Shown here: positions 1 to 64,000 of the stretch, piece after piece
Layout of the letters: the number at the start of each line of letters is the position of its first letter
Numbering within the stretch: position 1 is the first letter of the stretch
Assembly (NCBI RefSeq): GCF_028714655.1
Contig: NZ_JAQTLY010000006.1
Location: 62,001-126,000, forward strand
Reading direction: 5' to 3'
Origin: Sulfurimonas sp.
GTDB lineage: Bacteria > Campylobacterota > Campylobacteria > Campylobacterales > Sulfurimonadaceae
DNA length: 64,000 nucleotides
The notes under the pieces: model-generated
The model's input: only the letters and a program-made list of their open reading frames with translations
What the model was told of the DNA's origin: nothing
Databases searched by the model: none
Translations under genes and position numbers: made by a program

Positions 1-116
1 TAAATATCGGCGAAATAGCAAAAGAGGTGGGATACAAACATCAAGGACACTTTTCAAAACTTTTTTTCCAAACATACGGAGTCTATCCAAAAGATTTACT
101 TAAAAAAAATTCATAA
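1..116 (+). CDS. AraC-family transcriptional regulator, C-terminal end (partial)
   Basis: The window opens inside this gene; about 37 codons remain before a TAA at 114-116. The visible residues (IGEIAKEVGYKHQGHFSKLF, then the turn F..YGVYPKDLL) match the second helix-turn-helix of AraC/XylS regulators, where the GY...SHFSK..KK.FG..P pattern is typical. Nothing can be said about its ligand domain. It lies 103 bp upstream of an SDR oxidoreductase on the same strand, so it may regulate that gene, but this is only inferred from position. Confidence 0.75.
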   Translation, partial: NIGEIAKEVGYKHQGHFSKLFFQTYGVYPKDLLKKNS

Positions 117-219
117 AATCCTCTTGGTGCTAAAATAAAATTCTTCTACTGCTAAAAACAGCTTGATTAACTACCTCTTTTTTTCATATACTTTAAATAT
201 TAAATTTTAGGAGTTTTAT

Positions 220-1032
220 ATGTCAAAAGTAGTTTTAATCACGGGTGCTACTTCAGGAATGGGTGAGCTGAGTGCAAAATTTTTATCTGATAACGGATAC
301 ATTGTTTATGCAGGTTCAAGAGATGAAAATGTTGAGGCTGGAAGCGGAAATCTTAAACATATCTATATAGATGTTACAAAAACAGATACCATAAAAAACG
401 CAGTAAAAACAATCATAGAAAACGAGGGTAAAATTGATGTGCTTGTGAACAATGCAGGTTACGGGCTTTTAGCAACTCTTGAAGAGGGAACTGATGAGGA
501 AATTTTCAATCAGTTTGATGTAAATGTTTTTGGACTTATTAAAACTACAAGGGAAGTTCTTCCACATATGAGAAAAGCAAAGAGCGGAGTTATCATAAAC
601 ATCAGTTCGTTTTTAGGCAAAATGGGGCTTCCTCTTTTATCTCACTATAACGCTTCAAAGTATGCTGTAGAGGGGATTGTTGACTCACTTAGATTTGAAA
701 CACTGCCTTTTGGCATAAGAGTTCATTCCATCCAATCAGGACTTTTCGGCACAAACTTTGTAAAAAAAGGTTTAGTTGCAAACGCAAAAACGACAAGCGA
801 GAATTCACCGTACAAAGATTTGGTATCCCACTTTGTTCCTATTGTTGCAAAAGCTATAAATGAGGGACCAAACCCGCAACCGATTGCCGATGCAATAAAA
901 ATGATTATCGAAAATGAAGATGCAGACATATCGATACCTGTCGGCGGCGAAGCTACAACATTCGTTCCGCTAAGAAAAGCACTAAGCGATAAAGAGTTTG
1001 AACAGAAAATCAAAGATACTTTTGGAATTTAG
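220..1032 (+). CDS. SDR-family oxidoreductase
   Basis: A classical short-chain dehydrogenase/reductase of 270 residues, expected to be a cytosolic NAD(P)-dependent oxidoreductase. The TGATSGMG nucleotide-binding motif is at residues 8-15, NNAGYG follows near 77, the catalytic serine is in ISS (128-130) and the active-site pair is Y143-x3-K147. The ATG is preceded by a good Shine-Dalgarno site (TTAGGAG). The substrate cannot be read from sequence. The AraC-type regulator just upstream is a plausible controller, and the peroxidase-like gene starts at the very next base after the stop codon, suggesting cotranscription. Confidence 0.9.
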   Translation: MSKVVLITGATSGMGELSAKFLSDNGYIVYAGSRDENVEAGSGNLKHIYIDVTKTDTIKNAVKTIIENEGKIDVLVNNAGYGLLATLEEGTDEEIFNQFDVNVFGLIKTTREVLPHMRKAKSGVIINISSFLGKMGLPLLSHYNASKYAVEGIVDSLRFETLPFGIRVHSIQSGLFGTNFVKKGLVANAKTTSENSPYKDLVSHFVPIVAKAINEGPNPQPIADAIKMIIENEDADISIPVGGEATTFVPLRKALSDKEFEQKIKDTFGI

Positions 1033-2226
1033 ATGAAAAAACTACTCTTTAATGCACTTCTCATCGCTATAGCGGTCATGAGTATTATATTGACAATATC
1101 ATTTTTGACTCCTCCAAAAAAGATTCCTGAGTATAATGATGAGAAGTTAAGAGAGCTGGCATTAGAGAGAGGGTTAAAACCTGTTCCTGATTCATTTGAA
1201 AAATTATTGAAGTTAGTTGATGATACATCCAACCCTATGACACCGCAAAAAATAGCGCTTGGCTCCGAACTTTTTTTTGATACAAACCTCTCAAAAAACA
1301 AAAAAACAAGTTGCGCCTCATGTCACTCATTTGACAAAGATTTAAAAAACAGAGGCATACTGCTTGATACACTTACTAAAAAAGATCAAGAGGTTACCAA
1401 CTGTGCGGCTTGCCATCTCCAAGATCAAAGCGGAGTTGACAGATTTACATTTTCGCAAGGAGACGGTGGCACAGAACACCCGTATCTTCTCAACACCCAA
1501 ACTATTTTAAACTCCGCATTTGCAAAATATTTTTCATGGAGCGGTGAAGTAAACAGCATAAAAGAACAGAGTGCAAATTCACTCCAAGATCATCATAAAA
1601 TGAATCTTACACCCAAAGAAGTGGAAGCCAGAGTAAGCCAAAATCCTAAATATGCAGAGAAATTTGGAGAGATCTTTAATGACGGCATTAGTTTTGAAAA
1701 TACAACAAAAGCAATAGAAGTATATGTAAAAACTCTTGTTACAAGAGGCGATTATGATAGATTTTTAGAAGGAGATAACTCCGCGATAAGTCATGAAGCA
1801 AAAAGAGGATTGGCAAATTTCATAAATTTTGGATGCAAAGGCTGTCACAACGATATAAGCTTTGGAGGTCAAAGCATCCAGAGATTTCCGCTTAGAGAGT
1901 TCGCGCAAGTTTATGATTTAAAACTAAATTTTGAAATAGTTCCTCAGCTTAAAAGGCTTGATAGCGAATTTCCTTTTGAAAATAGCGGAGGATATTTAGG
2001 TAAAAACAACAGGCATCTTTTTAGAGTGCCGATTTTACGAAATGTCACAAAAACTTCCCCATATTTTCATAACGGAGCAGTACCAAAAATTAGAGAAGCC
2101 GTAGATGTAATGGCAAGATATCAGTTAGGTCGCCATTTAACACTTGAACAAATTGATGAAATAGTGGCATTTTTGCGAACTCTTGAGGGCGATATCGTAG
2201 ATTACGGCATAAAGGAATATAGATGA
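1033..2226 (+). CDS. triheme cytochrome c peroxidase / MauG-family protein
   Basis: A periplasmic, N-terminally anchored (hydrophobic segment about residues 5-25) di-haem peroxidase-family protein of 397 residues. Three CxxCH haem c motifs are visible: C94-x2-CH, C124-x2-CH and C268-x2-CH. Family members normally have two (one per domain); here the first domain holds two motifs only 30 residues apart. Related enzymes reduce H2O2 with cytochrome c electrons or do oxidations of other proteins (MauG). It begins immediately after the SDR stop and overlaps the following multihaem cytochrome by 4 bp (ATGA), so the two cytochromes are probably made together. The precise reaction is not known. Confidence 0.85.
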   Translation: MKKLLFNALLIAIAVMSIILTISFLTPPKKIPEYNDEKLRELALERGLKPVPDSFEKLLKLVDDTSNPMTPQKIALGSELFFDTNLSKNKKTSCASCHSFDKDLKNRGILLDTLTKKDQEVTNCAACHLQDQSGVDRFTFSQGDGGTEHPYLLNTQTILNSAFAKYFSWSGEVNSIKEQSANSLQDHHKMNLTPKEVEARVSQNPKYAEKFGEIFNDGISFENTTKAIEVYVKTLVTRGDYDRFLEGDNSAISHEAKRGLANFINFGCKGCHNDISFGGQSIQRFPLREFAQVYDLKLNFEIVPQLKRLDSEFPFENSGGYLGKNNRHLFRVPILRNVTKTSPYFHNGAVPKIREAVDVMARYQLGRHLTLEQIDEIVAFLRTLEGDIVDYGIKEYR

Positions 2227-4025
2227 AAACTATATATATAAAAATTCTAGTTTTTGTAATGTTTTTCACGGGAGTATTGCAATTAAAACTTCTTGACATC
2301 GCTTGGGAAAATTTTAAAATCATTCAAGCGCTGCATATTGTTATATCCGTTATCCTTATGCTCTTTTTGATTGCACCTTTTATTTACAAACATATACAGA
2401 ACTATTTTTTTGTTAAAAATGTAAGAAGCATAGACGGATGGCTGCTTTTATGCACAATTTCACTACTTACTCTTAGCGGGTTTTATCTATTTTTCATAGG
2501 CAATCGCGGCGGAGATATATTTGGAACTCTCTCGTTTAATTTTCATCTATACGGCTCGTTTATTTTGATTTTTTTCTTTATCTATCATACAAGCAAGCAG
2601 CAAAAACCAAACATAAGTTTACAGATAATTTTAGCTTCACTCATCTCTTTTGTCCCTATTTATGCACAGACTCCTAAATTATCCCTAACAGAGATTGAGG
2701 GTAAAAAAGACGGCCATCACAGTGAAGATTGGACAAACTCTATAAAGTGCAAATCATGTCATAGCGACATTTTTGCCCAATGGAGCGACTCCAATCATAA
2801 GCATATGGCAGGTTCAAATCCGTACTATATGGTAATGGAAACATTAGCCGGTGAAGTTGAGGGACAAGAGTTTCGCAAATGGTGCATGGGTTGTCACAAT
2901 CCGAGCGCCATTGCCACAGGTCTCGGCAAAACTACTCACGCTATGGACGGCAACTTTTTAAGTAATGAGATGTTTGAGAAAAATGCAAAAACACTTAAAA
3001 GTGATTTTAAAGCGCAGGGTAACTTCAGGGTTGAAGAGGGCGTCTCCTGTATAACATGCCATCAAATCACAAAAGCACAGAGCAAAGGCAATGCTTCATT
3101 TGGTCTATCTCTTGATCGCAAAAAATATGCATTTGAAGATAGCACTTCAGACATGGGACATTGGTTTAATGAAAAGTTAATCAACTCAAACCCGGATATC
3201 CATAAAAAAAGTTACTCAAATCCGCTCTATAAAGAGAGTAAGTATTGTGCCTCATGCCACGATGAGTTTCACCCAAAAACAGATGTAAAAATCGTATCTA
3301 CCTTTGCCGAATGGGAAAAATCACCATACAACAATCCAAAAGATAAAAGCAAACATAAAACATGTATAGATTGCCATATGACAAATCTGCAAAACAATAA
3401 ATTCTCACCTCTTAAGGGCATATCTACAGATGGCGGAGCTATAAAAGATGATGTTAAAGTTCACTACTTTAGCGGTTCAAACCACTTTTTATCAGGGCTA
3501 AAAAATAAAACTCATGAAGATCAGACCATACAACTTCTCAAAACTTCTGCGAAACTTGATGTAGATTTAAAAGAGGGAAAATTAGTCGTAGGCGTTACAA
3601 ACATAGGTGCAGGACATCATCTGCCTACCGGAGCTTCTGATTTTAGAGAGCTCTGGCTTGATATTACCGTTAAAGACAAAAGCGGCAAAGTAGTACTCTC
3701 TAGCGGTAAACTAAAAGATGACGGCAACATAGAAACGGGCAGTAGACTTTTTCAAAAGGTATTCGGCGATGAAGAGGGCAAGCCTGTAGGACTGCTTTTT
3801 TGGAAATATAAAAAGCTGCTTAGCGATACAAGAATACCGGCGGGAGAAAAAAGAGTTGAGAGCTATGAAATAAACAAAAATGTTCAATATCCGCTTGAAG
3901 CAACAATAAAACTAAACTTTAGAATCTACCCTCAGTGGGCAACGGATGCAGTTAAAACAGTCTACCCAAATCTTCCTAGTCCGCCGACCATTGAGCTAAG
4001 CAAGGTAGTTAAAGAGTTTAAATAG
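2223..4025 (+). CDS. membrane-anchored pentaheme cytochrome c with cytochrome b-like N-terminus
   Basis: A 600-residue protein. Residues 1-150 contain about five hydrophobic helices with histidines in helix positions (LHIVIS near 37, YKH near 56, FHLYGS near 108, YHT near 120), as in b561-like quinol-oxidising domains. From residue about 176 there is a periplasmic multihaem domain with five CxxCH motifs (CKSCH, CMGCH, CITCH, CASCH, CIDCH), resembling the cytochrome c554-type fold. The last 150 residues contain HHLPTGASDFRELW and look like a beta-rich domain. A membrane quinol-to-multihaem electron conduit is inferred. It overlaps the triheme peroxidase gene by 4 bp, so the peroxidase could be its electron acceptor. 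Confidence 0.8.
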   Translation: MKTIYIKILVFVMFFTGVLQLKLLDIAWENFKIIQALHIVISVILMLFLIAPFIYKHIQNYFFVKNVRSIDGWLLLCTISLLTLSGFYLFFIGNRGGDIFGTLSFNFHLYGSFILIFFFIYHTSKQQKPNISLQIILASLISFVPIYAQTPKLSLTEIEGKKDGHHSEDWTNSIKCKSCHSDIFAQWSDSNHKHMAGSNPYYMVMETLAGEVEGQEFRKWCMGCHNPSAIATGLGKTTHAMDGNFLSNEMFEKNAKTLKSDFKAQGNFRVEEGVSCITCHQITKAQSKGNASFGLSLDRKKYAFEDSTSDMGHWFNEKLINSNPDIHKKSYSNPLYKESKYCASCHDEFHPKTDVKIVSTFAEWEKSPYNNPKDKSKHKTCIDCHMTNLQNNKFSPLKGISTDGGAIKDDVKVHYFSGSNHFLSGLKNKTHEDQTIQLLKTSAKLDVDLKEGKLVVGVTNIGAGHHLPTGASDFRELWLDITVKDKSGKVVLSSGKLKDDGNIETGSRLFQKVFGDEEGKPVGLLFWKYKKLLSDTRIPAGEKRVESYEINKNVQYPLEATIKLNFRIYPQWATDAVKTVYPNLPSPPTIELSKVVKEFK

Positions 4026-4110
4026 AATTTATCTTGCATAAAATTCATTTAAAAAAATCAACCAATCAGTGATATAATAACAAAAATAAAATTTAAAAAG
4101 AGTTGCTATT

Positions 4111-4302
4111 ATGCTCCATGATGTTGTAATTGTTCTTGTTATGATTATTCCTATGTTAATGTTTTCAGTATTTCCGGGAATCAAAGTGGGGAATTATTTA
4201 GAAAAAAAATATAATCTGCAAGAAAAACAAAAACGCACTGTAATTGTAGTTACAACTCTCCTTTTTTCGCTTACTCTCTCGCTATTTTTGCATTACTTTT
4301 AA
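4111..4302 (+). CDS. small two-helix membrane protein, unknown
   Basis: A 63-residue ORF with two predicted membrane helices (about 4-24 and 43-62) separated by a charged loop rich in K/E (YLEKKYNLQEKQKR). The ATG is preceded by AAAAAGAG at a workable spacing, and a TATAAT sequence lies at 4073-4078. No family is recognised. It stands alone between the cytochrome pair and the nor operon, 72 bp beyond the pentahaem gene. Confidence 0.5.
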   Translation: MLHDVVIVLVMIIPMLMFSVFPGIKVGNYLEKKYNLQEKQKRTVIVVTTLLFSLTLSLFLHYF

Positions 4303-4335
4303 TTATCTAAAATCAACTATAAATACTCTATAAAA

Positions 4336-4354
4336 AAGACAATAAATTTGTCTT
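4336..4354. promoter_or_regulatory. inverted repeat AAGACAA-TTGTCTT
   Basis: A perfect 7-bp inverted repeat with a 5-nt spacer in the non-coding region before the nor operon. It could be a weak terminator for the 63-residue gene ending at 4302 or an operator. A near-identical motif occurs upstream of nifS at 32335-32351, which is why it is listed. Confidence 0.3.
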
Positions 4355-4389
4355 ATGTTTCATAAAGTTACAGAAATAATAAAACAAAC

Positions 4390-4407
4390 CTTAATTTTTA
4401 AATTAAG
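4390..4407. promoter_or_regulatory. 8-bp palindrome next to the nor FNR box
   Basis: CTTAATTT-TT-AAATTAAG is a perfect inverted repeat, eight bases upstream of the FNR-type box at 4416-4429. It may bind a second regulator or simply reflect AT-richness. No matching family site is known to me. Confidence 0.3.
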
Positions 4408-4415
4408 TAAAAAAA

Positions 4416-4429
4416 TTGATTTATATCAA
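4416..4429. promoter_or_regulatory. FNR/CRP-FNR family binding site upstream of the nor operon
   Basis: TTGATTTATATCAA is a perfect match to the TTGAT-N4-ATCAA consensus of FNR-type regulators (FNR, NNR, NarR, DNR). It lies about 70 bp before the first nor-operon start codon. If activation is class II (site centred at about -41.5), transcription would start near 4464. This predicts anaerobic or NO-dependent induction, as is usual for nor genes. The regulator gene itself is not in the window. Confidence 0.75.
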
Positions 4430-4499
4430 CTAGCTTTAAACAAAATAGGACTAAACTTCTCTTTGATTCTGAAAAATTTAATAATTGAGGGAGAGGCCA

Positions 4500-4826
4500 A
4501 TGGTTAATGAAGCTATTATGACGCAGGATATTCTTGCTGATGATTTCTTGACAATTTTCGTATCTTCTACTCTTGTTTTAGTATTTGGAGGATTCTATGT
4601 TGGTATATATACGGCTGTGAAAGTTAAACTGCTTAAAGCATGGACTATGCCTTTTGGCTATCTATTTTGGATATTGACGGCTTACTGTTTATATCTGATG
4701 GGGAGTTTGATGCATGTTAATGAACTTACGGCAAAGGCTTTAGTTGTTGCTGCTATTGGAATATTATTACTTCCACATGCAGTTTATTACATGCAAGATC
4801 GTGTTCATGAAGAAAATGAACACTAA
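4500..4826 (+). CDS. small membrane protein, first gene of the nor operon
   Basis: A 108-residue protein with three likely membrane helices (about 15-37, 47-68, 75-95) and a charged, histidine-containing tail (RVHEENEH). The start chosen is the ATG at 4500, because a strong Shine-Dalgarno site (GGGAGAGG) sits just before it; an in-frame TTG at 4485 has none. It is the first gene behind the FNR-type box and precedes norC by 39 bp. I do not recognise the family. Position suggests a role in assembly or as an accessory subunit of nitric oxide reductase, which is inference. Confidence 0.75.
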   Translation: MVNEAIMTQDILADDFLTIFVSSTLVLVFGGFYVGIYTAVKVKLLKAWTMPFGYLFWILTAYCLYLMGSLMHVNELTAKALVVAAIGILLLPHAVYYMQDRVHEENEH

Positions 4827-4865
4827 CTTAAATATATATTAACTTATAATTTATAGGAGGCTATA

Positions 4866-5519
4866 GTGGCTAAAAAATCCGTATGGAGTGATAATCGCTT
4901 CTGGCAACGCTCAGCAGCATGGATCACAGGGTTTGCATCAGTTCTTCTCATTTGGTTGACATTTGATACAAGTGGACAAATTTCAATGGGAAATGATTCA
5001 GATTTAAAAAATGGTGTAACGAAAAGGGTTCCAGGACCTACAGTTATTAATTATAAAATTACTTATGAAATGGACAAGAAGCGTCAGCATGAAGTTCCTG
5101 TAATTGGTGAAAAAGAGAAATTTTTCGGAAGAGATGATTACTCAGAAGAAGAAGCTGCAAAATTGCTTCACTTAGGTAAATTAGGTTCACAAACTAAAAA
5201 CTGTATGAATTGTCATACACTTCTTGGAAATGGCGCATATTATGCTCCGGACTTAACAAAAGCTTGGTTAGATCCGGCATGGGGTCCAACTGGATCAATG
5301 CAAGCTATGACTGGAAAAAGTACAAAAGAAGAAGCTATGGCTGAATTCTTACAACATCCGTCTCAATACCCTACTCACGCTCGTATGATGCCAAATCTTG
5401 GTATTACTGCTGAAGAGGCTAAAGGTTTAGTTGCTTTCTTAAAACATATGTCATCAATTGATACAAATGGTTTCCCAAGAAATTTTGGAAAAATACAAGG
5501 AGCAGTAAATGGCAAATAG
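4866..5519 (+). CDS. norC: nitric oxide reductase cytochrome c subunit NorC
   Basis: The 217-residue haem c subunit that passes electrons to NorB for 2 NO + 2 e- + 2 H+ to N2O + H2O. It has an N-terminal membrane anchor (about residues 16-33), then a periplasmic domain with one haem motif C113-MN-C116-H117 in the NorC-typical context CHTLLGNGAYYAPDL, and a likely methionine ligand in the RMMPNLG segment. The start is GTG with a strong AGGAGG site. It overlaps norB by 11 bp. It is slightly longer than NorC of pseudomonads (about 146 residues), owing to a longer loop (about 40-105) between anchor and haem domain. Confidence 0.95.
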   Translation: MAKKSVWSDNRFWQRSAAWITGFASVLLIWLTFDTSGQISMGNDSDLKNGVTKRVPGPTVINYKITYEMDKKRQHEVPVIGEKEKFFGRDDYSEEEAAKLLHLGKLGSQTKNCMNCHTLLGNGAYYAPDLTKAWLDPAWGPTGSMQAMTGKSTKEEAMAEFLQHPSQYPTHARMMPNLGITAEEAKGLVAFLKHMSSIDTNGFPRNFGKIQGAVNGK

Positions 5520-6933
5520 TTATTTAACATCAGAATCAAAAAAGCTAGCGACATGGTATTTTACGGTTGCTGCAACTCTTTTTGGCGCACAATTACTTTT
5601 TGGTCTTGTAGCTGCTATTCAATATGTAATACCGGGTTTCTTATTTGAAATTCTTGACTTCTCTGTTGCGAGAATGTTACACATCAATGCACTTGTTGTA
5701 TGGATGGTTTTTGCAATGTTCGGTTCAGTATATTGGTTATTACCTGATGAAACAGGCATTGAAACAGTAGGTATCGAATTAGGAAAATTACTTTTCTGGG
5801 TATTTACTGCAGCAGTAACTGTTGTTGTTCTTGTTTATATATTTGTCCAAGTTGGGGCAGCAGACGAGACTTCAATCTGGTTTATCCATGAAGGTCGTGA
5901 GTATATCGAAGCTCCTCGTTGGGCAGACTTAGGTATTACGGTTGTTGCACTTGGTTTCGTTGCAAACCTTTTCATGACTGGAATGAAGGGTAACCGTTCA
6001 GGTATCGTAACTGTACTTATGGCAGATATGATCGCTTTTGCCGGTCTATACTTAACTGGTATGTTCTATACGGACAACATCACGGTTGATCAATTCTGGT
6101 GGTGGTGGGTTATTCACCTTTGGGTTGAAGCTACTTGGGAAGTTTTCGTTGGTTCAATTGCTGCTTATGGTCTAATCACTATGATTGGTGCGCACCGTAA
6201 AGTTGTTGAAATGTGGTTATGGATTGAAGTAACAATGTTATTCGGTTCAGGTATCCTTGGTATGGGACACCACTATTTCTGGATTGGAACACCTGAGTAC
6301 TGGTGGGAAATCGGAGCACTTTTCTCTGCACTAGAGCCACTACCGCTTGTTGCTATGTTTATCCATGTTCTTTATGACTGGGGTAAAATGCAAGGAGAAG
6401 AGAGTGCAAAAGGTCAAGATGTTTCTGTTATTACAAATAAACCGGCGTTTACATGGTTCGTTTTAAATGCATTCGGAAACTTCTTAGGTGCAGGTATTTG
6501 GGGATTCTTCCACACTCTACCACAAGTTAACCTTTATACACACGGTACACAGTTTACATCGGCACACGGACACTTAGCGTTCTTTGGAGCTTATGCAACT
6601 ATTCTAATCGGTATGATGTATATTGCAGTTCAAGGTAAAAACGGTATTAAAGTACTAAACAACACTACATCGACTATCTTTGCAACTAGCATGATTACAG
6701 GTGGTGTTGTTGGTATGACTGTTGCACTTACTGTTGCAGGTTATGTAGATGTTCTTGTTACTCGTGCACAAATGGGTGCTACTTGGGCAGGTTACTTTGA
6801 TGGTCAGTCAGGTGCATGGTTTGCACAAGGTATGGATTGGAGATTGGTGATGGGTGTTGTTACATTCACAGGTTTCTTCTTCCTAATTAAAGATTTATTG
6901 ACTATCGGTAAATCTACTAATCATGTGCGTTAA
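5509..6933 (+). CDS. norB: nitric oxide reductase catalytic subunit NorB
   Basis: A 474-residue haem-copper-superfamily protein with about 12 membrane helices that reduces NO to N2O. Diagnostic residues are present: H203 with E207 and E211 in HLWVEATWEV, H254-H255 in GMGHHYFW (FeB ligands) and H353/H355 in HGHLAFFGAY (haem b3 and haem b). The glutamates in place of oxidase residues distinguish it from oxygen-reducing oxidases, and the presence of norC marks it as cNOR rather than the quinol-dependent type. Codons favour CGT/GGT/GTT compared with neighbours, consistent with high expression. Confidence 0.97.
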   Translation: MANSYLTSESKKLATWYFTVAATLFGAQLLFGLVAAIQYVIPGFLFEILDFSVARMLHINALVVWMVFAMFGSVYWLLPDETGIETVGIELGKLLFWVFTAAVTVVVLVYIFVQVGAADETSIWFIHEGREYIEAPRWADLGITVVALGFVANLFMTGMKGNRSGIVTVLMADMIAFAGLYLTGMFYTDNITVDQFWWWWVIHLWVEATWEVFVGSIAAYGLITMIGAHRKVVEMWLWIEVTMLFGSGILGMGHHYFWIGTPEYWWEIGALFSALEPLPLVAMFIHVLYDWGKMQGEESAKGQDVSVITNKPAFTWFVLNAFGNFLGAGIWGFFHTLPQVNLYTHGTQFTSAHGHLAFFGAYATILIGMMYIAVQGKNGIKVLNNTTSTIFATSMITGGVVGMTVALTVAGYVDVLVTRAQMGATWAGYFDGQSGAWFAQGMDWRLVMGVVTFTGFFFLIKDLLTIGKSTNHVR

Positions 6934-6944
6934 GGAGAATTAAA

Positions 6945-7109
6945 ATGAATGCAATGTTTGAACCATTTACAGATTTAGTACCAAGTTTTTTCGGTACTTT
7001 GGCTCAAGGTCCGTTGACATTAACTATCTTTTTACACACTGTTATCGTACTTCCAATGATTTGGATTTACAAACAAGAGAAAGCTCGTTTAGAGCAAGAA
7101 GGTAATTAA
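6945..7109 (+). CDS. 54-residue membrane protein downstream of norB
   Basis: A short ORF directly after norB (11-bp gap) with its own strong ribosome-binding site (TAAGGAG, 8 nt before the ATG). The protein has one hydrophobic helix (about residues 22-42) followed by a charged cytosolic-type tail (YKQEKARLEQEGN). Codon use matches norB. I know no named family; it resembles the tiny single-helix subunits found with haem-copper oxidases (CcoQ-like in size and topology). It is probably a subunit or assembly factor of the nitric oxide reductase, by inference from position. Confidence 0.7.
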   Translation: MNAMFEPFTDLVPSFFGTLAQGPLTLTIFLHTVIVLPMIWIYKQEKARLEQEGN

Positions 7110-7119
7110 GTATCTAAGG

Positions 7120-7142
7120 TTGCAGGGCCCTCGGGCCCGCAA
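7120..7142 (+). terminator. GC-rich hairpin between the nor operon and nirS
   Basis: TTGC-A-GGGCCC-TC-GGGCCC-GCAA folds into a 10-bp stem with one bulged A and a minimal loop. It is strikingly GC-rich for this genome. No clear T-run follows (AAAATATCTATTTTA), so it may be a partial terminator or an mRNA-stabilising hairpin that separates nor and nirS levels. Confidence 0.6.
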
Positions 7143-7169
7143 AATATCTATTTTAGAAGGAGAAATAAA

Positions 7170-8810
7170 ATGAGATTAAACAAATTAGTTATGTCTGTTG
7201 CTGCAATGGCAGTAGTTACTTCAGGTTTAATGGCTGATTCATCAGCTATGGATGTTGAAAAAGTATTTGAGAAAGAGTGTCAAGGTTGCCACGGTCCAAA
7301 CCATGAGGGTGGTGTTGGTTCAGATTTGCGTCCAGCCGTAACAGCTAAGAAAAATGCTTATGACCTTTCAAATACTATTTTAAATGGTAAAGCAGGAACT
7401 GCAATGCCAGGATTTAAAGAGAAATTCTCTAAAGCTGATGCTGATAAAATGGTTGATTATATCCAACACTTTAAAGGTAAAAAGATTGATCAACTTACGC
7501 TTGAAGCAGTAAAAGGCGGTTGGAAAAACCTTAACGATAGAATGGAATTCTTCAAAAAATACCCAAATCCGGCTGATGTTAAGAAAAACACTGATATCTG
7601 TTTCGTAACAGAAAGAGATGCTGAGCGTGTTGCATTCGTTGACGGTACAAACGGTAAAATTTTATCTAAGCACCCTGCTGGTTTCGCTGTGCATGTTACA
7701 GTTACTAACAAGCGTCAGCCTCGTTATGCTTACTCAATCTCTCGTTCAGGTTTAGTAACAATGTTCGACTTAAATACTCCGGGTCAACAAAAAATTGCTG
7801 AGTGTCAAGTTGGATCTGAGTCTCGCGGTCTTGCAGTTTCTCCGGACGGTAAATTCCTAATGGCTGGTAACTATGTACCGGGCGGAGCTGTTCTAATGGA
7901 CGCTATGACTCTTGAGCCGTTAAAAGTTTACCCGACATCAAGCGTTATCAAACCAAACGGTGACATCGATTCATCTCGTGTTGCAGGTATATTCGACACT
8001 CCATACGGTCCTTATATTGCATTCGCACTTAAAGACGGTGGACATGTTTATATCATAGATTACTCTAAGCCAAACTATCCAATCGTTGGAGATATTCCAA
8101 ACATCGGAGATATTCTTCATGATGGTTTCTTAAATGAAGGTAAAGAGATTGGTCGTTACCTATTTATCGCTTCTCAAGGAAGTGATGTTGTTGGTGTTGT
8201 AGACTTTAAAACTAAATCTTTAGTTACAAAAATCTATACAGGTCCGGCATCTAAGCCACACCCTGGTCAAGGTTCTTCTTGGTTTAACGAAACTCTAGGT
8301 CAACAACTTGGAGCAACGGTTAACATGAACTTAGGTCAAGTAACTATTTGGGATGATCACTTTGATGTTATTCGTCACATTCCAACAGGTGGTGGCGGTC
8401 TATTCATCGGTACATCTGAGCATACTCCGTTCTTATGGGCAGACAATGTACTTGGATCAAGCGATGTTTGGAATCAAGTTCACTTGATCAACAAACAAAC
8501 TCTTGAGCTAGACAGGATTATTACTGTCGGTACAACTGAAGGTACAGTTACGGATCCTGTAACTCATAAAGTTCTATACAAATGGGAAGTTCCGACTGTT
8601 AAAGATGCTAAAGGTGTTGCAGTAGTTCCTAGAATTCTTCACGCTGAGCCGGCAAATCACGGTCACTGGACTATGATTTCTGAGTGGAATGCAGGTCGTA
8701 TCGGTATTTACGAAGCGACAACAGGTAAATTTGTTAAATACATCACTGGTTTAACAACTCCTACTTTCACTTACTCAATCGAGCACAGACAAACTATTCC
8801 AGGTGCATAA
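7170..8810 (+). CDS. nirS: cytochrome cd1 nitrite reductase NirS
   Basis: A 546-residue periplasmic nitrite reductase (nitrite to NO). A signal peptide covers about residues 1-22, followed by a cytochrome c domain with C37-QG-C40-H41, then an eight-bladed haem d1 propeller. The PHPG motif with H364 fits the first active-site histidine of NirS. The second is less clear: the GGGGLFIGTSEH segment (H418) has its histidine shifted by two residues relative to Pseudomonas as I remember it. NirN has the same architecture and is an alternative, but the position after norCB, the strong Shine-Dalgarno (AGAAGGAG) and highly biased codons favour the enzyme. Confidence 0.92.
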   Translation: MRLNKLVMSVAAMAVVTSGLMADSSAMDVEKVFEKECQGCHGPNHEGGVGSDLRPAVTAKKNAYDLSNTILNGKAGTAMPGFKEKFSKADADKMVDYIQHFKGKKIDQLTLEAVKGGWKNLNDRMEFFKKYPNPADVKKNTDICFVTERDAERVAFVDGTNGKILSKHPAGFAVHVTVTNKRQPRYAYSISRSGLVTMFDLNTPGQQKIAECQVGSESRGLAVSPDGKFLMAGNYVPGGAVLMDAMTLEPLKVYPTSSVIKPNGDIDSSRVAGIFDTPYGPYIAFALKDGGHVYIIDYSKPNYPIVGDIPNIGDILHDGFLNEGKEIGRYLFIASQGSDVVGVVDFKTKSLVTKIYTGPASKPHPGQGSSWFNETLGQQLGATVNMNLGQVTIWDDHFDVIRHIPTGGGGLFIGTSEHTPFLWADNVLGSSDVWNQVHLINKQTLELDRIITVGTTEGTVTDPVTHKVLYKWEVPTVKDAKGVAVVPRILHAEPANHGHWTMISEWNAGRIGIYEATTGKFVKYITGLTTPTFTYSIEHRQTIPGA

Positions 8811-8817
8811 TTTGCAC

Positions 8818-8839
8818 TTTCTCTCCTTCGGGGGAGAAA
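8818..8839 (+). terminator. hairpin after nirS with UUCG loop
   Basis: TTTCTCTCC-TTCG-GGGGAGAAA forms a 9-bp stem (one G-U pair) capped by the very stable TTCG tetraloop, starting 8 bp after the nirS stop. It is not followed by a T-run, so it may stabilise the nirS 3' end as well as terminate. It separates nirS from nirC-nirJ-nirF-nirE. Confidence 0.65.
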
Positions 8840-9011
8840 CATCTATCTAAAATACTCAATTAATAACAATAATAAAATCCTGATAAATATCCGTAAATCG
8901 CCTACTTATACATAAATATACAATCTATATAAAATTTATAATTTTTGACATTTATAAGCCATAATTCAAGCTTTGTTTAGTTAAAATAGTGCATCAAACG
9001 AGAGAAAAATT

Positions 9012-9317
9012 ATGAAAAAAAATATATTAATAGTCATTAGTTTAGTTTCATTACTATCTGCAAATGAGTTGGACGGAAAAAAGATTTTTGAGACCTATTG
9101 TTGGGGTTGCCATCACCAGACCGCAGTTGCATTTGGTCCTCCATTTAGTGAAATCGCTCAAAAAAGAACAAATGAAGAGATTCAAGCATATATATTAAGC
9201 CCCGAATCTATGTATAAAGCTTTCGGATATAAGCGAACGGTTATGACAAAAATAGATTTAGCGGATAAAGAGAGAGAAGCTATTGCAAAATATATACTCT
9301 CATATAAAGGTAAATAA
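9012..9317 (+). CDS. nirC: periplasmic monohaem cytochrome c (NirC-like)
   Basis: A 101-residue class I cytochrome c with a signal peptide (about 1-17) and one haem motif CWGCH near residue 31; a methionine in the C-terminal half (TVMTKID) could be the sixth ligand. Its stop codon overlaps the nirJ start (TAATG), placing it first in the haem d1 gene set. By position it corresponds to NirC, which donates electrons to NirS or to d1 maturation. The symbol is given on context, because small cytochromes of this kind cannot be separated by sequence alone. Confidence 0.75.
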   Translation: MKKNILIVISLVSLLSANELDGKKIFETYCWGCHHQTAVAFGPPFSEIAQKRTNEEIQAYILSPESMYKAFGYKRTVMTKIDLADKEREAIAKYILSYKGK

Positions 9318-10438
9318 TGTTTAGACTTTCAAACCTTATATCCTCGGTAGTTGAGGGAAAGCCTGAAAGGGTGCTTAACGGCTCTATTGCCATATGGAAT
9401 TTTACGAATCGCTGCAATTTATCATGTCTTCACTGTTATTCAAAATCAACATTGGATGAAGTCGATACGCTTACAACAGAACAAATTAAAAAAACAATTT
9501 TGGAGATGAAAGAAAACGGTGTGAAGTTTATCATCTTCTCAGGCGGAGAGCCGTTAACCAGAAAAGACCTCTTTGAAATTGCCGATTTTTGCAAAGCAAA
9601 CGGAATTATTACATATCTATCCAGCAACGGTCTCTATTTTACTTCAAGCAATGTACAAAGAATCGTAGATACATTTAATTATGTCGGCGTAAGTATAGAC
9701 GGTGATGAACCTACGCATGATCACTTTCGAGGGCTAAAAGGCGCTTTTAGAGAAACTCTCAAAGCCGTGCAGCTTGCAAATGCTACAGGCGCAAAGGTCG
9801 GTATTCGTTTTACAATTACCAAAGAGACGATAGATTCGTTGGAGTATATTTTTGATCTTGCCGAGAGAGAAAATATTCCAAAAATATATATATCCCATCT
9901 TGTATACTCAGGACGCGGTTTAGATAATCTAAAAATGGACTTATCAAAAGAGCAGAGAAGAAAATCGGTAGAGTTTATACTTGACAAAGCATTTGAGTAC
10001 TACAAGACCGGCAGAGATATTGAGATAGTAACGGGCAATATGGAGCAGGATGCTATTTTATTTTTGGATAGATTCGCCAAAGAGTATCCGGAGCTAAAAG
10101 AGACAATGCGCGAACGATTGGTTAGCTGGGGCGGGAACAGTGCAGGACGCAAACTTTTAAATATAAACAGCGAAGGGGATGTCCGCCCTGACCCATTTTT
10201 TCCTATAACCGTAGGAAATATCATAAAGCAAAATTTCGGTGATATTTGGAAGAACGGAGAGCTACTTGATCAGCTTCGAATTCACCCAAGAAAACAAATA
10301 GGCGGAATTTGCAGCGAGTGTGAACAAATAGATATCTGCAATGGCGGGTCAAGAGCAAGAGCTTATGCAATTACCGGAGATTTGTGGAGTGAAGATCCGT
10401 CATGTTATTTAACCCAGCAAGAAAGAGAGAAACATTAA
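9317..10438 (+). CDS. nirJ: haem d1 biosynthesis radical SAM protein NirJ
   Basis: A 373-residue radical SAM enzyme. The [4Fe-4S] cluster motif C33-x3-C37-x2-C40 is followed by SGGEPLTRKDL (SAM-binding GGE motif). A C-terminal cysteine-rich SPASM-like region (CSECEQIDIC from about residue 332) can hold a second cluster. In haem d1 synthesis NirJ removes propionate side chains from didecarboxysirohaem to introduce the d1 carbonyls. It overlaps nirC by one base and nirF by one base (TAATG), so these form one operon. Related AhbC/AhbD proteins are alternatives, but the nir context settles it. Confidence 0.93.
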   Translation: MFRLSNLISSVVEGKPERVLNGSIAIWNFTNRCNLSCLHCYSKSTLDEVDTLTTEQIKKTILEMKENGVKFIIFSGGEPLTRKDLFEIADFCKANGIITYLSSNGLYFTSSNVQRIVDTFNYVGVSIDGDEPTHDHFRGLKGAFRETLKAVQLANATGAKVGIRFTITKETIDSLEYIFDLAERENIPKIYISHLVYSGRGLDNLKMDLSKEQRRKSVEFILDKAFEYYKTGRDIEIVTGNMEQDAILFLDRFAKEYPELKETMRERLVSWGGNSAGRKLLNINSEGDVRPDPFFPITVGNIIKQNFGDIWKNGELLDQLRIHPRKQIGGICSECEQIDICNGGSRARAYAITGDLWSEDPSCYLTQQEREKH

Positions 10439-11574
10439 TGAGTATAAACAAATTTTTAGTAGGAGCTTCATTAATTGGAGTATTTTTTATAAATGCACAC
10501 GCAAAAGGGGTTAATCCGGTACTTGCGGCACTAAAAGGCGATGAGAAAATATTTGTCGTTGAGAGAGAGAGCGAATCTTTAGCAATTATAGAGCAAGGTA
10601 TGCCAAAAGGTCGAATATCCGGAATGCACAATATGAACCACGGCGTTGTAAAATTTATTGATAAAGACGGTTATGTTATTTCACGCGACGGTTACATCGT
10701 AAAATTTGACCCAGAGAATGAAAAAATAGTTAAAGAGTACAAAACCAGTGACAGTGCAATAGGCTTTACTATAGAAAAAAATTATATAGCCGTTGCGAAC
10801 TATGCAAAAAAAAGCGTCGATATTTTAGACAGAAATTTAAACCCGATTCAATCATTTGAGACAGGTTCAAAAAATGTCGGTATAAAAACATATAAAGATT
10901 ATCTGGTTTTTTCTCAAATGGACAATGACAAAATCACGGTGCTTAAAGATAAAAACGGCGGCAAAGGTCTTCCTAAATTTGAAATTTACAAAGAGTTTAA
11001 GGATGTCGGGGTAATGCCTTTTGATGCGATGATAAAAGATAACAATTTTATAACCGGATTTTTTAAAAGTGACTTTTTCGGTGTTGTAAACCTTGACACT
11101 ATGGAGTATACAAAAATCAAAATTTTGCTTGAAGACAGAAAACCCGTACTTAAAGTTCCGCATTTCGGATTTTGGAGTATAAGCGACGGCAATGTATTCA
11201 TTCCTGCAGTCGGAGATAACAAGGTTTTAGTCTATACATCCGACTTTAAATTTGTAAAAAATATTGAAACAGAGGGTCTTCCGGTATTTACGGCTCTAAG
11301 TCCGGACAAAAAATATATGGCGGTAACATTTAGCGGCGATAAGTTTCCTGTTGTTCAGATTATAGACACTCAAACTCTTGAAATTATAAAAAGATTTGAA
11401 TTTGACGGAAAAGTTCTACATGCAAGATGGTCAAATATGCGTCCTAATCTTTATATATCGGTAAACGACACAAATAAGATTTCTGTTATAAACACAAAAG
11501 AGTGGTATGTTGCGCGAGAACTGTTTAATGTAAACAAACCATCAGGCATATTTATTTACGAAGAGGCTAAGTAA
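10438..11574 (+). CDS. nirF: haem d1 biosynthesis protein NirF
   Basis: A 378-residue propeller protein related to the d1 domain of NirS but without a cytochrome c domain. It has an N-terminal signal peptide (about 1-22). NirF is a periplasmic dehydrogenase-like factor acting on a late d1 precursor. The start chosen is the ATG at 10438, which overlaps the nirJ stop (TAATG); an upstream in-frame ATG at 10402 lies inside nirJ and would bury the signal peptide. The gene's last base is shared with the nirE start. NirN, which finishes d1 in pseudomonads, is not seen nearby. Confidence 0.9.
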   Translation: MSINKFLVGASLIGVFFINAHAKGVNPVLAALKGDEKIFVVERESESLAIIEQGMPKGRISGMHNMNHGVVKFIDKDGYVISRDGYIVKFDPENEKIVKEYKTSDSAIGFTIEKNYIAVANYAKKSVDILDRNLNPIQSFETGSKNVGIKTYKDYLVFSQMDNDKITVLKDKNGGKGLPKFEIYKEFKDVGVMPFDAMIKDNNFITGFFKSDFFGVVNLDTMEYTKIKILLEDRKPVLKVPHFGFWSISDGNVFIPAVGDNKVLVYTSDFKFVKNIETEGLPVFTALSPDKKYMAVTFSGDKFPVVQIIDTQTLEIIKRFEFDGKVLHARWSNMRPNLYISVNDTNKISVINTKEWYVARELFNVNKPSGIFIYEEAK

Positions 11575-12314
11575 TGGGTAAGGTTTATTTAACGGGTGCA
11601 GGTCCGGGAGATATAGAGCTGCTGACTCTCAAGGCTCTTAGAGTAATTAAAGAGGCAGATGTAATTATTTACGATCGTTTAGCCAACCCTGATATTTTAG
11701 AAGAAGCTAAGAGCGGGTGTGAGTTTGTTTATGTAGGCAAAGAAGACGGCAGACACATTGTCCCTCAAGACGATATCAATGAAGTTATCTATCAAAATGC
11801 TCTAAAACATGAAAATGTGGTTCGCTTAAAAGGCGGTGATCCGTTTGTATTTGGTCGCGGCGGTGAAGAAGCGCTCTATCTGTATGAGCGTGGCGTTGAG
11901 TTTGAGATAATTCCCGGTATAACATCTGCGATAAGTGCGCCTGCTTATGCGGGTATCCCTGTAACTCATCGCGGCGTATCTGTAAGTTTTAGAGTCGTAA
12001 CGGGGCATGAATCTCCAAATAAAAAAGAGTCTCAAATTCCTTGGGATACTTTTAAAACAGATGATACCATCGTATTTTTAATGGGACTGCACAATCTTCC
12101 AAAAATATCTAAAAAACTTATGGAAATCGGTAAACCAAGCAGTTATCCTTGTGCCGTAATTTCAAGAGGAACAACAAAGCATCAAAGCGTCGTTGTAGGA
12201 ACACTGGAAAATATAGTTGAAAAAACAAAAGATGTTCCTACTCCTGCCCTTATAGTCGTCGGAAGAGTCGTTGAGCTTAGAGATCAACTAAAATGGTTTG
12301 GGGAAAATGTCTAA
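11574..12314 (+). CDS. nirE: uroporphyrinogen-III C-methyltransferase (NirE/CobA)
   Basis: A 246-residue SUMT enzyme that uses two SAM molecules to convert uroporphyrinogen III to precorrin-2, the first committed step toward sirohaem and haem d1. Motifs include VYLTGAGPGD near the N-terminus, VRLKGGDPFVFGRGGEE and GIPVTHRG. It lacks any CysG dehydrogenase/ferrochelatase domain. The overlap with nirF and position in the nir operon support NirE, but it could also serve sirohaem or cobalamin synthesis elsewhere in the cell. Confidence 0.9.
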   Translation: MGKVYLTGAGPGDIELLTLKALRVIKEADVIIYDRLANPDILEEAKSGCEFVYVGKEDGRHIVPQDDINEVIYQNALKHENVVRLKGGDPFVFGRGGEEALYLYERGVEFEIIPGITSAISAPAYAGIPVTHRGVSVSFRVVTGHESPNKKESQIPWDTFKTDDTIVFLMGLHNLPKISKKLMEIGKPSSYPCAVISRGTTKHQSVVVGTLENIVEKTKDVPTPALIVVGRVVELRDQLKWFGENV

Positions 12315-13833
12315 ACCGCTTAACACTTCAGAAGCAGTGCTCATTGCCCCAAACATTTACTGGGTGGGCATGCATCTAAAAGATGACCCTTTTCAATGCC
12401 ACTCATATCTGATTAAAAACGGCAATGAATCAATTTTAATCGACCCCGGCTCTATGATTGAGTTTAATGAGACGGTTAGAAAAATAAAAAGCATTGTAGA
12501 TATCTGCTCTATTAAATATATTATATTGCACCATCAAGACCCGGATTTGGCAGCAGCCGTACCCGAGATAGAAAAACTAATCAATAGAGATGACCTTCTT
12601 ATAGTTACCCATTCCAGAATGTCGCTTTTAATCAAACACTATATGGTAACCTCCAAGTATTACGAAATAGACAAACAAAACAATCAGCTCATAACTTCCG
12701 GCGGGCTTAAACTTGATTTTCTAACAACCCCGTATTGTCACTCTCCGGGTGCCTTTGTAAGCTATGAACCGATTTCAAAAGTTCTTTTTTCAGGCGATAT
12801 TTTCGGGGGAATTGAAGAATCTTGGGAGTTTTATGCGGATGAAACCTATTTTCTAAAAGCAAAACAGTTTCATCAAGAGTATATGCCGAGCAAAGATATC
12901 TTCAATTATGCATTAGGCAAAATAGAGAAGCTCGATATAGATTTGATAGCTCCCCAACACGGTTCGGTGATAGAGAAAAAATATATTGCTTCTTTAATAA
13001 CGGATATGAAAAATCTTGATTGCGGACTCTATATAGAAGAGAAATATAATCGTGAATTGATAGACACGATTGAAGAGCTGCAAAGAAAAAAACAAGATTT
13101 AAAAGAACGGGATTTGTTACTGTTTGAGCAATCCAAAAGAGCAGAAATCGGCGAGATGATCGGAAATATAGCTCATCAGTGGCGTCAGCCTCTGGCGATA
13201 ATAAATACATCCATAGCAATACTAAAAGAGAAAAACAGAGCAAATCTGCTAAGCAAAGAAGAGATAGCCGATAAACTGGAAAAAATGGAAAAACGCGTTG
13301 TATATATGTCTGAAACCATAGAAGATTTTATGGGTTATTATAGTCCAGATAAAGAGAAATCTTGGTTTAGGGTTTGCGATGCCATAGAGAGATCCATTGA
13401 CATCGTAAATTTGCAACAAGACAGCAAGGGAACTAAAGTAAATCTTTTGCTTGAGAGCGAATATAAAATTTACGGACTTATGAATGAGTTCATACAAGTA
13501 ATAGTTTCCATTTTGTCAAATATAAACGATTTAATTACGATAAAAAATCTAACCGACACAAACATTACTATTGCGCTGCATAAAAACAGCGATTATACAA
13601 CCATTGCAATATCAGATAATTGCGGCGGGATAGAAGAGAGTAACTTGAGTAAAATATTTGATCCCTACTTTACGACAAAACATAAATCTATGGGAACCGG
13701 ACTTGGACTGCACATCGCAAAAATGATTATAGAAGATAATATGAACGGGTTTTTGAGTGCAAAAAATATCTACAATACCAAAAATGAAAAAATTGGCGCT
13801 GAATTTACTATAAAGGTAAAAAATGAATATTGA
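12307..13833 (+). CDS. ODP (diiron) domain sensor histidine kinase
   Basis: A 508-residue fusion. Residues 1-235 are a metallo-beta-lactamase-fold ODP domain with all six diiron ligand positions: H76, D78, D80, H145, D164, H218, spaced almost as in flavodiiron proteins (where the second is usually Glu). A coiled coil (about 240-275) leads to a histidine kinase with H290 in AHQWRQPL, then ATPase motifs DNCGG and GTGLGLHIA. It has no membrane segment, so it is cytosolic. Start is the ATG with GGGG just upstream, overlapping nirE by 8 bp; it overlaps the regulator by 11 bp. It likely senses O2 or NO for denitrification control. Confidence 0.88.
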   Translation: MSKPLNTSEAVLIAPNIYWVGMHLKDDPFQCHSYLIKNGNESILIDPGSMIEFNETVRKIKSIVDICSIKYIILHHQDPDLAAAVPEIEKLINRDDLLIVTHSRMSLLIKHYMVTSKYYEIDKQNNQLITSGGLKLDFLTTPYCHSPGAFVSYEPISKVLFSGDIFGGIEESWEFYADETYFLKAKQFHQEYMPSKDIFNYALGKIEKLDIDLIAPQHGSVIEKKYIASLITDMKNLDCGLYIEEKYNRELIDTIEELQRKKQDLKERDLLLFEQSKRAEIGEMIGNIAHQWRQPLAIINTSIAILKEKNRANLLSKEEIADKLEKMEKRVVYMSETIEDFMGYYSPDKEKSWFRVCDAIERSIDIVNLQQDSKGTKVNLLLESEYKIYGLMNEFIQVIVSILSNINDLITIKNLTDTNITIALHKNSDYTTIAISDNCGGIEESNLSKIFDPYFTTKHKSMGTGLGLHIAKMIIEDNMNGFLSAKNIYNTKNEKIGAEFTIKVKNEY

Positions 13834-14512
13834 AAAAATAAAAGATATCTCCATTTTATTGGCAGAAGATGAAACAGAACTTCGTGAATCGCTTTATGAA
13901 TATCTGCAAATATTTTTTAATCGTATCTATACCGCAGAGTGCGGATATAAAGCGTATGACATCTATAAGCAAAAGAGACCGCATATTATTTTAACCGATA
14001 TAAATATGCCAAATTTAGACGGTTTGGATATGATTGCCAAGATAAGAAAGGATGATAAAGATACAAAGATTATTGTTATGAGTGCGCACTCTGAACAAGA
14101 AAAATTGTTAAAAGCAATCAAACTTCATCTTGAAACATACTTAATCAAACCGATAAAGATGGACACCTTAAAAAAAATATTACTTGAAACGGTAGAGTTA
14201 ATCAGAAAAACGACTAATCGCACTTATGTCTCTGATAATATATATTGGGATAATTCAACAAATACTCTTTGGCATGACTCTAAAGAGATAAAACTTAGAA
14301 AAATGGAAAATTCACTCTTAAAATTACTTTTTTCACAGCCGAACCGCTGTTTTGCAGCAAAAGATATTTTTGAACATCTTCATGAAGAAAAAAATAACAA
14401 AGATTTTTCAACTCATGCTATAACATCCCTTATGAAGCGAATTCGTACAAAACTGCCGCAAGACATAATTCAAAATATTTACGGCTCAGGTTATAAAATA
14501 GTCTCTATCTAA
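13823..14512 (+). CDS. OmpR-family response regulator
   Basis: A 229-residue two-domain regulator. The receiver domain has acidic residues AEDE near 15, the phosphoacceptor D59 in LTDINMPNLDG, and the KP pair near 111 (LIKPIK). The C-terminal winged helix (about 135-229) is of the OmpR/PhoB type (RKMENSLLKLLF, ITSLMKRIRTKL, IYGSGYKI). It overlaps the ODP kinase gene by 11 bp and is surely its partner. Its targets are probably nir, nor or related respiratory genes, by inference from location. Confidence 0.92.
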   Translation: MNIEKIKDISILLAEDETELRESLYEYLQIFFNRIYTAECGYKAYDIYKQKRPHIILTDINMPNLDGLDMIAKIRKDDKDTKIIVMSAHSEQEKLLKAIKLHLETYLIKPIKMDTLKKILLETVELIRKTTNRTYVSDNIYWDNSTNTLWHDSKEIKLRKMENSLLKLLFSQPNRCFAAKDIFEHLHEEKNNKDFSTHAITSLMKRIRTKLPQDIIQNIYGSGYKIVSI

Positions 14513-14556
14513 GAGATTGCCACGCTTCTAGCGAAGCTCGCAATCACCGTCATCGC
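14513..14556. repeat. G-family hairpin repeat, copy 1 (divergent)
   Basis: GAGATTGCCACGCTTC-tagc-GAAGCTCGCAATC is a long inverted repeat between two convergent genes (response regulator and Sel1-repeat protein). It is a diverged member of the GATTGCC family also found at 29882, 33730 and 59390. It can act as a bidirectional terminator. Confidence 0.6.
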
Positions 14557-14572
14557 AAACAAAGAAGTCAAA

Positions 14573-15274
14573 TTAATATTTATCTAATTCATACTTTTTG
14601 TAAAGAAGTTCCGCCTCTTTATTTCCGCTTTTTATAGCTTTTTGCGTCCATACTTTAGCTTCTTTAAATTTTTCTACTTGACAATAGATTTCTGCTAAAG
14701 CATAATATGAGTTCTCATCCCCTGCCGCCGCACTTTTTTCAAACCACTCTGCGGCTTTGTCAAAATTTAAAAGCTGCATATAGACACGCCCTACATTTTG
14801 TTGTGCGATTACATGCCCTCCGTTTGCGGCACTCTCTAAAAGTTCAGCACTTTTTGACACATTTAAATCTGCTCCGTCACCGTTATAATACATAAGCGCC
14901 AAATTGTACTGAGCGTTAGGGTTATTTTGATTTGATGAAGCACTGAGCAGTTCAAATGCTTTTTTGCTGTCTTTTTTTACATTGTTCCCGTTTAGGTAAA
15001 ACATACCCAAATCATACTGCGCATTTGCATTTGAGTTACTTGCGGATTTTTCCAGCCACTCTATTGACTTGCCGGTATCTTGTTTTGTCCCTAAACCGTT
15101 AGCATAGAGGTAACTAAGCGCGCTTTGAGCTTTTGCATCTCCGTCATTCGCACTTTTTTCATACAGTTTAAAAGCCATTGCATAATCTTTATTCTTAAAG
15201 GCTTTAAGTGCCTCATCCGTGCTTGCTTCCAAATTTAGCAACATTAAAAATCCGACTACTATATACTTAAACAT
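14573..15274 (-). CDS. Sel1-repeat (TPR-like) periplasmic protein
   Basis: A 233-residue secreted protein: signal peptide about 1-17, then at least five Sel1 repeats of about 36 residues with the consensus A...L...Y.NG.G...D..KA..W (for example AQYDLGMFYLNGNNVKKD). Sel1 proteins are scaffolds for protein contacts in the envelope; Helicobacter cysteine-rich proteins are related but this one lacks the cysteine pairs. The Shine-Dalgarno AAGGA precedes the ATG. It is the last gene, 41 bp after yceI, of the minus-strand run that starts at 20437. Confidence 0.85.
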   Translation of the reverse strand: MFKYIVVGFLMLLNLEASTDEALKAFKNKDYAMAFKLYEKSANDGDAKAQSALSYLYANGLGTKQDTGKSIEWLEKSASNSNANAQYDLGMFYLNGNNVKKDSKKAFELLSASSNQNNPNAQYNLALMYYNGDGADLNVSKSAELLESAANGGHVIAQQNVGRVYMQLLNFDKAAEWFEKSAAAGDENSYYALAEIYCQVEKFKEAKVWTQKAIKSGNKEAELLYKKYELDKY

Positions 15275-15315
15275 ATCTATCCTTAAAAAAAATTATTCGT
15301 TATTATACAATAGTT

Positions 15316-15834
15316 TTAAAATGCTGCTTTAACCAAAAGATCAACTCTGTCACGAACACACATAAAAACCATACACGGCATTTTAATACCGAAATCACTT
15401 ACTAAAATCATTGAAGCAGCCTCTATTGTAGGAGTACCGTTTGTCATTGTTATCTTTGCTTTTGCGCTTAGCGGTTTCTCTTTTCCGTGAAAATTTAGTA
15501 CTCCGTTTATAGTGTAACTATCATCTGCTTTTGTGACACTTGAGATAGTATATGTAGCCAGTTTAAATTTATCTGCCTCAACTTCCTTGTACATACTCTT
15601 ATCTCTATCACTCTTATCGCTAACAAAGAGATTCATCTCTACCCAAAACTTACCCTTAAGAGTCGTTATATCATCACCATCCATCGTTATATCGGCATGC
15701 AGAGAGTTATTTAACGGATCAATGGTACTATCCATCACCATCTCCGTATGTGCCGCAACAGAACCGCTTTTAAGTTGTAGATTTACAGCAAAAAGCGGTA
15801 GCGCCAAAAGTAGTGTCAGTAATAATTTTTTCAT
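15316..15834 (-). CDS. YceI-family periplasmic protein
   Basis: A 172-residue protein with a clear signal peptide (about 1-16) and the YceI lipocalin-like beta-barrel pattern (SGSVAAHTEMVMDS, then VNGVLNFHGKEKPLS-type strand). YceI proteins bind long isoprenoids such as quinone precursors in a hydrophobic cavity. It starts 9 bp after the preceding membrane protein gene with an AAGGA site, so it belongs to the same operon as the haem-copper-oxidase-like protein. A quinone-related role fits that context, but no substrate can be read. Confidence 0.85.
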   Translation of the reverse strand: MKKLLLTLLLALPLFAVNLQLKSGSVAAHTEMVMDSTIDPLNNSLHADITMDGDDITTLKGKFWVEMNLFVSDKSDRDKSMYKEVEADKFKLATYTISSVTKADDSYTINGVLNFHGKEKPLSAKAKITMTNGTPTIEAASMILVSDFGIKMPCMVFMCVRDRVDLLVKAAF

Positions 15835-15843
15835 TTTAATTCC

Positions 15844-16755
15844 TTAGTATAAAATTCTCGACAAAGCCAAAGTCAATCCAAATCCGGAGGCCATCCAGCC
15901 GACAAATATCATCATAAAAGCAAGTTTGGAGAGACTCATCTCTTCGCTTAAAACTCTAAAAACAACCACATTGTAGTATGAAATCGTAAAAGGATAGAAA
16001 ACCGCCAACAAAGAAGGAGAAGCAAAATAGAATAGAGAGTAACTTATTGCAAAAAGCATAGCTATTAAAAGGTGCTGCTTTATTTTTGGTATGTGGATAA
16101 AATAAGCTGCTGCCAGCCCCGCAATGTGAAAAAGAGCTATGGTAAGCGTATATTTTGACCAAATATCCAATCCCGCATGCCTTGAGAGCGTTTCAAAAAG
16201 ATTTGAGTCCAAAAGTATCCATAACACCAAGGGAATGTATGCAACAAATGGGAAAGAGACTACTTTGCTATCCACCTCAACTCTGTAATTTTTAAGAACT
16301 AATGCACTAGAGAGCGCAATTAGTGTAAAAAAAACTGCTATTAACTCTCGGTTATCCACATCATAAGTAAAAAAATATGTACCTACCGTATAGGCAATAG
16401 AAAGTGCAAAGAATAGCTCTTTTTGTTGTTTTGCTTTAAAAAGATAGATGCCCAAAGGAGCCATTGAACCGACTGCCAAACCTAAAAATAATAAAGTAAA
16501 AATATTGTAATTTGGATAAAAAAATGACAAAAACAGCTGCAAAGACAAAGCAACCATTATCTTATAGATAGGATTTTTAATGCCTCCCCAAGATATACCG
16601 CTTAACCATGTTCCAAATACTCCGCCTGCAAACATCGGAAAAAGTGTCACCAAATCGGAGTTATAATGCGCAACTATGCCTGTTTGAACAATAAGAAGAT
16701 AGTAACTTAACTCAAATCCCAACAGAAGCGATAAAGCAATAGAGTGAATTATCAT
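15844..16755 (-). CDS. polytopic membrane protein, unknown
   Basis: A 303-residue hydrophobic protein with about ten predicted membrane helices and few charged residues outside loops. It overlaps the upstream haem-copper-oxidase-like gene by 4 bp (ATGA), which usually means coupled translation and a shared complex or pathway. No family motif is recognised; some segments (GGVFGTWLSG, GWMASGFGLTLAL) recall transporter helices of the MFS kind, but the length is short for that. The likely role is as partner of the HCO-like protein, by position only. Confidence 0.6.
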   Translation of the reverse strand: MIIHSIALSLLLGFELSYYLLIVQTGIVAHYNSDLVTLFPMFAGGVFGTWLSGISWGGIKNPIYKIMVALSLQLFLSFFYPNYNIFTLLFLGLAVGSMAPLGIYLFKAKQQKELFFALSIAYTVGTYFFTYDVDNRELIAVFFTLIALSSALVLKNYRVEVDSKVVSFPFVAYIPLVLWILLDSNLFETLSRHAGLDIWSKYTLTIALFHIAGLAAAYFIHIPKIKQHLLIAMLFAISYSLFYFASPSLLAVFYPFTISYYNVVVFRVLSEEMSLSKLAFMMIFVGWMASGFGLTLALSRILY

Positions 16756-18293
16756 AAACGGCTTCTAAACATAAGATATATAAGAGCGTACGAGATATCA
16801 TAAAATCCGACAAGCAAACCAAGAGCGTCTATCGTTTGCAAATAAAACAGAGATAAAAAAACGCTCCCCGTAATCAAACGGGCAATTGCCGTTACATAAG
16901 CCAAAAAGTGCGGCTCTTTTGTTATTCCCATAAGATGTAAGATACCGACAAAGCCCATAAAGCCAAAGATTAAATAGTAGTATGGGGTAAACGAAAATCC
17001 TAAAAATTCAAATAGCAGCGGAGCAAATAAAAAAAGTATAAATGCCCCCAGACCGTCTGATGCAAATCCGCTTAGATGGTATAGCTGCAAAAGAGATAAT
17101 TTAACAATTTTCATCTTTTTAACAATATAATAAATTAACCCAAGAACTGCAACAATCCCGCCAAGAAAGCGAATCCACCACATAGAAGTAACATCTATAT
17201 TTGCAAACCCCGCCTCGCTAAAACCGGCAAGAGAGAGTGAAACAAAAATAATTGCTATGACATAGAGCCAAAATCGAATAAAGCTTTGCGGAAGTTTATA
17301 AAAATATTTCAAAACACTAAGTGCCATAAAAAATATACCAAGCCCGATGGCCACATGCGCATGAGCTACTATCAAATCATTTCTGTGAAAATGCCAGCGA
17401 ATTTCAGGGATAAAGAGTATATTTCCTTGAATCATTACAAACAAAAATGCCCAAATAGATATGACTAGGTAAGGTGTAGATTTTAAAGTTATATTTGCAT
17501 CCTTGCACCACTTTATAAGCAGCGGCGCATAGGCAAAAGTTAGCCACTGGTAAACCCACTCTTCACCGTATGAAAGCTCGCCTCTAAATATGCGGGTTGC
17601 AACGGAGAGTGCATATCCGACAAGCGGAATAATCCAAAGAAGATGCCGCTTAGGAATAAAATCCTCTTTTGCATGGAGTTTTATCATAAGGTAAAATAGA
17701 GGGATAAGGGTAAAACTCATCCCCAAAGTGTTGTCTCCGTGAGGTCCGATAAGACTCTTTTCAACTTGTCCAAATGTTGGGTTCATCAAAACCAAAAGTG
17801 CCAAAGGTGCCGCAAAAAGAAGCGTTTTTGAAACTTTTACCCAAAGCGGAGTAACTTCATAATGTATAATCATTTTAAAAATAGCAACTATATAAAAAAT
17901 GCCCGAAGCGGCAAGTATAAAGTTTAACTCATACGCAAAATCATAAAAAGGCAATCCTCTTTGAACACCCAGAAAAATTGAGACGGTTGCCATAAATAAA
18001 AAGAGATGCCATAGTAAAAAGTAATTCTTTAGCGGCTCTACCGCATCACTCAAATCCAACCCTTCTTTTGCAAAAAGAGCAAAGGGAAGAAGTGAGAGTG
18101 CGAGCATAATCGGTCCATAAAGCATCAAAGTTATATGAAGCGAACGAGTCGTTGAGGGATTTAGCAAAGTACTATTTAAAAACTCGGCTCCCAAAAGTTG
18201 AGCCGCAAAAATAACGCCGACTAGGATAGAGCCTAAAAATATAAAAGCCCATACAGGAACAACCCCGTAAACCAGTTTATAAAATTTGTCCAT
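16752..18293 (-). CDS. haem-copper oxidase subunit I-like protein lacking the CuB His pair
   Basis: A 513-residue protein with about 12-14 membrane helices. It shows the haem-ligand pattern of subunit I: H53 in SLHITLMLYG (low-spin haem), H185 in GPHGDNTLGMSF (where cbb3 enzymes have WYGHN, one CuB ligand), and H311/H313 in VAHAHVAIGLG (high- and low-spin haem). The His-His pair expected about 50 residues after H185 is missing: that region reads VATRIFRGEL. CuB binding, and so ordinary O2 or NO reduction, is doubtful. It overlaps its neighbours by 17 and 4 bp and sits with an ABC exporter, a YceI protein and two unknowns. Confidence 0.75.
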   Translation of the reverse strand: MDKFYKLVYGVVPVWAFIFLGSILVGVIFAAQLLGAEFLNSTLLNPSTTRSLHITLMLYGPIMLALSLLPFALFAKEGLDLSDAVEPLKNYFLLWHLFLFMATVSIFLGVQRGLPFYDFAYELNFILAASGIFYIVAIFKMIIHYEVTPLWVKVSKTLLFAAPLALLVLMNPTFGQVEKSLIGPHGDNTLGMSFTLIPLFYLMIKLHAKEDFIPKRHLLWIIPLVGYALSVATRIFRGELSYGEEWVYQWLTFAYAPLLIKWCKDANITLKSTPYLVISIWAFLFVMIQGNILFIPEIRWHFHRNDLIVAHAHVAIGLGIFFMALSVLKYFYKLPQSFIRFWLYVIAIIFVSLSLAGFSEAGFANIDVTSMWWIRFLGGIVAVLGLIYYIVKKMKIVKLSLLQLYHLSGFASDGLGAFILFLFAPLLFEFLGFSFTPYYYLIFGFMGFVGILHLMGITKEPHFLAYVTAIARLITGSVFLSLFYLQTIDALGLLVGFYDISYALIYLMFRSRL

Positions 18294-18900
18294 CTTTTAA
18301 CCTAATGATTTTAGTTGCATAATTTTGTATCTGCATATCGTGAGAAGCTACCACAACCGTTGTGCCGTTTTTTTGTGCATTTTGCAGCAGTTCATATACG
18401 ATTGTGCTGTTTTTTGAATCCAAACTGCCCGTAGGTTCATCCGCAAAGATGATTTTTGGTTCGTTTACAAGTGCACGGGCAACTGCAACTCTTTGTCTCT
18501 GTCCGCCCGAAATCTCGTTTGGATAGCGGGATGAGAGTTCCAAAATACCAAGCTCATCAAGTATCTTGTTTATATTTTCTCTTTTATTATCCATTGCGGC
18601 TAATGCAATATTTTCATATACGCTTAAATAATTTATAAGATAATGAAACTGAAAAACAAAGCCTATCTTGCTTTGGCGAAAATGGTCTATATTTTTGATT
18701 TTATCAACCGCCTCTGCGTCTATCAAAAGCTCTCCGTTTGAGGGTTTTAAAAGCGTTGACAAAATAGAGAGAAGCGTTGATTTTCCGCTTCCGCTCTCTC
18801 CGCTTAAAAAGAGAAACTCACCGCTTTTTATCTGAAATGTGAGGTCAAATAACACTTGTTCACTACCGTAAAAATGTGAAATATTTGATGCTTGTATCAT
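18277..18900 (-). CDS. ABC transporter ATP-binding protein (LolD/MacB type)
   Basis: A 207-residue ABC ATPase. Walker A is [12 protein letters not shown], the signature is [15 protein letters not shown], Walker B is IIFADEPTG and the D-loop SLDSKN follows; the TGSLDS form is typical of the LolD/MacB/FtsE group that powers FtsX-like permeases. The start at 18900 is preferred over an ATG at 18906 because AAGGA lies 5 nt before it and it overlaps the permease stop as ATGA. It pairs with the permease encoded immediately upstream. It also overlaps the HCO-like gene by 17 bp. Confidence 0.9.
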
Positions 18901-19970
18901 GCGCATCCTTGATTTATAAGCAAAATCGGGTCTGTTTTAGAAGCTATCCAAGCAGGAAAGAGTGAACCTAAAAGCGCCATAAAGAGCGTTGAAGCTAAAA
19001 CATAGATAGCAGTTGAGAGAGAGAGCGTCCCGTTTACATACCCTTGAAGCATCTCTATATGAGGCAAAAGTGCCAAAATCCCAAGACTAAGAAAGAGTGC
19101 GAACAGATATGCGGAAAAACTCATAACAAGTGTTTCAAAAAATAGATTTTTTATGATAAAAAATCGGCTCTTGCCAAGTGCGCGCATTATACCGAACTCC
19201 TCTTTGCGGGAATTTACAATCATGCTCATAACCGAAGCAATACCCATTAAACCCATAGCAAAAGCAAGGGTAGATATAACAATAGATGAATTTTCGATTA
19301 TTTTAAACTGGTTGTACTCTTTTACAAAGTTCTGTGTTGTTTTTGCCTCTATTTGACTATCCATCCGAGAGATTTTTTTAACTATCTCATCTATTTCGTT
19401 AGGCAAATTTGATGAAACCAAAATAAAAGAGGCGGAACGGTTAAAGAGCGTACCCGCATCTGCTACATTCATAACGACTCCGCCCTCTTCAAAACCTATA
19501 TCGCTGCTGTATATACCCGAGATTTCAAAATTTTTGTTTCCTATATTTATATTTTTTGTTGCAAATTGCTTAGCTAGATTTTCACCTAAAATAACTTCAC
19601 CAACTCTAGGATATCTCCCGCTTGAGAGTTTGTAGTGAGAAAAATGGTTGGCAGTCGTTCCGTAAATGCCCGCAATAGGGATATGCCCAATCGGGGAAGC
19701 TCCTACTATCATGGCATAGCTTGAACTTACATGCTCTAGTTTATCTATCTCACCCATCAAAGCAATATCTACATTTGAGAAAAAAGTATCCGAAATTCCT
19801 TTTTGCGTGATGATGATATCTCCATCCGTTTTAATCATCTTGGAGTACATCCCGATAATGCCCTGCGAAACGGAGCTGATGAGAAAAATTGCCATTACCG
19901 CGATAGTAATAGATGAAAATATCAACAGACTTTTAAAAGGATTTTTACTAAGCGCTTTTAACGATATCAC
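18897..19970 (-). CDS. ABC transporter permease, FtsX/MacB family
   Basis: A 357-residue permease with the MacB/LolC layout: one N-terminal helix (about 12-33), a large periplasmic domain (about 34-225) and three C-terminal helices with the conserved cytosolic segment SRKEEFGIMRALG. Such transporters extract lipoproteins or export small molecules and proteins without moving substrate through the membrane. The start is GTG, overlapping the upstream stop (GTGA). Cargo is unknown; the periplasmic and membrane proteins of the same operon are possible clients. Confidence 0.87.
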   Translation of the reverse strand: MISLKALSKNPFKSLLIFSSITIAVMAIFLISSVSQGIIGMYSKMIKTDGDIIITQKGISDTFFSNVDIALMGEIDKLEHVSSSYAMIVGASPIGHIPIAGIYGTTANHFSHYKLSSGRYPRVGEVILGENLAKQFATKNINIGNKNFEISGIYSSDIGFEEGGVVMNVADAGTLFNRSASFILVSSNLPNEIDEIVKKISRMDSQIEAKTTQNFVKEYNQFKIIENSSIVISTLAFAMGLMGIASVMSMIVNSRKEEFGIMRALGKSRFFIIKNLFFETLVMSFSAYLFALFLSLGILALLPHIEMLQGYVNGTLSLSTAIYVLASTLFMALLGSLFPAWIASKTDPILLINQGCA

Positions 19971-20437
19971 TTCTCAATCGCTTTTTTCAGCTCTTCTTTT
20001 GTTGAGATATATGAGATATTTTTAATTATGGAGTTTTCTACATACAAAAGCGTAACTCTGTCATCTTTACTTGGGACGACTTCCTCAAATCTTTCATCAT
20101 TGCTTATATATATAGGATGTTTATATTTTCTAAGTTTTGGCAGAGCAAACATTTTGGTAACGATAGTCGGCATCTTGTTTATATCTGCGATAAAAACAGC
20201 GCGATTTTTTTGCAGATAATCCGGACTTTGACTATCTAAATACTCATTGACTAAAGCTCCCGTCGCCTTTTGGGAAGAGACGATTACAAGTTTTACATCT
20301 TTTGGTATTTTAACTGCGATATCATTTGGCGTAACATATTTATACTCATTGAGTCTTGCTACATAAGAGTTTGGCTGTAAAAAATCAGCATTTAAAATCG
20401 AGACACAAAACAGGAAAAACAAAAAAACTCTACTCAT
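19967..20437 (-). CDS. secreted protein, possible thioredoxin-like fold
   Basis: First gene of the HCO-like/ABC operon: a 156-residue protein with a signal peptide (about 1-17) and a strong AAGGAG site. The mature part alternates strands and helices (VKLVIVSSQKATGALV, AVFIADINKMP, DRVTLLYVE, STKEELKKAIEK) like a thioredoxin fold, but there is no CxxC, the only cysteine being in the signal peptide. The family is not recognised. A YtfJ-like periplasmic protein is one guess. Confidence 0.6.
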   Translation of the reverse strand: MSRVFLFFLFCVSILNADFLQPNSYVARLNEYKYVTPNDIAVKIPKDVKLVIVSSQKATGALVNEYLDSQSPDYLQKNRAVFIADINKMPTIVTKMFALPKLRKYKHPIYISNDERFEEVVPSKDDRVTLLYVENSIIKNISYISTKEELKKAIEK

Positions 20438-20477
20438 AATAAACTCCTTATTAGAAATTTATTATGCTCTTTTTTTA

Positions 20478-21224
20478 CTAATTGATTGTTAATACCGTTA
20501 TTTCGCTTTGAGCCTTATATCTAATATTCAAACCCCAATATCCGACTCCGTTGCTAACATACAAAACTGTTTTTTTATACAGATAAAGACCGCTGAAATA
20601 GGGTTGAAAAAGTTTAACGAATAGACTAAAAGGATATATCTGCCCGCCGTGGGTATGTCCGCTTAGTTGAACATCGACACGGTGAGAACCGATATGCTCT
20701 ATATCCTTTGGCTGATGAGCAAGAAGAATTGTGGGCAAATTTGGGTCAAGCTTTGAAAAAAGCTCTTTTATGGGTCGCTTGATTTTGCGTAAAAAACTAT
20801 ATCTATCGCTAAGCCCGATTAGCTGCAACTCAAAATCTTTAATTTGCAACTTTACTATTTCATTGTCCAAACAGATAATATTGCTCTCATTCATCGCCGC
20901 CTGCAACTCTTTTACACCGTAAACTATATCATGATTACCGGTCACGAAATATGCTTTTGCCTCCAAACTTTTAAAAACTTCTATCTGCTCTTTTACACGC
21001 AAAGCTTTTGTTTGAATTATATCTCCGGTAAAAACTATAATATCCGGCTTTTGCTCGTTTATTTTTTTAACCAATGTCTTAAGATAATCGACATTGACCT
21101 TTTTAGTAAGATGCAAATCCGATAGTTGAATGATACGAAGCCCGCAAAACGACTCAAAAAAACTTTGATTTTTTATGTTGACTTCTTTAAAAGGAAAATA
21201 GTTCCAACCAACTTGTAAAGACAC
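20478..21224 (-). CDS. metallophosphoesterase (YkuE/YaeI-like)
   Basis: A 248-residue calcineurin-like phosphoesterase. Metal-binding motifs occur in order: QLSDLHL (near 34), FTGDI (near 65), GNHD (near 97), LLAHQP (near 168) and SGHTHGGQ (near 189). The arrangement and the GHTHGGQ ending match the YkuE/YaeI group, some of which act on lipid phosphates such as UDP-diacylglucosamine. The start is GTG with AGG upstream. It lies 40 bp before the HCO-like operon on the same strand and may or may not be cotranscribed. Confidence 0.85.
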   Translation of the reverse strand: MSLQVGWNYFPFKEVNIKNQSFFESFCGLRIIQLSDLHLTKKVNVDYLKTLVKKINEQKPDIIVFTGDIIQTKALRVKEQIEVFKSLEAKAYFVTGNHDIVYGVKELQAAMNESNIICLDNEIVKLQIKDFELQLIGLSDRYSFLRKIKRPIKELFSKLDPNLPTILLAHQPKDIEHIGSHRVDVQLSGHTHGGQIYPFSLFVKLFQPYFSGLYLYKKTVLYVSNGVGYWGLNIRYKAQSEITVLTIN

Positions 21225-21289
21225 GATTACCTGCTTTAATTTTTATATATTATGCTATTATTATTTAAAGAAATCAAGGGTGGTATGTA

Positions 21290-21880
21290 ATGAAATATTT
21301 AAAATTAATTACCGGTTTACTTCTTGTTATTGTTATGTTCTCAGGTTTTTGGTCGGGGAAGAGTGAAAAAGAGATAAAAGAGGATAACCGCAAAGAGAGA
21401 ACGGAGCGCATAAAGATGAGCAATGAAACACTGCAGTTGCTATATAAATATGCCCCGGAAGCAAAAGATATGATACTTCGTTCCTACGGGTATGCAACAT
21501 TTAGCAATGCAGGGGTTAACTTTATTCTTTTCTCGGCAGAGGGCGGCAAAGGGATGGCACACAATAACAGAACAGGAATAAACACCTATATGAATATGGC
21601 TTCAGGAGGCGTAGGGCTTGGTCTTGGTGTTAAAGATTTCAGAGCTATATTTTTATTTGAAAATAAAAATGCATATGACAGTTTCGTAAACAGCGGCTGG
21701 GAAGCAAATGCGCAAGCAGACGCCGCTGCAAAATATAAAGAGAGCGGCGGAGCGGCAAATGCCGCAGAGACGGTTGCACCGGGAATTAGACTTTACAAAT
21801 TGACACAAAGCGGACTTGCACTTCAAGTGACTGTTCAAGGTACAAAATATTGGAAAGATGAGGACTTAAACAAAAACTAA
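21290..21880 (+). CDS. SYLF/YSC84-domain lipid-binding protein
   Basis: A 196-residue protein with an N-terminal hydrophobic segment (about 5-22) that could be a signal or anchor. The rest fits the SYLF (YSC84) domain: GYATFSNAGVNFILFSAEGG, a glycine-rich strand (ASGGVGLGLGVKDFRAIFLFE) and a final AGIRLYKLTQSGLALQ-like strand. SYLF domains bind phosphoinositides or other membrane lipids; the bacterial role is poorly known. It is divergently oriented from the phosphoesterase gene. Confidence 0.8.
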   Translation: MKYLKLITGLLLVIVMFSGFWSGKSEKEIKEDNRKERTERIKMSNETLQLLYKYAPEAKDMILRSYGYATFSNAGVNFILFSAEGGKGMAHNNRTGINTYMNMASGGVGLGLGVKDFRAIFLFENKNAYDSFVNSGWEANAQADAAAKYKESGGAANAAETVAPGIRLYKLTQSGLALQVTVQGTKYWKDEDLNKN

Positions 21881-21938
21881 TTTTTAGTTAAGGTAACAAA
21901 TCCTACAATTGTTTGATTTTAACTCAAAGGGATATTCA

Positions 21939-22385
21939 ATGAAAAAGTTTTTAATTAGTTTTGCGGCAGTTATGGCACTAAGCTCATCCGTAATGGCAGA
22001 TGTTAATTCGCAAACAGGTTGTGGTTTAGGTTCAATGATTATTAAAGATAATTCAACGGCGGTTTTATTGGCACTGCAAGCTACAACAAACGGTATTTTC
22101 GGAAACCAAACTTTCGGTATTACATCAGGAACTTCAGGTTGTCAAAAAACTAAATTTGTAATGAATGAGCAAGCTCAAGAGTTTGTTGCTTCAAATATGG
22201 ATCAACTTGCAAAAGAGATTGCAATAGGACACGGCGAGAGTGTTGATACTTTGGCGGAACTACTGAAAATATCCGACAAAGCAACTTTTAGCGCATCGCT
22301 TCAACAAAATTACAACAGCATCTACACTAGCCAAAACGCTAAGATGGCTGATGTTCTTGATAATATCGCTGCAACTACTTTATAA
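21939..22385 (+). CDS. DUF3015 family periplasmic protein
   Basis: A 148-residue secreted protein. Signal peptide about 1-20 (ending VMA), then the DUF3015 pattern: TGCGLGSMI, a central SGTSGCQ cysteine, and a C-terminal helical region with IAIGHGESVDTLAELL. Two cysteines could form a disulfide. The function of DUF3015 is unknown. The ATG at 21939 was chosen over one 30 bp upstream because AAAGGGATATTC precedes it and the signal peptide then starts MKKFL. Confidence 0.85.
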   Translation: MKKFLISFAAVMALSSSVMADVNSQTGCGLGSMIIKDNSTAVLLALQATTNGIFGNQTFGITSGTSGCQKTKFVMNEQAQEFVASNMDQLAKEIAIGHGESVDTLAELLKISDKATFSASLQQNYNSIYTSQNAKMADVLDNIAATTL

Positions 22386-22401
22386 GATTAGCAGCTATAA
22401 A

Positions 22402-22423
22402 ACAGACGAGTTTTCTCGTCTGT
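22402..22423 (+). terminator. terminator-like hairpin after the DUF3015 gene
   Basis: ACAGACGAG-TTTT-CTCGTCTGT is a perfect 9-bp stem with a 4-nt loop, 16 bp after the stop codon, followed by AAATCTCCTT. A moderate intrinsic terminator. Confidence 0.75.
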
Positions 22424-22458
22424 AAATCTCCTTAGACTTATTTCATAACTAAAAAATT

Positions 22459-22545
22459 AGATTCCAAATCGAGTTTGGAATGACGAGATTTTCTACTTTT
22501 CGTCATCCTGAACTTGATTCAGGATCTTTGGTTTGAAAGAAGTTT
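22459..22545 (+). repeat. P-family double-palindrome repeat, copy 1
   Basis: Two adjacent palindromes, TTCCAAATCGAGTTTGGAA and CCTGAACTTGATTCAGG, each flanked by (G)TCAT or ATGACG, and followed by TTTGGTTTGAAAGAAGTTT. The same unit recurs at 34572, 38782, 46497 and 51759. This copy lies directly before the DUF4105 gene. Confidence 0.8.
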
Positions 22546-22570
22546 CTTATATCAAATTTAGGAAATCTCC

Positions 22571-24397
22571 ATTTTAAACAAATCATTTTTAATTCTCATT
22601 TTTTGCATTACTTTTTTAAACGGCTCCACAGAGGCGTATCAACAAAAGGCAGAGGAGTTAAATTTATCACAATCAAGATATTGGAATTTGCTTCTTCATA
22701 TGAATTATGGAGTCAGCCAAATAGACGATGAAAGATTTTTTCTCTCGCCTGATGGCAAAACTAATGCAAAAAGTGAGCTAAACGCTACAATCGAAGCCCT
22801 GTTAAACGAAAAAACTTTCGATGACAATTCAACGGCATGCAGATTTCCGGCAAGAAAAGCTTGGTTGGCAGAGCAGCTAAATATCGCACACTTTCCAAAA
22901 GTAGAATGCAAAGAGTATGATAAAGTCTTGCAAAGGCTAAATCCAAAATCCGTAACTCTGGTCTTCCCCTCGGCTCATATAAACTCACCGGCTTCTATGT
23001 TCGGGCATACATTTCTGCGGATAAACTCCGCACATGACTCCAAACTTCTATCGTACGCCGTAAATTATGCAGCGGATGCGGATCCGGACAAAGAAAACGG
23101 AGCTATTTTCGCGATAAAAGGGTTATTTGGCGGTTACTTCGGCAAATACTCTCTTCTTCCCTATTATGACAAACTAAAAGAGTATCGAGACAGCGAGCAA
23201 AGAGATATCTGGGAGTATGATTTAGATCTAAGTGAAGAGGAGACTCTTAAGATGTTTAAGCACATTTGGGAACTAAACGAAACTCACTCATACTACTATT
23301 TTTTTACAGAGAATTGCTCCTACAATATGCTTTGGTTTTTAGAGACTGCAAGACCGAGCATACATCTAAGAGAATATTTTAACTTTCAAATCATCCCTTT
23401 TGAAACAGTACATGCGGCAAAAGCAGAAGAAATTATAAATAATACTTTTTACAGACCCTCAAAAAGAACTACCCTTTTAAAGTATGAAGAGTTGCTTTAT
23501 GAAGAACACAAATCTATGCCCCTAGAATTAATCGATTCAAAGATTACCGAGCAAGATATTTTAAATAACCCGAACATTGATATTCAACAAAAAAGATATA
23601 TATTGGAAGCTTCCATAGAGTTGCTAGAGTATAAAATGAGTAAAAACAAAATAAAAAAAGAGGAGTATTTAAAACTTTTTCATGCTTTTTCAAAAGCAAG
23701 AGCAAGTTTGGGACAGGGAGAAAAGTTAAATATTAATACTCCTCCAAATCCGATAGACGCTCATCAGGCTATAAGAGCCTCGATAGGAGGCGGATTTAGA
23801 GAAGGCGAACCCATAAGCTTTTTAGGAATTCGTCCTGCGTATCATGACTTACAAGACAGCGGCTACGGTTTTTTAAGAGGCACGCAAATTGAGTTTCTTG
23901 ATTTTGAAATCTCCTACTCTAATCATAAAACAGAAGTAGAAAAAGCCACCATTCTCTCCATCACTTCACTTGCTCAGAGATCTCAGTTTTTTGAAAATTT
24001 ATCGTGGAGAACAAAATTCGGGTGGGATAGAAATTCTCTTGATGCAACGGCAAACTTTATAGGAACCGTCGGCATAGGTCTTAGCCGCGGAAATGAGTTT
24101 GCCTATGTTTATATGATGGCTGACCCGCTCTTTTATTTTGATAAAAAAACTACTTCCGCACTGGGTGGGAGTATTGGCATTGTTTTTGACAAATACAAAA
24201 ATATGAGTACAAACATAGAAGCCACAAGAAGATGGTACGACACAGGTGATACCCAAAACCTTATAAATATTTCACAAAGTTTCAGAGTATCACAAAATGT
24301 TCAGCTTAAGTTTAATTACGATTACAAAGAGAAAAGAGATTTAAAAGTGCAAAAAGAAGAAGATAGTTTTAAAGTTTATTTAAACTACTATTATTAA
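22571..24397 (+). CDS. DUF4105 (Lnb-type) envelope protein, probable ATT start
   Basis: The conserved part is a DUF4105 domain, with SAHINSPASMFGHTFLRI, NYAADAD and FFTENCSYN that carry the conserved His/Cys of this papain-like group, followed by a C-terminal beta-rich outer-membrane-like part. The first ATG/GTG/TTG in frame is TTG at 22688, which would remove the leader. Reading upstream gives a good signal peptide (LNKSFLILIFCITFLNGSTE) with an AGGA site 8 nt before an ATT codon at 22571; the frame is closed at 22559. I take ATT as the likely start (608 residues), with TTG 22688 (569 residues) as alternative. Confidence 0.7.
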   Translation: MLNKSFLILIFCITFLNGSTEAYQQKAEELNLSQSRYWNLLLHMNYGVSQIDDERFFLSPDGKTNAKSELNATIEALLNEKTFDDNSTACRFPARKAWLAEQLNIAHFPKVECKEYDKVLQRLNPKSVTLVFPSAHINSPASMFGHTFLRINSAHDSKLLSYAVNYAADADPDKENGAIFAIKGLFGGYFGKYSLLPYYDKLKEYRDSEQRDIWEYDLDLSEEETLKMFKHIWELNETHSYYYFFTENCSYNMLWFLETARPSIHLREYFNFQIIPFETVHAAKAEEIINNTFYRPSKRTTLLKYEELLYEEHKSMPLELIDSKITEQDILNNPNIDIQQKRYILEASIELLEYKMSKNKIKKEEYLKLFHAFSKARASLGQGEKLNINTPPNPIDAHQAIRASIGGGFREGEPISFLGIRPAYHDLQDSGYGFLRGTQIEFLDFEISYSNHKTEVEKATILSITSLAQRSQFFENLSWRTKFGWDRNSLDATANFIGTVGIGLSRGNEFAYVYMMADPLFYFDKKTTSALGGSIGIVFDKYKNMSTNIEATRRWYDTGDTQNLINISQSFRVSQNVQLKFNYDYKEKRDLKVQKEEDSFKVYLNYYY

Positions 24398-24400
24398 TAT

Positions 24401-25057
24401 CTACTTTAACTCTATGAGGTAGCCGTCGGAGACCTTTTTTAAATCATATCGATAATATCCGTCAAGTTCGACAACAACTCTGTAATATCCGTCATGATTC
24501 CCAATTCTAACTTCTTTAAAGATATTTTGGAAATCTTTTTTTACATAACTTTTTACTTCCTCATTTTTTTTCAAATCAATCACTATTCTATGCGGATGCA
24601 CAAGTAGAAAATTTCTTAAAATTTCATCCGTTGTTACTATCTTTAAGCTTTTGCCCGACGATAAAAGAGATAAATCTTTTATAGACGCAATAGTTTTATA
24701 TGCTGAATCTTTTTGTTTAACTTCGTTTTTATCATGTTTATCTTCTAATTGGGCAGTTTTTGAAATTTCAGAGTAGTTCTGTGAAACAAAAACCGGAAGA
24801 TGCCAATCCACTGAGTTATCAAGCTCTATACTTTTATTCTCTACTGTTCCATCCAGATTTTTGTACTCTAATGTAACTTTTTGAAGAATTCTAGCTTGAG
24901 CAGGAAGAGCAATCGTTGCTCTTTTTAAAGGTTCTTTGCTTCTATTTTCATTTGAAGAGATAGGAATATCTTTTTCACCGCCTGTGGGGAAAAAAGGATT
25001 TTCACGAGCATCCAGAACAAGAAGCAATAAAGCAGATATAAATAAAATTCTAATCAA
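24401..25057 (-). CDS. AMIN-domain periplasmic protein
   Basis: A 218-residue secreted protein: signal peptide about 1-17, a variable middle, and a C-terminal AMIN domain (about 145-218; IASIKDLSLLSSGKSLKIVT, RIVIDLKK, YYRVVVELDGYYRY). AMIN domains bind peptidoglycan and target proteins to the septum or to secretion complexes. It probably starts at TTG with AGGGGTAA upstream. It is the fourth gene of the recA-eno-coiled-coil-AMIN order that, from memory, is shared with Helicobacter (HP0153-HP0156). Confidence 0.82.
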   Translation of the reverse strand: MIRILFISALLLLVLDARENPFFPTGGEKDIPISSNENRSKEPLKRATIALPAQARILQKVTLEYKNLDGTVENKSIELDNSVDWHLPVFVSQNYSEISKTAQLEDKHDKNEVKQKDSAYKTIASIKDLSLLSSGKSLKIVTTDEILRNFLLVHPHRIVIDLKKNEEVKSYVKKDFQNIFKEVRIGNHDGYYRVVVELDGYYRYDLKKVSDGYLIELK

Positions 25058-25100
25058 AATTACCCCTAAATTTGTTTATATGTATTATATCAGCTGATTA

Positions 25101-25379
25101 CTATTTTGCAGAAATCTCTTTTAGCTCAAAATACTCTCTTTGCAGCTCTGCATTTTCACTTCTTAGCCTATCTATTTCGTTTTGCAAAAATTGGTCATAA
25201 TCTTGCAGTCCAAAAAAGATCTCCAAAGAGTTTGTTCCGTAGAGAATCATACCGATATAAACTCCCAATGCAAGAACCAACAAAATAAGCAACAAGAACT
25301 TTACCAGAGATAAGCCGAAATATCTCTCGGTAATACTTTGCGTATCAAATATCCCTTCAAAAAGTTCTTCGTTTGCCAT
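25101..25379 (-). CDS. small membrane-anchored coiled-coil protein (FtsB-like)
   Basis: A 92-residue protein with one membrane helix (about 26-46) followed by a coiled coil (FLQNEIDRLRSENAELQREY). This is the topology of FtsB/DivIC cell-division proteins, but the identity is not proved. The ATG at 25379 is taken as start, 9 bp after the eno stop; a TTG two codons earlier is possible. Its position right after eno is conserved in Campylobacterota as I recall. Confidence 0.7.
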   Translation of the reverse strand: MANEELFEGIFDTQSITERYFGLSLVKFLLLILLVLALGVYIGMILYGTNSLEIFFGLQDYDQFLQNEIDRLRSENAELQREYFELKEISAK

Positions 25380-25388
25380 AAACAACTC

Positions 25389-26660
<1,272 letters not shown>

Positions 26661-26697
26661 TCACCTTTGTATTGTTTTATTTTTTTGATTAAAAGGG

Positions 26698-27738
26698 TTA
26701 GTCGTCAACCGCTTCTTCTATCTCATCGGTATCCATGGTCATAAGATTGCTAATGCCCATAGCCGTTTTAATTTTTTCTTCTATCTCTTTAGCCAATTTC
26801 GGATCTTCTTTAAACTTAGCCTTGACATTTTCACGCCCTTGCCCCAGTTTTATATCTTCATAAGAGAACCAAGCACCGCTTTTGTCTATTATGTCCAGCT
26901 TAACGCCGTAATCGACAAGCTCTCCCTCTTTGGAGATACCTTCACCGAACATTATATCAAATTCAGCTTGACGAAACGGAGGTGCGACTTTATTTTTTAT
27001 GACTTTTGCTTTGACACGATTGCCTATTTGACTCTCGCCCTGCTTTAAAGATGCAACTCGTCTGACATCTATACGAACTGAAGCATAAAATTTGAGCGCA
27101 TTTCCGCCTGTCGTCGTCTCGGGAGACCCGTAACCCATCATTCCTATTTTCATACGAATCTGGTTTATAAAAATAACCGTACAGTTCATTTTATGCAAAA
27201 TACCGGTTAATTTGCGCAACGCTTTTGACATCAGACGAGCTTGAACACCCACATTTTGATCCGACATTTCGCCTTCAATCTCAGATTTGGGAGTAAGTGC
27301 CGCGACCGAGTCGATAACTATCAAATCAACCGCACCGCTTCTGGCAATAGTCTCGACGATATCCAAAGCTTGTTCACCGTAATCGGGTTGCGATACAAGC
27401 AGATTGTTAACATCCACGCCTAAATTTTTGGCATATCCTACATCAAGCGCATGTTCGGCATCTATAAATGCACATACGCCGCCTGCTTTTTGACACTCCG
27501 CCGTTATTTGAAGCGCTAAAGTCGTTTTGCCCGAACTCTCAGGTCCATATATCTCTATAACTCTGCCTTGCGGTACTCCGCCGATGCCAAGTGCTAAATC
27601 CAGTCCAAGGGAACCGGTGCTGATTGCTTCGATAGGTACAATCTCTTTATCACCGAGTCTCATCAAAGCACCCTTGCCGAATGCTTTGTCAATTTGTTTC
27701 ATAGCTAAGTCTAATGATTTTTGTTTATTCGCGTCCAT
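26698..27738 (-). CDS. recA: RecA recombinase
   Basis: A 346-residue RecA. The ATP site is [13 protein letters not shown] (Walker A), followed by [12 protein letters not shown] (Walker B region), loop L1/L2 segments ([12 protein letters not shown]) and the acidic C-terminal tail ([11 protein letters not shown]). It forms the strand-exchange filament and triggers LexA/UmuD-type cleavage where present. The ATG at 27738 gives the usual start [21 protein letters not shown]; a reading-frame extension to 27798 has no ribosome site and is not conserved. The promoter region is shared with divergent mqnD. Confidence 0.98.
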
Positions 27739-27917
27739 TTTTGGCTCTCTTGTATTAATTTTAGACTTATTGTATATCAATTTTTTATTTCCTATCAAAA
27801 ATATTGCAAATTGACATATTTTTTATATAGAAATTCCATATAAATTAGTGTGATTTTATCCTTATTTGGTTAAAATTTAGTTTATATTTTTAATCTCTAT
27901 TCACATAGGCAGATAAT

Positions 27918-28781
27918 TTGAAAAAAACACTTATTGCTCACTCTCCTGATGCCGATGATATTTTTATGTACTATGCTATAAAGTTCGGATGGGTAGATAT
28001 GGAGGGAGTCAAGTTTGATAATATTGCCGAGGATATTCAAACTCTCAATCAAAAAGCGCTGGATTGTGTTTATGAAATCGTAGCGATAAGCTTTGCGCTT
28101 TATCCTAACATACGAGAAGATTACGCTCTGCTTCGTACGGCGGTGAGTTTCGGTGACGGGTACGGACCTAAAATTATCAAAAAAAGAGGCGTCAAGCTCA
28201 AGCGCAATTTCAAAGTTGCTCTTAGCGGAGAACATACGACAAACGCGATGCTTTTTCGTATAGCCTACCCTGATGCCAGAGTGACTTATATGAATTTCTT
28301 GGAGATAGAAGAAGCGGTTTTAAGCGGCAAAGTCGATGCCGGCGTTTTGATTCACGAGAGCATTTTAACTTATGACAGCGAACTTGAAGTTGAACGAGAA
28401 ATGTGGGATATATGGCAAGAGCTGGCAGGAAAAGATCTCCCTCTGCCGCTCGGCGGTATGGCGATTATGCGTTCAATCCCGCTAAATAAAGCCATAGAGT
28501 ATGAAGCAACCCTTACAAAGGCAGTGCGAATTGCAAGAGAACATAAAAATAAGTTATCGCAAATGCTTTTAGAGAGAAATTTAGTTCGCATTGATGCACC
28601 TACGCTTGATAAATATCTTGAACTTTATGCAAATGACGACTCCGTAACTTTAAGCGAAACTCAATATAGAGCGATAAACAAACTTTTTGAAATCGGCTAT
28701 AAACACGGTTTTTATGATTCGCTCATAAGAGTTGAAGATTTTATGATACCTGCCGAGTATAAAGAACTTAGGAACTCATAA
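27918..28781 (+). CDS. mqnD: 1,4-dihydroxy-6-naphthoate synthase MqnD
   Basis: A 287-residue enzyme of the futalosine pathway for menaquinone. It opens with AHSPDADDIFMYYAI, the typical MqnD start, and has a periplasmic-binding-protein-like fold (SGEHTTNAMLFRIAYPDA, VLIHESILTY, LPLPLGGMAIMR). Campylobacterota make menaquinone this way, in line with anaerobic respiration on nitrite and NO. The start is TTG (AGGCAG upstream). It abuts fliQ with a one-base overlap, an unusual pairing kept in this group. Confidence 0.93.
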   Translation: MKKTLIAHSPDADDIFMYYAIKFGWVDMEGVKFDNIAEDIQTLNQKALDCVYEIVAISFALYPNIREDYALLRTAVSFGDGYGPKIIKKRGVKLKRNFKVALSGEHTTNAMLFRIAYPDARVTYMNFLEIEEAVLSGKVDAGVLIHESILTYDSELEVEREMWDIWQELAGKDLPLPLGGMAIMRSIPLNKAIEYEATLTKAVRIAREHKNKLSQMLLERNLVRIDAPTLDKYLELYANDDSVTLSETQYRAINKLFEIGYKHGFYDSLIRVEDFMIPAEYKELRNS

Positions 28782-29047
28782 TGGAAGCAAAACTCATAGC
28801 TTTAGGGATTGAAACATTCAAAGTCGCCCTGATATTGGCACTTCCCGGTCTTTTAGTCGGTATGTTTATAGGTTTAGCCGTGAGTATATTTCAAGCTACG
28901 ACTCAGATAAATGAAATGACTTTGAGCTTTATCCCTAAAATAATCGGCGTTGTCATTATTATTATTTTAACCATGCCGTGGATGTTAAATACTATAACGG
29001 ATTTTTCGCAAAATGTCTTTGGTATGATTCCGACTTTTATAGAATAA
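28781..29047 (+). CDS. fliQ: flagellar export apparatus protein FliQ
   Basis: An 88-residue protein with two membrane helices, as in all FliQ proteins, part of the FliP-FliQ-FliR gate of the flagellar type III export system. Recognisable stretches are ILALPGLLVGMFIGLAVSIF and QATTQINEMTLSFIPKI (the conserved QEQTL/FxPK region). It starts on the last base of the mqnD stop and its stop overlaps the murB start (TAATG), so mqnD-fliQ-murB form an operon. It shows the cell is probably motile. Confidence 0.95.
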   Translation: MEAKLIALGIETFKVALILALPGLLVGMFIGLAVSIFQATTQINEMTLSFIPKIIGVVIIIILTMPWMLNTITDFSQNVFGMIPTFIE

Positions 29048-29883
29048 TGCGTAAAAAAAATATAGACTTTTCAAAATATTCTTCAATCAAAGTCGGAGAA
29101 AATTTAGCCGTTTCAGTACTTGAAGATTGCAACGCAAACTATAAAGATTACTATATTATCGGTTCGTGCAACAATATTCTAATCGGTACACAGCCTCCGC
29201 CGCTTTTAAAACTCGGCAAAAAATATGATTATATAAGAATAGAAAATGACTCTCTAAAAATCGGTGCGGCAACCCCATCGGGAAAAATCGCTTCATTTTG
29301 TAAAAAAAACAATATCGCTGACTTTGAATTTTTATCTCATCTTCCAGGAACTCTGGGCGGTCTTGTTTTTATGAATGCGGGACTTAAAGAGTATGAAATT
29401 TTCAATAATCTTATCTCTATTTGCACTTGCGACGGTAATTTAGAAAAAAAAGATATCAAATATGGTTATAGGTTTACTGATATAAAAAGTCCTGTTTTAG
29501 AAGCCTCTTTTGAGCTTGCGTACGGATTTGACAAAGAGAAACTGACAATGTTTAAAGCTATGCGTAAAAATCAGCCATCTACCCCAAGTGCGGGAAGCTG
29601 TTTTAAAAATCCGGTAGGCGATTATGCAGGCAGGCTCATTGAAGCTGTAGGACTAAAAGGTTTTAGAGTAGGCGGAATGGAGTTTAGCAAGCAGCACGCA
29701 AACTTTTTGGTAAATATAGGAAACGGGACTTTTGATGATGCAATTTTTTTGATAAAAGAGGCTCAAAATAGAGTCTATGACGAGTTTAAAATTTGGCTTG
29801 AGTGTGAAATCGCGGTTTTAGACAAGAGATATATGGGTAAAAATTCTCCGCTTTTAAATCCATATAAAAATAAAATAAATTGA
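29047..29883 (+). CDS. murB: UDP-N-acetylenolpyruvoylglucosamine reductase MurB
   Basis: A 278-residue FAD enzyme that makes UDP-MurNAc in peptidoglycan synthesis. Visible motifs: IIGSCNNILI and LSHLPGTLGGLVFMNAG (FAD binding), YGYRFTDI, PSAGSCFKNP (the active-site Ser in the GSxFKNP motif) and the C-terminal SKQHANFLVN. It is the short MurB type found in Campylobacterota. The ATG at 29047 overlaps the fliQ stop and is preferred over an internal-frame start at 28978 inside fliQ. Confidence 0.94.
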   Translation: MRKKNIDFSKYSSIKVGENLAVSVLEDCNANYKDYYIIGSCNNILIGTQPPPLLKLGKKYDYIRIENDSLKIGAATPSGKIASFCKKNNIADFEFLSHLPGTLGGLVFMNAGLKEYEIFNNLISICTCDGNLEKKDIKYGYRFTDIKSPVLEASFELAYGFDKEKLTMFKAMRKNQPSTPSAGSCFKNPVGDYAGRLIEAVGLKGFRVGGMEFSKQHANFLVNIGNGTFDDAIFLIKEAQNRVYDEFKIWLECEIAVLDKRYMGKNSPLLNPYKNKIN

Positions 29884-29924
29884 GATTGCCACACTTCGTT
29901 CGCAATGACAAGTGCGGCAATCTC
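29882..29924. terminator. G-family hairpin repeat, copy 2 (bidirectional terminator)
   Basis: GAGATTGCC-a-CACTT ... AAGTG-c-GGCAATCTC is a 14-bp inverted repeat with a single A/C mismatch between the convergent ends of murB and nifU. It starts within the murB stop codon. T-rich sequence follows on the plus strand (TATTTCATTATTT). It is the most intact copy of the GATTGCC family. Confidence 0.8.
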
Positions 29925-29939
29925 TATTTCATTATTTAG

Positions 29940-30914
29940 TTATATTGGCAATACTCTGATTTTTTTAGAAAGTTTCTCTTTTAGAGTTGCTTCGATTGCA
30001 TAAAGAGTTCCGGTTGCAGAACTTGCACATCCGTTACATGCACCCAAATATCTGATGTATACATCAACATAATCTTCACTCGGTTTTACATCGATAACTT
30101 CCATATTTCCGCCGTCCATTATAAGAAACTGACGAACGCTCTCATCAATTACGGCATCAATTGCTTTAATCTGCTGTACCAAAGTCATTGACTCAAAACT
30201 GCCTTTTGAGCCTGCATCGGCTGCCGCTTTCATCTTCTCTTCATCCATTTCACGACGCGTATCTCTTAAAATATCCACTAGATAGTACTCCCTTTTTTCA
30301 TGTCCGCCCGGCTTTATACAGCTTTTACAAAAACCGCCGGCTTTTGTGTAGTCTGTTATCTGTTCAATCGTTGTTAAGTCATTTAGCCTGATAACCTCTT
30401 GAAGAGTTTTTAAACTGACTCTTGCACACTCACAAACGATAATCTCCTCTTCAAAACTCTCTGCATCAACCCCCATATAAAGAGCTGCAGCCTTCTTGAT
30501 AACATCATAAGCCATAACCGAACAGTGCATTTTTTGAGGCGGAACTGCCGGAATGTCAGGACTGTCGCGAAGAGCAAACTCAACATCGATATTTGTAATC
30601 TTTACTGCTTCTTTGACAGTTTTGCCGATACATAACTCAGTCATTATGTCTGAACTTGCTATTGCCGTTCCACACCCAAAACTCTTAAACTTAGAGTTTA
30701 CGATTATGTCTGTTTTTGGGTCAACTTCCCAGTAAAGGCGAACAGCATCGCCGCAGCTCTCAGCACCGAAATCGGCAACTATAAGTCTATTACCGTGTTC
30801 TGCCGCTTCTTGTTCCGTAATCTCACCTTGGTGATTCGGATTGTTCATCAGAGTCGTTACTTTATTTGAGTAGGCATCCCATAAAGATGCACCCAGTAAA
30901 TCATTCTTTGCCAT
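29940..30914 (-). CDS. nifU: NifU-type Fe-S cluster scaffold
   Basis: A 324-residue three-domain NifU: an IscU-like N-terminus (about 1-130, with CGTAIASSD and the later C in KMHCSVMAYD), a central BFD-like [2Fe-2S] region (CECARVSLKTLQEVI, GGFCKSCIKPGGH, about 155-210) and a C-terminal Nfu domain with CNGCASSA near 295. It assembles clusters from NifS-delivered sulfur. In this group it is the general (not nitrogenase-specific) system. It is transcribed after nifS with a 174-bp gap that holds leader element L1. Confidence 0.95.
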   Translation of the reverse strand: MAKNDLLGASLWDAYSNKVTTLMNNPNHQGEITEQEAAEHGNRLIVADFGAESCGDAVRLYWEVDPKTDIIVNSKFKSFGCGTAIASSDIMTELCIGKTVKEAVKITNIDVEFALRDSPDIPAVPPQKMHCSVMAYDVIKKAAALYMGVDAESFEEEIIVCECARVSLKTLQEVIRLNDLTTIEQITDYTKAGGFCKSCIKPGGHEKREYYLVDILRDTRREMDEEKMKAAADAGSKGSFESMTLVQQIKAIDAVIDESVRQFLIMDGGNMEVIDVKPSEDYVDVYIRYLGACNGCASSATGTLYAIEATLKEKLSKKIRVLPI

Positions 30915-30930
30915 AATATCTTTCCTTTAA

Positions 30931-31040
30931 TTTATTTCATAAATTTAAGGGAACCTTTTCCCTAATTTGTCCACAAAAGGAACTCGTCCCTTTTGCTTCG
31001 CTAGCCGCTATGGCACTGAAGCTTGACACTGCCGTGTCAG
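30931..31040 (-). repeat. L-family leader element, copy 1 (nifU leader)
   Basis: Read on the minus strand: a GACAC-GGCA-GTGTC hairpin (31025-31039), the core AAGCTTCAGTGCC..AGCGGCTAGCGAAGC (30995-31024), a hairpin GCAAAAGGGAC-ga-GTTCCTTTTGT (about 30973-30996), a second hairpin (GGGAA-aagg-TTCCC) and a TTTATGAAATAAATT end that runs into the nifU ribosome-binding site. The nearest relative is L2 before leuC. It lies between nifS and nifU, sense to nifU. Confidence 0.85.
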
Positions 31041-31070
31041 AAATTTATACTTTCTTTTAACAAGGAATTG

Positions 31071-32303
<1,233 letters not shown>

Positions 32304-32334
32304 CTACCTCACTCGATTGAGTTGTTTTTTAATT

Positions 32335-32351
32335 AAGACAATTTTTGTCTT
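32335..32351. promoter_or_regulatory. inverted repeat AAGACAA-TTGTCTT upstream of nifS
   Basis: A perfect 7-bp inverted repeat with a 3-nt spacer, 35 bp upstream of the nifS start on the minus strand. The same arms occur upstream of the nor operon at 4336-4354. At this position it cannot be a terminator for a known upstream gene, so it is a candidate operator. Confidence 0.35.
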
Positions 32352-32452
32352 CTTTTGTTCTTGATATGATAATAGGTTTGTTATTACGATATGCTTAAAC
32401 GAAACTGTACTTATGAACTATTTAAGCTATAATTATATCAAAGGAATAATTC

Positions 32453-32956
32453 ATGTGCAATTTTAACAAACAAAATGACGATACAAAAGCATTAATACAT
32501 CTCTTGATGAAAAAGTGTGCAGAAGCAGTTGGCGGAACTAACTATCTTTTAGGCTTGATTGAAGCGATGAAAGAGAAAAAGCCGAATGCTCTCATACATA
32601 GCGCATGCAAAATCGATTCTAAAGAACTTACGATTAAATGGAATAAGATAGTTTTTAAAGACAAGTTTGATGTGCTGGAAGAGATTGTCCGCTCTCATAA
32701 AAGTTCAGAAAATCAAGATTTTAATATTCTTGAGAACGAAAGCCAAAAGAAAAAGAAAAAAATTTTAAATATGGTAAAAACATTGGCACCTGTCGAATTT
32801 ACGGTAACTGCAAAAGGTAATGAAAGTCATGGCGGCTTTAATTTTAAAATTTTTGAAACCGTTGAAGAAGATTATGTAAAAATCAATCCTATTTTTGCCG
32901 CAATGTTTTTTTGCTCAACAGAATATATGAAAAAAGCTCTAAAATATGAAGAATAA
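32453..32956 (+). CDS. hypothetical protein
   Basis: A 167-residue soluble protein, rich in lysine and with a central KKKKK run, no signal peptide or membrane helix. Family not recognised. A near-leaderless promoter is suggested by TATAAT at 32428-32433 and AAAGGA just before the ATG. It is divergent from nifS, sharing about 150 bp, so an Fe-S or redox link is possible but unproved. Ends 21 bp before the convergent pseudouridine synthase gene. Confidence 0.65.
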   Translation: MCNFNKQNDDTKALIHLLMKKCAEAVGGTNYLLGLIEAMKEKKPNALIHSACKIDSKELTIKWNKIVFKDKFDVLEEIVRSHKSSENQDFNILENESQKKKKKILNMVKTLAPVEFTVTAKGNESHGGFNFKIFETVEEDYVKINPIFAAMFFCSTEYMKKALKYEE

Positions 32957-32977
32957 AACTCTGTAAATATTTCGCAT

Positions 32978-33664
32978 TTATTGCGAAATAACTTTATACT
33001 CGGACGGTTTTAAATCTTCTACGCTAAAATCCCCGAAACTCACCCTATGCAGTGCGATTACTCTGTTTCCCACCGCTGCAAACATTCGTTTTACCTGATG
33101 ATATCTTCCCTCACAAATCTCCAATCTTACAAGAGTCGGGTTTATTATCTCCAATTTTGCCGGCAATAGCGGTTTTTTTTCTCCGTTTAAAAGAAGTTCT
33201 CCGCTAGCAAAAATATCTACCTCATCACCCTTGATTGGCTCGGCAAGCGTGGCTTCATACACTTTGGCTACATCACTTTTTGGGCTGGTAAGTTTATGAT
33301 TTAGCACCCCATCATCAGTCAGTAAAATTGCCCCCGTAGTATCCGCATCAAGTCTGCCGACAGTCGATATTTTGGGATTTCTTCTTTGCCATCTTATCGG
33401 AAGCAGCGAGTAGATGAGCACTCCTGCATCATTGTGAGAACAAACCACACCGCTTGGTTTGTTCATAAGGATTACTAAACTCTCTGCATCAAGCGGCTCA
33501 TCATCTACCGTTATATCATTATGATACGCTTTTTTATTTGCATCAAAAATTCTCTCGTCCCCCACGCAAACCCTAAACATTTTTAAAAAGTTTTTGGCTT
33601 CGCCTCTTGAGCAATACCCTAGATTTGAGAGGTGCGCATCTACTCTTTTGTAACTGTTTGGCAT
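32978..33664 (-). CDS. RsuA/RluB-family rRNA pseudouridine synthase
   Basis: A 228-residue enzyme converting uridine to pseudouridine in rRNA. It has an S4-like N-terminus (RVDAHLSNLGYCSRGEAK), VILMNKPSGVVCS, the catalytic aspartate in GRLDADTTGAILLTDDG and the C-terminal GRYHQVKRMFAAVG. Short length and the GRYHQVKRMF motif suggest RsuA (16S U516), though RluB/E are close relatives. Confidence 0.9.
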   Translation of the reverse strand: MPNSYKRVDAHLSNLGYCSRGEAKNFLKMFRVCVGDERIFDANKKAYHNDITVDDEPLDAESLVILMNKPSGVVCSHNDAGVLIYSLLPIRWQRRNPKISTVGRLDADTTGAILLTDDGVLNHKLTSPKSDVAKVYEATLAEPIKGDEVDIFASGELLLNGEKKPLLPAKLEIINPTLVRLEICEGRYHQVKRMFAAVGNRVIALHRVSFGDFSVEDLKPSEYKVISQ

Positions 33665-33729
33665 ATCATAGCTTCTTTATATTTTTGAAAATTATATACA
33701 AAATATCTTTGAAACACCATTTGTCACTC

Positions 33730-33776
33730 AGATTGCCGCGCTTGAGATTGCCGCACTTCGTTCGCAATGACAAGTG
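33730..33776. repeat. G-family hairpin repeat, copy 3
   Basis: GATTGCCGCGCTT followed by GAGATTGCCGCACTTCGTTCGCAATGACAAGTG: the left arm is partly duplicated and the right arm is cut short compared with copy 2. It lies beyond the 3' end of the diguanylate cyclase gene and upstream of the pseudouridine synthase. Confidence 0.7.
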
Positions 33777-33784
33777 TCTTTTAA

Positions 33785-34537
33785 TCAGAGGCTTTTGTTT
33801 TCATCCTCTTTATCAAACACCTTTACAAAGTTTCTTCCTGCATTTTTAGCCATATACAGAGCTTCATCCGACTCTTGCAGTATTTTATTTATATCATCGC
33901 CTTTTTTACCGAAACTGAGTCCTATTGATATAGTGATATCGGTGCGGTCACAATCAAAAGACATATTTTGAACCGATACTCTTATCTGCTGCATTTTTTC
34001 TACTATATCTTCTTTAGAAATATCGCTGTAGATTATTACAAACTCTTCTCCGCCGTATCGGCAAAGAATGTCTGTCGCTCTTGTCAAAGATTTTAATTTC
34101 AACGCTAAACATCTCAATATACAGTCACCCGCTATATGACCCAGCGTGTCATTAATCTCTTTAAATTTATCTATATCTATAAATGCAACGGCAAAAACAG
34201 AATCTTTTTTGTGCAGTATCCTAAACTTTTGTAAAAAATCATTTAAATAGTGGCGATTGTATAAACCCGTCAACCCGTCGGTAAAAGCATAGTTTACGGC
34301 TTTGGTATTAATTTTTTGTACATCTTCTTTTACAATTATATAGATTAATACCGCCACAAATAGAGCGGATACCATAGAAAATATAATCTCTTTGATGAAA
34401 AGCAGGTGCATCGAGTCGCTCTTTGGCAGCTCTTCGGAAATAATCAAAATTCGCATAATTGAGAGCAAAATCAAAGCAGCCAATACAACAGCTAAAACTC
34501 TTAAAATCAAGCTCTTTTTTTCTTTAATACTTAGCAT
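33785..34537 (-). CDS. membrane diguanylate cyclase (GGDEF)
   Basis: A 250-residue protein with two N-terminal membrane helices (about 10-28 and 45-66) and a C-terminal GGDEF domain (about 85-245). The active-site loop is GGEEF, with the I-site RATD five residues before it, so it should make cyclic di-GMP and be product-inhibited. AFIDIDKFKEINDTLGH fits the metal/GTP site. The short periplasmic loop suggests no large sensing domain. Followed by a G-family repeat and preceded by P-family repeat copy 2. Confidence 0.93.
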   Translation of the reverse strand: MLSIKEKKSLILRVLAVVLAALILLSIMRILIISEELPKSDSMHLLFIKEIIFSMVSALFVAVLIYIIVKEDVQKINTKAVNYAFTDGLTGLYNRHYLNDFLQKFRILHKKDSVFAVAFIDIDKFKEINDTLGHIAGDCILRCLALKLKSLTRATDILCRYGGEEFVIIYSDISKEDIVEKMQQIRVSVQNMSFDCDRTDITISIGLSFGKKGDDINKILQESDEALYMAKNAGRNFVKVFDKEDENKSL

Positions 34538-34571
34538 AAAATTTATATTTTCCTCTCTCTTTAGTTAATAA

Positions 34572-34658
34572 ACTTCTTTTCAAACCAAAGATCCTGAATC
34601 AAGTTCAGGATGACGAAAACTCAAAAATCTCGTCATTCCAAACTTGATTTGGAATCTA
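34572..34658 (-). repeat. P-family double-palindrome repeat, copy 2
   Basis: Reverse-oriented copy: AACTTCTTTTCAAACCAAAG, then CCTGAATCAAGTTCAGG, ATGACG, then TCATTCCAAACTTGATTTGGAAT. The outer TTTGGTTTGAAA sequence is kept compared with copy 1. It lies between the AraC-family gene end and the diguanylate cyclase start. Confidence 0.8.
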
Positions 34659-34659
34659 A

Positions 34660-35493
34660 TTAATCTTTAACCTTGTGCATCTGATATATTTGGATCTTTT
34701 TATTTGTCACATCTTCAAAAACCACGCTTGGATTTACCCCGAAAAATTTCTTAAAAACAGCATTCATATGCGAATGGTCGCTATAGAGATACTCCAATTC
34801 ATTAAACTTTCGCTCATCTTCAATGTAGGCAATCACGGTTTTGCAAAACTTTGAGATATAGATAAAATTTTTGGGAGTCAGCCCGATAATCTTTTTAAAC
34901 TCTCTTTCTAGTGTGCTTCTGCTGCATTCAAACTCTTCAAGAAGTTTATTTACCGTTATTTCAAATCGGTATGTGTCAATAATCTTATCCATCACATCTT
35001 GTATACACATATGCATATTGTTTTGTGAAGACTGCAATGCGGCAAAACTGCTATTTAGATATGCCAACTCCTCTTCAATGCTGTTATGGGTATACAAATC
35101 TTTAAAATAGTTATCTATTATCTCGCTTTGCATCTCCAAATAACACTCTTTTAATACTGAAGCATCTTTATTGAAGAGTTTATAAAAACCTATCGGGGTA
35201 AGCTCTGCCAATATAAACGGAAATTTTATGTCAGATACAAAGTTCTCTTGGCTTAATACAAATTTTTTTATTTTATTATTTTTAACACTAATCGAGTAGT
35301 TTTTGGGAATAGGAAACTTTTTGCCGTCATTATAAATTTCCGTATACCCGTTAAACCCTCTGTTAAAAACTATAAAATTACAACCGTTAGGTAAAAATAA
35401 CAGACTATCTATACCATCTAATGAAGTTATGACTACATACTGTTTGATTATGCCATCTAACTCTTTTAGTGGAGAAAAAACATTATATATCAT
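34660..35493 (-). CDS. AraC-family transcriptional regulator
   Basis: A 277-residue regulator. The N-terminal part (about 1-150) resembles DUF6597-like or cupin sensing domains; residues about 165-265 form the AraC DNA-binding domain (VNKLLEEFECSRSTLEREFKKIIGLTPKNFI, then SHMNAVFKKFFGVNPS). The second helix-turn-helix keeps FKKFFGVNPS. It is divergent from leuC, separated by 307 bp, but leuC control by this regulator is not implied by anything seen beyond position. Confidence 0.85.
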   Translation of the reverse strand: MIYNVFSPLKELDGIIKQYVVITSLDGIDSLLFLPNGCNFIVFNRGFNGYTEIYNDGKKFPIPKNYSISVKNNKIKKFVLSQENFVSDIKFPFILAELTPIGFYKLFNKDASVLKECYLEMQSEIIDNYFKDLYTHNSIEEELAYLNSSFAALQSSQNNMHMCIQDVMDKIIDTYRFEITVNKLLEEFECSRSTLEREFKKIIGLTPKNFIYISKFCKTVIAYIEDERKFNELEYLYSDHSHMNAVFKKFFGVNPSVVFEDVTNKKIQIYQMHKVKD

Positions 35494-35602
35494 GCGCTAA
35501 CCATTGTTAAATTTTCGGTTATGATATCTCAAATGTCGGGAGTTGGTCTTGTATTAAATCGTCACTGAGGCTAGTTTCACAATAATTTTAAATCTTAAAT
35601 GA

Positions 35603-35608
35603 TATAAT
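35603..35608 (+). promoter_or_regulatory. candidate -10 box of leuC
   Basis: TATAAT in a T/A-rich context. Campylobacterota sigma-70 promoters often depend on the -10 box and have weak -35 regions, so a single hexamer is reasonable but not decisive evidence. Confidence 0.4.
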
Positions 35609-35673
35609 TACAAAAACAAAATAATAAATAGCGAGATTGCTTCCAATCGTCGTATTAAAATATAAAATCAAAT

Positions 35674-35790
35674 CTGACACGAAAGTGTCAAGCTTTAGTG
35701 CCACAGCGGCTAGCGAAGTGAAAGGGACGCGTTCCTTTTACGGACAAATAAATGAAGGAATTCCTTCATTTTATGAAATAAAATTAAGGA
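35674..35790 (+). repeat. L-family leader element, copy 2 (leuC leader)
   Basis: Hairpin TGACAC-GAAA-GTGTCA (35675-35690), core AAGCTTTAGTGCC..AGCGGCTAGCGAAGTG (35690-35719), hairpin GTGAAAGGGAC-gc-GTTCCTTTTAC (about 35718-35741), perfect palindrome AATGAAGGAATTCCTTCATT (35751-35770), and TTATGAAATAAAATTAAGGA which supplies the leuC ribosome site. The neighbouring upstream gene is divergent, so it is not an upstream terminator. Confidence 0.87.
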
Positions 35791-35800
35791 ATCATATATT

Positions 35801-37066
35801 ATGGGACAAACTATAACTGAAAAAATATTTTCTGAACATGTGGGACATGCCGTTTATGCAGGGGAGATTATCCGTTGCGACATCGATATGGTTATCGGAA
35901 ATGATATTACTACGCCTATTTCTATCAAAGCTTTTGAAGATAGCGGAGCTGCAAAACTTGCAAATCCCGACGGTTTTTCCATAGTTCTTGACCACTTTAT
36001 CCCAGCGAAAGATATAGCAAGTGCAAATCAGGCGCGCATCAGCCGTGACTTTGCAAAAAAGCACAACTTAAAAAACTTTTTTGATGAAAAAGATATGGGA
36101 ATCGAACATGCGCTTTTACCTGAAAAAGGGCTTGTGGTTCCGGGCGATGTTATCATAGGCGCAGACTCTCATACATGTACGCACGGCGCGCTTGGAGCAT
36201 TCTCAACGGGTATGGGCTCAACGGACTTGGCATTTGCTATGGTAACGGGCGGGAACTGGTTTAAAGTTCCTGAATCTATCAAAGTCATCCTCAGCGGAAA
36301 ACCGGGAAAATATACGACCGGCAAAGATATTATCTTAGAGATTATCCGCATGATAGGGGTTGACGGCGCACTTTACAGAACTTTGGAGTTTACGGGAAGC
36401 ACTGTTGAGTATCTTACAATGGATGATAGATTTTCCATGTGCAATATGGCTATCGAAGCAGGAGCAAAAAGCGGAATCGTAGCTTACGACCATGTAACGG
36501 AAGCGTTCTTGGCGGATAAAAATTTAGCTCGTAAGCCAAAAATCCACCACTCCGATGCAGATGCTTCTTATGTACAAGTTTTAGAAATAGATGTGGCGAA
36601 TCTTGAACCTGTTATCGCATACCCGTTTTTACCGTCAAACGGTCACAGTGTAAGTCAAGCGGTTAAAGATAAAATCAAGATAGATCAGGCATTTATCGGA
36701 AGCTGTACAAACGGCAGACTAAGCGACCTCAAAGTTGCGGCAGAGATTTTAAAGGGTAAAAAAGTTCATCCCGATGTTCGTCTTATAGTAACTCCCGGAA
36801 CGCAGATGATACTAAGAGAGGCAAACAAACTCGGCTACATCGACATCATCGTAGACGCCGGCGGAGTCGTGAGCAATCCTACTTGCGGAGCTTGTCTCGG
36901 CGGATACATGGGGATTTTGGGAGATAACGAAGTAGCAGTTTCTACAACAAACCGTAACTTTGTCGGCCGAATGGGTTCAAGAAGTTCAAAAGTATACTTG
37001 GCGAACTCTGCAGTTGCTGCTATTTCGGCAATTGAGGGCTATATTGCGGATCCTAGATTAAACTAA
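35801..37066 (+). CDS. leuC: 3-isopropylmalate dehydratase large subunit LeuC
   Basis: A 421-residue aconitase-family protein for leucine synthesis, isomerising 2- to 3-isopropylmalate with LeuD. [4Fe-4S] ligands are the cysteine in IGSCTNGR and the pair in TCGACLGG; DSHTCTHGALGAF and VSNPTCG fit too. The length is that of the shorter archaeal/Campylobacterota type rather than the 466-residue enterobacterial form. leuD is not in the window. Its long leader contains element L2 and its enzyme needs an Fe-S cluster, as does the nifU system that carries L1. Confidence 0.95.
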   Translation: MGQTITEKIFSEHVGHAVYAGEIIRCDIDMVIGNDITTPISIKAFEDSGAAKLANPDGFSIVLDHFIPAKDIASANQARISRDFAKKHNLKNFFDEKDMGIEHALLPEKGLVVPGDVIIGADSHTCTHGALGAFSTGMGSTDLAFAMVTGGNWFKVPESIKVILSGKPGKYTTGKDIILEIIRMIGVDGALYRTLEFTGSTVEYLTMDDRFSMCNMAIEAGAKSGIVAYDHVTEAFLADKNLARKPKIHHSDADASYVQVLEIDVANLEPVIAYPFLPSNGHSVSQAVKDKIKIDQAFIGSCTNGRLSDLKVAAEILKGKKVHPDVRLIVTPGTQMILREANKLGYIDIIVDAGGVVSNPTCGACLGGYMGILGDNEVAVSTTNRNFVGRMGSRSSKVYLANSAVAAISAIEGYIADPRLN

Positions 37067-37130
37067 TATCCAAATCTACATATATTTTAAGTCACTAAAT
37101 GATAAAATGCTGAAAAATACGGAGGAAACC

Positions 37131-38174
37131 ATGAAGAAAATATTACTTATTCCGGCTCTTTTGCTAGGGAGTATTGCAATTGCACAAGATTATAACTACG
37201 AAATTACGCCTGTTGTCGGCTATAATATAGCTGAGGGAAATTTAAAGTTAAAAAATCAAACTCTATATGGAGCTGAATTGCAATACAACGGTTGTAATTC
37301 ACTTTTAAAACCTGAAGTTAGCATACTTTATACGGATGCTGATTATAAAAATTCTCTAATAAGTACAGATATATATCGTATCGCACTTAACGGCGTTTAT
37401 GAGTTTGGTAAAATCGGTATGATTAAGCCGCTTGCAAAAATAGGTCTTGGTTATGAAACAATGGATAATCATTTAGCAGACAATAAAGACAGCATTTTTA
37501 TTAATGCAGGCATAGGGGCAAAAGTTCCGTTTACGGATGCAATCGCTCTAAAAGTAGAGTCTGTTTATATGTCAAAAAACAATGACGGCAGATTGGATAG
37601 CAATCTTGCTCTTTTAGCGGGTGTTAACTTTGCATTTGGGGCAAAAACTCAGCCTGCTCCTGCACCGACTCCGGTTGCTGCTCCGGCACCGGTTGTTGCA
37701 CCGGTAGTTGCTCCGGCTCCTACACCTGCACCAAAACCTGTTGACGGTGATGATGATAAAGACGGAGTTTTAAACTCTGTAGACAAGTGTCCAAATACAC
37801 CTATCGGGCATAAAGTTGACAAAGACGGATGTTCAAAATTAGTTAACTTGCATATAAATTTTGATACTGCATCATACAAAGTAAAAGATGCTTATCAGTC
37901 AAAAGTTAAAGAGTTTGCAGACTTTATGAAAACTATGCCGAATTATGATGCTAAAATCGTTGGACATACTGATAGCGTAGGAAGTGACAAGAGCAACCAA
38001 ACTCTATCTGAAAACAGAGCAAATGCAGTTAAAAACCTAATCATCAAAGAGGGTGTTGAAGCGAAGAGAATCTCTTCTAAAGGTATGGGTGAGAAAGCTC
38101 CTACTACTACAAACGATACGGTAGAAGGTAAAGCTGAAAACAGAAGAATTGAAGCAGAGTTAATCAAAAAATAG
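37131..38174 (+). CDS. OmpA-family outer membrane protein
   Basis: A 347-residue protein with signal peptide (about 1-18), an N-terminal eight-strand-barrel-like part (about 20-180), a proline/alanine/threonine hinge (PAPAPTPVAAPAPVV), a calcium-binding TSP type-3 repeat (DDDKDGVLNSVDKCPNTP) and a C-terminal OmpA peptidoglycan-binding domain (INFDTASYKV, VGHTDSVGSD, NQTLSENRANAV). It links outer membrane and cell wall, like OprF/CadF. Start at 37131 with GGAGGAAACC upstream. mobA begins right after its stop. Confidence 0.93.
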   Translation: MKKILLIPALLLGSIAIAQDYNYEITPVVGYNIAEGNLKLKNQTLYGAELQYNGCNSLLKPEVSILYTDADYKNSLISTDIYRIALNGVYEFGKIGMIKPLAKIGLGYETMDNHLADNKDSIFINAGIGAKVPFTDAIALKVESVYMSKNNDGRLDSNLALLAGVNFAFGAKTQPAPAPTPVAAPAPVVAPVVAPAPTPAPKPVDGDDDKDGVLNSVDKCPNTPIGHKVDKDGCSKLVNLHINFDTASYKVKDAYQSKVKEFADFMKTMPNYDAKIVGHTDSVGSDKSNQTLSENRANAVKNLIIKEGVEAKRISSKGMGEKAPTTTNDTVEGKAENRRIEAELIKK

Positions 38175-38756
38175 ATGCTTAATATGCCCTGTGTCATCTT
38201 TGCGGGTGGCAAATCAAGCCGAATGGGAGAAGATAAATCTCTTCTTCCTTTTGGCAGTTTTAATACGCTGACAGAGTTTCAACTCTTCCGTCTTCATAAA
38301 ATTTTCAAAAATGTATATATCTCCTGCAAAGACAAATCAAAATTCAATTTCCAAGCCGACTTTATAGAAGATATAAAAACTTCTTCCACTTATGCGCCGA
38401 CTGCCGGATTTGTAGCTATTTTTGAACATTTAAGATGTGACAGATTTTTTGTCCTTAGCGTAGACACTCCCTTTGTTGGCAAAATCGAGATAGAACAACT
38501 CATAAATGCCGATAAATTCGATAATGACGCTACCACCGCCAGAACTCAAAGCGGTATCCAGCCGATGTGCGGAATCTACCACCGCTCTATGAATGAAAAA
38601 TTTCATCAAATGTTAAAAGAAGACAACCATAAACTTGGGCTTTTGCTTAAGAATTCAAAAACTCTCTTTGTGGATTTTGAAGATGAAAAGCCGTTTCTAA
38701 ACCTCAACCATCCACACGAATATAAAGAGGCACTCGCTCATTTATCAACTATTTGA
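38175..38756 (+). CDS. mobA: molybdenum cofactor guanylyltransferase MobA
   Basis: A 193-residue nucleotidyltransferase that attaches GMP to molybdopterin to form the MGD cofactor of enzymes such as formate dehydrogenase and nitrate reductase. The GTP site is [16 protein letters not shown] and VLSVDTPFV holds the metal-binding Asp. A second ATG at 38184 is possible. It abuts the ompA-like gene and is upstream of moaC, with P3 and L3 repeats between them. Confidence 0.9.
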
Positions 38757-38781
38757 TATAATCTTTACTTAATAATTTTAT

Positions 38782-38925
38782 TAGATTTCTTGCATAACTA
38801 AAAAAATAGATTCCAAATCAAGTTTGGAATGACGAGGTTGTCAAGTTTGGAATGACGAGATTTCTGAGTTTCCGTCATCCTGAACTTGATTCAGGATCTT
38901 TGGTTTGCAATAAGTTTATTAGATT
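38782..38925 (+). repeat. P-family double-palindrome repeat, copy 3
   Basis: GCATAACTAAAAAAATAGA, TTCCAAATCAAGTTTGGAA with a second partial AAGTTTGGAATGACGAG unit, then CCTGAACTTGATTCAGG and TTTGGTTTG. It is flanked by perfect 15-bp direct repeats TTTATTAGATTTCTT at 38777-38791 and 38915-38929. It lies between mobA and moaC. Confidence 0.8.
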
Positions 38926-38950
38926 TCTTACAAAAATGTATGAAATCTTC

Positions 38951-39019
38951 TGTCTTGTAAGAGACAAGCTTTAGTGCCACAGCGGCTAGCGTAGCAAAAT
39001 GGGCTCTGCTCATTTTGCG
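38951..39019 (+). repeat. L-family leader element, copy 3 (moaC leader)
   Basis: CTTGT-aagag-ACAAG hairpin, core AAGCTTTAGTGCC..AGCGGCTAGCGTAGC (38966-38995), then GCAAAATG-ggctctgct-CATTTTGC (38994-39018), an 8-bp stem that can extend inside. It ends 22 bp before the moaC ATG and is sense to it. Confidence 0.85.
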
Positions 39020-39040
39020 TTCTATAAGAAATGAGAAAAT

Positions 39041-39511
39041 ATGAAATTAACGCATTTAGATGAAAAAGACAGACCGAAGATGGTCGATGTATCGGAAAAA
39101 AATCAAACAACCAGAGTTGCGGTTGCCAGCGGTATTATAGAGATGAGCCAAGATGCTTATGATGCCATAGTGAGCCAAAAGACGAAGAAAGGTCCCGTAC
39201 TTCAAACCGCCGTAATTGCTGCTATTATGGGAACAAAAAAAACGAGTGAGCTTATACCTATGTGTCATCCGCTTAACTTGAGCGGGATTAATTGCGATGT
39301 TGAGGAGTTGGCAGAACTTCCCGGGTTTAAACTCACGGTTACTGCAAAACTGACGGGACAAACGGGAGTTGAAATGGAAGCACTGACTGGTACAAGTATC
39401 GGACTTTTAACTATTTATGATATGGTAAAAGCGATTGATAAAGGTATGGTAATACGAAATGTGCAGCTAGAAGAAAAATCAGGAGGCAAAAGTGGAGATT
39501 TTAAACGCTAG
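39041..39511 (+). CDS. moaC: cyclic pyranopterin monophosphate synthase MoaC
   Basis: A 156-residue enzyme for the early step of molybdopterin synthesis, acting with MoaA on GTP. Conserved stretches: [24 protein letters not shown] and [12 protein letters not shown], with the C-terminal KSGGKSG. Length matches the family. The following DUF493 gene overlaps its end by 20 bp. Element L3 is in its leader. Confidence 0.96.
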
Positions 39512-39761
39512 AGATGAAAAACTAGAGCTTACATATCCATGTTCTTGGTCTTACAAGCTGATAGCTTCTGAAGCAGAGGCACTTAAAAAGGCTATAAGGG
39601 ATGTTATAGATGAGAGAGAACATAAGTTGACTCACTCAAAAAATTCTAAAGGCGGCAAGTATATAAGCATGAATTTGGATATGCTTGTGCATAATGAAGA
39701 TGACAGAAACTTTATCTATCAAGCCCTAAAGGCGCATCAACACATAAAAATGGTACTTTAA
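39492..39761 (+). CDS. DUF493 (YbeD/HP0495-like) protein
   Basis: An 89-residue small cytosolic protein of the DUF493 family (ferredoxin-like fold). Features are [12 protein letters not shown] near the start, [19 protein letters not shown] and the C-terminal [14 protein letters not shown]. Function unclear (YbeD was proposed in lipoate or regulatory roles). It starts at GTG inside moaC with AGGAGG upstream. Confidence 0.85.
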
Positions 39762-39774
39762 AAAGGAGTTTACT

Positions 39775-40746
39775 ATGAATTTACAAGAGCTGCAAAAGAT
39801 TGAATTTGAAAAATTAAATCTTCACGAAATTAAAGATATAACGGCATCAATTATAGATGAAAGAACAAAGAATTTGCGCGACGAACTAGAAGAGCTTTTG
39901 CTACAAAAAGAGTTGCTTGAGAAGAGCATAGAAAAAAAATCACACGAACTTCAAGAGACAAAATACTCTATTTTTAACGAGATTGAGTCCATTATAGACA
40001 AAAATGATGTAATGACGCTCTCAAAACTACATCAGGCAAAACTTCAGTCAATTGACCTTTTTGACCTTCTTGGCGAAACAGTAGAGAGTGCAATAATTAC
40101 CGCACTGGAAAAATCAAAAGACAGCGAAGCAAAAAATATGATTGAAGAGATTATAAAAGAGCTTACTTTTGAAACCATCAAAGAGGGAACGCTTAATACG
40201 ATAAGAGTCAGAAAAATTCTCTCTACTATTTTACACTCCTCTATAGAAATAGCCGAAGCATCGCCGAGCTTTTCGGATGATATTTTAGAAGCGACGCTAA
40301 AAGGCATGAGAAGCGGTCTTGTGGAATCAATAGAGAGATTTAAAAAAAGATTGGCATACATGCCGCTAGAGGCAAAACATATACTTATAGAAGATTATGA
40401 TACTATTATGCAGGATTTAAACCAAACCGACATACTCTTCTCTCAAGTTGTTCAAACACAAGCAAATGAAAGCACTCCGACTACGAAAAAAACTCTTTTA
40501 GAACTCAATAAAAATATGCATTACGACCTTGAAGAGTTGGTTCACATGTCAAAAGAGACAGCACTTGTAATGAAAGAAAAATTCTCTACACTGGCTAAAA
40601 CGGCAGTAAAAAAAGCAGATACGGCACTACATTCAAACACGGCCAAAGAGGCGAAAAGAATGGGAACTCAAGCTTGGGGAATTGCTAAGACGGCGCTCGG
40701 CACCGCTATAAAATCAGCTAAAAATGCGATTGAGCCAAAGCAGTAG
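39775..40746 (+). CDS. helical coiled-coil protein, unknown
   Basis: A 323-residue, almost wholly helical, charged protein with no signal peptide. The first 65 residues are a strong coiled coil (RTKNLRDELEELLLQKELLE); the C-terminal 70 residues are alanine/lysine-rich with amphipathic repeats (AVKKADTALHS, GTAIKSAKNAIEPKQ), suggestive of binding to acidic partners or membrane. The AAAAGGAG site before the ATG is strong. Family not recognised. It follows the DUF493 gene by 13 bp. Confidence 0.7.
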   Translation: MNLQELQKIEFEKLNLHEIKDITASIIDERTKNLRDELEELLLQKELLEKSIEKKSHELQETKYSIFNEIESIIDKNDVMTLSKLHQAKLQSIDLFDLLGETVESAIITALEKSKDSEAKNMIEEIIKELTFETIKEGTLNTIRVRKILSTILHSSIEIAEASPSFSDDILEATLKGMRSGLVESIERFKKRLAYMPLEAKHILIEDYDTIMQDLNQTDILFSQVVQTQANESTPTTKKTLLELNKNMHYDLEELVHMSKETALVMKEKFSTLAKTAVKKADTALHSNTAKEAKRMGTQAWGIAKTALGTAIKSAKNAIEPKQ

Positions 40747-40764
40747 TTTCACTGCTTCGGTATC

Positions 40765-41616
40765 TTATATCCAACCTTTTGAGTTATCTAAAATAGCTTT
40801 GTTTGTTTCATTGTAGATTGATATAATCTGCACGATTATCTGTGTTCCCGCATCAAAATAATTATCCGGATTGACTTTTACTGCATCTTTATAAAACTCT
40901 TTTTTTATAAATGCCGTGTAACTTTGTATAGCATCATTCATCTTTGAGACCTTAGAACTCATATCCTGACTATAATGATTACCGCCTTTTGCAACAAGAT
41001 CTTTCATATTTCTTTGAAGATTGTCGTTTATCTTGTTTGTCTCGCTAATCATAATCAGCAGCTTTTCTCTTTGCTCCGTTGTCGTTTCGCCTTTAGCCGC
41101 AATACCCGATCCCATACCTCTTAGTTGCCCTACATTCTCGGTGAGCGGTAACATCTGCTCCATCATAACCTGAGAAGCCTCTTTCGCAAAAGGACTCATA
41201 TGCTCCGAACTTCGCTTGCCGACCATTTGCGCAAGCGCTAAAACATTTGCTATCTCTTGCGTATATCTCTCAAAAGCAACTTTCGCATCAAGCTTAAACG
41301 CTTTACGGTTAAGCTCCATCAGCTTTTTGCTTGCCTCCGCTGCTTTTTGGCTTATTACCGGATCCGATGCCAATCCCAAAGACTCCATAGTATCAATGGC
41401 TTTTTTCATATCGCTTTTAGCATCTTGAACCAACATTAAAGCAACTTGATTGCCGTTTAAGTAACTATTTGTCAAACCTCTGGTTTTTTGTGTTGCTATA
41501 ACTAAATCTTTTAATGAATTTATGTATTGACTGCTATCCATCTGCTTATCATTGCTAAACAGGGTTTTTGCATAGACGCTAAATGCCAAAATTAAAATAG
41601 ATAAAAAAATACGCAT
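40765..41616 (-). CDS. secreted protein with a nitrate/nitrite-sensing (NIT)-like domain
   Basis: A 283-residue periplasmic all-helical protein: signal peptide about 1-17, then LVIATQKTRGLTNSYLNGN, which resembles the QKERGLS helix of NIT sensing domains and of receptor four-helix ligand domains. No kinase, GGDEF or methyl-accepting domain follows, so this is the sensing domain alone. A strong AAGGAG precedes the ATG. Assignment to NIT is tentative; other helical periplasmic bundles are possible. Confidence 0.55.
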   Translation of the reverse strand: MRIFLSILILAFSVYAKTLFSNDKQMDSSQYINSLKDLVIATQKTRGLTNSYLNGNQVALMLVQDAKSDMKKAIDTMESLGLASDPVISQKAAEASKKLMELNRKAFKLDAKVAFERYTQEIANVLALAQMVGKRSSEHMSPFAKEASQVMMEQMLPLTENVGQLRGMGSGIAAKGETTTEQREKLLIMISETNKINDNLQRNMKDLVAKGGNHYSQDMSSKVSKMNDAIQSYTAFIKKEFYKDAVKVNPDNYFDAGTQIIVQIISIYNETNKAILDNSKGWI

Positions 41617-41689
41617 TACTACTCTCCTTATTTTTATAGACTCATTCTAACAATATATAAGTTAAATATTGATAATATAAGTGATTTTA

Positions 41690-42763
41690 TTATTTATAAT
41701 ATTTAACCACTCTATCCATTTGCGAACCCATATTTAAAAGCAGCATATCTGCTATAACAAGAGCTGCCATTGCTTCGCAAACCACGGTTCCTCTTATAGC
41801 TACACACGGATCGTGTCGCCCTTTTAGCGAAAAATCAATCTCTTCATTTTTAGTCGTTACGGTTTTTTGCTCTTTAAAAATAGAGGGAGTCGGTTTAAAA
41901 TAGACATTCATTACTATCTCGTCTCCGTTGCTGATCCCGCCCAAAATTCCGCCGGAATGGTTTGTTACAAATCCATCCGCTCTTATTTCGTCATTGTTTT
42001 GTGAACCTCTCAAAGATGCGCTAAGCACTCCGTCACCGATTTCAACGGCTTTAACGGCATTTATGCCCATCATAGCGTCTGCTAAAATTGCATCAAGTTT
42101 ATAATAAAGCGGCTGACCGAGACCTTTGGGCGCACCTTTTACAAGTACTCTTGAGACTCCGCCTACAGAGTCGTGTTCATTTTTTGCTCTTAAAATCGCA
42201 TCTTTTTGCTCTTGCTCTTTGATTGGGTCAAGTGCATAGATTATACTTTTTTTGGCAGCTTCGTAGTCAAACAGCTCTGATTTTATCCCGTCTATCTCGC
42301 ATATACCGCTTAAAACTTCAATATTTAACTCTTTTAACATCAGTTTTGCGATTGCGCCTGCAGCGACTCTTGCTGCCGTCTCCCGTGCGGAGCTTCGCCC
42401 GCCTCCGCGATAATCCCTGATGCCGTATTTGTAAAAGTAGGTAAAGTCTGCATGACCGGGGCGAAAAATATCTTTTATGTTAGAGTAATCTTTTGACTTT
42501 TGGTCAGTATTGTAAATAACTATCGCTATAGGAGTTCCCGTACTTTTTCCCTCAAAAATACCGCTTAAAATCTCTACTTTGTCTTCCTCTTTTCTTGCCG
42601 TTTCAAACTCTGTTTTTCCCGGTTTTCTGCGGTCAAGCTCTCTTTGAATAAACTCTTCGTCTATATCAAGTCCCGCAGGAACTCCGTCAAGCAGACATCC
42701 TATAGCCCTGCCGTGTGACTCGCCAAAAGTGCTAAACTTTAATTTTTGACCAAAACTGTTCAC
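41690..42763 (-). CDS. aroC: chorismate synthase
   Basis: A 357-residue FMN-dependent enzyme making chorismate from EPSP, feeding aromatic amino acids and the futalosine menaquinone route. Motifs: [35 protein letters not shown] and [11 protein letters not shown]. The GTG start overlaps the rnc stop (GTGA). aroC-rnc-rnhA-TPR order is shared with Helicobacter from memory (HP0663-HP0660). Confidence 0.97.
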
Positions 42764-43443
42764 TTTGTTTCCTTATTTAAAAGTTTTAGAGCCATCTCTG
42801 CCGAGACTTGCTGAGCAATTTTTTTGCTTTTTCCGGCAGCTCTGGCATACTCTACGCCTTGAATCATTACCGCTACTTCAAACTCTTTTAGATGATCCGG
42901 TCCGCGACTTGCAACCACGACATACTCCGGAGTTTCTCCGAATCTAGCCTGCGTCAACTCTTGCAAAGAAGTTTTAAAATCCCTAAAAAGCGAATCTAAC
43001 GATATCTCTTTATGGTTTTTCTCAATTATATCAATCGCTATTGCTTTTGCTGCATCTAGCCCTGACTCAAGATAGATTGTTCCTATTATCGCTTCAAACG
43101 CATTTGAAAGAAGCGACGCTTTTTCTCTTCCGCCGTTGTTCTCTTCTGCGTTTGAGAGATAGATATATTCACCCAGATTAATGGATCTTGCAAGTTTGTC
43201 AAATCCGTTTTCATTTACAAGCGCTGCTCTGATTTTTGAGAGAGTCCCCTCATCCGAGTTTGGAAACTTAAAAAAAAGATACTCCCCTACAATAAGATCC
43301 AAAACTGCATCACCCAAAAACTCAAGTCGCTCATTATCGTAGGGCTGTTTATAACTTTTATGCGTCAGCGCTTCGATAATGAGCTTTTGATTTTTAAACT
43401 TATAACCCAAAACTTCTTCTAAATCTTCTATATTTTTGCTCAT
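42760..43443 (-). CDS. rnc: ribonuclease III
   Basis: A 227-residue dsRNA endonuclease for rRNA and mRNA processing. The catalytic signature is [20 protein letters not shown] (near 38) with [14 protein letters not shown] (near 111); residues about 155-225 are the dsRNA-binding domain ([32 protein letters not shown]). It starts one base after the rnhA stop and overlaps aroC by 4 bp. Confidence 0.97.
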
Positions 43444-43444
43444 T

Positions 43445-43870
43445 TTACTGCCTTTTCATCTTTTGGGCTTCTTGTTTCGCCAATACATCACATCTCTCGT
43501 TTTCGATGTGTCCGTCATGTCCCCTCACCCATATAGCGTTTATTTTATGACTCTTTGAAACTTCTAAATACTCTATCCACAAATCCGGATTTTTCACCTT
43601 TTTAAAATCTCTTTTTATCCAGCCTTCAAGCCACTCGCTTATCCCTTTTACGACATATGACGAGTCTGAGATGATATCCACATCGCAAGGCTCCTTCAAG
43701 GCTCTCAAACCCTCGATAACCGCTAAAAGCTCCATTCTGTTGTTTGTAGTATGAATCTCTCCCCCGCAAATCTCTCTCTCCTTATCTCCAAACCTTAGTA
43801 TCGCCGCATAGCCTCCCGGTCCGGGATTCCCCAAAGCACTTCCGTCACTGAAAAGAGTTATTTTCTTCAC
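43445..43870 (-). CDS. rnhA: ribonuclease HI
   Basis: A 141-residue enzyme that degrades RNA in RNA-DNA hybrids. Catalytic residues are in [14 protein letters not shown] (Asp), [12 protein letters not shown] (Glu), ISDSSYVV (Asp) and [12 protein letters not shown] (last Asp). The start is GTG, 26 bp inside the preceding TPR gene. Complete and typical. Confidence 0.96.
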
Positions 43871-44891
43871 TGAAATCCTTATGATAATCTTTAACGAGAG
43901 ATAATTCTACTCTGGATGTGTCTATGGCATGACAACCGCTGCAGCGGCTAAAAGCAAAAGGATAGACAACTTTACAGTTGTCGCAGATATACTCAAAACC
44001 TAGCGTTGCATTAGCTTTTGAATCAAGATTTATCAGCACATCAAGTTCAAAAATAGAACTTTTTACTGCCTCTTTTATAAACCCTTTTGCGGTGTAAAGT
44101 TCCCTTAAATAGCCATTTTGCATGATTATATCAAAATTCAAATCTTTTTTATTAGAGTTCCACAATATATCGACTATCAACTCTGCTTTAGAGGTATCAA
44201 AATTTTCCCACGCAACTTTTGGATTGACTCTAAATATATACTCAAAAATAAGATATGTCAATTGATTGCTTATCTTATATAGCTCTAGCAATTTATAAAC
44301 TTTTTCCTCCGCTTTCATTCCCGAAGTGTTTAAAATCAACAGAGCATTTAGATAGGTACTCTCTGTGCTGACATCTTTTTTTAACTCACCCAAAGGCTCC
44401 AACACTTCAAGAGCCGCGTTGTAATTTTTCATCTGCTCATATACTAAAAGCAGGTAACTGAGTGCTTGAGGGGTACGCGGGTTATTTTTTAATATCTCTA
44501 AAAAAATCTGTCTTGAGCGCTCAAGAAAACCTGCTTTAAAGTAAGTTTTACCTAACAAAAACATAGTATCCCTGTAGTTTGCTTTATCGCCGACTTTTAA
44601 AAGTTCGCTATATATCTCGATACTTTTTTCATAATTGCCGCCTTTTGCATATGAGTTGGCTAATAAAAGCCAAGACTTTTCGGAGAGCTCACCTTTTGCA
44701 ATCAATACTTTTAACTCATCTTGAGAAGGAGCGGCATGAAACTGTTTTAAAAATTTATCAAGATGCTTGTAATCCTCTTTTTTCTTATATCTGGTAAACC
44801 AATATGAAAAAAATGTTATTACGAAAATAAGAACAAAAAAGATTATTATCCCAAAAAGCGGGTCGCGAAACTCTAAAAAAAATGTATTCAT
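43845..44891 (-). CDS. LapB/YciM-like TPR protein with C-terminal zinc ribbon
   Basis: A 348-residue protein: one N-terminal membrane helix (about 8-28), several TPR repeats (about 45-270; SWLLLANSYAKGGNYEKSIEIYSELL) and a rubredoxin-like metal site YICDNCKVVYPFAFSRCSGC near the C-terminus. This is the architecture of LapB (YciM), which controls LPS synthesis through LpxC turnover in enterobacteria. The role here is inferred. It starts on the final base of the upstream gene stop. Confidence 0.8.
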   Translation of the reverse strand: MNTFFLEFRDPLFGIIIFFVLIFVITFFSYWFTRYKKKEDYKHLDKFLKQFHAAPSQDELKVLIAKGELSEKSWLLLANSYAKGGNYEKSIEIYSELLKVGDKANYRDTMFLLGKTYFKAGFLERSRQIFLEILKNNPRTPQALSYLLLVYEQMKNYNAALEVLEPLGELKKDVSTESTYLNALLILNTSGMKAEEKVYKLLELYKISNQLTYLIFEYIFRVNPKVAWENFDTSKAELIVDILWNSNKKDLNFDIIMQNGYLRELYTAKGFIKEAVKSSIFELDVLINLDSKANATLGFEYICDNCKVVYPFAFSRCSGCHAIDTSRVELSLVKDYHKDFSEENNSFQ

Positions 44892-45358
44892 TATTCGTAC
44901 ACTACCAAACCGTAATCATTTTTCAGATTATAAAATGTAGAGTTTGAAGTAATTTCCAAATCTTTAATCTTTCCAAGCTGAATAATCGAATTTTTGTTAA
45001 CTTTTATGCCAAACTCTATAAAAAATTTTTTTATATTTACAAATTTTACATCTTCGACAAATTTATACTCAAACTCTCCGTGAAGCTTCATCCTGTCATA
45101 CGAAAATATGTGTTCGCTTACATGCAGCCTGTCCGAAGCATACTTTATCGGCAGATGACCGGAGAGATCTGTTAATATCTTCTCTACATATTGATGTTTT
45201 TGCGGCAGAGTGTTTTTTTGTATAAAGAGATATTTGTTGTTCAATTTTAAATTAGGAGTACTCTTCCAATATTTATAAGCCGGATTTGATACGCCCAGCT
45301 TTGACGAGACTTCCCGCCAAAGCCAATAGGAGTTAAGCGTATTTGGCAAATGTGACAT
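44891..45358 (-). CDS. hypothetical protein
   Basis: A 155-residue soluble protein rich in aromatic and basic residues, starting MSHLPNTLNSYWLWREVSS. No signal peptide, membrane helix or recognised motif. It is the first gene of the TPR-rnhA-rnc-aroC run (TAATG overlap with the TPR gene) and may be conserved there. Function unknown. Confidence 0.7.
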   Translation of the reverse strand: MSHLPNTLNSYWLWREVSSKLGVSNPAYKYWKSTPNLKLNNKYLFIQKNTLPQKHQYVEKILTDLSGHLPIKYASDRLHVSEHIFSYDRMKLHGEFEYKFVEDVKFVNIKKFFIEFGIKVNKNSIIQLGKIKDLEITSNSTFYNLKNDYGLVVYE

Positions 45359-45419
45359 ACAACCGACTCCTTGATTTTAAAAATCTATTATATAGTTTTT
45401 AGTTAAAAGTTTCAAGTGG

Positions 45420-46466
45420 TTAAAACACCGCCACAACCCATTTTGTAATAAAATAACCGCCTATCATTAACCATGCAAACATTAAACCGGCGGTATAAAG
45501 AGGTGCCAAACCAAGCCCTTTAAACTTTGCAAATATCGTACCCATTCCAAGAGCCGTCATTGCCATAGTCAGTAAAAAAGTGTCTGCTCTGTTAATAATA
45601 TCTACTAAATTTTGAGGCAACAATCCAAGTGAGTTAAATCCTGCCATGCCTACAAAGTAAACCGCGAACCAAGGGATAACCAGCTTAACGCCTCCTGCTG
45701 CTCCACCGCTTTTTTTAGCACTATACGATAGATAGATTCCTAAGACGATAAGCATCGGCGCAATCATAATAACCCTCGTCATTTTCACAATTACTGCCGT
45801 ATTTGCCATCTCTGCGCTTGCACCGGGAACCGAAGCCGGAACTGCAACGACTTGAGCAACTTCATGGATAGTTCCGCCGACATAGATACCAAACTCCTTG
45901 GCACTCATGTCAAAAACACCCATATTGTAAAGTGCGGGGTATAAAAACATAGCTATAGTTCCAAAAAGCACAACCATCGAAACGGCGATTGCCGCTTTAT
46001 GTTCTTCTGCCTTTAAAACCGGTTCCGTTGCCAAAACCGCCGCCGCTCCGCACACGGAAGCTCCCGAAGCACTGAGCATCGAAGTGTCTCTGTCCATCTT
46101 AAAGAGTCTCTGCCCTGCCCAAGTTCCCAAAATAAATGTAGTCGAGAGCATGATAAGCGAAACCATAAACCCCTCAACCCCGACTTCGGCGATTTGCTGA
46201 AAGGTTATGCGAAAACCGTAAAAAACTATGGCAAATCTTAAAATTTTTTTGGCGGAAAAAGTTATCCCGCCGCTCCACTCTTTTGGAGTATTGTTATGAA
46301 GCGTGTTTGCGTAAAAAATACCCATCACTATCCCTATAACAAGAGGCGAAATACCAAGAGCCTTGATAAACTCAAGCTCCGAAATCATGGTGGCTGCTGC
46401 AGCAAAAATAGCTACAAAAATAACTCCGTTAATAGTACCTTTTCTATTTTTTGGCGAAAACGGCAT
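45420..46466 (-). CDS. YeiH/UPF0324 family putative exporter
   Basis: A 348-residue integral membrane protein with about 10 helices. It shows YeiH-family stretches: SPLVIGIVMGIFYAN, LRFAIVFYGFRITFQQI, MLSASGASVCGAAAVLATEP and GGTIHEVAQVVA. Family members are proposed sulfate, sulfite or related anion exporters, which would fit sulfur oxidation, but the substrate is unproven. The start at 46466 (AAGGAACTAT upstream) is preferred over an extension to 46511. Confidence 0.85.
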   Translation of the reverse strand: MPFSPKNRKGTINGVIFVAIFAAAATMISELEFIKALGISPLVIGIVMGIFYANTLHNNTPKEWSGGITFSAKKILRFAIVFYGFRITFQQIAEVGVEGFMVSLIMLSTTFILGTWAGQRLFKMDRDTSMLSASGASVCGAAAVLATEPVLKAEEHKAAIAVSMVVLFGTIAMFLYPALYNMGVFDMSAKEFGIYVGGTIHEVAQVVAVPASVPGASAEMANTAVIVKMTRVIMIAPMLIVLGIYLSYSAKKSGGAAGGVKLVIPWFAVYFVGMAGFNSLGLLPQNLVDIINRADTFLLTMAMTALGMGTIFAKFKGLGLAPLYTAGLMFAWLMIGGYFITKWVVAVF

Positions 46467-46496
46467 ATAGTTCCTTTCTTTGTATCTTTCATAACC

Positions 46497-46618
46497 TAGA
46501 TTCTGAATCAAGTTCAGGATGACGAAAGTTCACAAATCTCGTCATTCCAAGCTTGTACCACAAGGGTATTTCCTTTGGTCACTTGGAATCTAATTTTTAG
46601 GTTATGCAAGAAATCTAT
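46497..46618 (-). repeat. P-family double-palindrome repeat, copy 4 with 25-bp insertion
   Basis: TTCTGAATCAAGTTCAGG-ATGACG, then TCATTCCAAGCTTG interrupted by 25 bp (46556-46580) before ACTTGGAAT, ending TTATGCAAGAAATCTA. The same 25-bp insert (one mismatch) interrupts the other palindrome of copy 5. Lies between the YeiH-type gene start and the DUF748 gene end. Confidence 0.82.
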
Positions 46619-46653
46619 TATAAAAATGAATTATAGCAAAATAGTTTTAAACT

Positions 46654-49600
46654 CTATTTTACTTCTATTTTTAGCGCCGTTTTAACTAAATTCTCTTGCG
46701 AGTCGCTCACACTTTTTGCTTTGTCCAGTATAACTTTTTTAACATCAATTTTTTTAGTCTCTGCCAAATAGTTCTGAATGATTTTTGCTCTTTTGTCTGC
46801 CAATTCGTTTAACTCACCCTCTGCTACGATTTGAGCGTTTATACATCTGGTATACAACTCTTTTTGGTACTCTCCGTTTGACAACTCTCTGCCTGTTTTT
46901 GCTCTAAGCTCATCCAAAAGAGATTTTATGTCGCCGCCCGATTGGACATATATTCTTGCCAAAATTTGGATTGTCGGCTGTTCTTGCTTGCTTATCTCAA
47001 ATACTTTTTCTTTTAGTTTTTTAGATTTCAGCGCTTCTAAATCTTTCTCGCCGTCAAAACCTCCGCTAATTGCTAAGCTAAGTTTAGGTTTTTTTAGCAG
47101 AATATCTGCAAGATTATCAAGTTTTTCTCTCTCGGGCGGCAAAATTGAAGATTCTCCGGCTTCAAAATCTATATTTTTTAGCTTATCTCCCTCTATCCCG
47201 ATCAATTTTCCCAAAAATGTAAACGGTGAAGCAACTGCTTTTAGTATAAGCTTTGATAAAGCTTTCATAATTATAGTTCCGTACTTAAAGTCCGGTTTAT
47301 CCACATTTCCCTCAATCGGCATATCTATATCTATAACGCCGTCGCTGTTTTCAAGCAGAGCAATAGCAAAACCAAGCGGCAGTTTTGTGATATTTTTATC
47401 CTCTATCTCATCGCCTAATTTCATATTTTTTATAACTATATTGTTTTTGCTGAGAAGTTCGGAGTTGTTTATCCTGTACTTTAGATCTAAAAATAGTTTG
47501 CCTTTGTCTATTTTATAGCCTGCAAACTGCGCGCTATACCCGCTTAGGGCGTTAAGATTTAGATTTCTGAAATTGAAATCTATATCTAAAAACGATTTTA
47601 TATTTGACGGTTCAAAACTCCCTTTTAATTTAGCAGAACCATACTCGTCAACCCCTCCGTCTACATCGACATAGGCTACTTCGCCATCACTGTTTGAGAC
47701 TGCATAAATATTGCCGTTTAAGTCGTGAATGGATGTTTTAAAGTCTATGGGGAGCGAATAGTCGGCAAAATTTGCACTGCCGTTTGAAACCTTGAGTTTT
47801 AACAATCTAAATGCAAATTTCTCATCATCTATAGTTTTTGCCTTATCACTCTTTTGCGATACTTTTTGGCTCTCCCGCTCTTTTGGTTTTAGAAGTTTGG
47901 CAAGATTCATGCTTTTGTTTTCATATATCATAGCATCCAGATAAAAAGAGTCAAGAAGCGCCTCGTCGATATATAAAGAGTTGGGAGCGGTTTTAAAATT
48001 AAACGATTTTAGGTCGGCTTTTGAAAAAGAAGCTATCGTACTATCATCCCTGCCGTCATGCAAAAAGAACTCTTCAACGCTTAACTCTCCGTCAACATTA
48101 AGGTTATGTTTTTTATCTTTTTGCCCATAAGAAGTCGTACTGTTTAGATTTAGGTATCCGTCGCTGATTTTTAAAAATGAAAACTCCTCTATGTAGGGAG
48201 TAAGCTCTTTTAGAGAGATTTTATGAAATGCGACCCTACCTTTTTGTTCAAGCGGAGTGTGTTTTATCTCGCCGCCGGATTTTACGGTTCCTCTGCTGTT
48301 TACTCTAAACGCAAGATTGTATTTAAAGAGGCTATTCTCTTTTGAATCTATATCATCGGCGCTAAAATCTATTTTATCCAGAGTCGTTTTTGCATTTTTT
48401 TCTATGCTTTTATCATTAAAACTTATTTTTGCAGAATTTATATTAAATAATTTTAGTTTTACCCTATATGCTTTTTCATCTTTTTTATCATCTGTTTTTA
48501 CGCTATTTGAGATATTCGGTTTTACCTCTATTAAATTCTCAAAATTAAAAGCTCCGCTTTTCTCTCTTTTGAGATTTGCTTCCAAACCGCCAAAAGAGGC
48601 TTTTTCAATAGTTACGGCTTTTGTTTTCGTATCTAAACTGACACCGTTTACATCAAAACTTTTAAAATTTACCAGATTTTCATCGCTCTTTTTGTGGTTA
48701 AGCGCAAAATTATCAATAGATAGATTTGCGCTCTTTACCAAAGCGGCTATCTCTGAATTTTCATCTTTTAAAGTGACATTCGCATCAAAATTCAGCATTG
48801 AACTCTTTAGCAAAATATCGTAACTCTTTAACATATTTGAGGCGATTTGCTCTATGTACGGTCGGTAATGGACAACATCAAGATTTTTACAAGCAAAACG
48901 GGTGTTTGCTTCCGAGAATTTATCTTTGATATCGCCGTTTGAGCTGCATACGGTTTTGTCGTTTAAAACTAAATTCATCTTATAAGAAAACGGTTTCTCT
49001 GCTGATAGCGTAAAATTTTTAATATCCAGATTAAGTTCATTCAGCTTTGTTTTTACATTTGGAATTACGCTTTTATCCTCGATGTTAACAACTGTTCTCT
49101 TTAACGAAATATCCTCTACTGCTATGCTTAAAGGGGCGGTTTTCTCATCTTTTTGGACTTTTTTACTTTCTGAAATCTTCTCTTTGATTTTAAAGTACTC
49201 TGTCCAATCTATATCCCCTTTGGCATCTCTTTTTATATTTGCTTTTAATTGATCCAAAACAACATTTCGTATATATAAATCCTGCATCATAGGCTTTGCG
49301 GCGATACTGTCTGCATAAAGTGATTTTAGATTTAAAATATCGCTGTTTTTATCTTTTGGTTTTACTCTTAGATTGTCCAAACTAAGATATGCTTCATCAA
49401 CTTTTGTCGAGTTTAAATCATCAAAATTTATATGATAGTCGGCGCTTAAAAACATAACTCCGTCCGCAACTTCAAGCGCAATCTTTTCTTGAATATATCT
49501 CCAAATCGTATAGAGTTTGATCTCATCCAAGTTAAGGTTTCCATCCAACTTCAGTGGCTTATAACTCGCTATCCTGCCTCTTAAATCAATCTCTCCGCCC

Positions 49601-50184
49601 TCGTCTAAAGCGCTGTAAAATCTAAAAGCCGTGCGATTTGAATCGAAACTATCCGTATCCATATTAATTAATTTAAAATCAATAGGCTTTAACGACAACT
49701 CAAATTTTTTAGCCGTTGTAAAATCCTCATAGTTTAAAATCCCCTCTTCAACTTTAACACTGTCGATGATAACTCTAGGCAGTTTAAGCGGCTCCTTTGC
49801 GTTTTCGCTTAGTGCCTCATTTTTTTCTTTAAATATTTTACTAAGGTTCAATGTTTTATCTTGATTGTAAAGAACGAAAATTTCGGGTTTTTTTAGTGTA
49901 ATGCTCTTTAGATGCAGAGCAAATCTAAAAAGCGAAAGAGGCTGCAGATTGACTTCAAGCTTCTCAAACGATGCTATTTTTTTATCTTCAAGAGTCTTGA
50001 GCGAAAGTCCGCTCACTTCTACTTTAAAACTAAATGGGTTAAACCGTATGTCATTTATAGAGAGTTTAGAGTTTGTCTCTTTTGCGACAATGCTCTCAAG
50101 TTGGGATTTTATGATTGGGGGTAAAACTAAAAAGCCTAAAATCGGATAGATTAAGAGTAGAGCCGGAACTATTTTCTTAAGCAT
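46654..50184 (-). CDS. large DUF748/AsmA-like envelope protein
   Basis: A 1176-residue protein with one N-terminal membrane helix (about 5-25) and long periplasmic beta-rich DUF748 repeats (INDIRFNPFSFKVEVSGL near 45, again near 880 with LKGSFEPSNIKSFLDIDF). Such AsmA-like proteins bridge inner and outer membranes and are linked to phospholipid transport. The last 200 residues include NIDFEAGESSILPPE and ELADKRAKIIQNYL, reminiscent of OmpA-like ends. Its start codon abuts a hairpin (50184-50213). Function here is inferred from the family. Confidence 0.85.
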   Translation of the reverse strand: MLKKIVPALLLIYPILGFLVLPPIIKSQLESIVAKETNSKLSINDIRFNPFSFKVEVSGLSLKTLEDKKIASFEKLEVNLQPLSLFRFALHLKSITLKKPEIFVLYNQDKTLNLSKIFKEKNEALSENAKEPLKLPRVIIDSVKVEEGILNYEDFTTAKKFELSLKPIDFKLINMDTDSFDSNRTAFRFYSALDEGGEIDLRGRIASYKPLKLDGNLNLDEIKLYTIWRYIQEKIALEVADGVMFLSADYHINFDDLNSTKVDEAYLSLDNLRVKPKDKNSDILNLKSLYADSIAAKPMMQDLYIRNVVLDQLKANIKRDAKGDIDWTEYFKIKEKISESKKVQKDEKTAPLSIAVEDISLKRTVVNIEDKSVIPNVKTKLNELNLDIKNFTLSAEKPFSYKMNLVLNDKTVCSSNGDIKDKFSEANTRFACKNLDVVHYRPYIEQIASNMLKSYDILLKSSMLNFDANVTLKDENSEIAALVKSANLSIDNFALNHKKSDENLVNFKSFDVNGVSLDTKTKAVTIEKASFGGLEANLKREKSGAFNFENLIEVKPNISNSVKTDDKKDEKAYRVKLKLFNINSAKISFNDKSIEKNAKTTLDKIDFSADDIDSKENSLFKYNLAFRVNSRGTVKSGGEIKHTPLEQKGRVAFHKISLKELTPYIEEFSFLKISDGYLNLNSTTSYGQKDKKHNLNVDGELSVEEFFLHDGRDDSTIASFSKADLKSFNFKTAPNSLYIDEALLDSFYLDAMIYENKSMNLAKLLKPKERESQKVSQKSDKAKTIDDEKFAFRLLKLKVSNGSANFADYSLPIDFKTSIHDLNGNIYAVSNSDGEVAYVDVDGGVDEYGSAKLKGSFEPSNIKSFLDIDFNFRNLNLNALSGYSAQFAGYKIDKGKLFLDLKYRINNSELLSKNNIVIKNMKLGDEIEDKNITKLPLGFAIALLENSDGVIDIDMPIEGNVDKPDFKYGTIIMKALSKLILKAVASPFTFLGKLIGIEGDKLKNIDFEAGESSILPPEREKLDNLADILLKKPKLSLAISGGFDGEKDLEALKSKKLKEKVFEISKQEQPTIQILARIYVQSGGDIKSLLDELRAKTGRELSNGEYQKELYTRCINAQIVAEGELNELADKRAKIIQNYLAETKKIDVKKVILDKAKSVSDSQENLVKTALKIEVK

Positions 50185-50213
50185 CGATAGACCTTTTTTC
50201 TTAAGTCTATCGA
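50184..50213 (-). promoter_or_regulatory. hairpin holding the DUF748 ribosome-binding site
   Basis: On the minus strand TCGATAGAC-ttaagaaaaaag-GTCTATCGA is a perfect 9-bp stem. The AAAAAAGG ribosome site is in the loop/3' arm, and the A of the ATG is the last stem base. It can also serve as terminator of ccoG, which ends 20 bp upstream. Confidence 0.55.
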
Positions 50214-50232
50214 ATTGTTTTTTAAATGCAGA

Positions 50233-51657
50233 TTATTTAATCACATCGGCTCTTGGATATACAAAAGTCGACTCTCTAAATACAGTGATTTTATCCTCAT
50301 GCCCGATAGCATAAGCACGGATTGTAATGGGGATAATAGTATCGTGTCTTGCGTCATCCGCCAATACATCGTAAGTTCTAAGAACTACGATTTTTTTCTT
50401 TTTCACATCGGGTGTAACCTCAAAAGGCTCCGTAGGTTTAAATATCTCTATCTTTCCTTTTGCATCTTTTGGCAAAATAACTTCAAAGTAAAAATCCATC
50501 TTATCGTTTTGCGTATTTTGTAGTAAAAACTCATAGGCATTATCAACCGCTACTTTGCCGTCTTGAGTTTTTTCAACCGAATAGAGCCTGTTTTCTTTGT
50601 TAATATTTAAAAGCATATGCTCTTTTTTGCTTCCCATCATAACCATACCTACTACTAAAGCAACAAGCAAGAGGGCATACGCGATAACTTTGGGACGGAA
50701 ATATTGCGTTTTTCCTTTTTTATCGATTATCTCATAATCACTCGACCATGTAACAAGCGAAGGTTTTCCGAGTTTTCCCATAACAACCGTACAGGCGTCA
50801 ACACACTCAAGACAGTTGATACACTCGAGCTGAAGCCCTTTTCGGATATCGATATGTGTCGGACAGACGGTTACACAACTCTCGCACGCGGTACACTCGG
50901 CGTGCGGTTCAATCTTTTGAAGTTCGCTCTGTTTGGTAAACTGCTTGACTTTATGCTCATCGTAGATATGCCCGCCTCTGTTAGTGTTGTAGAGCGCCAT
51001 AACGGTATTTTCATCGTATAAAACCGACTGAACCCTTGAGTATGGACAGACATAGATACAATACTCTTCTTGTAAAAAAACTATGTCATATATAAGAAAA
51101 AGTGCCGAAAAAAGGAGTGTTCCAAACAAAATAACATGTTCAAACGGATCTGAGAGATAGTTAAAAAAATCTTCAGGCGGGACAAAGTACCACAGCATAT
51201 TTGCACTTGCTATAAATGATAAAGCCGTCCAGATTAATATTGCAACCGCTTTTTTAACTCTGTTTTCAGTCAAACTCATATCAGGTTCTTGCTGTTTGTT
51301 TTTTATCCGTTTTCTTAAACCTAAAAGTTTAGTCTCAATCAAATCACGGTAAATTACGCGAAATACGGTCTGAGGACAGATCCATCCGCAAAAAACACGC
51401 CCGCCTACAACCGTCATCCCAAAAATACCTAAAAACAGTATCATCAGCAAAAACGGCAAAAGATATAACTCCTGCATATCGAACTGGACAAATGCAAGAT
51501 GAAGTTTGAGTTTATCAAAACTCAGTAGAAAAAAGTAACTCTCGTTTATCTTTATCCAAGGCAAAACTAAAGCAAAAATCGTTGAAAAGCTAAAAAAGAG
51601 GTATCTCTTATATCTCCACGGAGTCGGCAATTTTATACCGACACTATTCTCACTCAT
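50233..51657 (-). CDS. ccoG: cytochrome c oxidase accessory protein CcoG (FixG/RdxA)
   Basis: A 474-residue membrane ferredoxin that reduces copper for cbb3 oxidase assembly. It has about five membrane helices, the cysteine motifs GWICPQTVFRVIYRD and YVCPYSRVQSVLYD, and two 4Fe-4S sets (CTACESCVTVCPTHIDI and CINCLECVDACT, about 255-300); the C-terminus is a periplasmic Ig-like domain. The Shine-Dalgarno is AGAGGAG. The cbb3 genes themselves are not in the window. Confidence 0.95.
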   Translation of the reverse strand: MSENSVGIKLPTPWRYKRYLFFSFSTIFALVLPWIKINESYFFLLSFDKLKLHLAFVQFDMQELYLLPFLLMILFLGIFGMTVVGGRVFCGWICPQTVFRVIYRDLIETKLLGLRKRIKNKQQEPDMSLTENRVKKAVAILIWTALSFIASANMLWYFVPPEDFFNYLSDPFEHVILFGTLLFSALFLIYDIVFLQEEYCIYVCPYSRVQSVLYDENTVMALYNTNRGGHIYDEHKVKQFTKQSELQKIEPHAECTACESCVTVCPTHIDIRKGLQLECINCLECVDACTVVMGKLGKPSLVTWSSDYEIIDKKGKTQYFRPKVIAYALLLVALVVGMVMMGSKKEHMLLNINKENRLYSVEKTQDGKVAVDNAYEFLLQNTQNDKMDFYFEVILPKDAKGKIEIFKPTEPFEVTPDVKKKKIVVLRTYDVLADDARHDTIIPITIRAYAIGHEDKITVFRESTFVYPRADVIK

Positions 51658-51758
51658 CCCTACTCCTCTGACACTTTTTTGACAAAATTATACCATATCT
51701 TTTTTAATCTGTAGTTATAATAATTATAATTGAAACCTCTGAGCAATTATTGAATTAG

Positions 51759-51877
51759 ACCCTGAATGACCAAAGGAAATACCCTTGCGGTACAAGTTCA
51801 GGATGACGGGTAGTTCGTCATTCCAAGCTTGACACAGTTCGTCATTCCAAGCTTGACTTGGAATCTAGTTTATGATT
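51759..51877 (-). repeat. P-family double-palindrome repeat, copy 5 with 25-bp insertion
   Basis: CCTGAAT, a 25-bp insert GACCAAAGGAAATACCC...GCGGTA (51768-51792), CAAGTTCAGG, ATGACG, then two TCATTCCAAGCTTGAC units, the second closing with TTGGAATC. The insert is the same as in copy 4 but sits in the other palindrome. Confidence 0.82.
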
Positions 51878-51949
51878 TAATCAGAGATTTAAATTATTTA
51901 ATATCTCACTTATGAAATATCCAAAAGCCTTTTTTATGCTCTCTTTTGG

Positions 51950-51955
51950 TAAAAT
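51950..51955 (+). promoter_or_regulatory. candidate -10 box of metH
   Basis: TAAAAT preceded by CTCTTTTGG. It would start the metH transcript near 51962, so that element L4 is at the very 5' end of the mRNA. Weak evidence by itself. Confidence 0.35.
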
Positions 51956-51970
51956 CAACCAATTGTTTTC

Positions 51971-52040
51971 TGCCGCTTTTTGCGGCTAGCTTTAGTGCCA
52001 CAGCGGCTAGCGTAGCTAAATGGGCTTTGCTCATTTGGCG
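51971..52040 (+). repeat. L-family leader element, copy 4 (metH leader)
   Basis: GCCGC-ttttt-GCGGC hairpin (about 51973-51985), core TAGCTTTAGTGCC..AGCGGCTAGCGTAGC (51987-52016), then GCTAAATG-ggctttgct-CATTTGGC (52015-52039; stem includes a G-U pair). It ends 27 bp before the metH ATG and is sense to it. The upstream gene is divergent. Confidence 0.85.
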
Positions 52041-52066
52041 TGATATTTTAATACAAAGATTTATTT

Positions 52067-55000
52067 ATGACAACAAAAGAGTATATCTTAAAAACTATAA
52101 AAACCAGACCCCTAATCATAGACGGAGCCATGGGAACACAGCTTCAACAACGAGATGAAAAAATATCAAAAGAGGCGTGGGAGGGCAACGAGGGGTGTAA
52201 CGAACTTCTTAACGCTACATGTCCGGAGGTTTTAAGCGAGATTTACCGTGCCTATCTTACAGCGGGCGCAGACCTCATCACTACCAACACATTTGGCTCA
52301 TTTTCATGGGTTTTGGATGAGTACGGTATCTCTCATAGAGCTTATGAGCTGACATATGCGGGAACAAAACTTGCAAAAGATGAGTGCGAAAAGTTTTCCA
52401 CCCCAGAGCATCCGAGATTTGTTTTAGGCTCCATCGGACCGGGGACGAAACTTCCATCATTGGGGCATATAACTTACGATGAGATGTTTGAGGGCTACAG
52501 CGAGTTTTGTTTAGCATTGATTGATGGCGGAGCGGATATTTTCTTGCTTGAGACCTGTCAAGACCCTCTTCAGATAAAAGCGGCTCTTCATGCGTGTCAA
52601 GAAGCTAACCGACAAAGAGGCGTGGAGATTCCAATCATGGTATCCGTCACGATTGAACTTAGTGGAACTATGCTTATAGGAACGGATGCCGCAACTATCG
52701 CAACCATCTTAGAGCCTTTTGACATCCTCTCACTTGGTTTTAACTGCGGAACGGGCCCAGAACAGGTAGAAAAACATGTAAAAACTCTAAGCGAGATTTG
52801 GCACAAACCCATCAGTATTCACGCAAATGCAGGACTTCCGCAAAATAGAGGTGGCTACACATACTACCCAATGGGACACGATGAGTTTGCCACAAAACAG
52901 GAGAGTTTTTTAAAGTACGACGGCGTGAGCTTTTTGGGCGGATGTTGCGGAACGACACCCCAACATATCCGAGCATTAGTCAATCGTGTTAGCAAAACCG
53001 CTCCAAAAAAGCCAAAAGGAAGCCAGCCAAACTCTCTTGCTTCACTATTTAATACAGTTTCACTTACGCAAGAGTCATCAGTTCTGCTTGTCGGAGAGAG
53101 AAGCAACGCAACTGGTTCTAAGGCATTTCGTGAACTGCTTTTGGCAGAGGACTATGAGGGAACGCTAAGTGTCGCTCAACAGCAGGTAAGAGTCGGTGCG
53201 CATGTGCTAGATGTGAGTGTCGGTTTTGCAGGTCGTGATGAGACAAAAGATATGAACAGAGTTATGAGTTTGTATGCGCAAAAGATAGCACTTCCGCTTA
53301 TGCCCGACTCCACGCAAACTCCAGCCCTTGAGGAAGCACTTAAACTCATCGGCGGTAAACCCATCATCAACTCCGTAAACCTTGAAGACGGGATAGAGAA
53401 GTTTGACAAAGTTTGCGCCCTGGCTAAAAAATTTGGAGCCGCTCTTGTTTGTCTCACTATCGATGAGATAGGTATGGCAAAAACGGTTGAGCGTAAGCTT
53501 GAAGTCGCCGAGCGCATCTATGAACTTGCCACCCAAAAGCACGGCATCAAGCCAGAGAATTTGGTTTTCGACCTGCTCACTTTTACCCTTGGAAGCGGGG
53601 ATGAAGAGTACGCTGATGCAGGCATAAACACCATCGAAGCCATAAGAGAACTCCGCACAAGACACCCTGAAGTAGGAGCGATTTTGGGGCTTTCAAACAT
53701 CTCTTTCGGGCTTGACAAAGATGCCAGACCCTACCTCAACTCCATGTTTTTACACCACTGTACACAAGCGGGACTTACAAGCGTCATCATCAATGTTCAG
53801 CACATCATCCCCATAAACAAAATCAGCGAAACTGACCAAGAGATATGTGACAACCTTATCTTTAACCGCAAGGCAAACGGAGCGGCTCTTTTTGAGTTTA
53901 TCGAGCATTTCAGCACAAAAGAAGCGATTGACACGACAAAACTAGACGAAGCATACCTTGCAATGAGCACGGAAGAGAAAATCGCAAAACTTCTTATGGA
54001 CGGCGACAAAGAGAGAATGATTCCTTTAGTTGAAGAGGCAAGACACTCCATTGCACCTGAGAAAATCGTCAACGAGATTTTGATTGATGCTATGAAAGTC
54101 GTCGGAGAGCTATTTGGCAAAGGAGAGATGCAGCTCCCTTTTGTTCTTCAAAGTGCCGAAACTATGAAAAAAACGGTAGATTATCTAAACCCTTACTTAC
54201 CTAAAATTGACAAAAAAGTAGATACTACCTTGATACTAGGAACGGTAAAGGGGGATGTTCACGATGTCGGTAAAAATCTAGTAGATATCATCCTCTCAAA
54301 CAACGGCTTTAAAGTCATAAATCTCGGCATAAAAGTTGATATCGAAGCATTTATAAAAACCCTAAAAGAGTCAGACGCAAGTGCCGTCGGCATGAGCGGG
54401 CTTCTGGTAAAATCGACGCAAGTTATGAAAGAGAACCTTGAAGCACTCCAAAGAGAGGGGATAAAAATCCCCGTACTTCTGGGCGGTGCGGCACTTACCC
54501 GTCCGTTTATAGATGATTTTTGCCGCCCGTTTTACGATGGACCAATATTCTACTGCAAAGATGCGTTTGACGGCGTAACCGCCATGAGCCGCATCGAAGC
54601 TGGCAATTTCGATACCGACCTGCACGGCAAAGAGGGCGAAGAGAAGATAGTTAAAGTAAAAGAAGAGATTATCATCCCACCATTTGAGCAGCTCAAAATG
54701 CCATCTCGTGATGTCAAAGTTCCAACGCCGCCGTTTTGGGGCAGAAGAGAGCTAAAACTAACTCCACAACAAATCGAAATGGCATTTGAGTGGCTAAACC
54801 ACAAACTTCTCTTTAAAGCTCGTTGGGGTTACAGCTCAAAAGGGCTTAGCAAAGAGGCGTATGAAAAGCAGTTAAATGAGGTAGTTTATCCGGCGTATGA
54901 GAAGCTAAAAAAACGATTTATCGAAGAGAAGCTCTTTGAGCCGACCATTATTTATGGCTACTGGCCATGCAGAAGCGACGATGATACACTTCTGATTTTT

Positions 55001-55558
55001 GACGAAAGCGAAGGCTATAACAGCGAGAGCGAGATAAACCGTGAACCTCTTTATGAGATTATGGGCAGAGCAAAAGAGAAGTTCACATTTCCACGCCAGT
55101 CAAAACAACCGCACCGCGCACTCAGCGACTTTTTCCACAGAGAGAGACACGATGTGGTCGCATTTACATGTGTAAGTGCCGGAGCAAAACTAAGCGAAGT
55201 CGAGAGAGAGATTTATGCGATGGGAGATTATGCCGAGTATTACAGATTTCACGGGCTAGGCGTTGAACTTGCCGAAGCTTTGGCGGAGATAGCCCACAAA
55301 CAGATACGCCTTGATTTGGGAATTGCCAAAGACGAGGGCAACAAACTAAGCGATGTAAAAATGTCCGCATACGAGGGATGCCGCTACTCGTTTGGATACG
55401 CCGCATGCCCCAACCTAGAACTAAACCGCCCACTCTTCAACCTCCTAAAACCCGAAGAGTTCGGTATAGAACTAAGCGAAACATTTCAAATCCACCCGGA
55501 ACAGTCAACCTCTGCACTTGTGGTTTATCACCCGAGTGCTAGTTATTATAATGTTTAG
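52067..55558 (+). CDS. metH: cobalamin-dependent methionine synthase MetH
   Basis: A 1163-residue modular enzyme that moves a methyl group from methyltetrahydrofolate to homocysteine. Modules in order: homocysteine domain (about 1-320; DGAMGTQLQQRD, zinc ligands in GFNCGTG and GGCCGTTPQH), folate domain (about 340-600; VGERSNATGSKAF), cobalamin cap and B12 domain (about 620-870; DVHDVGKNLVDIIL with the base-off His ligand) and AdoMet reactivation domain (about 880-1163; FHGLGVELAEALAE, GCRYSFGYAACP). Complete. Two leader features, a TAAAAT box and element L4, precede it; no cobalamin riboswitch is visible. Confidence 0.97.
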   Translation: MTTKEYILKTIKTRPLIIDGAMGTQLQQRDEKISKEAWEGNEGCNELLNATCPEVLSEIYRAYLTAGADLITTNTFGSFSWVLDEYGISHRAYELTYAGTKLAKDECEKFSTPEHPRFVLGSIGPGTKLPSLGHITYDEMFEGYSEFCLALIDGGADIFLLETCQDPLQIKAALHACQEANRQRGVEIPIMVSVTIELSGTMLIGTDAATIATILEPFDILSLGFNCGTGPEQVEKHVKTLSEIWHKPISIHANAGLPQNRGGYTYYPMGHDEFATKQESFLKYDGVSFLGGCCGTTPQHIRALVNRVSKTAPKKPKGSQPNSLASLFNTVSLTQESSVLLVGERSNATGSKAFRELLLAEDYEGTLSVAQQQVRVGAHVLDVSVGFAGRDETKDMNRVMSLYAQKIALPLMPDSTQTPALEEALKLIGGKPIINSVNLEDGIEKFDKVCALAKKFGAALVCLTIDEIGMAKTVERKLEVAERIYELATQKHGIKPENLVFDLLTFTLGSGDEEYADAGINTIEAIRELRTRHPEVGAILGLSNISFGLDKDARPYLNSMFLHHCTQAGLTSVIINVQHIIPINKISETDQEICDNLIFNRKANGAALFEFIEHFSTKEAIDTTKLDEAYLAMSTEEKIAKLLMDGDKERMIPLVEEARHSIAPEKIVNEILIDAMKVVGELFGKGEMQLPFVLQSAETMKKTVDYLNPYLPKIDKKVDTTLILGTVKGDVHDVGKNLVDIILSNNGFKVINLGIKVDIEAFIKTLKESDASAVGMSGLLVKSTQVMKENLEALQREGIKIPVLLGGAALTRPFIDDFCRPFYDGPIFYCKDAFDGVTAMSRIEAGNFDTDLHGKEGEEKIVKVKEEIIIPPFEQLKMPSRDVKVPTPPFWGRRELKLTPQQIEMAFEWLNHKLLFKARWGYSSKGLSKEAYEKQLNEVVYPAYEKLKKRFIEEKLFEPTIIYGYWPCRSDDDTLLIFDESEGYNSESEINREPLYEIMGRAKEKFTFPRQSKQPHRALSDFFHRERHDVVAFTCVSAGAKLSEVEREIYAMGDYAEYYRFHGLGVELAEALAEIAHKQIRLDLGIAKDEGNKLSDVKMSAYEGCRYSFGYAACPNLELNRPLFNLLKPEEFGIELSETFQIHPEQSTSALVVYHPSASYYNV

Positions 55559-55640
55559 AGGTGGCGAGAGAAGTGTTATGAGTTCCACCTTTAGAGAGGG
55601 TAGAGCGAAAAAGCCGTAGCATCCTATTTTTAGTATGTAT

Positions 55641-56273
55641 TTAAGATTGTTTATCGTTTGTTGGATGCTGCTCCAAATATGTTGCCAAAGCCTCGAATCG
55701 ACGATTCGTTTCACCGGTAGGGTCGACAAACATATATTGGAAAAATTTTCTGATATTTCCCGCAGTAATTTCTGTATTCATTGGATTAAAAGTTCCTCCA
55801 TTTGGAAGTTGAACTTCCTGCCCCTCCATTCCGGTGCGAGATAGAGCGATAAGATTCATCCCCGCTGCCGCTTCATAATCCCCTTTGGCTATAAGCTCAT
55901 TATAAAGAGCTTTTTCACTTGCACTCAAAGTAGCCATTGTATTGACAAATCCTCCAGCCTTTTGTTGATAATCCAATTCTTCTGCCGTAAGGGTTTGAGG
56001 ATCTTTTGAGCTTATATGAACCAGTTGTTTATCGTTGCTATTGACAAATTCAATTTCTTCTCTTGTTCGTGCAACAACAGGTTTGCCTTTAATAGCATCA
56101 AGACGGCTTTGAATCTCCTGCTCTTTAGCCATCGCTTTTGCTTCAACGGAAATGCTCACCCTATCCGTCACATAGTCGGATGAAGACGAGGTCGTAGTAT
56201 TGCTTTCTTGAGTAAAAAGCTGTTTCGATGGAGCATATGTTGTGTAGGCATTGGCAACATTATTAATGGTCAT
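55641..56273 (-). CDS. hypothetical protein with DRVSIS-type N-terminus
   Basis: A 210-residue soluble protein. The N-terminus (MTINNVANAYTTYAPSKQ, then serine/threonine-rich linker and DYVTDRVSISVEAKAMAKEQ) resembles small flagellum- or motility-linked proteins with a DxVxIS segment, but I cannot place it in a family. The rest is helical with EALATYLEQHPTND at the end. Start ATG 56273 with AAGGAAGCAGGC upstream; a longer reading to 56345 has no ribosome site. Confidence 0.6.
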   Translation of the reverse strand: MTINNVANAYTTYAPSKQLFTQESNTTTSSSSDYVTDRVSISVEAKAMAKEQEIQSRLDAIKGKPVVARTREEIEFVNSNDKQLVHISSKDPQTLTAEELDYQQKAGGFVNTMATLSASEKALYNELIAKGDYEAAAGMNLIALSRTGMEGQEVQLPNGGTFNPMNTEITAGNIRKFFQYMFVDPTGETNRRFEALATYLEQHPTNDKQS

Positions 56274-56629
56274 GCCTGCTTCCTTTTTAACAAAAAATTT
56301 AAAAATAGCAAGCAAATAATATACCAAATATAGACATAAATACACAAATGAGGAGTGTGCAATTCCTCATTCCATCCTCTCCTGGGGTGGAACACATACC
56401 ATAATAGTAACCAGAAATATGCACTTCTACACAGAAATACAAAAGTGAAAAAATAGCTAAGTATTTATAGACATCTCCTTTTTTGTAGTAAAAATAGTGG
56501 TAATAAAACAAGCATTTTTTATTGCGCAAGTTTATACAAATATCTATTTTAGGCGTTAAAATATTATTTTATAGTTGTAAAAATAGTGGTAATTTCGTTA
56601 TAATACTTGCAACTATCAAAAGGATTTTT
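56274..56629. other. intergenic region upstream of the Fic gene
   Basis: The 356 bp between the divergent hypothetical gene and the Fic gene contain an AATGAGGA-gtgtgcaat-TCCTCATT inverted repeat (56347-56371), two 17-bp direct repeats GTAAAAATAGTGGTAAT (56488-56504 and 56577-56593) and an AAAGGA site before the Fic ATG. No convincing ORF. Confidence 0.6.
56488..56593 (+). promoter_or_regulatory. pair of 17-bp direct repeats, candidate Fic-gene operator
   Basis: GTAAAAATAGTGGTAAT occurs twice, at 56488-56504 and 56577-56593, 89 bp apart start to start (a little over eight helical turns). The second copy ends 36 bp before the Fic start. Fic proteins with a C-terminal winged helix can regulate themselves, so an operator is a reasonable inference. 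Confidence 0.45.
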
Positions 56630-57871
56630 ATGCTTATCTCTCCGATACTTCCCATAGACATAAAAGGAAATATAGATATTGAGTTGCTAAAGCTTGCAGA
56701 GGAAGTTTGTATCAAAAGTGCATCTTTGCTCAGTGACTACAATCCTCAAATCATCTCATCAGTAAAAAAGCTACTTAGGATAACAAACAGCTATTATTCA
56801 AACAGGATAGAAGCACAAAGTACGCATCCCATAGAGATAGAAAAAGCGATGAAAAAAGAGTTCTCAAAAGATACAAAAGAAGAGCAATTGCAAAAATTAT
56901 CTTTGGCTCATATCAAGACGCAAGAGTATGTTGAAGAGTATTGCACATCAAAAAAAGAAGTTATCGACAGAAAATTTATAAAAAGTATTCATAAAGAGTT
57001 TTATAGTGCCGATGGAATGGAAAACTTTTTAAAAATAACAAATAAAACGCAAACAATCATGATGCAAAGCGGAGAGTTTAGAAAAAACAGTGTCGAAGTA
57101 GCCAACCATATCGCACCATCTTTTGAAAAAATTGATTCTATTTTCAACTACTATGAAAAAGAGTATCAAAATATTTATGTCAACAATACCAAAGCGATGA
57201 AACTTTTAAGCGCACTCTCTTCACATCATCGGCTTGTCTATATACACCCTTTTTTAGACGGCAATGGAAGAGTATCGCGACTGCATCTTGATGCTATGCT
57301 TTTTCATATGGAGCTAGAGGGGTACGGGCTATGGAATATATCAAGAGGTCTTGCCAGAGATGTAAAAGGGTATCAAAAACACCTCTCATTAGCAGATATG
57401 ATAAGACAAGGTGCAACGGATGGAAGAGGGGAGCTTTCACTTAGAGGCTTACAGTACTATTTAAAATATATGTTAGAAATAGCACTTAATCAGATAACAT
57501 TTATGGGTAAAAGCCTCAGCTTACCAACGCTTAACCATAGAATGAGCACTTTTGTAGAACTCTCACAAAAAGGGATGTACACAATAGCACCACTGCCAAA
57601 ACAGAGCGAAATATTGTTTAGTGCGCTTCTCATAAAGGGCGAAATTCAAAGAGGAGAAGTTGAAAAAATCATCTCTAAAAGCAAAAAAAGCGCATATACT
57701 TTAGTAAAGACTTTGCTAGATATGGAGTATTTAGAATCTGACTCGCCAAGAGGTTCATTGAGATTGAAACTAAACACATTTTTTGCTTCTAAGCTGATAC
57801 CCGACTTGATACCGGAGCCTATTTTCGAAAAGCGCGTAATATCATCTTCTTCTATAGCTGAGTGCCTCTAA
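56630..57871 (+). CDS. Fic-family protein (AMPylase-type) with C-terminal winged helix
   Basis: A 413-residue Fic protein. The catalytic motif is HPFLDGNGRVSRL (near 207-219), the standard HPFxDGNGRxxR, so nucleotide transfer (often AMPylation) to a protein hydroxyl is expected. An N-terminal inhibitory helix is suggested by YYSNRIEAQST (S-x3-E, near 60), placing it in class II. The C-terminal third (about 325-400) looks like a winged helix (ISKSKKSAYTLVKTLLDMEYL). Start at 56630 (AAAAGGA) is preferred over 56522. Convergent overlap of 30 bp with comM. Confidence 0.88.
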   Translation: MLISPILPIDIKGNIDIELLKLAEEVCIKSASLLSDYNPQIISSVKKLLRITNSYYSNRIEAQSTHPIEIEKAMKKEFSKDTKEEQLQKLSLAHIKTQEYVEEYCTSKKEVIDRKFIKSIHKEFYSADGMENFLKITNKTQTIMMQSGEFRKNSVEVANHIAPSFEKIDSIFNYYEKEYQNIYVNNTKAMKLLSALSSHHRLVYIHPFLDGNGRVSRLHLDAMLFHMELEGYGLWNISRGLARDVKGYQKHLSLADMIRQGATDGRGELSLRGLQYYLKYMLEIALNQITFMGKSLSLPTLNHRMSTFVELSQKGMYTIAPLPKQSEILFSALLIKGEIQRGEVEKIISKSKKSAYTLVKTLLDMEYLESDSPRGSLRLKLNTFFASKLIPDLIPEPIFEKRVISSSSIAECL

Positions 57872-59350
57872 GATATCACCCTTCTCTATCACATCTCCCG
57901 CACGCAAATCCGCAATTGTTCGGGCGACTTTTTGAATCTTTTTTATACTTCTAAAAGAAAGAGCAAATTTATGAACCGCCATATCCAAAATATCTTTTGC
58001 CTCAGTGCTTAAAACACAAAACTTATCTATCTCGGTATCACTAAGTTTTGCCGTAAAACTTTTTTGCCCTCTAAGCTTCACTCTTTTGTGAACCTCTATA
58101 ACCTGCTTATGCATGTCTCTTGAACTAATTGTTGCTTTATCATTTGGATTTATTTGCTGCATAACGACGCACAAATCTATTCTCTCCAAAAATGGATCCG
58201 AGAGCCTGTTTTTATATCTATGCACATCAAGCTCGCTGCATCTGCACTCTTTTTGCGCATTTAAAAGATTCCCGCACGGACAAGGATTCATCGCACCGAC
58301 AAACAAAAAATCACTCGGATATTCAACCTTTGCATTCACCCTTGATATTCTTATCTTATTGTCTTGCAGAGGTTCTCTAAGAGCTTCTAAAATAATTTTT
58401 GAAAAATGAGGCAGTTCGTCAAAAAATAAAATCCCCCTATGGGCCAAACCCACTTCTCCTATTTTTGCCTTATGACTTCCTCCGCCAAACACGCTTGCCG
58501 TCGTAGACGAGTGATGCGGCGCTCGGTAGCTTCTAAGCGGCTTAAACTCAGGTTCTATTGCTTCAAGAGCGTCAAGCTTTGCAATCTCTAAAATCTCATC
58601 ACCGCTAAGCGGCGGCAAAATATACCTTAGCCTTTGCGCAATCATACTTTTTCCGCATCCGGGACTTCCCTCTAAGAGTATATTGTGAAACCCCGCTGCA
58701 CTGATGAGCGCCGCTCTTTTAGCAACCTCTTGACCTTTTACATCTAAAAAATCTTCAATGTATCTGTCGTCAAAATAGTACTCTTCACCGGCGATGTCAT
58801 ATGTGGGATACTCAATTTTTTTGTTGGTAACATTCGGCATAGCCTCAGCAGAATTTTTAAGCAGCTCTATGGCTTCATTTAGTGTTTTAACCCCGTAAAA
58901 CTCGATGTTTGGTATATTTGAGAGTTTCTCTAAACTCTCATACGGGACTACTGTTTTTTTAATAATTTTTTGATTTGCAAGCGAAAGCAGAAGCGGGTAG
59001 AGCTGCATATTCTCCTTTACCGCCCCGTCAAGCCCAAGCTCTCCAAACACAAACCACTCGCTTAAATCATCTTGTACATAATCAAGCGCAATCAGAAGAG
59101 CGATACTCAAATCAAATTGACTACCCTCCTTTTTTACATCGCTCGGAGCAAGATTGATTGTTATGCGTTTTGGCGGAAATGAAAATTCATTGCTTAAAAG
59201 TGCGGACTTGACTCTCTCTTTAGCTTCGGTTATAGAAGCACTTGCCATCCCGACAACGCTAAATGAGGGCAATCCCTTTGTTAAAGTCGACTCTACATGT
59301 ACGACTTTTGCTTCTATACCTTCATATGTAGCACAAGAAACTCTTTTCAT
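57842..59350 (-). CDS. comM: YifB/ComM Mg-chelatase-like AAA+ ATPase
   Basis: A 502-residue helicase-like protein for branch migration during natural transformation. It has an N-terminal Lon-like domain (about 1-165; VHVESTLTKGLPSFSVVG), Walker A in EGSPGCGKSMIAQRL, Walker B near GILFFDELPHF and the zinc-like CPCGNLLNAQKECRC region. The start at 59350 (MKRVSCATYEG) is preferred over 59362. It forms the tig-clpP-(GGDEF)-def-comM order, which in Helicobacter lacks the GGDEF insertion (from memory). Confidence 0.93.
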   Translation of the reverse strand: MKRVSCATYEGIEAKVVHVESTLTKGLPSFSVVGMASASITEAKERVKSALLSNEFSFPPKRITINLAPSDVKKEGSQFDLSIALLIALDYVQDDLSEWFVFGELGLDGAVKENMQLYPLLLSLANQKIIKKTVVPYESLEKLSNIPNIEFYGVKTLNEAIELLKNSAEAMPNVTNKKIEYPTYDIAGEEYYFDDRYIEDFLDVKGQEVAKRAALISAAGFHNILLEGSPGCGKSMIAQRLRYILPPLSGDEILEIAKLDALEAIEPEFKPLRSYRAPHHSSTTASVFGGGSHKAKIGEVGLAHRGILFFDELPHFSKIILEALREPLQDNKIRISRVNAKVEYPSDFLFVGAMNPCPCGNLLNAQKECRCSELDVHRYKNRLSDPFLERIDLCVVMQQINPNDKATISSRDMHKQVIEVHKRVKLRGQKSFTAKLSDTEIDKFCVLSTEAKDILDMAVHKFALSFRSIKKIQKVARTIADLRAGDVIEKGDILEALSYRRR

Positions 59351-59389
59351 AATTGATACCAACCTTTAATTAAACTATCTGAACAAATA

Positions 59390-59459
59390 TAGATTGCTTC
59401 GTCACAAACTCCTCGCAATGACGGTCATTGCGAGCCTCTGCAGGAGGCGCGGCAATCTA
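59390..59459. repeat. G-family repeat, copy 4
   Basis: AGATTGCTTCGTCACAAACTC, CTCGCAATGACGGTCATTGCGAG (palindrome), GCCTC-tgca-GAGGC and CGGCAATCT: outer AGATTGC/GCAATCT arms enclose two inner hairpins. It is followed by TGATTTAATCAGAGA, also found beside P copy 5 (51870). It lies between comM and def. Confidence 0.75.
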
Positions 59460-59571
59460 ATCTTGATTTAATCAGAGACTTCAATTGGCACCATTTTACT
59501 ATTTAAATTTTCAAGTGTGTAAAAATATGACAAAATGTCATATAAAAGGTTAGATTTCTTAGAGGAGATTA

Positions 59572-60099
59572 CTAGGCTTTAGAGAGCTTTTTCTCTTTTT
59601 GTACTCTTTTATACTCTTTTTCAAACTTTTTTCTGCGAGAGTATGAGAGTTTATCTATAAATAAAATCCCGTTTAAATGATCTATCTCATGCTGAATAGC
59701 AATACTTAGCAGACCTTCCGCCGATAGAGTCTGAACACTCCCCTCCCTATCATGATAATGAACGGTTATCTTTTCATGTCTATCTATATCCTCATAAAAA
59801 CTAGGTACGCTTAAACATCCCTCTTGATAAACTGTCTCTCCGCTTGTTTGAACAATAGTCGGATTAATCATCTCTATCAAATTATCTACCGGCTGAGTAT
59901 CATTTTCATCGGGAATATTTAGAATTAGGACTTGCTTTGCATGCCCGACTTGTATTGCCGCAAGACCTATACCGTTTGATTTGACCATTACTTCATTCAT
60001 TGCATCCAACAACCTATGCAACTCATTATCAAACCTATCAACTGCTTTTGATTTCTCTTTTAACCTTCTATCAGGATACTCTACTATAGTTAACTTCAT
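59572..60099 (-). CDS. def: peptide deformylase
   Basis: A 175-residue metalloenzyme that removes the formyl group from new proteins. The three motifs are GIGLAAIQVG (near 43), EGCLSVP (metal Cys, near 93) and QHEIDHLNG (metal His pair, near 137). Complete; the C-terminus is lysine-rich (KFEKEYKRVQKEKKLSKA). It follows the degenerate GGDEF gene by about 20 bp. Confidence 0.97.
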   Translation of the reverse strand: MKLTIVEYPDRRLKEKSKAVDRFDNELHRLLDAMNEVMVKSNGIGLAAIQVGHAKQVLILNIPDENDTQPVDNLIEMINPTIVQTSGETVYQEGCLSVPSFYEDIDRHEKITVHYHDREGSVQTLSAEGLLSIAIQHEIDHLNGILFIDKLSYSRRKKFEKEYKRVQKEKKLSKA

Positions 60100-60119
60100 C
60101 TTTTTATATGTTTCTGCTT

Positions 60120-61169
60120 TTAAATATTTCTTAATAAAACTGCAAAGTCTAAATTAGGATTTTCATAAGCTTTTTCAATTCCATTCATAGAACTCACTAT
60201 AATCTCTTCTACGGAGTGGTTTTCGGTGATGTCCGTAATTCCGATAGAGATTTTAAGCTGAATTTCACGATCTGCCAGAAAGAAGTTGCTATTTGAAACT
60301 AAATCGCAAAGTCTTTCACTTGCTCTTTTTGCATTTTCGATATCCGTATGCTTAAGAAGCATAGCAAAGATACCGTTTCCGTAATGAGCGACTATATCGC
60401 TTCTTCTGGAAGTTTTAAGCAGAAGCCTTGCTATCGTTCTTGTCATCAACATAACAGCTTTTTCATTATTTACATTTTTTCTAAGTTCTCGTGATAGTTC
60501 AATCATGATAAGAGAACTTTTATGCTTGAACTTGCTTATAAGCTCTATCTCTTGCTCAATTTTGGTCATCAGGTATCGCTTATTGTAAACACCGTATTGA
60601 TTATCAAATATAGTTTCATTTTCAACATTTTTTATAATCTTTGCAGTCTCGTCATACATGCTCTTCATACTGCTGCTCTGTGTTCTCAGTATAGAGCTTA
60701 GTTTTAAAATATCAGACTCTAAAGATGCTGCTACGCCTCTTGCTCCTTGAGTATCGGAACTCGCTTCAAGTTCTTGTTTTCTTTTCTCAAGTATTTTTGT
60801 CATAAGAGACATATTTTTATATAGATTTGCAGTGACGCCGAGAATATTTTTTATCGATGAAAAGCCCTGTTTCAAACTCTGCTCAAGCATAATGCTGTGT
60901 TCATCTTCGTTGTTCTCTTCATATTCAAGAATAGATACGATATGATTGCGGGTATTTTGACTTTTGTCTTCTAAAAGTCTGTCAAAATAGAGAGAGAAGT
61001 TATTTGGAGTCGGAGGCAAACCATCCTTCATTAAGGCACTTAAAACCTCTTTTGAATAAGCGTCCAACTCACTCTCCGGCTCAGTTTCAACCACTTTGTC
61101 TCTTACTGCACTAGTAGGTGTTGTATCCGTTACGCTATGGCGCATTTTACTCTTTAAAGCCCCCGACAT
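60120..61169 (-). CDS. degenerate GGDEF-domain protein
   Basis: A 349-residue soluble protein. Residues about 190-345 follow the GGDEF fold (NQYGVYNKRYLMTKIEQEI, LISIGITDIT-type end), but the active loop reads HYGNGIFAMLL in place of GGDEF, so cyclase activity is unlikely; it may bind or sense cyclic di-GMP, or have another role. The N-terminal half is helical (a TonB-free coiled-coil-rich region). The ATG is preceded by a run of eight G (minus strand), which is the only Shine-Dalgarno-like sequence. It is inserted between clpP and def. Confidence 0.82.
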   Translation of the reverse strand: MSGALKSKMRHSVTDTTPTSAVRDKVVETEPESELDAYSKEVLSALMKDGLPPTPNNFSLYFDRLLEDKSQNTRNHIVSILEYEENNEDEHSIMLEQSLKQGFSSIKNILGVTANLYKNMSLMTKILEKRKQELEASSDTQGARGVAASLESDILKLSSILRTQSSSMKSMYDETAKIIKNVENETIFDNQYGVYNKRYLMTKIEQEIELISKFKHKSSLIMIELSRELRKNVNNEKAVMLMTRTIARLLLKTSRRSDIVAHYGNGIFAMLLKHTDIENAKRASERLCDLVSNSNFFLADREIQLKISIGITDITENHSVEEIIVSSMNGIEKAYENPNLDFAVLLRNI

Positions 61170-61174
61170 ATCAA

Positions 61175-61182
61175 CCCCCCCC
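61175..61182 (-). repeat. G8 homopolymer at the ribosome-binding site of the degenerate GGDEF gene
   Basis: Eight C on the plus strand (G on the coding strand), five bases before the ATG at 61169 and within the 21-bp gap after clpP. Length changes here by slipped-strand pairing would alter ribosome binding. Confidence 0.75.
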
Positions 61183-61190
61183 TATACTAC

Positions 61191-61781
61191 TTATTCTTTA
61201 CTTTTTTTTAATAACACTTCGTCAATCATACCATATTCTTTTGACTCTTGTGCGCTCATAAAGTTATCTCTATCCGTATCTTTTTCAACTTTTTTTACAT
61301 TCTGACCCGTGTTTTTTGCCAAGATATAATTCAACTCCTCTTTCATACGAAGAATCTCTTTGGCTTGAATAGCTATATCCGTCGCCTGACCTCTTGCACC
61401 GCCCAAAGGCTGATGAATCATAATTCTGGCATGCGGAAGAGCGTATCTTTTACCCTTTGTTCCGCTAGAGAGCAAAAATGCCCCCATTGATGCGGCTTGA
61501 CCGATACATATAGTAGCTACATCGGGACGGATATAGTTCATAGTATCAAATATCGCCATTCCGGCAGTAACTACACCGCCGGGAGAGTTTATGTAGAAGT
61601 AGATATCCTTTTCCGGATCTTCTGCTTCTAAAAAAAGCATCTGCGCCACTATAGAAGAGGCAACGGAATCGTTAACCTCTCCGCTTAGCATAATGATTCT
61701 ATCTTTTAAAAGACGAGAATAGATATCGTAAGAACGCTCACCGCGTGCCGTTTTTTCAACTACATAAGGAATATAACTCAT
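61191..61781 (-). CDS. clpP: ATP-dependent Clp protease proteolytic subunit
   Basis: A 196-residue serine protease that forms the double-ring chamber used by ClpX/ClpA. The catalytic Ser is in [11 protein letters not shown], the His in [15 protein letters not shown] and the Asp in [10 protein letters not shown]. Complete. It follows tig by a few bases, as in other bacteria, so the two are cotranscribed. Confidence 0.97.
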
Positions 61782-61785
61782 ATAA

Positions 61786-63087
61786 TTAAGCTTCTTTCAT
61801 CTTTGAGTTAAGAATTTGCGTAAGCACTCTATCCTCAATCATTGACATTTGAATAGCAGGCAGGTAACCTGCATTTTTATACTTATCGTAAGCCAATCTT
61901 GGGTCTTGTCCCATCTGCATTGCTTCGTAATAAATAGTTTGCATAACTTCATTCTCATCAACTTTGATATTCTCGGCAGTAGCAAGCGCATCTATGATAA
62001 AAGTTGCTTTTACGCTTCTTGACGCATCTTCACGAAATGTTTCACGAAGCGCTTCTAGCTTATCTGCATTTTCTCTAAGCTCTTGTATCTCATCTTCACT
62101 CATAGTGCTAGCTTTTTTATTTAGTGAAACATCGATCTCTTGGTCTACTACAAACTCAGGCAAATCAAAATTCATCTTAGCTACAAAAGTCTCTAAAAGT
62201 GCCGGTTTTAACTCATCATTATATAGTTTTGAAAGAGCTTCAAACTCCAGTTGAGATTTTACTTGGGATTTTAAGTTTTCTAAGCTTTTATCATCTTGTC
62301 CCGCAAGCAGTTTTGCTGCAAGTGCATCATTTACTTCCGCTTTTATTTTCGCTTGAATATTATGAACAGTTACTTTAAACTCGGCATCTTTGCCTGCTAA
62401 TTTGTCAGAGCCGTAGTTATCAGGGAATTTAACTTTTACAACTTTTTCTTCACCGATATTCATACCGACTACTTGATCTTCAAACCCCGGGATAAACTGA
62501 CCTGAACCTAGAACAAGCGCAAACTCTTTTGCAGCTCCGCCTTCAAAAAGCACGCCGTCAATTGAACCTTCAAAATCAATAATTACGCTGTCGCCATTTT
62601 GTGCAGCTCTTTTTTCTTTAAGATCTACAAATTTTCCTTGAGAATCGGCAATTTTTTCAAGTCTTGCATTTACATCTTCATCCGTTATAAGCGGCTTTTC
62701 AAAGCTCTCTACCATTTCAAGATAACCGTCAAGATTGATATCCGGTCTCATTGCAACTTTAACCGTTACATCGATGCTGTCTGCATTTTTAACAAAATTA
62801 GAGATATTCGGCTCACCGATTAACGAATTCATTGCAACTTTTAACTCATCAAGACCTCTGTTTAAAACCTCACGCAGCGCTTCCGCTTCTGCATCTTGAA
62901 CTAAACGATCTCCAAACTGTTTTTTAACTACGGCTACAGGAACTTTACCTTTACGGAACCCTTGAACAGAAGCAGTTTTAGTCAACTTTTTAGCTAGTTT
63001 TTCTATGTTGGCTTCCACTACTTCTTTTGGGATTTGAGCTTCTATCTCAGCATTTGCACTATTAATCTTATTTGTTTTGATTTTCAT
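61786..63087 (-). CDS. tig: trigger factor
   Basis: A 433-residue ribosome-bound chaperone. The ribosome-docking loop is QGFRKGKVP (the GFRxGxxP motif, near 43), followed by the FKBP-type PPIase region (about 150-235; [15 protein letters not shown] and [19 protein letters not shown]) and a helical C-terminus. The ATG at 63087 has AAGGAAATTG upstream; a TTG one codon earlier is less likely. Element L5 is in its leader. Confidence 0.96.
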
Positions 63088-63114
63088 CAATTTCCTTTTT
63101 TATTTAATTTAAAA

Positions 63115-63168
63115 CGCCAAAGGAAGTAATTCCTTTGGCTACGCTAGCCGCTATGGCACTAAAGCTTG
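63115..63168 (-). repeat. L-family leader element, copy 5 (tig leader)
   Basis: On the minus strand: core AAGCTTTAGTGCC..AGCGGCTAGCGTA (about 63139-63168), then GCCAAAGGAA-TTAC-TTCCTTTGGC, a perfect 10-bp stem (63116-63139). No hairpin precedes the core in this copy. It ends 28 bp before the tig ATG and is sense to it. Confidence 0.85.
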
Positions 63169-63228
63169 ATTTATTATTTTATTATTTTGGTAATGTTACC
63201 TTAAATCTGCTTTTATCTATCTTTAGAG

Positions 63229-63684
63229 TTAATTTTTACAAAATTTTGGTTTAAAATTAAGCAGTAAAATCCAAGCAACAGCAATATCTATCATTACATC
63301 CGCAAAATTAAATACGGCAAAATCAAATCCGCAATGCCAGTAAACCATATCTACGACGCCGCCGTGAACAAACCTGTCATATATATTTGAAAACGCCCCG
63401 CCCAACATCAAACCTGCAGGAAAAGCGTAACACACTTCTCTAAGATAAATAATGTAAAGCAAGATACCAAAAATCAGCACGGATTGAATGTATTTTAGCG
63501 ACTCGTCTAAAAATGCGAACATTGAAAATGCTACGCCCTTGTTATAAACTAAAATCAAATCAATACAATCGGTATAATACCTCAAACCGTCGACAAATAG
63601 CGCCTTGATATATTGATCTATTATAAAAATAGCCGCTATCGTAAAAAAAAGTATTGTCAAAAGACGAAGTATTTTATTATGCAT
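63229..63684 (-). CDS. lspA: lipoprotein signal peptidase LspA
   Basis: A 151-residue membrane aspartic protease that removes signal peptides from prolipoproteins. Four helices; catalytic aspartates in [19 protein letters not shown] and [16 protein letters not shown]. The ATG overlaps the glmM stop by 8 bp. The pairing glmM-lspA matches Helicobacter as I recall. Confidence 0.96.
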
Positions 63685-64000
63685 TTAAAGCTTTTTGAAA
63701 AAATTCCACCATATCATCCATCTGCAAACTCATTTTTTTAGCATCCTTGCACTCTAGCAAAATTCTAAGTTTATTCTCTGTTCCCGAGTAACGGATAAGA
63801 TGGCGAATCCCTTTTTCATCCAGCTCTTTTAGTTTTACATCAAGTCCGTCTATCATATCAAGCGGTTTTTTGACTTTTACATTTATATTTACCAGCTTTT
63901 GCGGATAGAGCGCAAACGGGCGAAGAGCAATTGATGCTTTTTGATTTGTTCTGATTAAGAGAGCCAATATTTGAAGAGCGCAAACTAACCCGTCTCCCGT
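63677..64000 (-). CDS. glmM: phosphoglucosamine mutase GlmM, C-terminal part (partial)
   Basis: The 3' end of glmM; the gene continues beyond the window edge with an open frame to base 64000 ([19 protein letters not shown]). The C-terminal phosphate-binding loop is [19 protein letters not shown], typical of GlmM, which makes glucosamine-1-phosphate for peptidoglycan. lspA starts 8 bp inside its end. Confidence 0.93.

Follow-up and report, generated by a model that had tools for sequence, protein, structure and literature searches.

Judged from its sequence, the 513-aa protein encoded within a minus-strand operon of Sulfurimonas sp. is a haem-copper oxidase (HCO)-fold protein without a CuB site, i.e., without the defining feature of haem-copper oxidases. 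The loss of the CuB ligands, the retention of the haem-binding residues, the constant presence of two transporters and the near-constant presence of a YceI-family protein together suggest that the HCO fold has been re-used here beyond respiration. With haem ligands kept across deep divergence and metal ligands lost in every member, the family represents a natural experiment on the HCO fold without CuB. Linked almost without exception to an ABC transporter, an MFS-fold protein and a lipocalin, it also offers a specific function that can be tested in several named genera. Proteins of this type should not be tallied as terminal oxidases or NO reductases. A literature search returned no recognised description of the gene set or of such a CuB-less HCO, although the term “cub” is ambiguous and an account in an earlier NO-reductase survey is possible.

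Operon organization and partner proteins

The window analyzed is a 64,000-nt stretch of the Sulfurimonas sp. assembly GCF_028714655.1 (contig NZ_JAQTLY010000006.1, positions 62,001-126,000), within which we refer to the 513-aa HCO-like protein as HCOL, to the MFS-fold membrane protein as MP303 and to the secreted 156-aa protein as Sec156 (Table 1). Open reading frame coordinates placed all seven minus-strand genes where the initial annotation had them, and reproduced its overlaps between Sec156 and permease (4 bp), ATPase and HCOL (17 bp), and HCOL and MP303 (4 bp). The 4-bp overlap described between permease and ATPase holds if the ATPase begins at the ATG at 18900 (within ATGA), and becomes 10 bp if the first ATG at 18906 is used. 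The YceI gene lies 9 bp downstream of the MP303 gene, and the Sel1 gene follows after a further 41-bp gap. At the other end, a metallophosphoesterase gene that had been omitted from the gene set is located 40 bp upstream of Sec156 on the same strand; the operon probably starts with this gene. The CxxCH motif is missing from all eight operon proteins of the window.

Table 1. Genes of the HCOL operon and site of the expected CuB histidine pair (window coordinates).
Feature	Position	Strand	Remark
Sel1-repeat secreted protein	14573..15274	-	Local neighbour
YceI-family lipocalin-like protein, secreted	15316..15834	-	Divergent subfamily
MP303, membrane protein, compact MFS-like fold	15844..16755	-	No Pfam family
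HCOL, 513 aa	16752..18293	-	HCO subunit I fold with C-terminal extension
HCOL codons 231-238 (VATRIFRG)	17580..17603	-	Place of CuB His pair by alignment; T233, invariant R234
ABC ATPase, FtsE/LolD/MacB-like	18277..18906	-	Start may be 18900
ABC permease	18897..19970	-	MacB_PCD periplasmic domain and FtsX domain
Sec156, secreted 156-aa protein	19967..20437	-	Without Pfam match
Calcineurin-like metallophosphoesterase	20478..21224	-	PF00149

Both domains of the permease were recognized by Pfam, and the ATPase scored 121.5 bits with the Pfam ABC_tran model and reached the cut-off of none of the NCBIfam models among the matches listed. The YceI protein reached 53.5 bits (Pfam cut-off 23.7), and its profile matched solved YceI structures including E. 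coli 1y0g. The membrane protein left unnamed in the initial annotation is, on the basis of its structural model, an MFS fold (structure comparison: Z 24.4, rmsd 3.5, 296 aligned), for which 11 long helices are predicted instead of 12; its sequence profile matched no MFS family among 65 members at E 0.01. Sec156 has a thioredoxin-like look without conserved Cys, as judged by eye. That the set carries no name was borne out, as neither HCOL nor MP303 has any named family model above cut-off.

Fold, haem ligands and the lost metal site

Structure prediction, called for at the outset, supports an HCO fold, and profile comparison gave a sub-cut-off COX1 score (20 bits with Pfam COX1, gathering cut-off 34.8); the NCBIfam search matched no model to HCOL. 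In the AlphaFold AF2 model (pLDDT 89.5, pTM 0.86), residues 1-396 form a 12-helix HCO subunit I fold, which aligned with cNOR 4xyd (Z 27.0, rmsd 4.0, 374 aligned) and cbb3 9g6b (Z 26.6), and residues 397-513 form a C-terminal four-helix extension outside the span of the structural matches. The weakest part of the model lies around residues 161-190 (block pLDDT 74, 57, 66), so that the geometry of H185 and D187 is unsure.

In HCOs, the low-spin haem is bound by two His on TM2 and TM10, and CuB or FeB by a TM7 His pair together with a TM6 His. We counted residue conservation over 79 HCOL homologue sequences (42-90% identity to the window copy), and took ligand positions from three MAFFT modes. 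H53, H185, H311 and H313 are present as first described and invariant in all 79 sequences, as are H303 and H453, which had not been listed. The low-spin haem ligands H53/H313 and the high-spin ligand H311 were aligned in all three modes. As for the metal site, VATRIFRGEL does occupy the expected place of the CuB His pair: two modes put the pair on T233-R234, the third on A232-T233. Position 233 is variable (T15 H16 I21 Y24 E1 W1 C1), position 234 is R in 79/79 sequences, and the TM7 pair is lost in every homologue aligned. H185 is kept, as had been noted, but does not stand at the position of the first CuB His: the corresponding CcoN residue aligns with D187 in two of the three modes and with a gap in the remaining one. 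Most likely, the first CuB His has been replaced by D187, which is invariant in the 79 sequences together with E245. HCOL likewise lacks the FeB ligand set of cNOR and qNOR (three His and a Glu). Evolutionarily, dN/dS of the HCOL gene was 0.09-0.11 against four relatives.

Conservation and distribution of the gene set

In one search, 70 genomes matched, of which 10 with only E 1e-4 to 1e-3 matches were read as ordinary oxidases and dropped, leaving 60. The 107 loci covered included 69 distinct loci with enough flank for synteny (“full-context” loci). The gene set proved conserved well beyond the window: the FtsX/MacB-like permease, the ABC ATPase and MP303 each lie beside HCOL in 69/69 full-context loci, and the YceI gene in 68 (exception L050). 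The metallophosphoesterase, found in 43/69, belongs to the conserved set. Sel1 does adjoin the operon, but with 9 of 69 loci it is not part of the core. MP303 and HCOL occur in exactly the same genomes (29/199). Such synteny, together with the dN/dS values, indicates a set held together beyond chance, and on these same grounds we rejected an artefact or decaying gene; damaged HCOL copies were seen in two genomes (G456 with eight in-frame stops, G382 with one), and MP303 is split in two pieces at one locus (L043). A same-strand CxxCH open reading frame lies within the span in 4 of 107 loci, of which one, that of L052, was taken for a genuine gene.

A genome-collection scan with two short peptides gave titles for the best 80 of 104 relatives; these were either Campylobacterota or else broader or possibly mislabelled (“Proteobacteria bacterium” for L083, “Helicobacter cetorum” for L085). 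Among these 80, named genera with the set are Sulfurospirillum, Poseidonibacter, Malaciobacter and Arcobacter. No HCOL match was found in the plasmids searched, and the set is likely restricted to Campylobacterota. In one Arcobacter-type locus (L056), the set is followed by a two-component pair (nearest models cop/czt) and then by EptA and DgkA, with which the pair may belong. The cop/czt family, which would point to copper regulation, was the best-scoring in 7 of 8 nearby regulators scanned at Arcobacter-type loci, in each case below cut-offs.

Possible function

We tentatively propose, as a reading somewhat short of probable, that HCOL acts as a CuB-free dihaem-b electron-transfer protein serving YceI and a pair of transporters whose substrate would be an isoprenoid, a quinone or an oxidised lipid. 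HCOL would receive electrons from menaquinol, at an assumed quinol site; menaquinol is favoured as donor because the window operon encodes no cytochrome c partner. Electrons would pass from the low-spin haem b (H53/H313) to the high-spin haem b (H311), whose distal pocket would be metal-free and lined by a D187/R234 Asp/Arg pair with H185 near. In place of O2, the acceptor would be hydrophobic, either an isoprenoid quinone or an oxidised lipid; MP303 and the MacB/FtsX-like ABC transporter would move this ligand between membrane and periplasm, and the YceI lipocalin would carry it. HCOL and YceI might thereby resemble a cytochrome b561-YceI pair (LcoA/BcnA), with the HCO fold replacing b561.

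This redox reading is supported by the HCO fold, the invariant haem ligands, the CuB loss, the synteny and the YceI/b561 precedent. The identity of the ligand is suggested solely by the YceI family, and the locus without an adjacent YceI (L050) counts against it. We also count against the redox reading that the two-component pair matches metal-type models only below cut-off, and that no metabolic correlate of HCOL presence emerged, NosZ included. Searches of 120 genomes with PF04264 and PF01292, relevant to a replacement of b561 by HCOL, were too noisy to show complementarity, with PF01292 matches in 110 of the 120. Overall, the membrane redox or quinone-handling role first suggested is plausible, with its substrate not proven. 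It gains from the published precedent of a YceI protein with a haem-b membrane protein (PMC9113575), and from the lipid-linked neighbours EptA and DgkA.

An alternative is that HCOL reduces a small molecule (peroxide, NO or oxidised quinone) at its CuB-free high-spin haem, D187, R234 and H185 forming a peroxidase-like pocket, while the transporters serve something else. This would fit the invariance of polar residues in the distal positions, a norB-type gene (PF00115) within the window and an Asp at the first ligand position of this genome's gNOR-like protein (one of three MAFFT modes); yet the operon has no donor subunit, NosZ is unlinked to HCOL, and two HCOL genomes have CcoN as their sole COX1 match (G021) or CcoN plus one 94-position sub-cut-off match (G020), which leaves this reading unlikely. 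We think it quite unlikely, too, that HCOL is a haem-based sensor (of O2, NO, CO or redox state) gating the ABC transporter in a membrane complex like a receptor subunit: an open distal side is expected on the H311 haem, the HCOL and ATPase genes are coupled by their 17-bp overlap, and permease and ATPase are always present (69/69 loci), but HCOL lacks a soluble output domain and keeps the electron-input residues H53/H313 in 79/79 sequences, which is beyond the needs of a gas sensor. The window's nir/nor neighbours had suggested a denitrification role, which we rejected as a general one on flank, NosZ and NOR-type counts: genes of its nir/haem-d1 stretch were found again in the flanking DNA of 10 of the 107 loci (9 distinct), and these were without exception copies of Sulfurimonas type; NosZ was above cut-off in 12/29 HCOL genomes vs. 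63/170 others; and among 30 genomes examined, six have HCOL, two of them (G020, G021) without a NOR-type match above cut-off.

An ex-oxidase kept as a scaffold, its haems purely structural, would be consistent with the lost CuB site and with a docking role for the four-helix part (397-513), but the invariant ligands of both haems (79/79) and a dN/dS of about 0.1 make it very unlikely. An ordinary HCO or NOR with a metal held by H185, D187 and E245 is more improbable still: these residues are invariant in all 79 sequences, but the TM7 His pair is gone from every aligned homologue, the COX1 score falls well under its cut-off, and the operon has no cytochrome c subunit. As initially held, a terminal oxidase is unlikely, and we rejected that candidate because CuB ligands, and cytochrome c subunits in this operon, are missing.

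Returning to the electron-transfer reading, it is tempting to speculate further that an HCO subunit I, with an Asp-Arg ion pair at the former metal site, has become the subunit that feeds electrons into a transport machine, permanently joined to the ABC, MFS-fold and YceI proteins, which together would extract an isoprenoid quinone or oxidised lipid, reduce it and bring it across the periplasm. Such a fuller version is rather doubtful; if true, it would add a non-respiratory branch to the HCO superfamily as well as a redox-driven lipid transporter.

Comparison with known systems

HCOL shares with cbb3 CcoN and cNOR NorB the 12-helix core (Z 25.0-27.0), the low-spin and high-spin haem ligands and a His eight positions N-terminal to the high-spin ligand, and differs from both in lacking CuB/FeB ligands, in its four extra C-terminal helices and in an identity of only 12-16%. 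The cbb3 oxidase has co-encoded cytochrome c subunits, whereas the HCOL operon has none. The Sulfurimonas-type NO reductase gNOR also shares the HCO fold, but the gNOR-like protein, unlike HCOL, retains the His pair (SHHLL) and reaches 165.5 bits with COX1.

According to PMC9113575, the YceI protein BcnA pairs with the cytochrome b561 LcoA, and mutants show more lipid peroxidation. In that system as in the HCOL operon, a secreted YceI gene adjoins the gene of a predicted membrane haem-b protein; yceI and yceJ also adjoin in E. coli. The HCOL operon differs in having an HCO fold instead of b561 (no module protein of the window matched PF01292), and in its added ABC and MFS-fold proteins. The ABC transporter itself resembles MacB/LolCDE/FtsEX-type systems, with MacB_PCD and FtsX in the permease and an FtsE/LolD-like ATPase, although, unlike in MacB, ATPase and permease are separate chains. 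It also differs from these systems in that each full-context locus encodes an HCO-fold protein alongside it.

A haem-copper oxidase fold without the CuB ligands

HCOL, the 513-residue haem-copper oxidase (HCO) subunit I-like protein, has COX1 as its only Pfam match, at 20 bits and below the cut-off of 34.8, and NCBIfam gave no match up to E = 1. No name for it was found in Pfam, NCBIfam or the literature searched, and other papers could contain one. Family comparison and structure prediction place it in the HCO fold. Its profile matched the cbb3 subunit CcoN (E 5e-5 across 373 columns) and the NO reductase subunit NorB (E 0.0028). An AlphaFold model (pLDDT 89.5, pTM 0.86), built from an alignment of 79 sequences that followed one of 28, superposed over residues 1-396 on HCO subunit I (VIA-align: cNOR 4xyd, Z 27.0, rmsd 4.0, 374 aligned; 3o0r, Z 26.7; cbb3 9g6b and 3mk7, Z 26.6 and 26.1; bovine 1occ, Z 19.4), and its top Foldseek match was cbb3 6xkw (E 2e-8). 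Residues 397-513 are modelled as four additional helices, outside the span of these matches.

To locate ligands, HCOL was aligned with CcoN, NorB, gNOR and CoxA, whose haem-ligand histidines are established, in three MAFFT modes. In all three, H53 and H313 align with the first and second low-spin haem histidines, H311 with the high-spin haem histidine, and H303 with a histidine eight residues upstream of the latter. The CuB histidine pair maps to T233-R234 in two modes and A232-T233 in the third, and the first CuB histidine of CcoN to D187 in two modes and a gap in the third. Across the 79 sequences H53, H185, D187, R234, E245, H303, H311, H313 and H453 are invariant, and position 233 is variable (T15 H16 I21 Y24 E1 W1 C1). 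The initial annotation, which reported H53, H185, H311 and H313 kept and the CuB pair missing, is thus borne out. By these alignments and residue counts, the CuB metal ligands are lost in every member, with an invariant Asp and Arg apparently occupying two of the three ligand places. D187 and R234 may form an ion pair; the segment leading into TM6 is where the model is least reliable. Judged by what defines the superfamily, HCOL has the HCO fold and is not a haem-copper oxidase.

Other oxidase-fold genes were surveyed by a COX1 search of 30 genomes: CcoN was the sole match in one HCOL genome (G021), and another (G020) gave, besides CcoN and HCOL itself, a single sub-cut-off match spanning 94 positions. 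The genome studied here also carries a gNOR-like pair (contig C5, L003:1381-3605), comprising a 545-aa COX1 protein (165.5 bits, with the motifs SHHLL and PHFHV) and, next to it, a 197-aa protein, perhaps the second subunit.

Operon organization

Eight consecutive minus-strand genes, from metallophosphoesterase to Sel1, are annotated in this 2.19 Mb draft genome, the near relatives of which bear the name Sulfurimonas. All seven genes listed initially are present, and the gene overlaps given were correct (the 4-bp permease/ATPase overlap only with the ATPase ATG at 18900); the phosphoesterase upstream had been omitted. It is probably the first gene of the operon, since the next gene upstream (21290-21880) lies on the other strand.

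Genes of the HCOL operon (window coordinates)
Gene	Position	Strand
Metallophosphoesterase	20478-21224	-
Sec156, secreted protein	19967-20437	-
ABC permease	18897-19970	-
ABC ATPase	18277-18906	-
HCOL, HCO-like protein	16752-18293	-
MP303, membrane protein	15844-16755	-
YceI	15316-15834	-
Sel1	14573-15274	-

The permease carries MacB_PCD and FtsX domains. MP303 matched no Pfam family, and its confidently predicted model (pLDDT 94.3) adopts the MFS fold (EfpA: Z 24.4, rmsd 3.5, 296 aligned). Module YceI copies belong to a divergent subfamily, scoring E about 1e-13 to 1e-21 where the main YceI proteins in many of these genomes reach about 1e-45, and still match solved YceI structures. Sec156 had no matches in the searches made; by eye it looks thioredoxin-like, with the conserved cysteines absent. 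CxxCH occurs in none of the window's operon proteins; in one other locus (L052:5809-6330) the gene between MP303 and YceI encodes a small protein that has a single CxxCH and resembles cytochrome P460.

On the plus strand, window 4866-12314 holds a denitrification cluster with NorB (PF00115) and, presumably, NorC, NirS and haem d1 enzymes. The nir cluster ends (12298-14512) with a response regulator and a sensor kinase that carries an ODP beta-lactamase-fold domain (PF19583, 206 bits) at its N-terminus. The kinase is an unusual sensor that may respond to O2 or NO. NosZ was not linked to HCOL (12 of 29 HCOL genomes vs. 63 of 170 others).

Distribution and conservation of the gene set

HCOL occurs in 29 of 199 genomes of the order (one copy, in G152, being a fragment only), and strong matches were found in 60 of 397 genomes of the phylum, a count that excludes 10 genomes with matches of E 1e-4 to 1e-3 only. 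A collection of 84,980 species yielded 104 relatives, the best 80 of which bear names from Campylobacterota or titles that are less specific or may be in error (L083, L085). We read 107 loci encoding 95 distinct HCOL proteins, 69 of them with at least 3.5 kb on both sides. Among these 69, same-strand neighbours within 6 kb included the permease, ATPase and MP303 every time and YceI in 68; Sec156 (51), the phosphoesterase (43) and Sel1 (9) were less constant. In the 199 genomes the MP303 profile detected the 29 that carry HCOL and no others. For 28 of the 29, that of the window among them, the loci were known before the profile was built, and the informative part is therefore its absence from the other 170.

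Gene order differs among groups, with MP303-YceI ahead of the permease in some and Sec156 at either end, which implies that the set has been held together through rearrangement. HCOL dN/dS was 0.09-0.11 against four relatives. This is a genuine and ancient gene set. It can also be lost, as broken HCOL copies indicate (G456:C1:1208646-1210187, eight in-frame stops; G382:C85:14527-16071, one). At a contig edge in G152 (L033, C366:5-625), HCOL 236-285 is fused to MP303 profile positions 156-313 in an apparent single 220-aa frame, which looks like a deletion remnant or assembly artefact.

Regulatory genes accompany some loci. Arcobacter-type loci have a response regulator and kinase after the module (nearest families cop/czt, below cut-off), followed in L056 by an EptA-type phosphoethanolamine transferase and DgkA (15189-17149). 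Sulfurospirillum loci (e.g., L042:6259-6945; same cluster in nine loci) encode a short kinase in which HAMP and HisKA were recognized and no ATPase domain was matched.

Proposed function

The residues for both haems are kept, which makes electron entry probable: electrons would pass from quinol to the low-spin and then the high-spin haem, with both the haem content and the quinol donor presumed. With CuB absent, HCOL is unlikely to reduce O2 by four electrons or to couple NO in the usual way. The initial annotation had favoured a membrane redox or quinone-handling function over a terminal oxidase, an interpretation that our results support in part. HCOL is consistently accompanied by two transporters and a lipocalin. 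We propose that the ABC and MFS-fold proteins would move a lipid-like ligand. The predicted fold, the pattern of ligand residues and the gene linkage are observed; we infer the ligand, the direction of movement and any single complex.

As described in PMC9113575, Burkholderia BcnA, a YceI lipocalin, and LcoA, a cytochrome b561, are encoded together and limit lipid peroxidation, and re-reduction of BcnA-bound quinone by LcoA is suggested there by the authors. The same YceI/b561 pairing is found in yceI-yceJ of E. coli. In 120 genomes surveyed for YceI and b561, PF01292 matches were so widespread (110 genomes) that the survey did not discriminate. The HCOL module would differ in that HCOL is proposed in place of LcoA, filling the b561 role beside YceI.

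Follow-up and report, generated by a model that had tools for sequence, protein, structure and literature searches.

REP/RAYT (Y1) systems are composed of folded intergenic DNA or RNA repeats with variable stems and tandem arrays, and BOX, ERIC, Correia and other MITE-like repeats are short and modular, lie in transcribed intergenic regions and are patchy between strains. Translational riboswitches, e.g. preQ1-I, have a compact pseudoknot followed by alternative hairpins, only one of which forms at a time and which either block or release the Shine-Dalgarno (SD) sequence. Regulatory RNAs are usually viewed as arising at each gene or as being inherited with it, and to our knowledge few riboregulators are known in the phylum Campylobacterota. 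A survey of noncoding RNAs in 50 genomes described mobile/repeat sequence candidates (MRSC), covarying structured motifs with many copies per genome and inconsistent orientation, of which MRSC-65-2, a single long stem, is an example (PMC11109978); a check of its main text turned up no Campylobacterota genus. The L elements described here resemble all of these systems in the features just named.

The window, i.e. the whole stretch of 64,000 nucleotides analyzed from a Sulfurimonas genome, possesses five L copies in front of genes encoding NifU, a LeuC family protein, MoaC, MetH and trigger factor according to NCBIfam. An earlier note on this DNA had located five copies sharing a core, and all of them were present at those sites, with the core AAGCTTYAGTGCC-N2-AGCGGCTAGCG exact or one off in each; the motif AAGCTTTAGTGCC has 7 matches in the window versus 2.05 expected. 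The arms of the hairpin following the core, H2, differ yet pair in all five copies, and a preceding hairpin, H1, was found in four, both as the note had claimed; the copy without H1 is that of tig. A covariance model (CM) was built from 30 gap-free copies, with 6 bp in H1, 3 bp in the core and 10 bp in H2. The leuC element (35672..35745, + strand; RNA fold; CM match 85.5 bits, E 1e-14) is composed of H1 TGACAC/GTGTCA, the core hairpin with its pseudoknot, and H2 GTGAAAGGGA/GTTCCTTTTAC. The nifU element, with H1, core and H2, lies at 30969..31042 on the - strand (81.3 bits). The moaC element (38948..39022, +, 79 bits) and the metH element (51968..52043, +, 67.2 bits) are of the short form, and the tig element (63112..63179, -) has a match of 70 bits and a fold z of -3.2. 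An extra hairpin H0, AGATTTCTTAcaaaaatgTATGAAATCT, precedes the moaC copy (38921..38948, +), inside the insert relative to genome G021. Just upstream of the same copy, a palindromic repeat of another type, TCATCCTGAACTTGATTCAGGATCT, occupies 38876-38900, a position near moaC that corresponds to the promoter region in G114 and G022.

L consists of two hairpins, H1 and H2, on either side of a 3-bp core hairpin; the NNAGC loop of the core pairs with the following TAGCG, giving an H-type pseudoknot. Among 112 distinct copies, 96.1% of the cells are paired versus 70.5% in shuffles, and 479 cells are double-changed versus 116 shuffled, so that the test of covariation suggested in the earlier note strongly supports the paired arms. 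Double changes were found in 17 of 19 pairs, the signal is lost when partner columns are slid by one to three, and covariation is likewise seen within the source genome alone. Core pair 8-16 occurs as C-G, G-C, A-U and U-G and pair 7-17 as G-C, A-U and G-U, and the length variants of the core (TAGCC/GGCTC, CGCC/GGCG and short GC forms) preserve the helix. The pseudoknot is supported by the exchange of C-G for U-A at pair 14-20, which among 74 distinct cores reads C-G in 62, T-A in 11, T-G in one and C-A in none, the T-A forms coming from several genera; the Fisher p of 3e-12 for this exchange is overstated because the sequences are related. An alternative core stem, TAG/CTA, was dropped, since T18 varies without a change in its partner. 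At iscS-like sites H2 was exchanged as a block with H1 unchanged. The structure of H1, pseudoknotted core and H2 is real; the earlier note had recognized its hairpins, but neither the pseudoknot in the core nor the switch, described below, that sequesters the SD. In five copies (L005, L039, L071, L258 and L341) an insert of ~20 nt, gaggtaccccttgagggtat, forms a nested hairpin at the tip of H2.

Allowing up to 3 mismatches, the core pattern has 43 matches in the 2.19-Mb source genome and the reversed pattern none; of the 58 places located by the CM at E<1, ~53 reach E<0.01. Within the genus of the source genome, 94 of 135 genomes have copies. Of 397 genomes sampled across the phylum, 67 do, and these belong to four families of one order, Campylobacterales; a genome has up to ~55 copies. 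Divergent core forms are undercounted in this survey, since the scan for the core favours the commonest form. Named contigs with copies come from Sulfurimonas, Sulfuricurvum, Sulfurospirillum and their relatives. The CM search that the earlier note had proposed thus finds relatives across Campylobacterales. The covariance models of Rfam 15 gave no match in the window at the gathering threshold and chance-level matches only, with E up to 5, at four loci; the earlier statement that no described RNA family is known to have this core agrees with this comparison, in which no relative appeared. A literature search on the core, on Sulfurimonas repeats and on structured RNA of Epsilonproteobacteria found no description of the L element. 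The L repeats are a previously undescribed family of structured RNA-like elements.

Gene context was assigned to ~205 copies from heuristic ORF calls and ARAGORN tRNAs. In gaps between codirectional genes 85 copies are sense and 59 antisense, and a further 25 lie between divergent and 17 between convergent genes. The enrichment in leaders expected from the earlier note holds in the source genome (sense:antisense 23:6, p=0.002) but not outside it (62:53, p=0.46), so the equal orientation that the note had set against its own reading is seen in part for the family and not for the source genome. Antisense copies are often found 0-10 bp downstream of a stop codon or tRNA end, their H2 ending at a median distance of 6 bp from it. 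On the sense strand, G-U pairs outnumber A-C pairs by 44:6 in codirectional sense copies and by 24:4 in codirectional antisense copies, counts that leave out the fixed G-U pair and are somewhat biased because the model prefers G-U. This wobble pair is nearly fixed as G-U overall (GU 40, AC 1 in antisense copies); since it would be a mismatch on the opposite strand, the folded strand is constant whatever the gene direction. The strand called sense is therefore the folded strand in antisense copies too, a feature that does not follow from a simple mRNA-leader model. At orthologous antisense sites (flhB, thiG, ribE-like, narH-like, tRNA-Arg/Leu), 43 pairs are compensated versus 11 broken, which points to selection in place or, less probably, to renewal by new copies. 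Copies in the spacers of tRNA-Leu/tRNA-Arg clusters of several species (L009, L105, L106, L116, L122, L138, L245) are mostly antisense and 6-11 bp beyond the tRNA end, with H1 rewritten yet paired. Upstream of thiG the element is antisense in Sulfurimonas, whereas in the related genus g4 it has the sense orientation and carries the SD switch; the opposite orientations in this gap (L238, L339 versus L121, L136, L105) suggest its repeated use. A promoter of its own driving the sense strand was rejected, as no -10-like profile was detected upstream of H1 in either orientation. A replication-strand function was not persuasive either, with 32 leading versus 22 lagging copies in three complete genomes, assuming the origin at the contig start.

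Orthologous sites of leuC, metH and moaC display patchy occupancy between the -10 box and the ribosome-binding site, which reflects either gain or loss of the element between species. The leuC start region is common to the 30 relatives compared, most of which have the TATAAT box (35603..35608, +, in the window), and the element is found only in G000, G114, G124 and G105. Empty sites that keep the promoter are found in G021, G022 and G130; the empty site of G021 reads cgcgaaaataaagaagtaaaATCTAAGGAActctaatattATG and the filled site of G105 reads cgcgaaaataaaataaaATCTGATACG...GCAATAAAATTAAGGAATAATTTATG. G000 and G114 have an apparent decayed H2 of an older copy upstream, and the leuC flanks hint at a direct repeat, AATAAAAT, a candidate target-site duplication noted at this one site only. 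The metH and moaC sites are empty in most relatives with the promoter retained, and a truncated remnant is present in G052. The metH -10 box TAAAAT (51950..51955, +), upstream of the element, is conserved in filled and empty relatives, and the moaC element is present in G114 and G022 and absent from G021 and G007. The description of a leader-targeted mobile repeat in the earlier note came close: the elements are structured and patchily inserted between promoter and start codon, but leader specificity finds no support as a general rule.

Many copies in both orientations, together with occupied and empty orthologous sites, are what is expected of a mobile intergenic repeat. The even orientation outside the source genome, the antisense copies at gene ends and the patchy sites identify the L family as a dispersing structured repeat. 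The tandem arrays repeat every 83 to 129 bp, often with flanking DNA in the repeated unit, and look like local duplications. Three arrays of G000, at C12:57640-57904 (3 L units), C2:107928-108335 (5) and C15:44687-45019 (3), have units with nearly identical spacers. No carrier or mobilising enzyme was found in searches for transposases, RVT_1, plasmids and phages. Mobility as RAYT/Y1-driven REP was rejected, since Y1 transposase genes exist at 15 loci in 12 genomes without copies beside the gene; retro-mobility was rejected, since the RVT_1 reverse transcriptase is absent from the source genome and several other copy-rich genomes; and plasmid or phage carriage was rejected, since PLSDB and INPHARED gave no element match. 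IMG/VR contained five matches to the core, two of which are weak GC-rich look-alikes.

The nifU and leuC copies, termed the longer form in the earlier note, owe their length to a third module, the SD-pairing switch. In these and ~40 related leaders H2 is followed by an anti-anti-SD arm X, an anti-SD arm Y and an arm Z with the SD. At leuC, X (AAATGAAGG, 35750..35758, +) pairs fully with Y (CCTTCATTTTAT, 35763..35774, +; a match in the window), which can pair with X or Z, and Z (ATAAAATTAAGG, 35778..35789, +), containing the SD, is conserved in 34 such platforms. The whole nifU module lies at 30922..30965 on the - strand, with X TTAGGGAA at 30958-30965, Y TTCCCTTAAATTTAT at 30939-30953 and the SD arm Z ATAAATTAAAGGAA at 30922-30935; all three arms differ in sequence from those of leuC and both pairings are preserved. 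Among the 34 platforms X-Y pairing holds in 301 of 306 cells and Y-Z is paired throughout except for one invariant C-U mismatch, its tip covarying as TAT/ATA, TAC/GTA and TGT/ACA. Nearly all substitutions in X are A-to-G, the sole change that keeps X-Y without disturbing Y-Z, and in L078 and L373 each of the three arms is longer by one matched base. The platform follows 20 of 110 sense-leader copies, whereas the 76 copies that face the end of a gene all lack it (p=1.5e-5). When the platform sequence alone was used as the query, almost all of the leaders recovered had upstream of the platform either L, a variant of it or a sister domain termed L2, also in L-poor genomes; the upstream domains were judged by eye, since classing by regular expression missed L2 and overstated the exceptions. 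The two platforms without a clear L, hemE L347 and leuC L355, both hold apparent remnants. In nine genomes from other families in which L is missing (G135-G148), the platform is absent as well. These results show that a conserved putative SD switch is tied to the L family. The platform pattern has no match in several L-rich genomes, e.g. G372 (Sulfurospirillum-like), G468 and genus g5, which implies that L has another role, or none, in G372 and g5.

L2 has the arrangement AGC-[T-stem-GCYGA-stem]-AAC-NYAGYGTTARCGTAG-H2-CGTGA, in which an extra TGCYGA hairpin replaces TTTAGT. It occurs at L078, L234, L247, L338, L340, L353, L354, L360, L363, L366, L369 and L370, feeds the same SD switch, and is dominant in some L-poor genomes, e.g. 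G012. A 103-aa protein without Pfam match, MAVGLVGNAIYVNQQT..., is encoded behind long-form leaders at L097, L099, L155 and L043.

We consider, with a probability of about 0.6, that L is a dispersing strand-specific structured element and that a copy established in a leader can work in cis to switch translation. It would spread as a non-autonomous repeat, and a copy landing in sense between promoter and start codon would become part of the mRNA leader. In the long forms, pairing of Y with X would leave the SD free (ON), and pairing of Y with Z, which holds the SD, would give the OFF state. Predicted energies favour ON by ~0.5-4 kcal/mol (nifU ~0.5, otherwise ~3-4), so the OFF state would need help; the L domain might bias the choice through a ligand, a protein or a physical cue and thereby set translation. 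A stronger form, that L is a self-dispersing regulatory leader which inserts together with its SD switch and brings unrelated housekeeping genes under shared post-transcriptional control, its copies coming and going from one species to another, is possible and is put forward tentatively.

A purely selfish or neutral mobile repeat of the REP/BOX/MITE kind, its structure kept for movement, its switch module a passenger hairpin and leaders tolerating insertions, is rather unlikely. It would account for the intergenic spread with near-even orientation outside the source genome, the patchy orthologous sites, the lineage-typical H2 sequences and the arrays, and multi-copy, inconsistently oriented motifs are classed as mobile/repeat candidates in PMC11109978. 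However, compensatory change at orthologous sites implies selection in place, and the switch occurs only in sense leaders, where its SD is in register and both alternative pairings are kept.

A conventional cis-regulatory RNA that serves a coherent regulon, either as a riboswitch or as a leader bound by a protein, appears improbable; on this reading the antisense copies would be remnants or would belong to unmapped antisense transcripts. Leader copies do have a conserved structured domain, with transcription suggested by the conserved -10 boxes; the long forms alone add exclusive SD/anti-SD pairings kept by covariation (34 platforms), the pseudoknotted domain is sensor-like, and the element recurs at leuC, nifU, dnaK, thiG, glmS and ppnP in several genomes. 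A structured domain in a transcribed 5' leader is not true of the antisense copies, however, and a third of the copies run antisense to both flanking genes and are conserved in that position, with patchy occupancy of the same gene. The genes behind the switch (leuC, nifU, dnaK, groEL, ilvC, ilvD, fabI, glmS, thiG, dapB, hisA, hemE, glyQ, rplS, trxB-like, redoxin, ppnP, flgD, flgG and a MerR/HspR-like regulator) are diverse housekeeping genes without a common pathway; a single-ligand riboswitch was rejected since this set is incoherent and too diverse for one metabolite.

An RNA thermometer, whose AT-rich Y-Z hairpin would melt with temperature and in which L would be only a spacer or stabiliser, is very improbable: the SD-sequestering hairpin is AT-rich with a fixed mismatch, and dnaK, groEL and the MerR/HspR-like regulator are among the genes, but a thermometer needs neither the conserved pseudoknot core nor X, and heat-shock genes are a minority. 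Hardly credible is a transcription terminator, attenuator or mRNA-stabilising hairpin usable in either orientation, because, although strong hairpins lie near tRNA 3' ends and stop codons, neither H2 nor the reverse H1 is followed by a U-tract, the wobble pairs show folding of the non-transcribed strand at antisense sites, and the conserved leuC, metH and moaC promoters lie upstream of the element.

Taken as a dispersing element that can switch translation, L combines a covariation-proven domain, patchy at leaders, with a subset tied to a bistable ribosome-binding-site switch; if working as proposed, it would represent a post-transcriptional regulon assembled by dispersal of a ready-made switch. 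Compared with translational riboswitches, L has no Rfam match and no single pathway, and is dispersed and multi-copy. It differs from REP/RAYT by the lack of an adjacent RAYT and by its unpaired conserved core, pseudoknot and leader switch. Unlike BOX, ERIC, Correia and MITE-like repeats, it has a strand-specific pseudoknot and variable compensated hairpins, and it shows no terminal inverted repeats. Unlike MRSC-65-2, it possesses three helices, a pseudoknot and, in a subset of copies, an SD switch.
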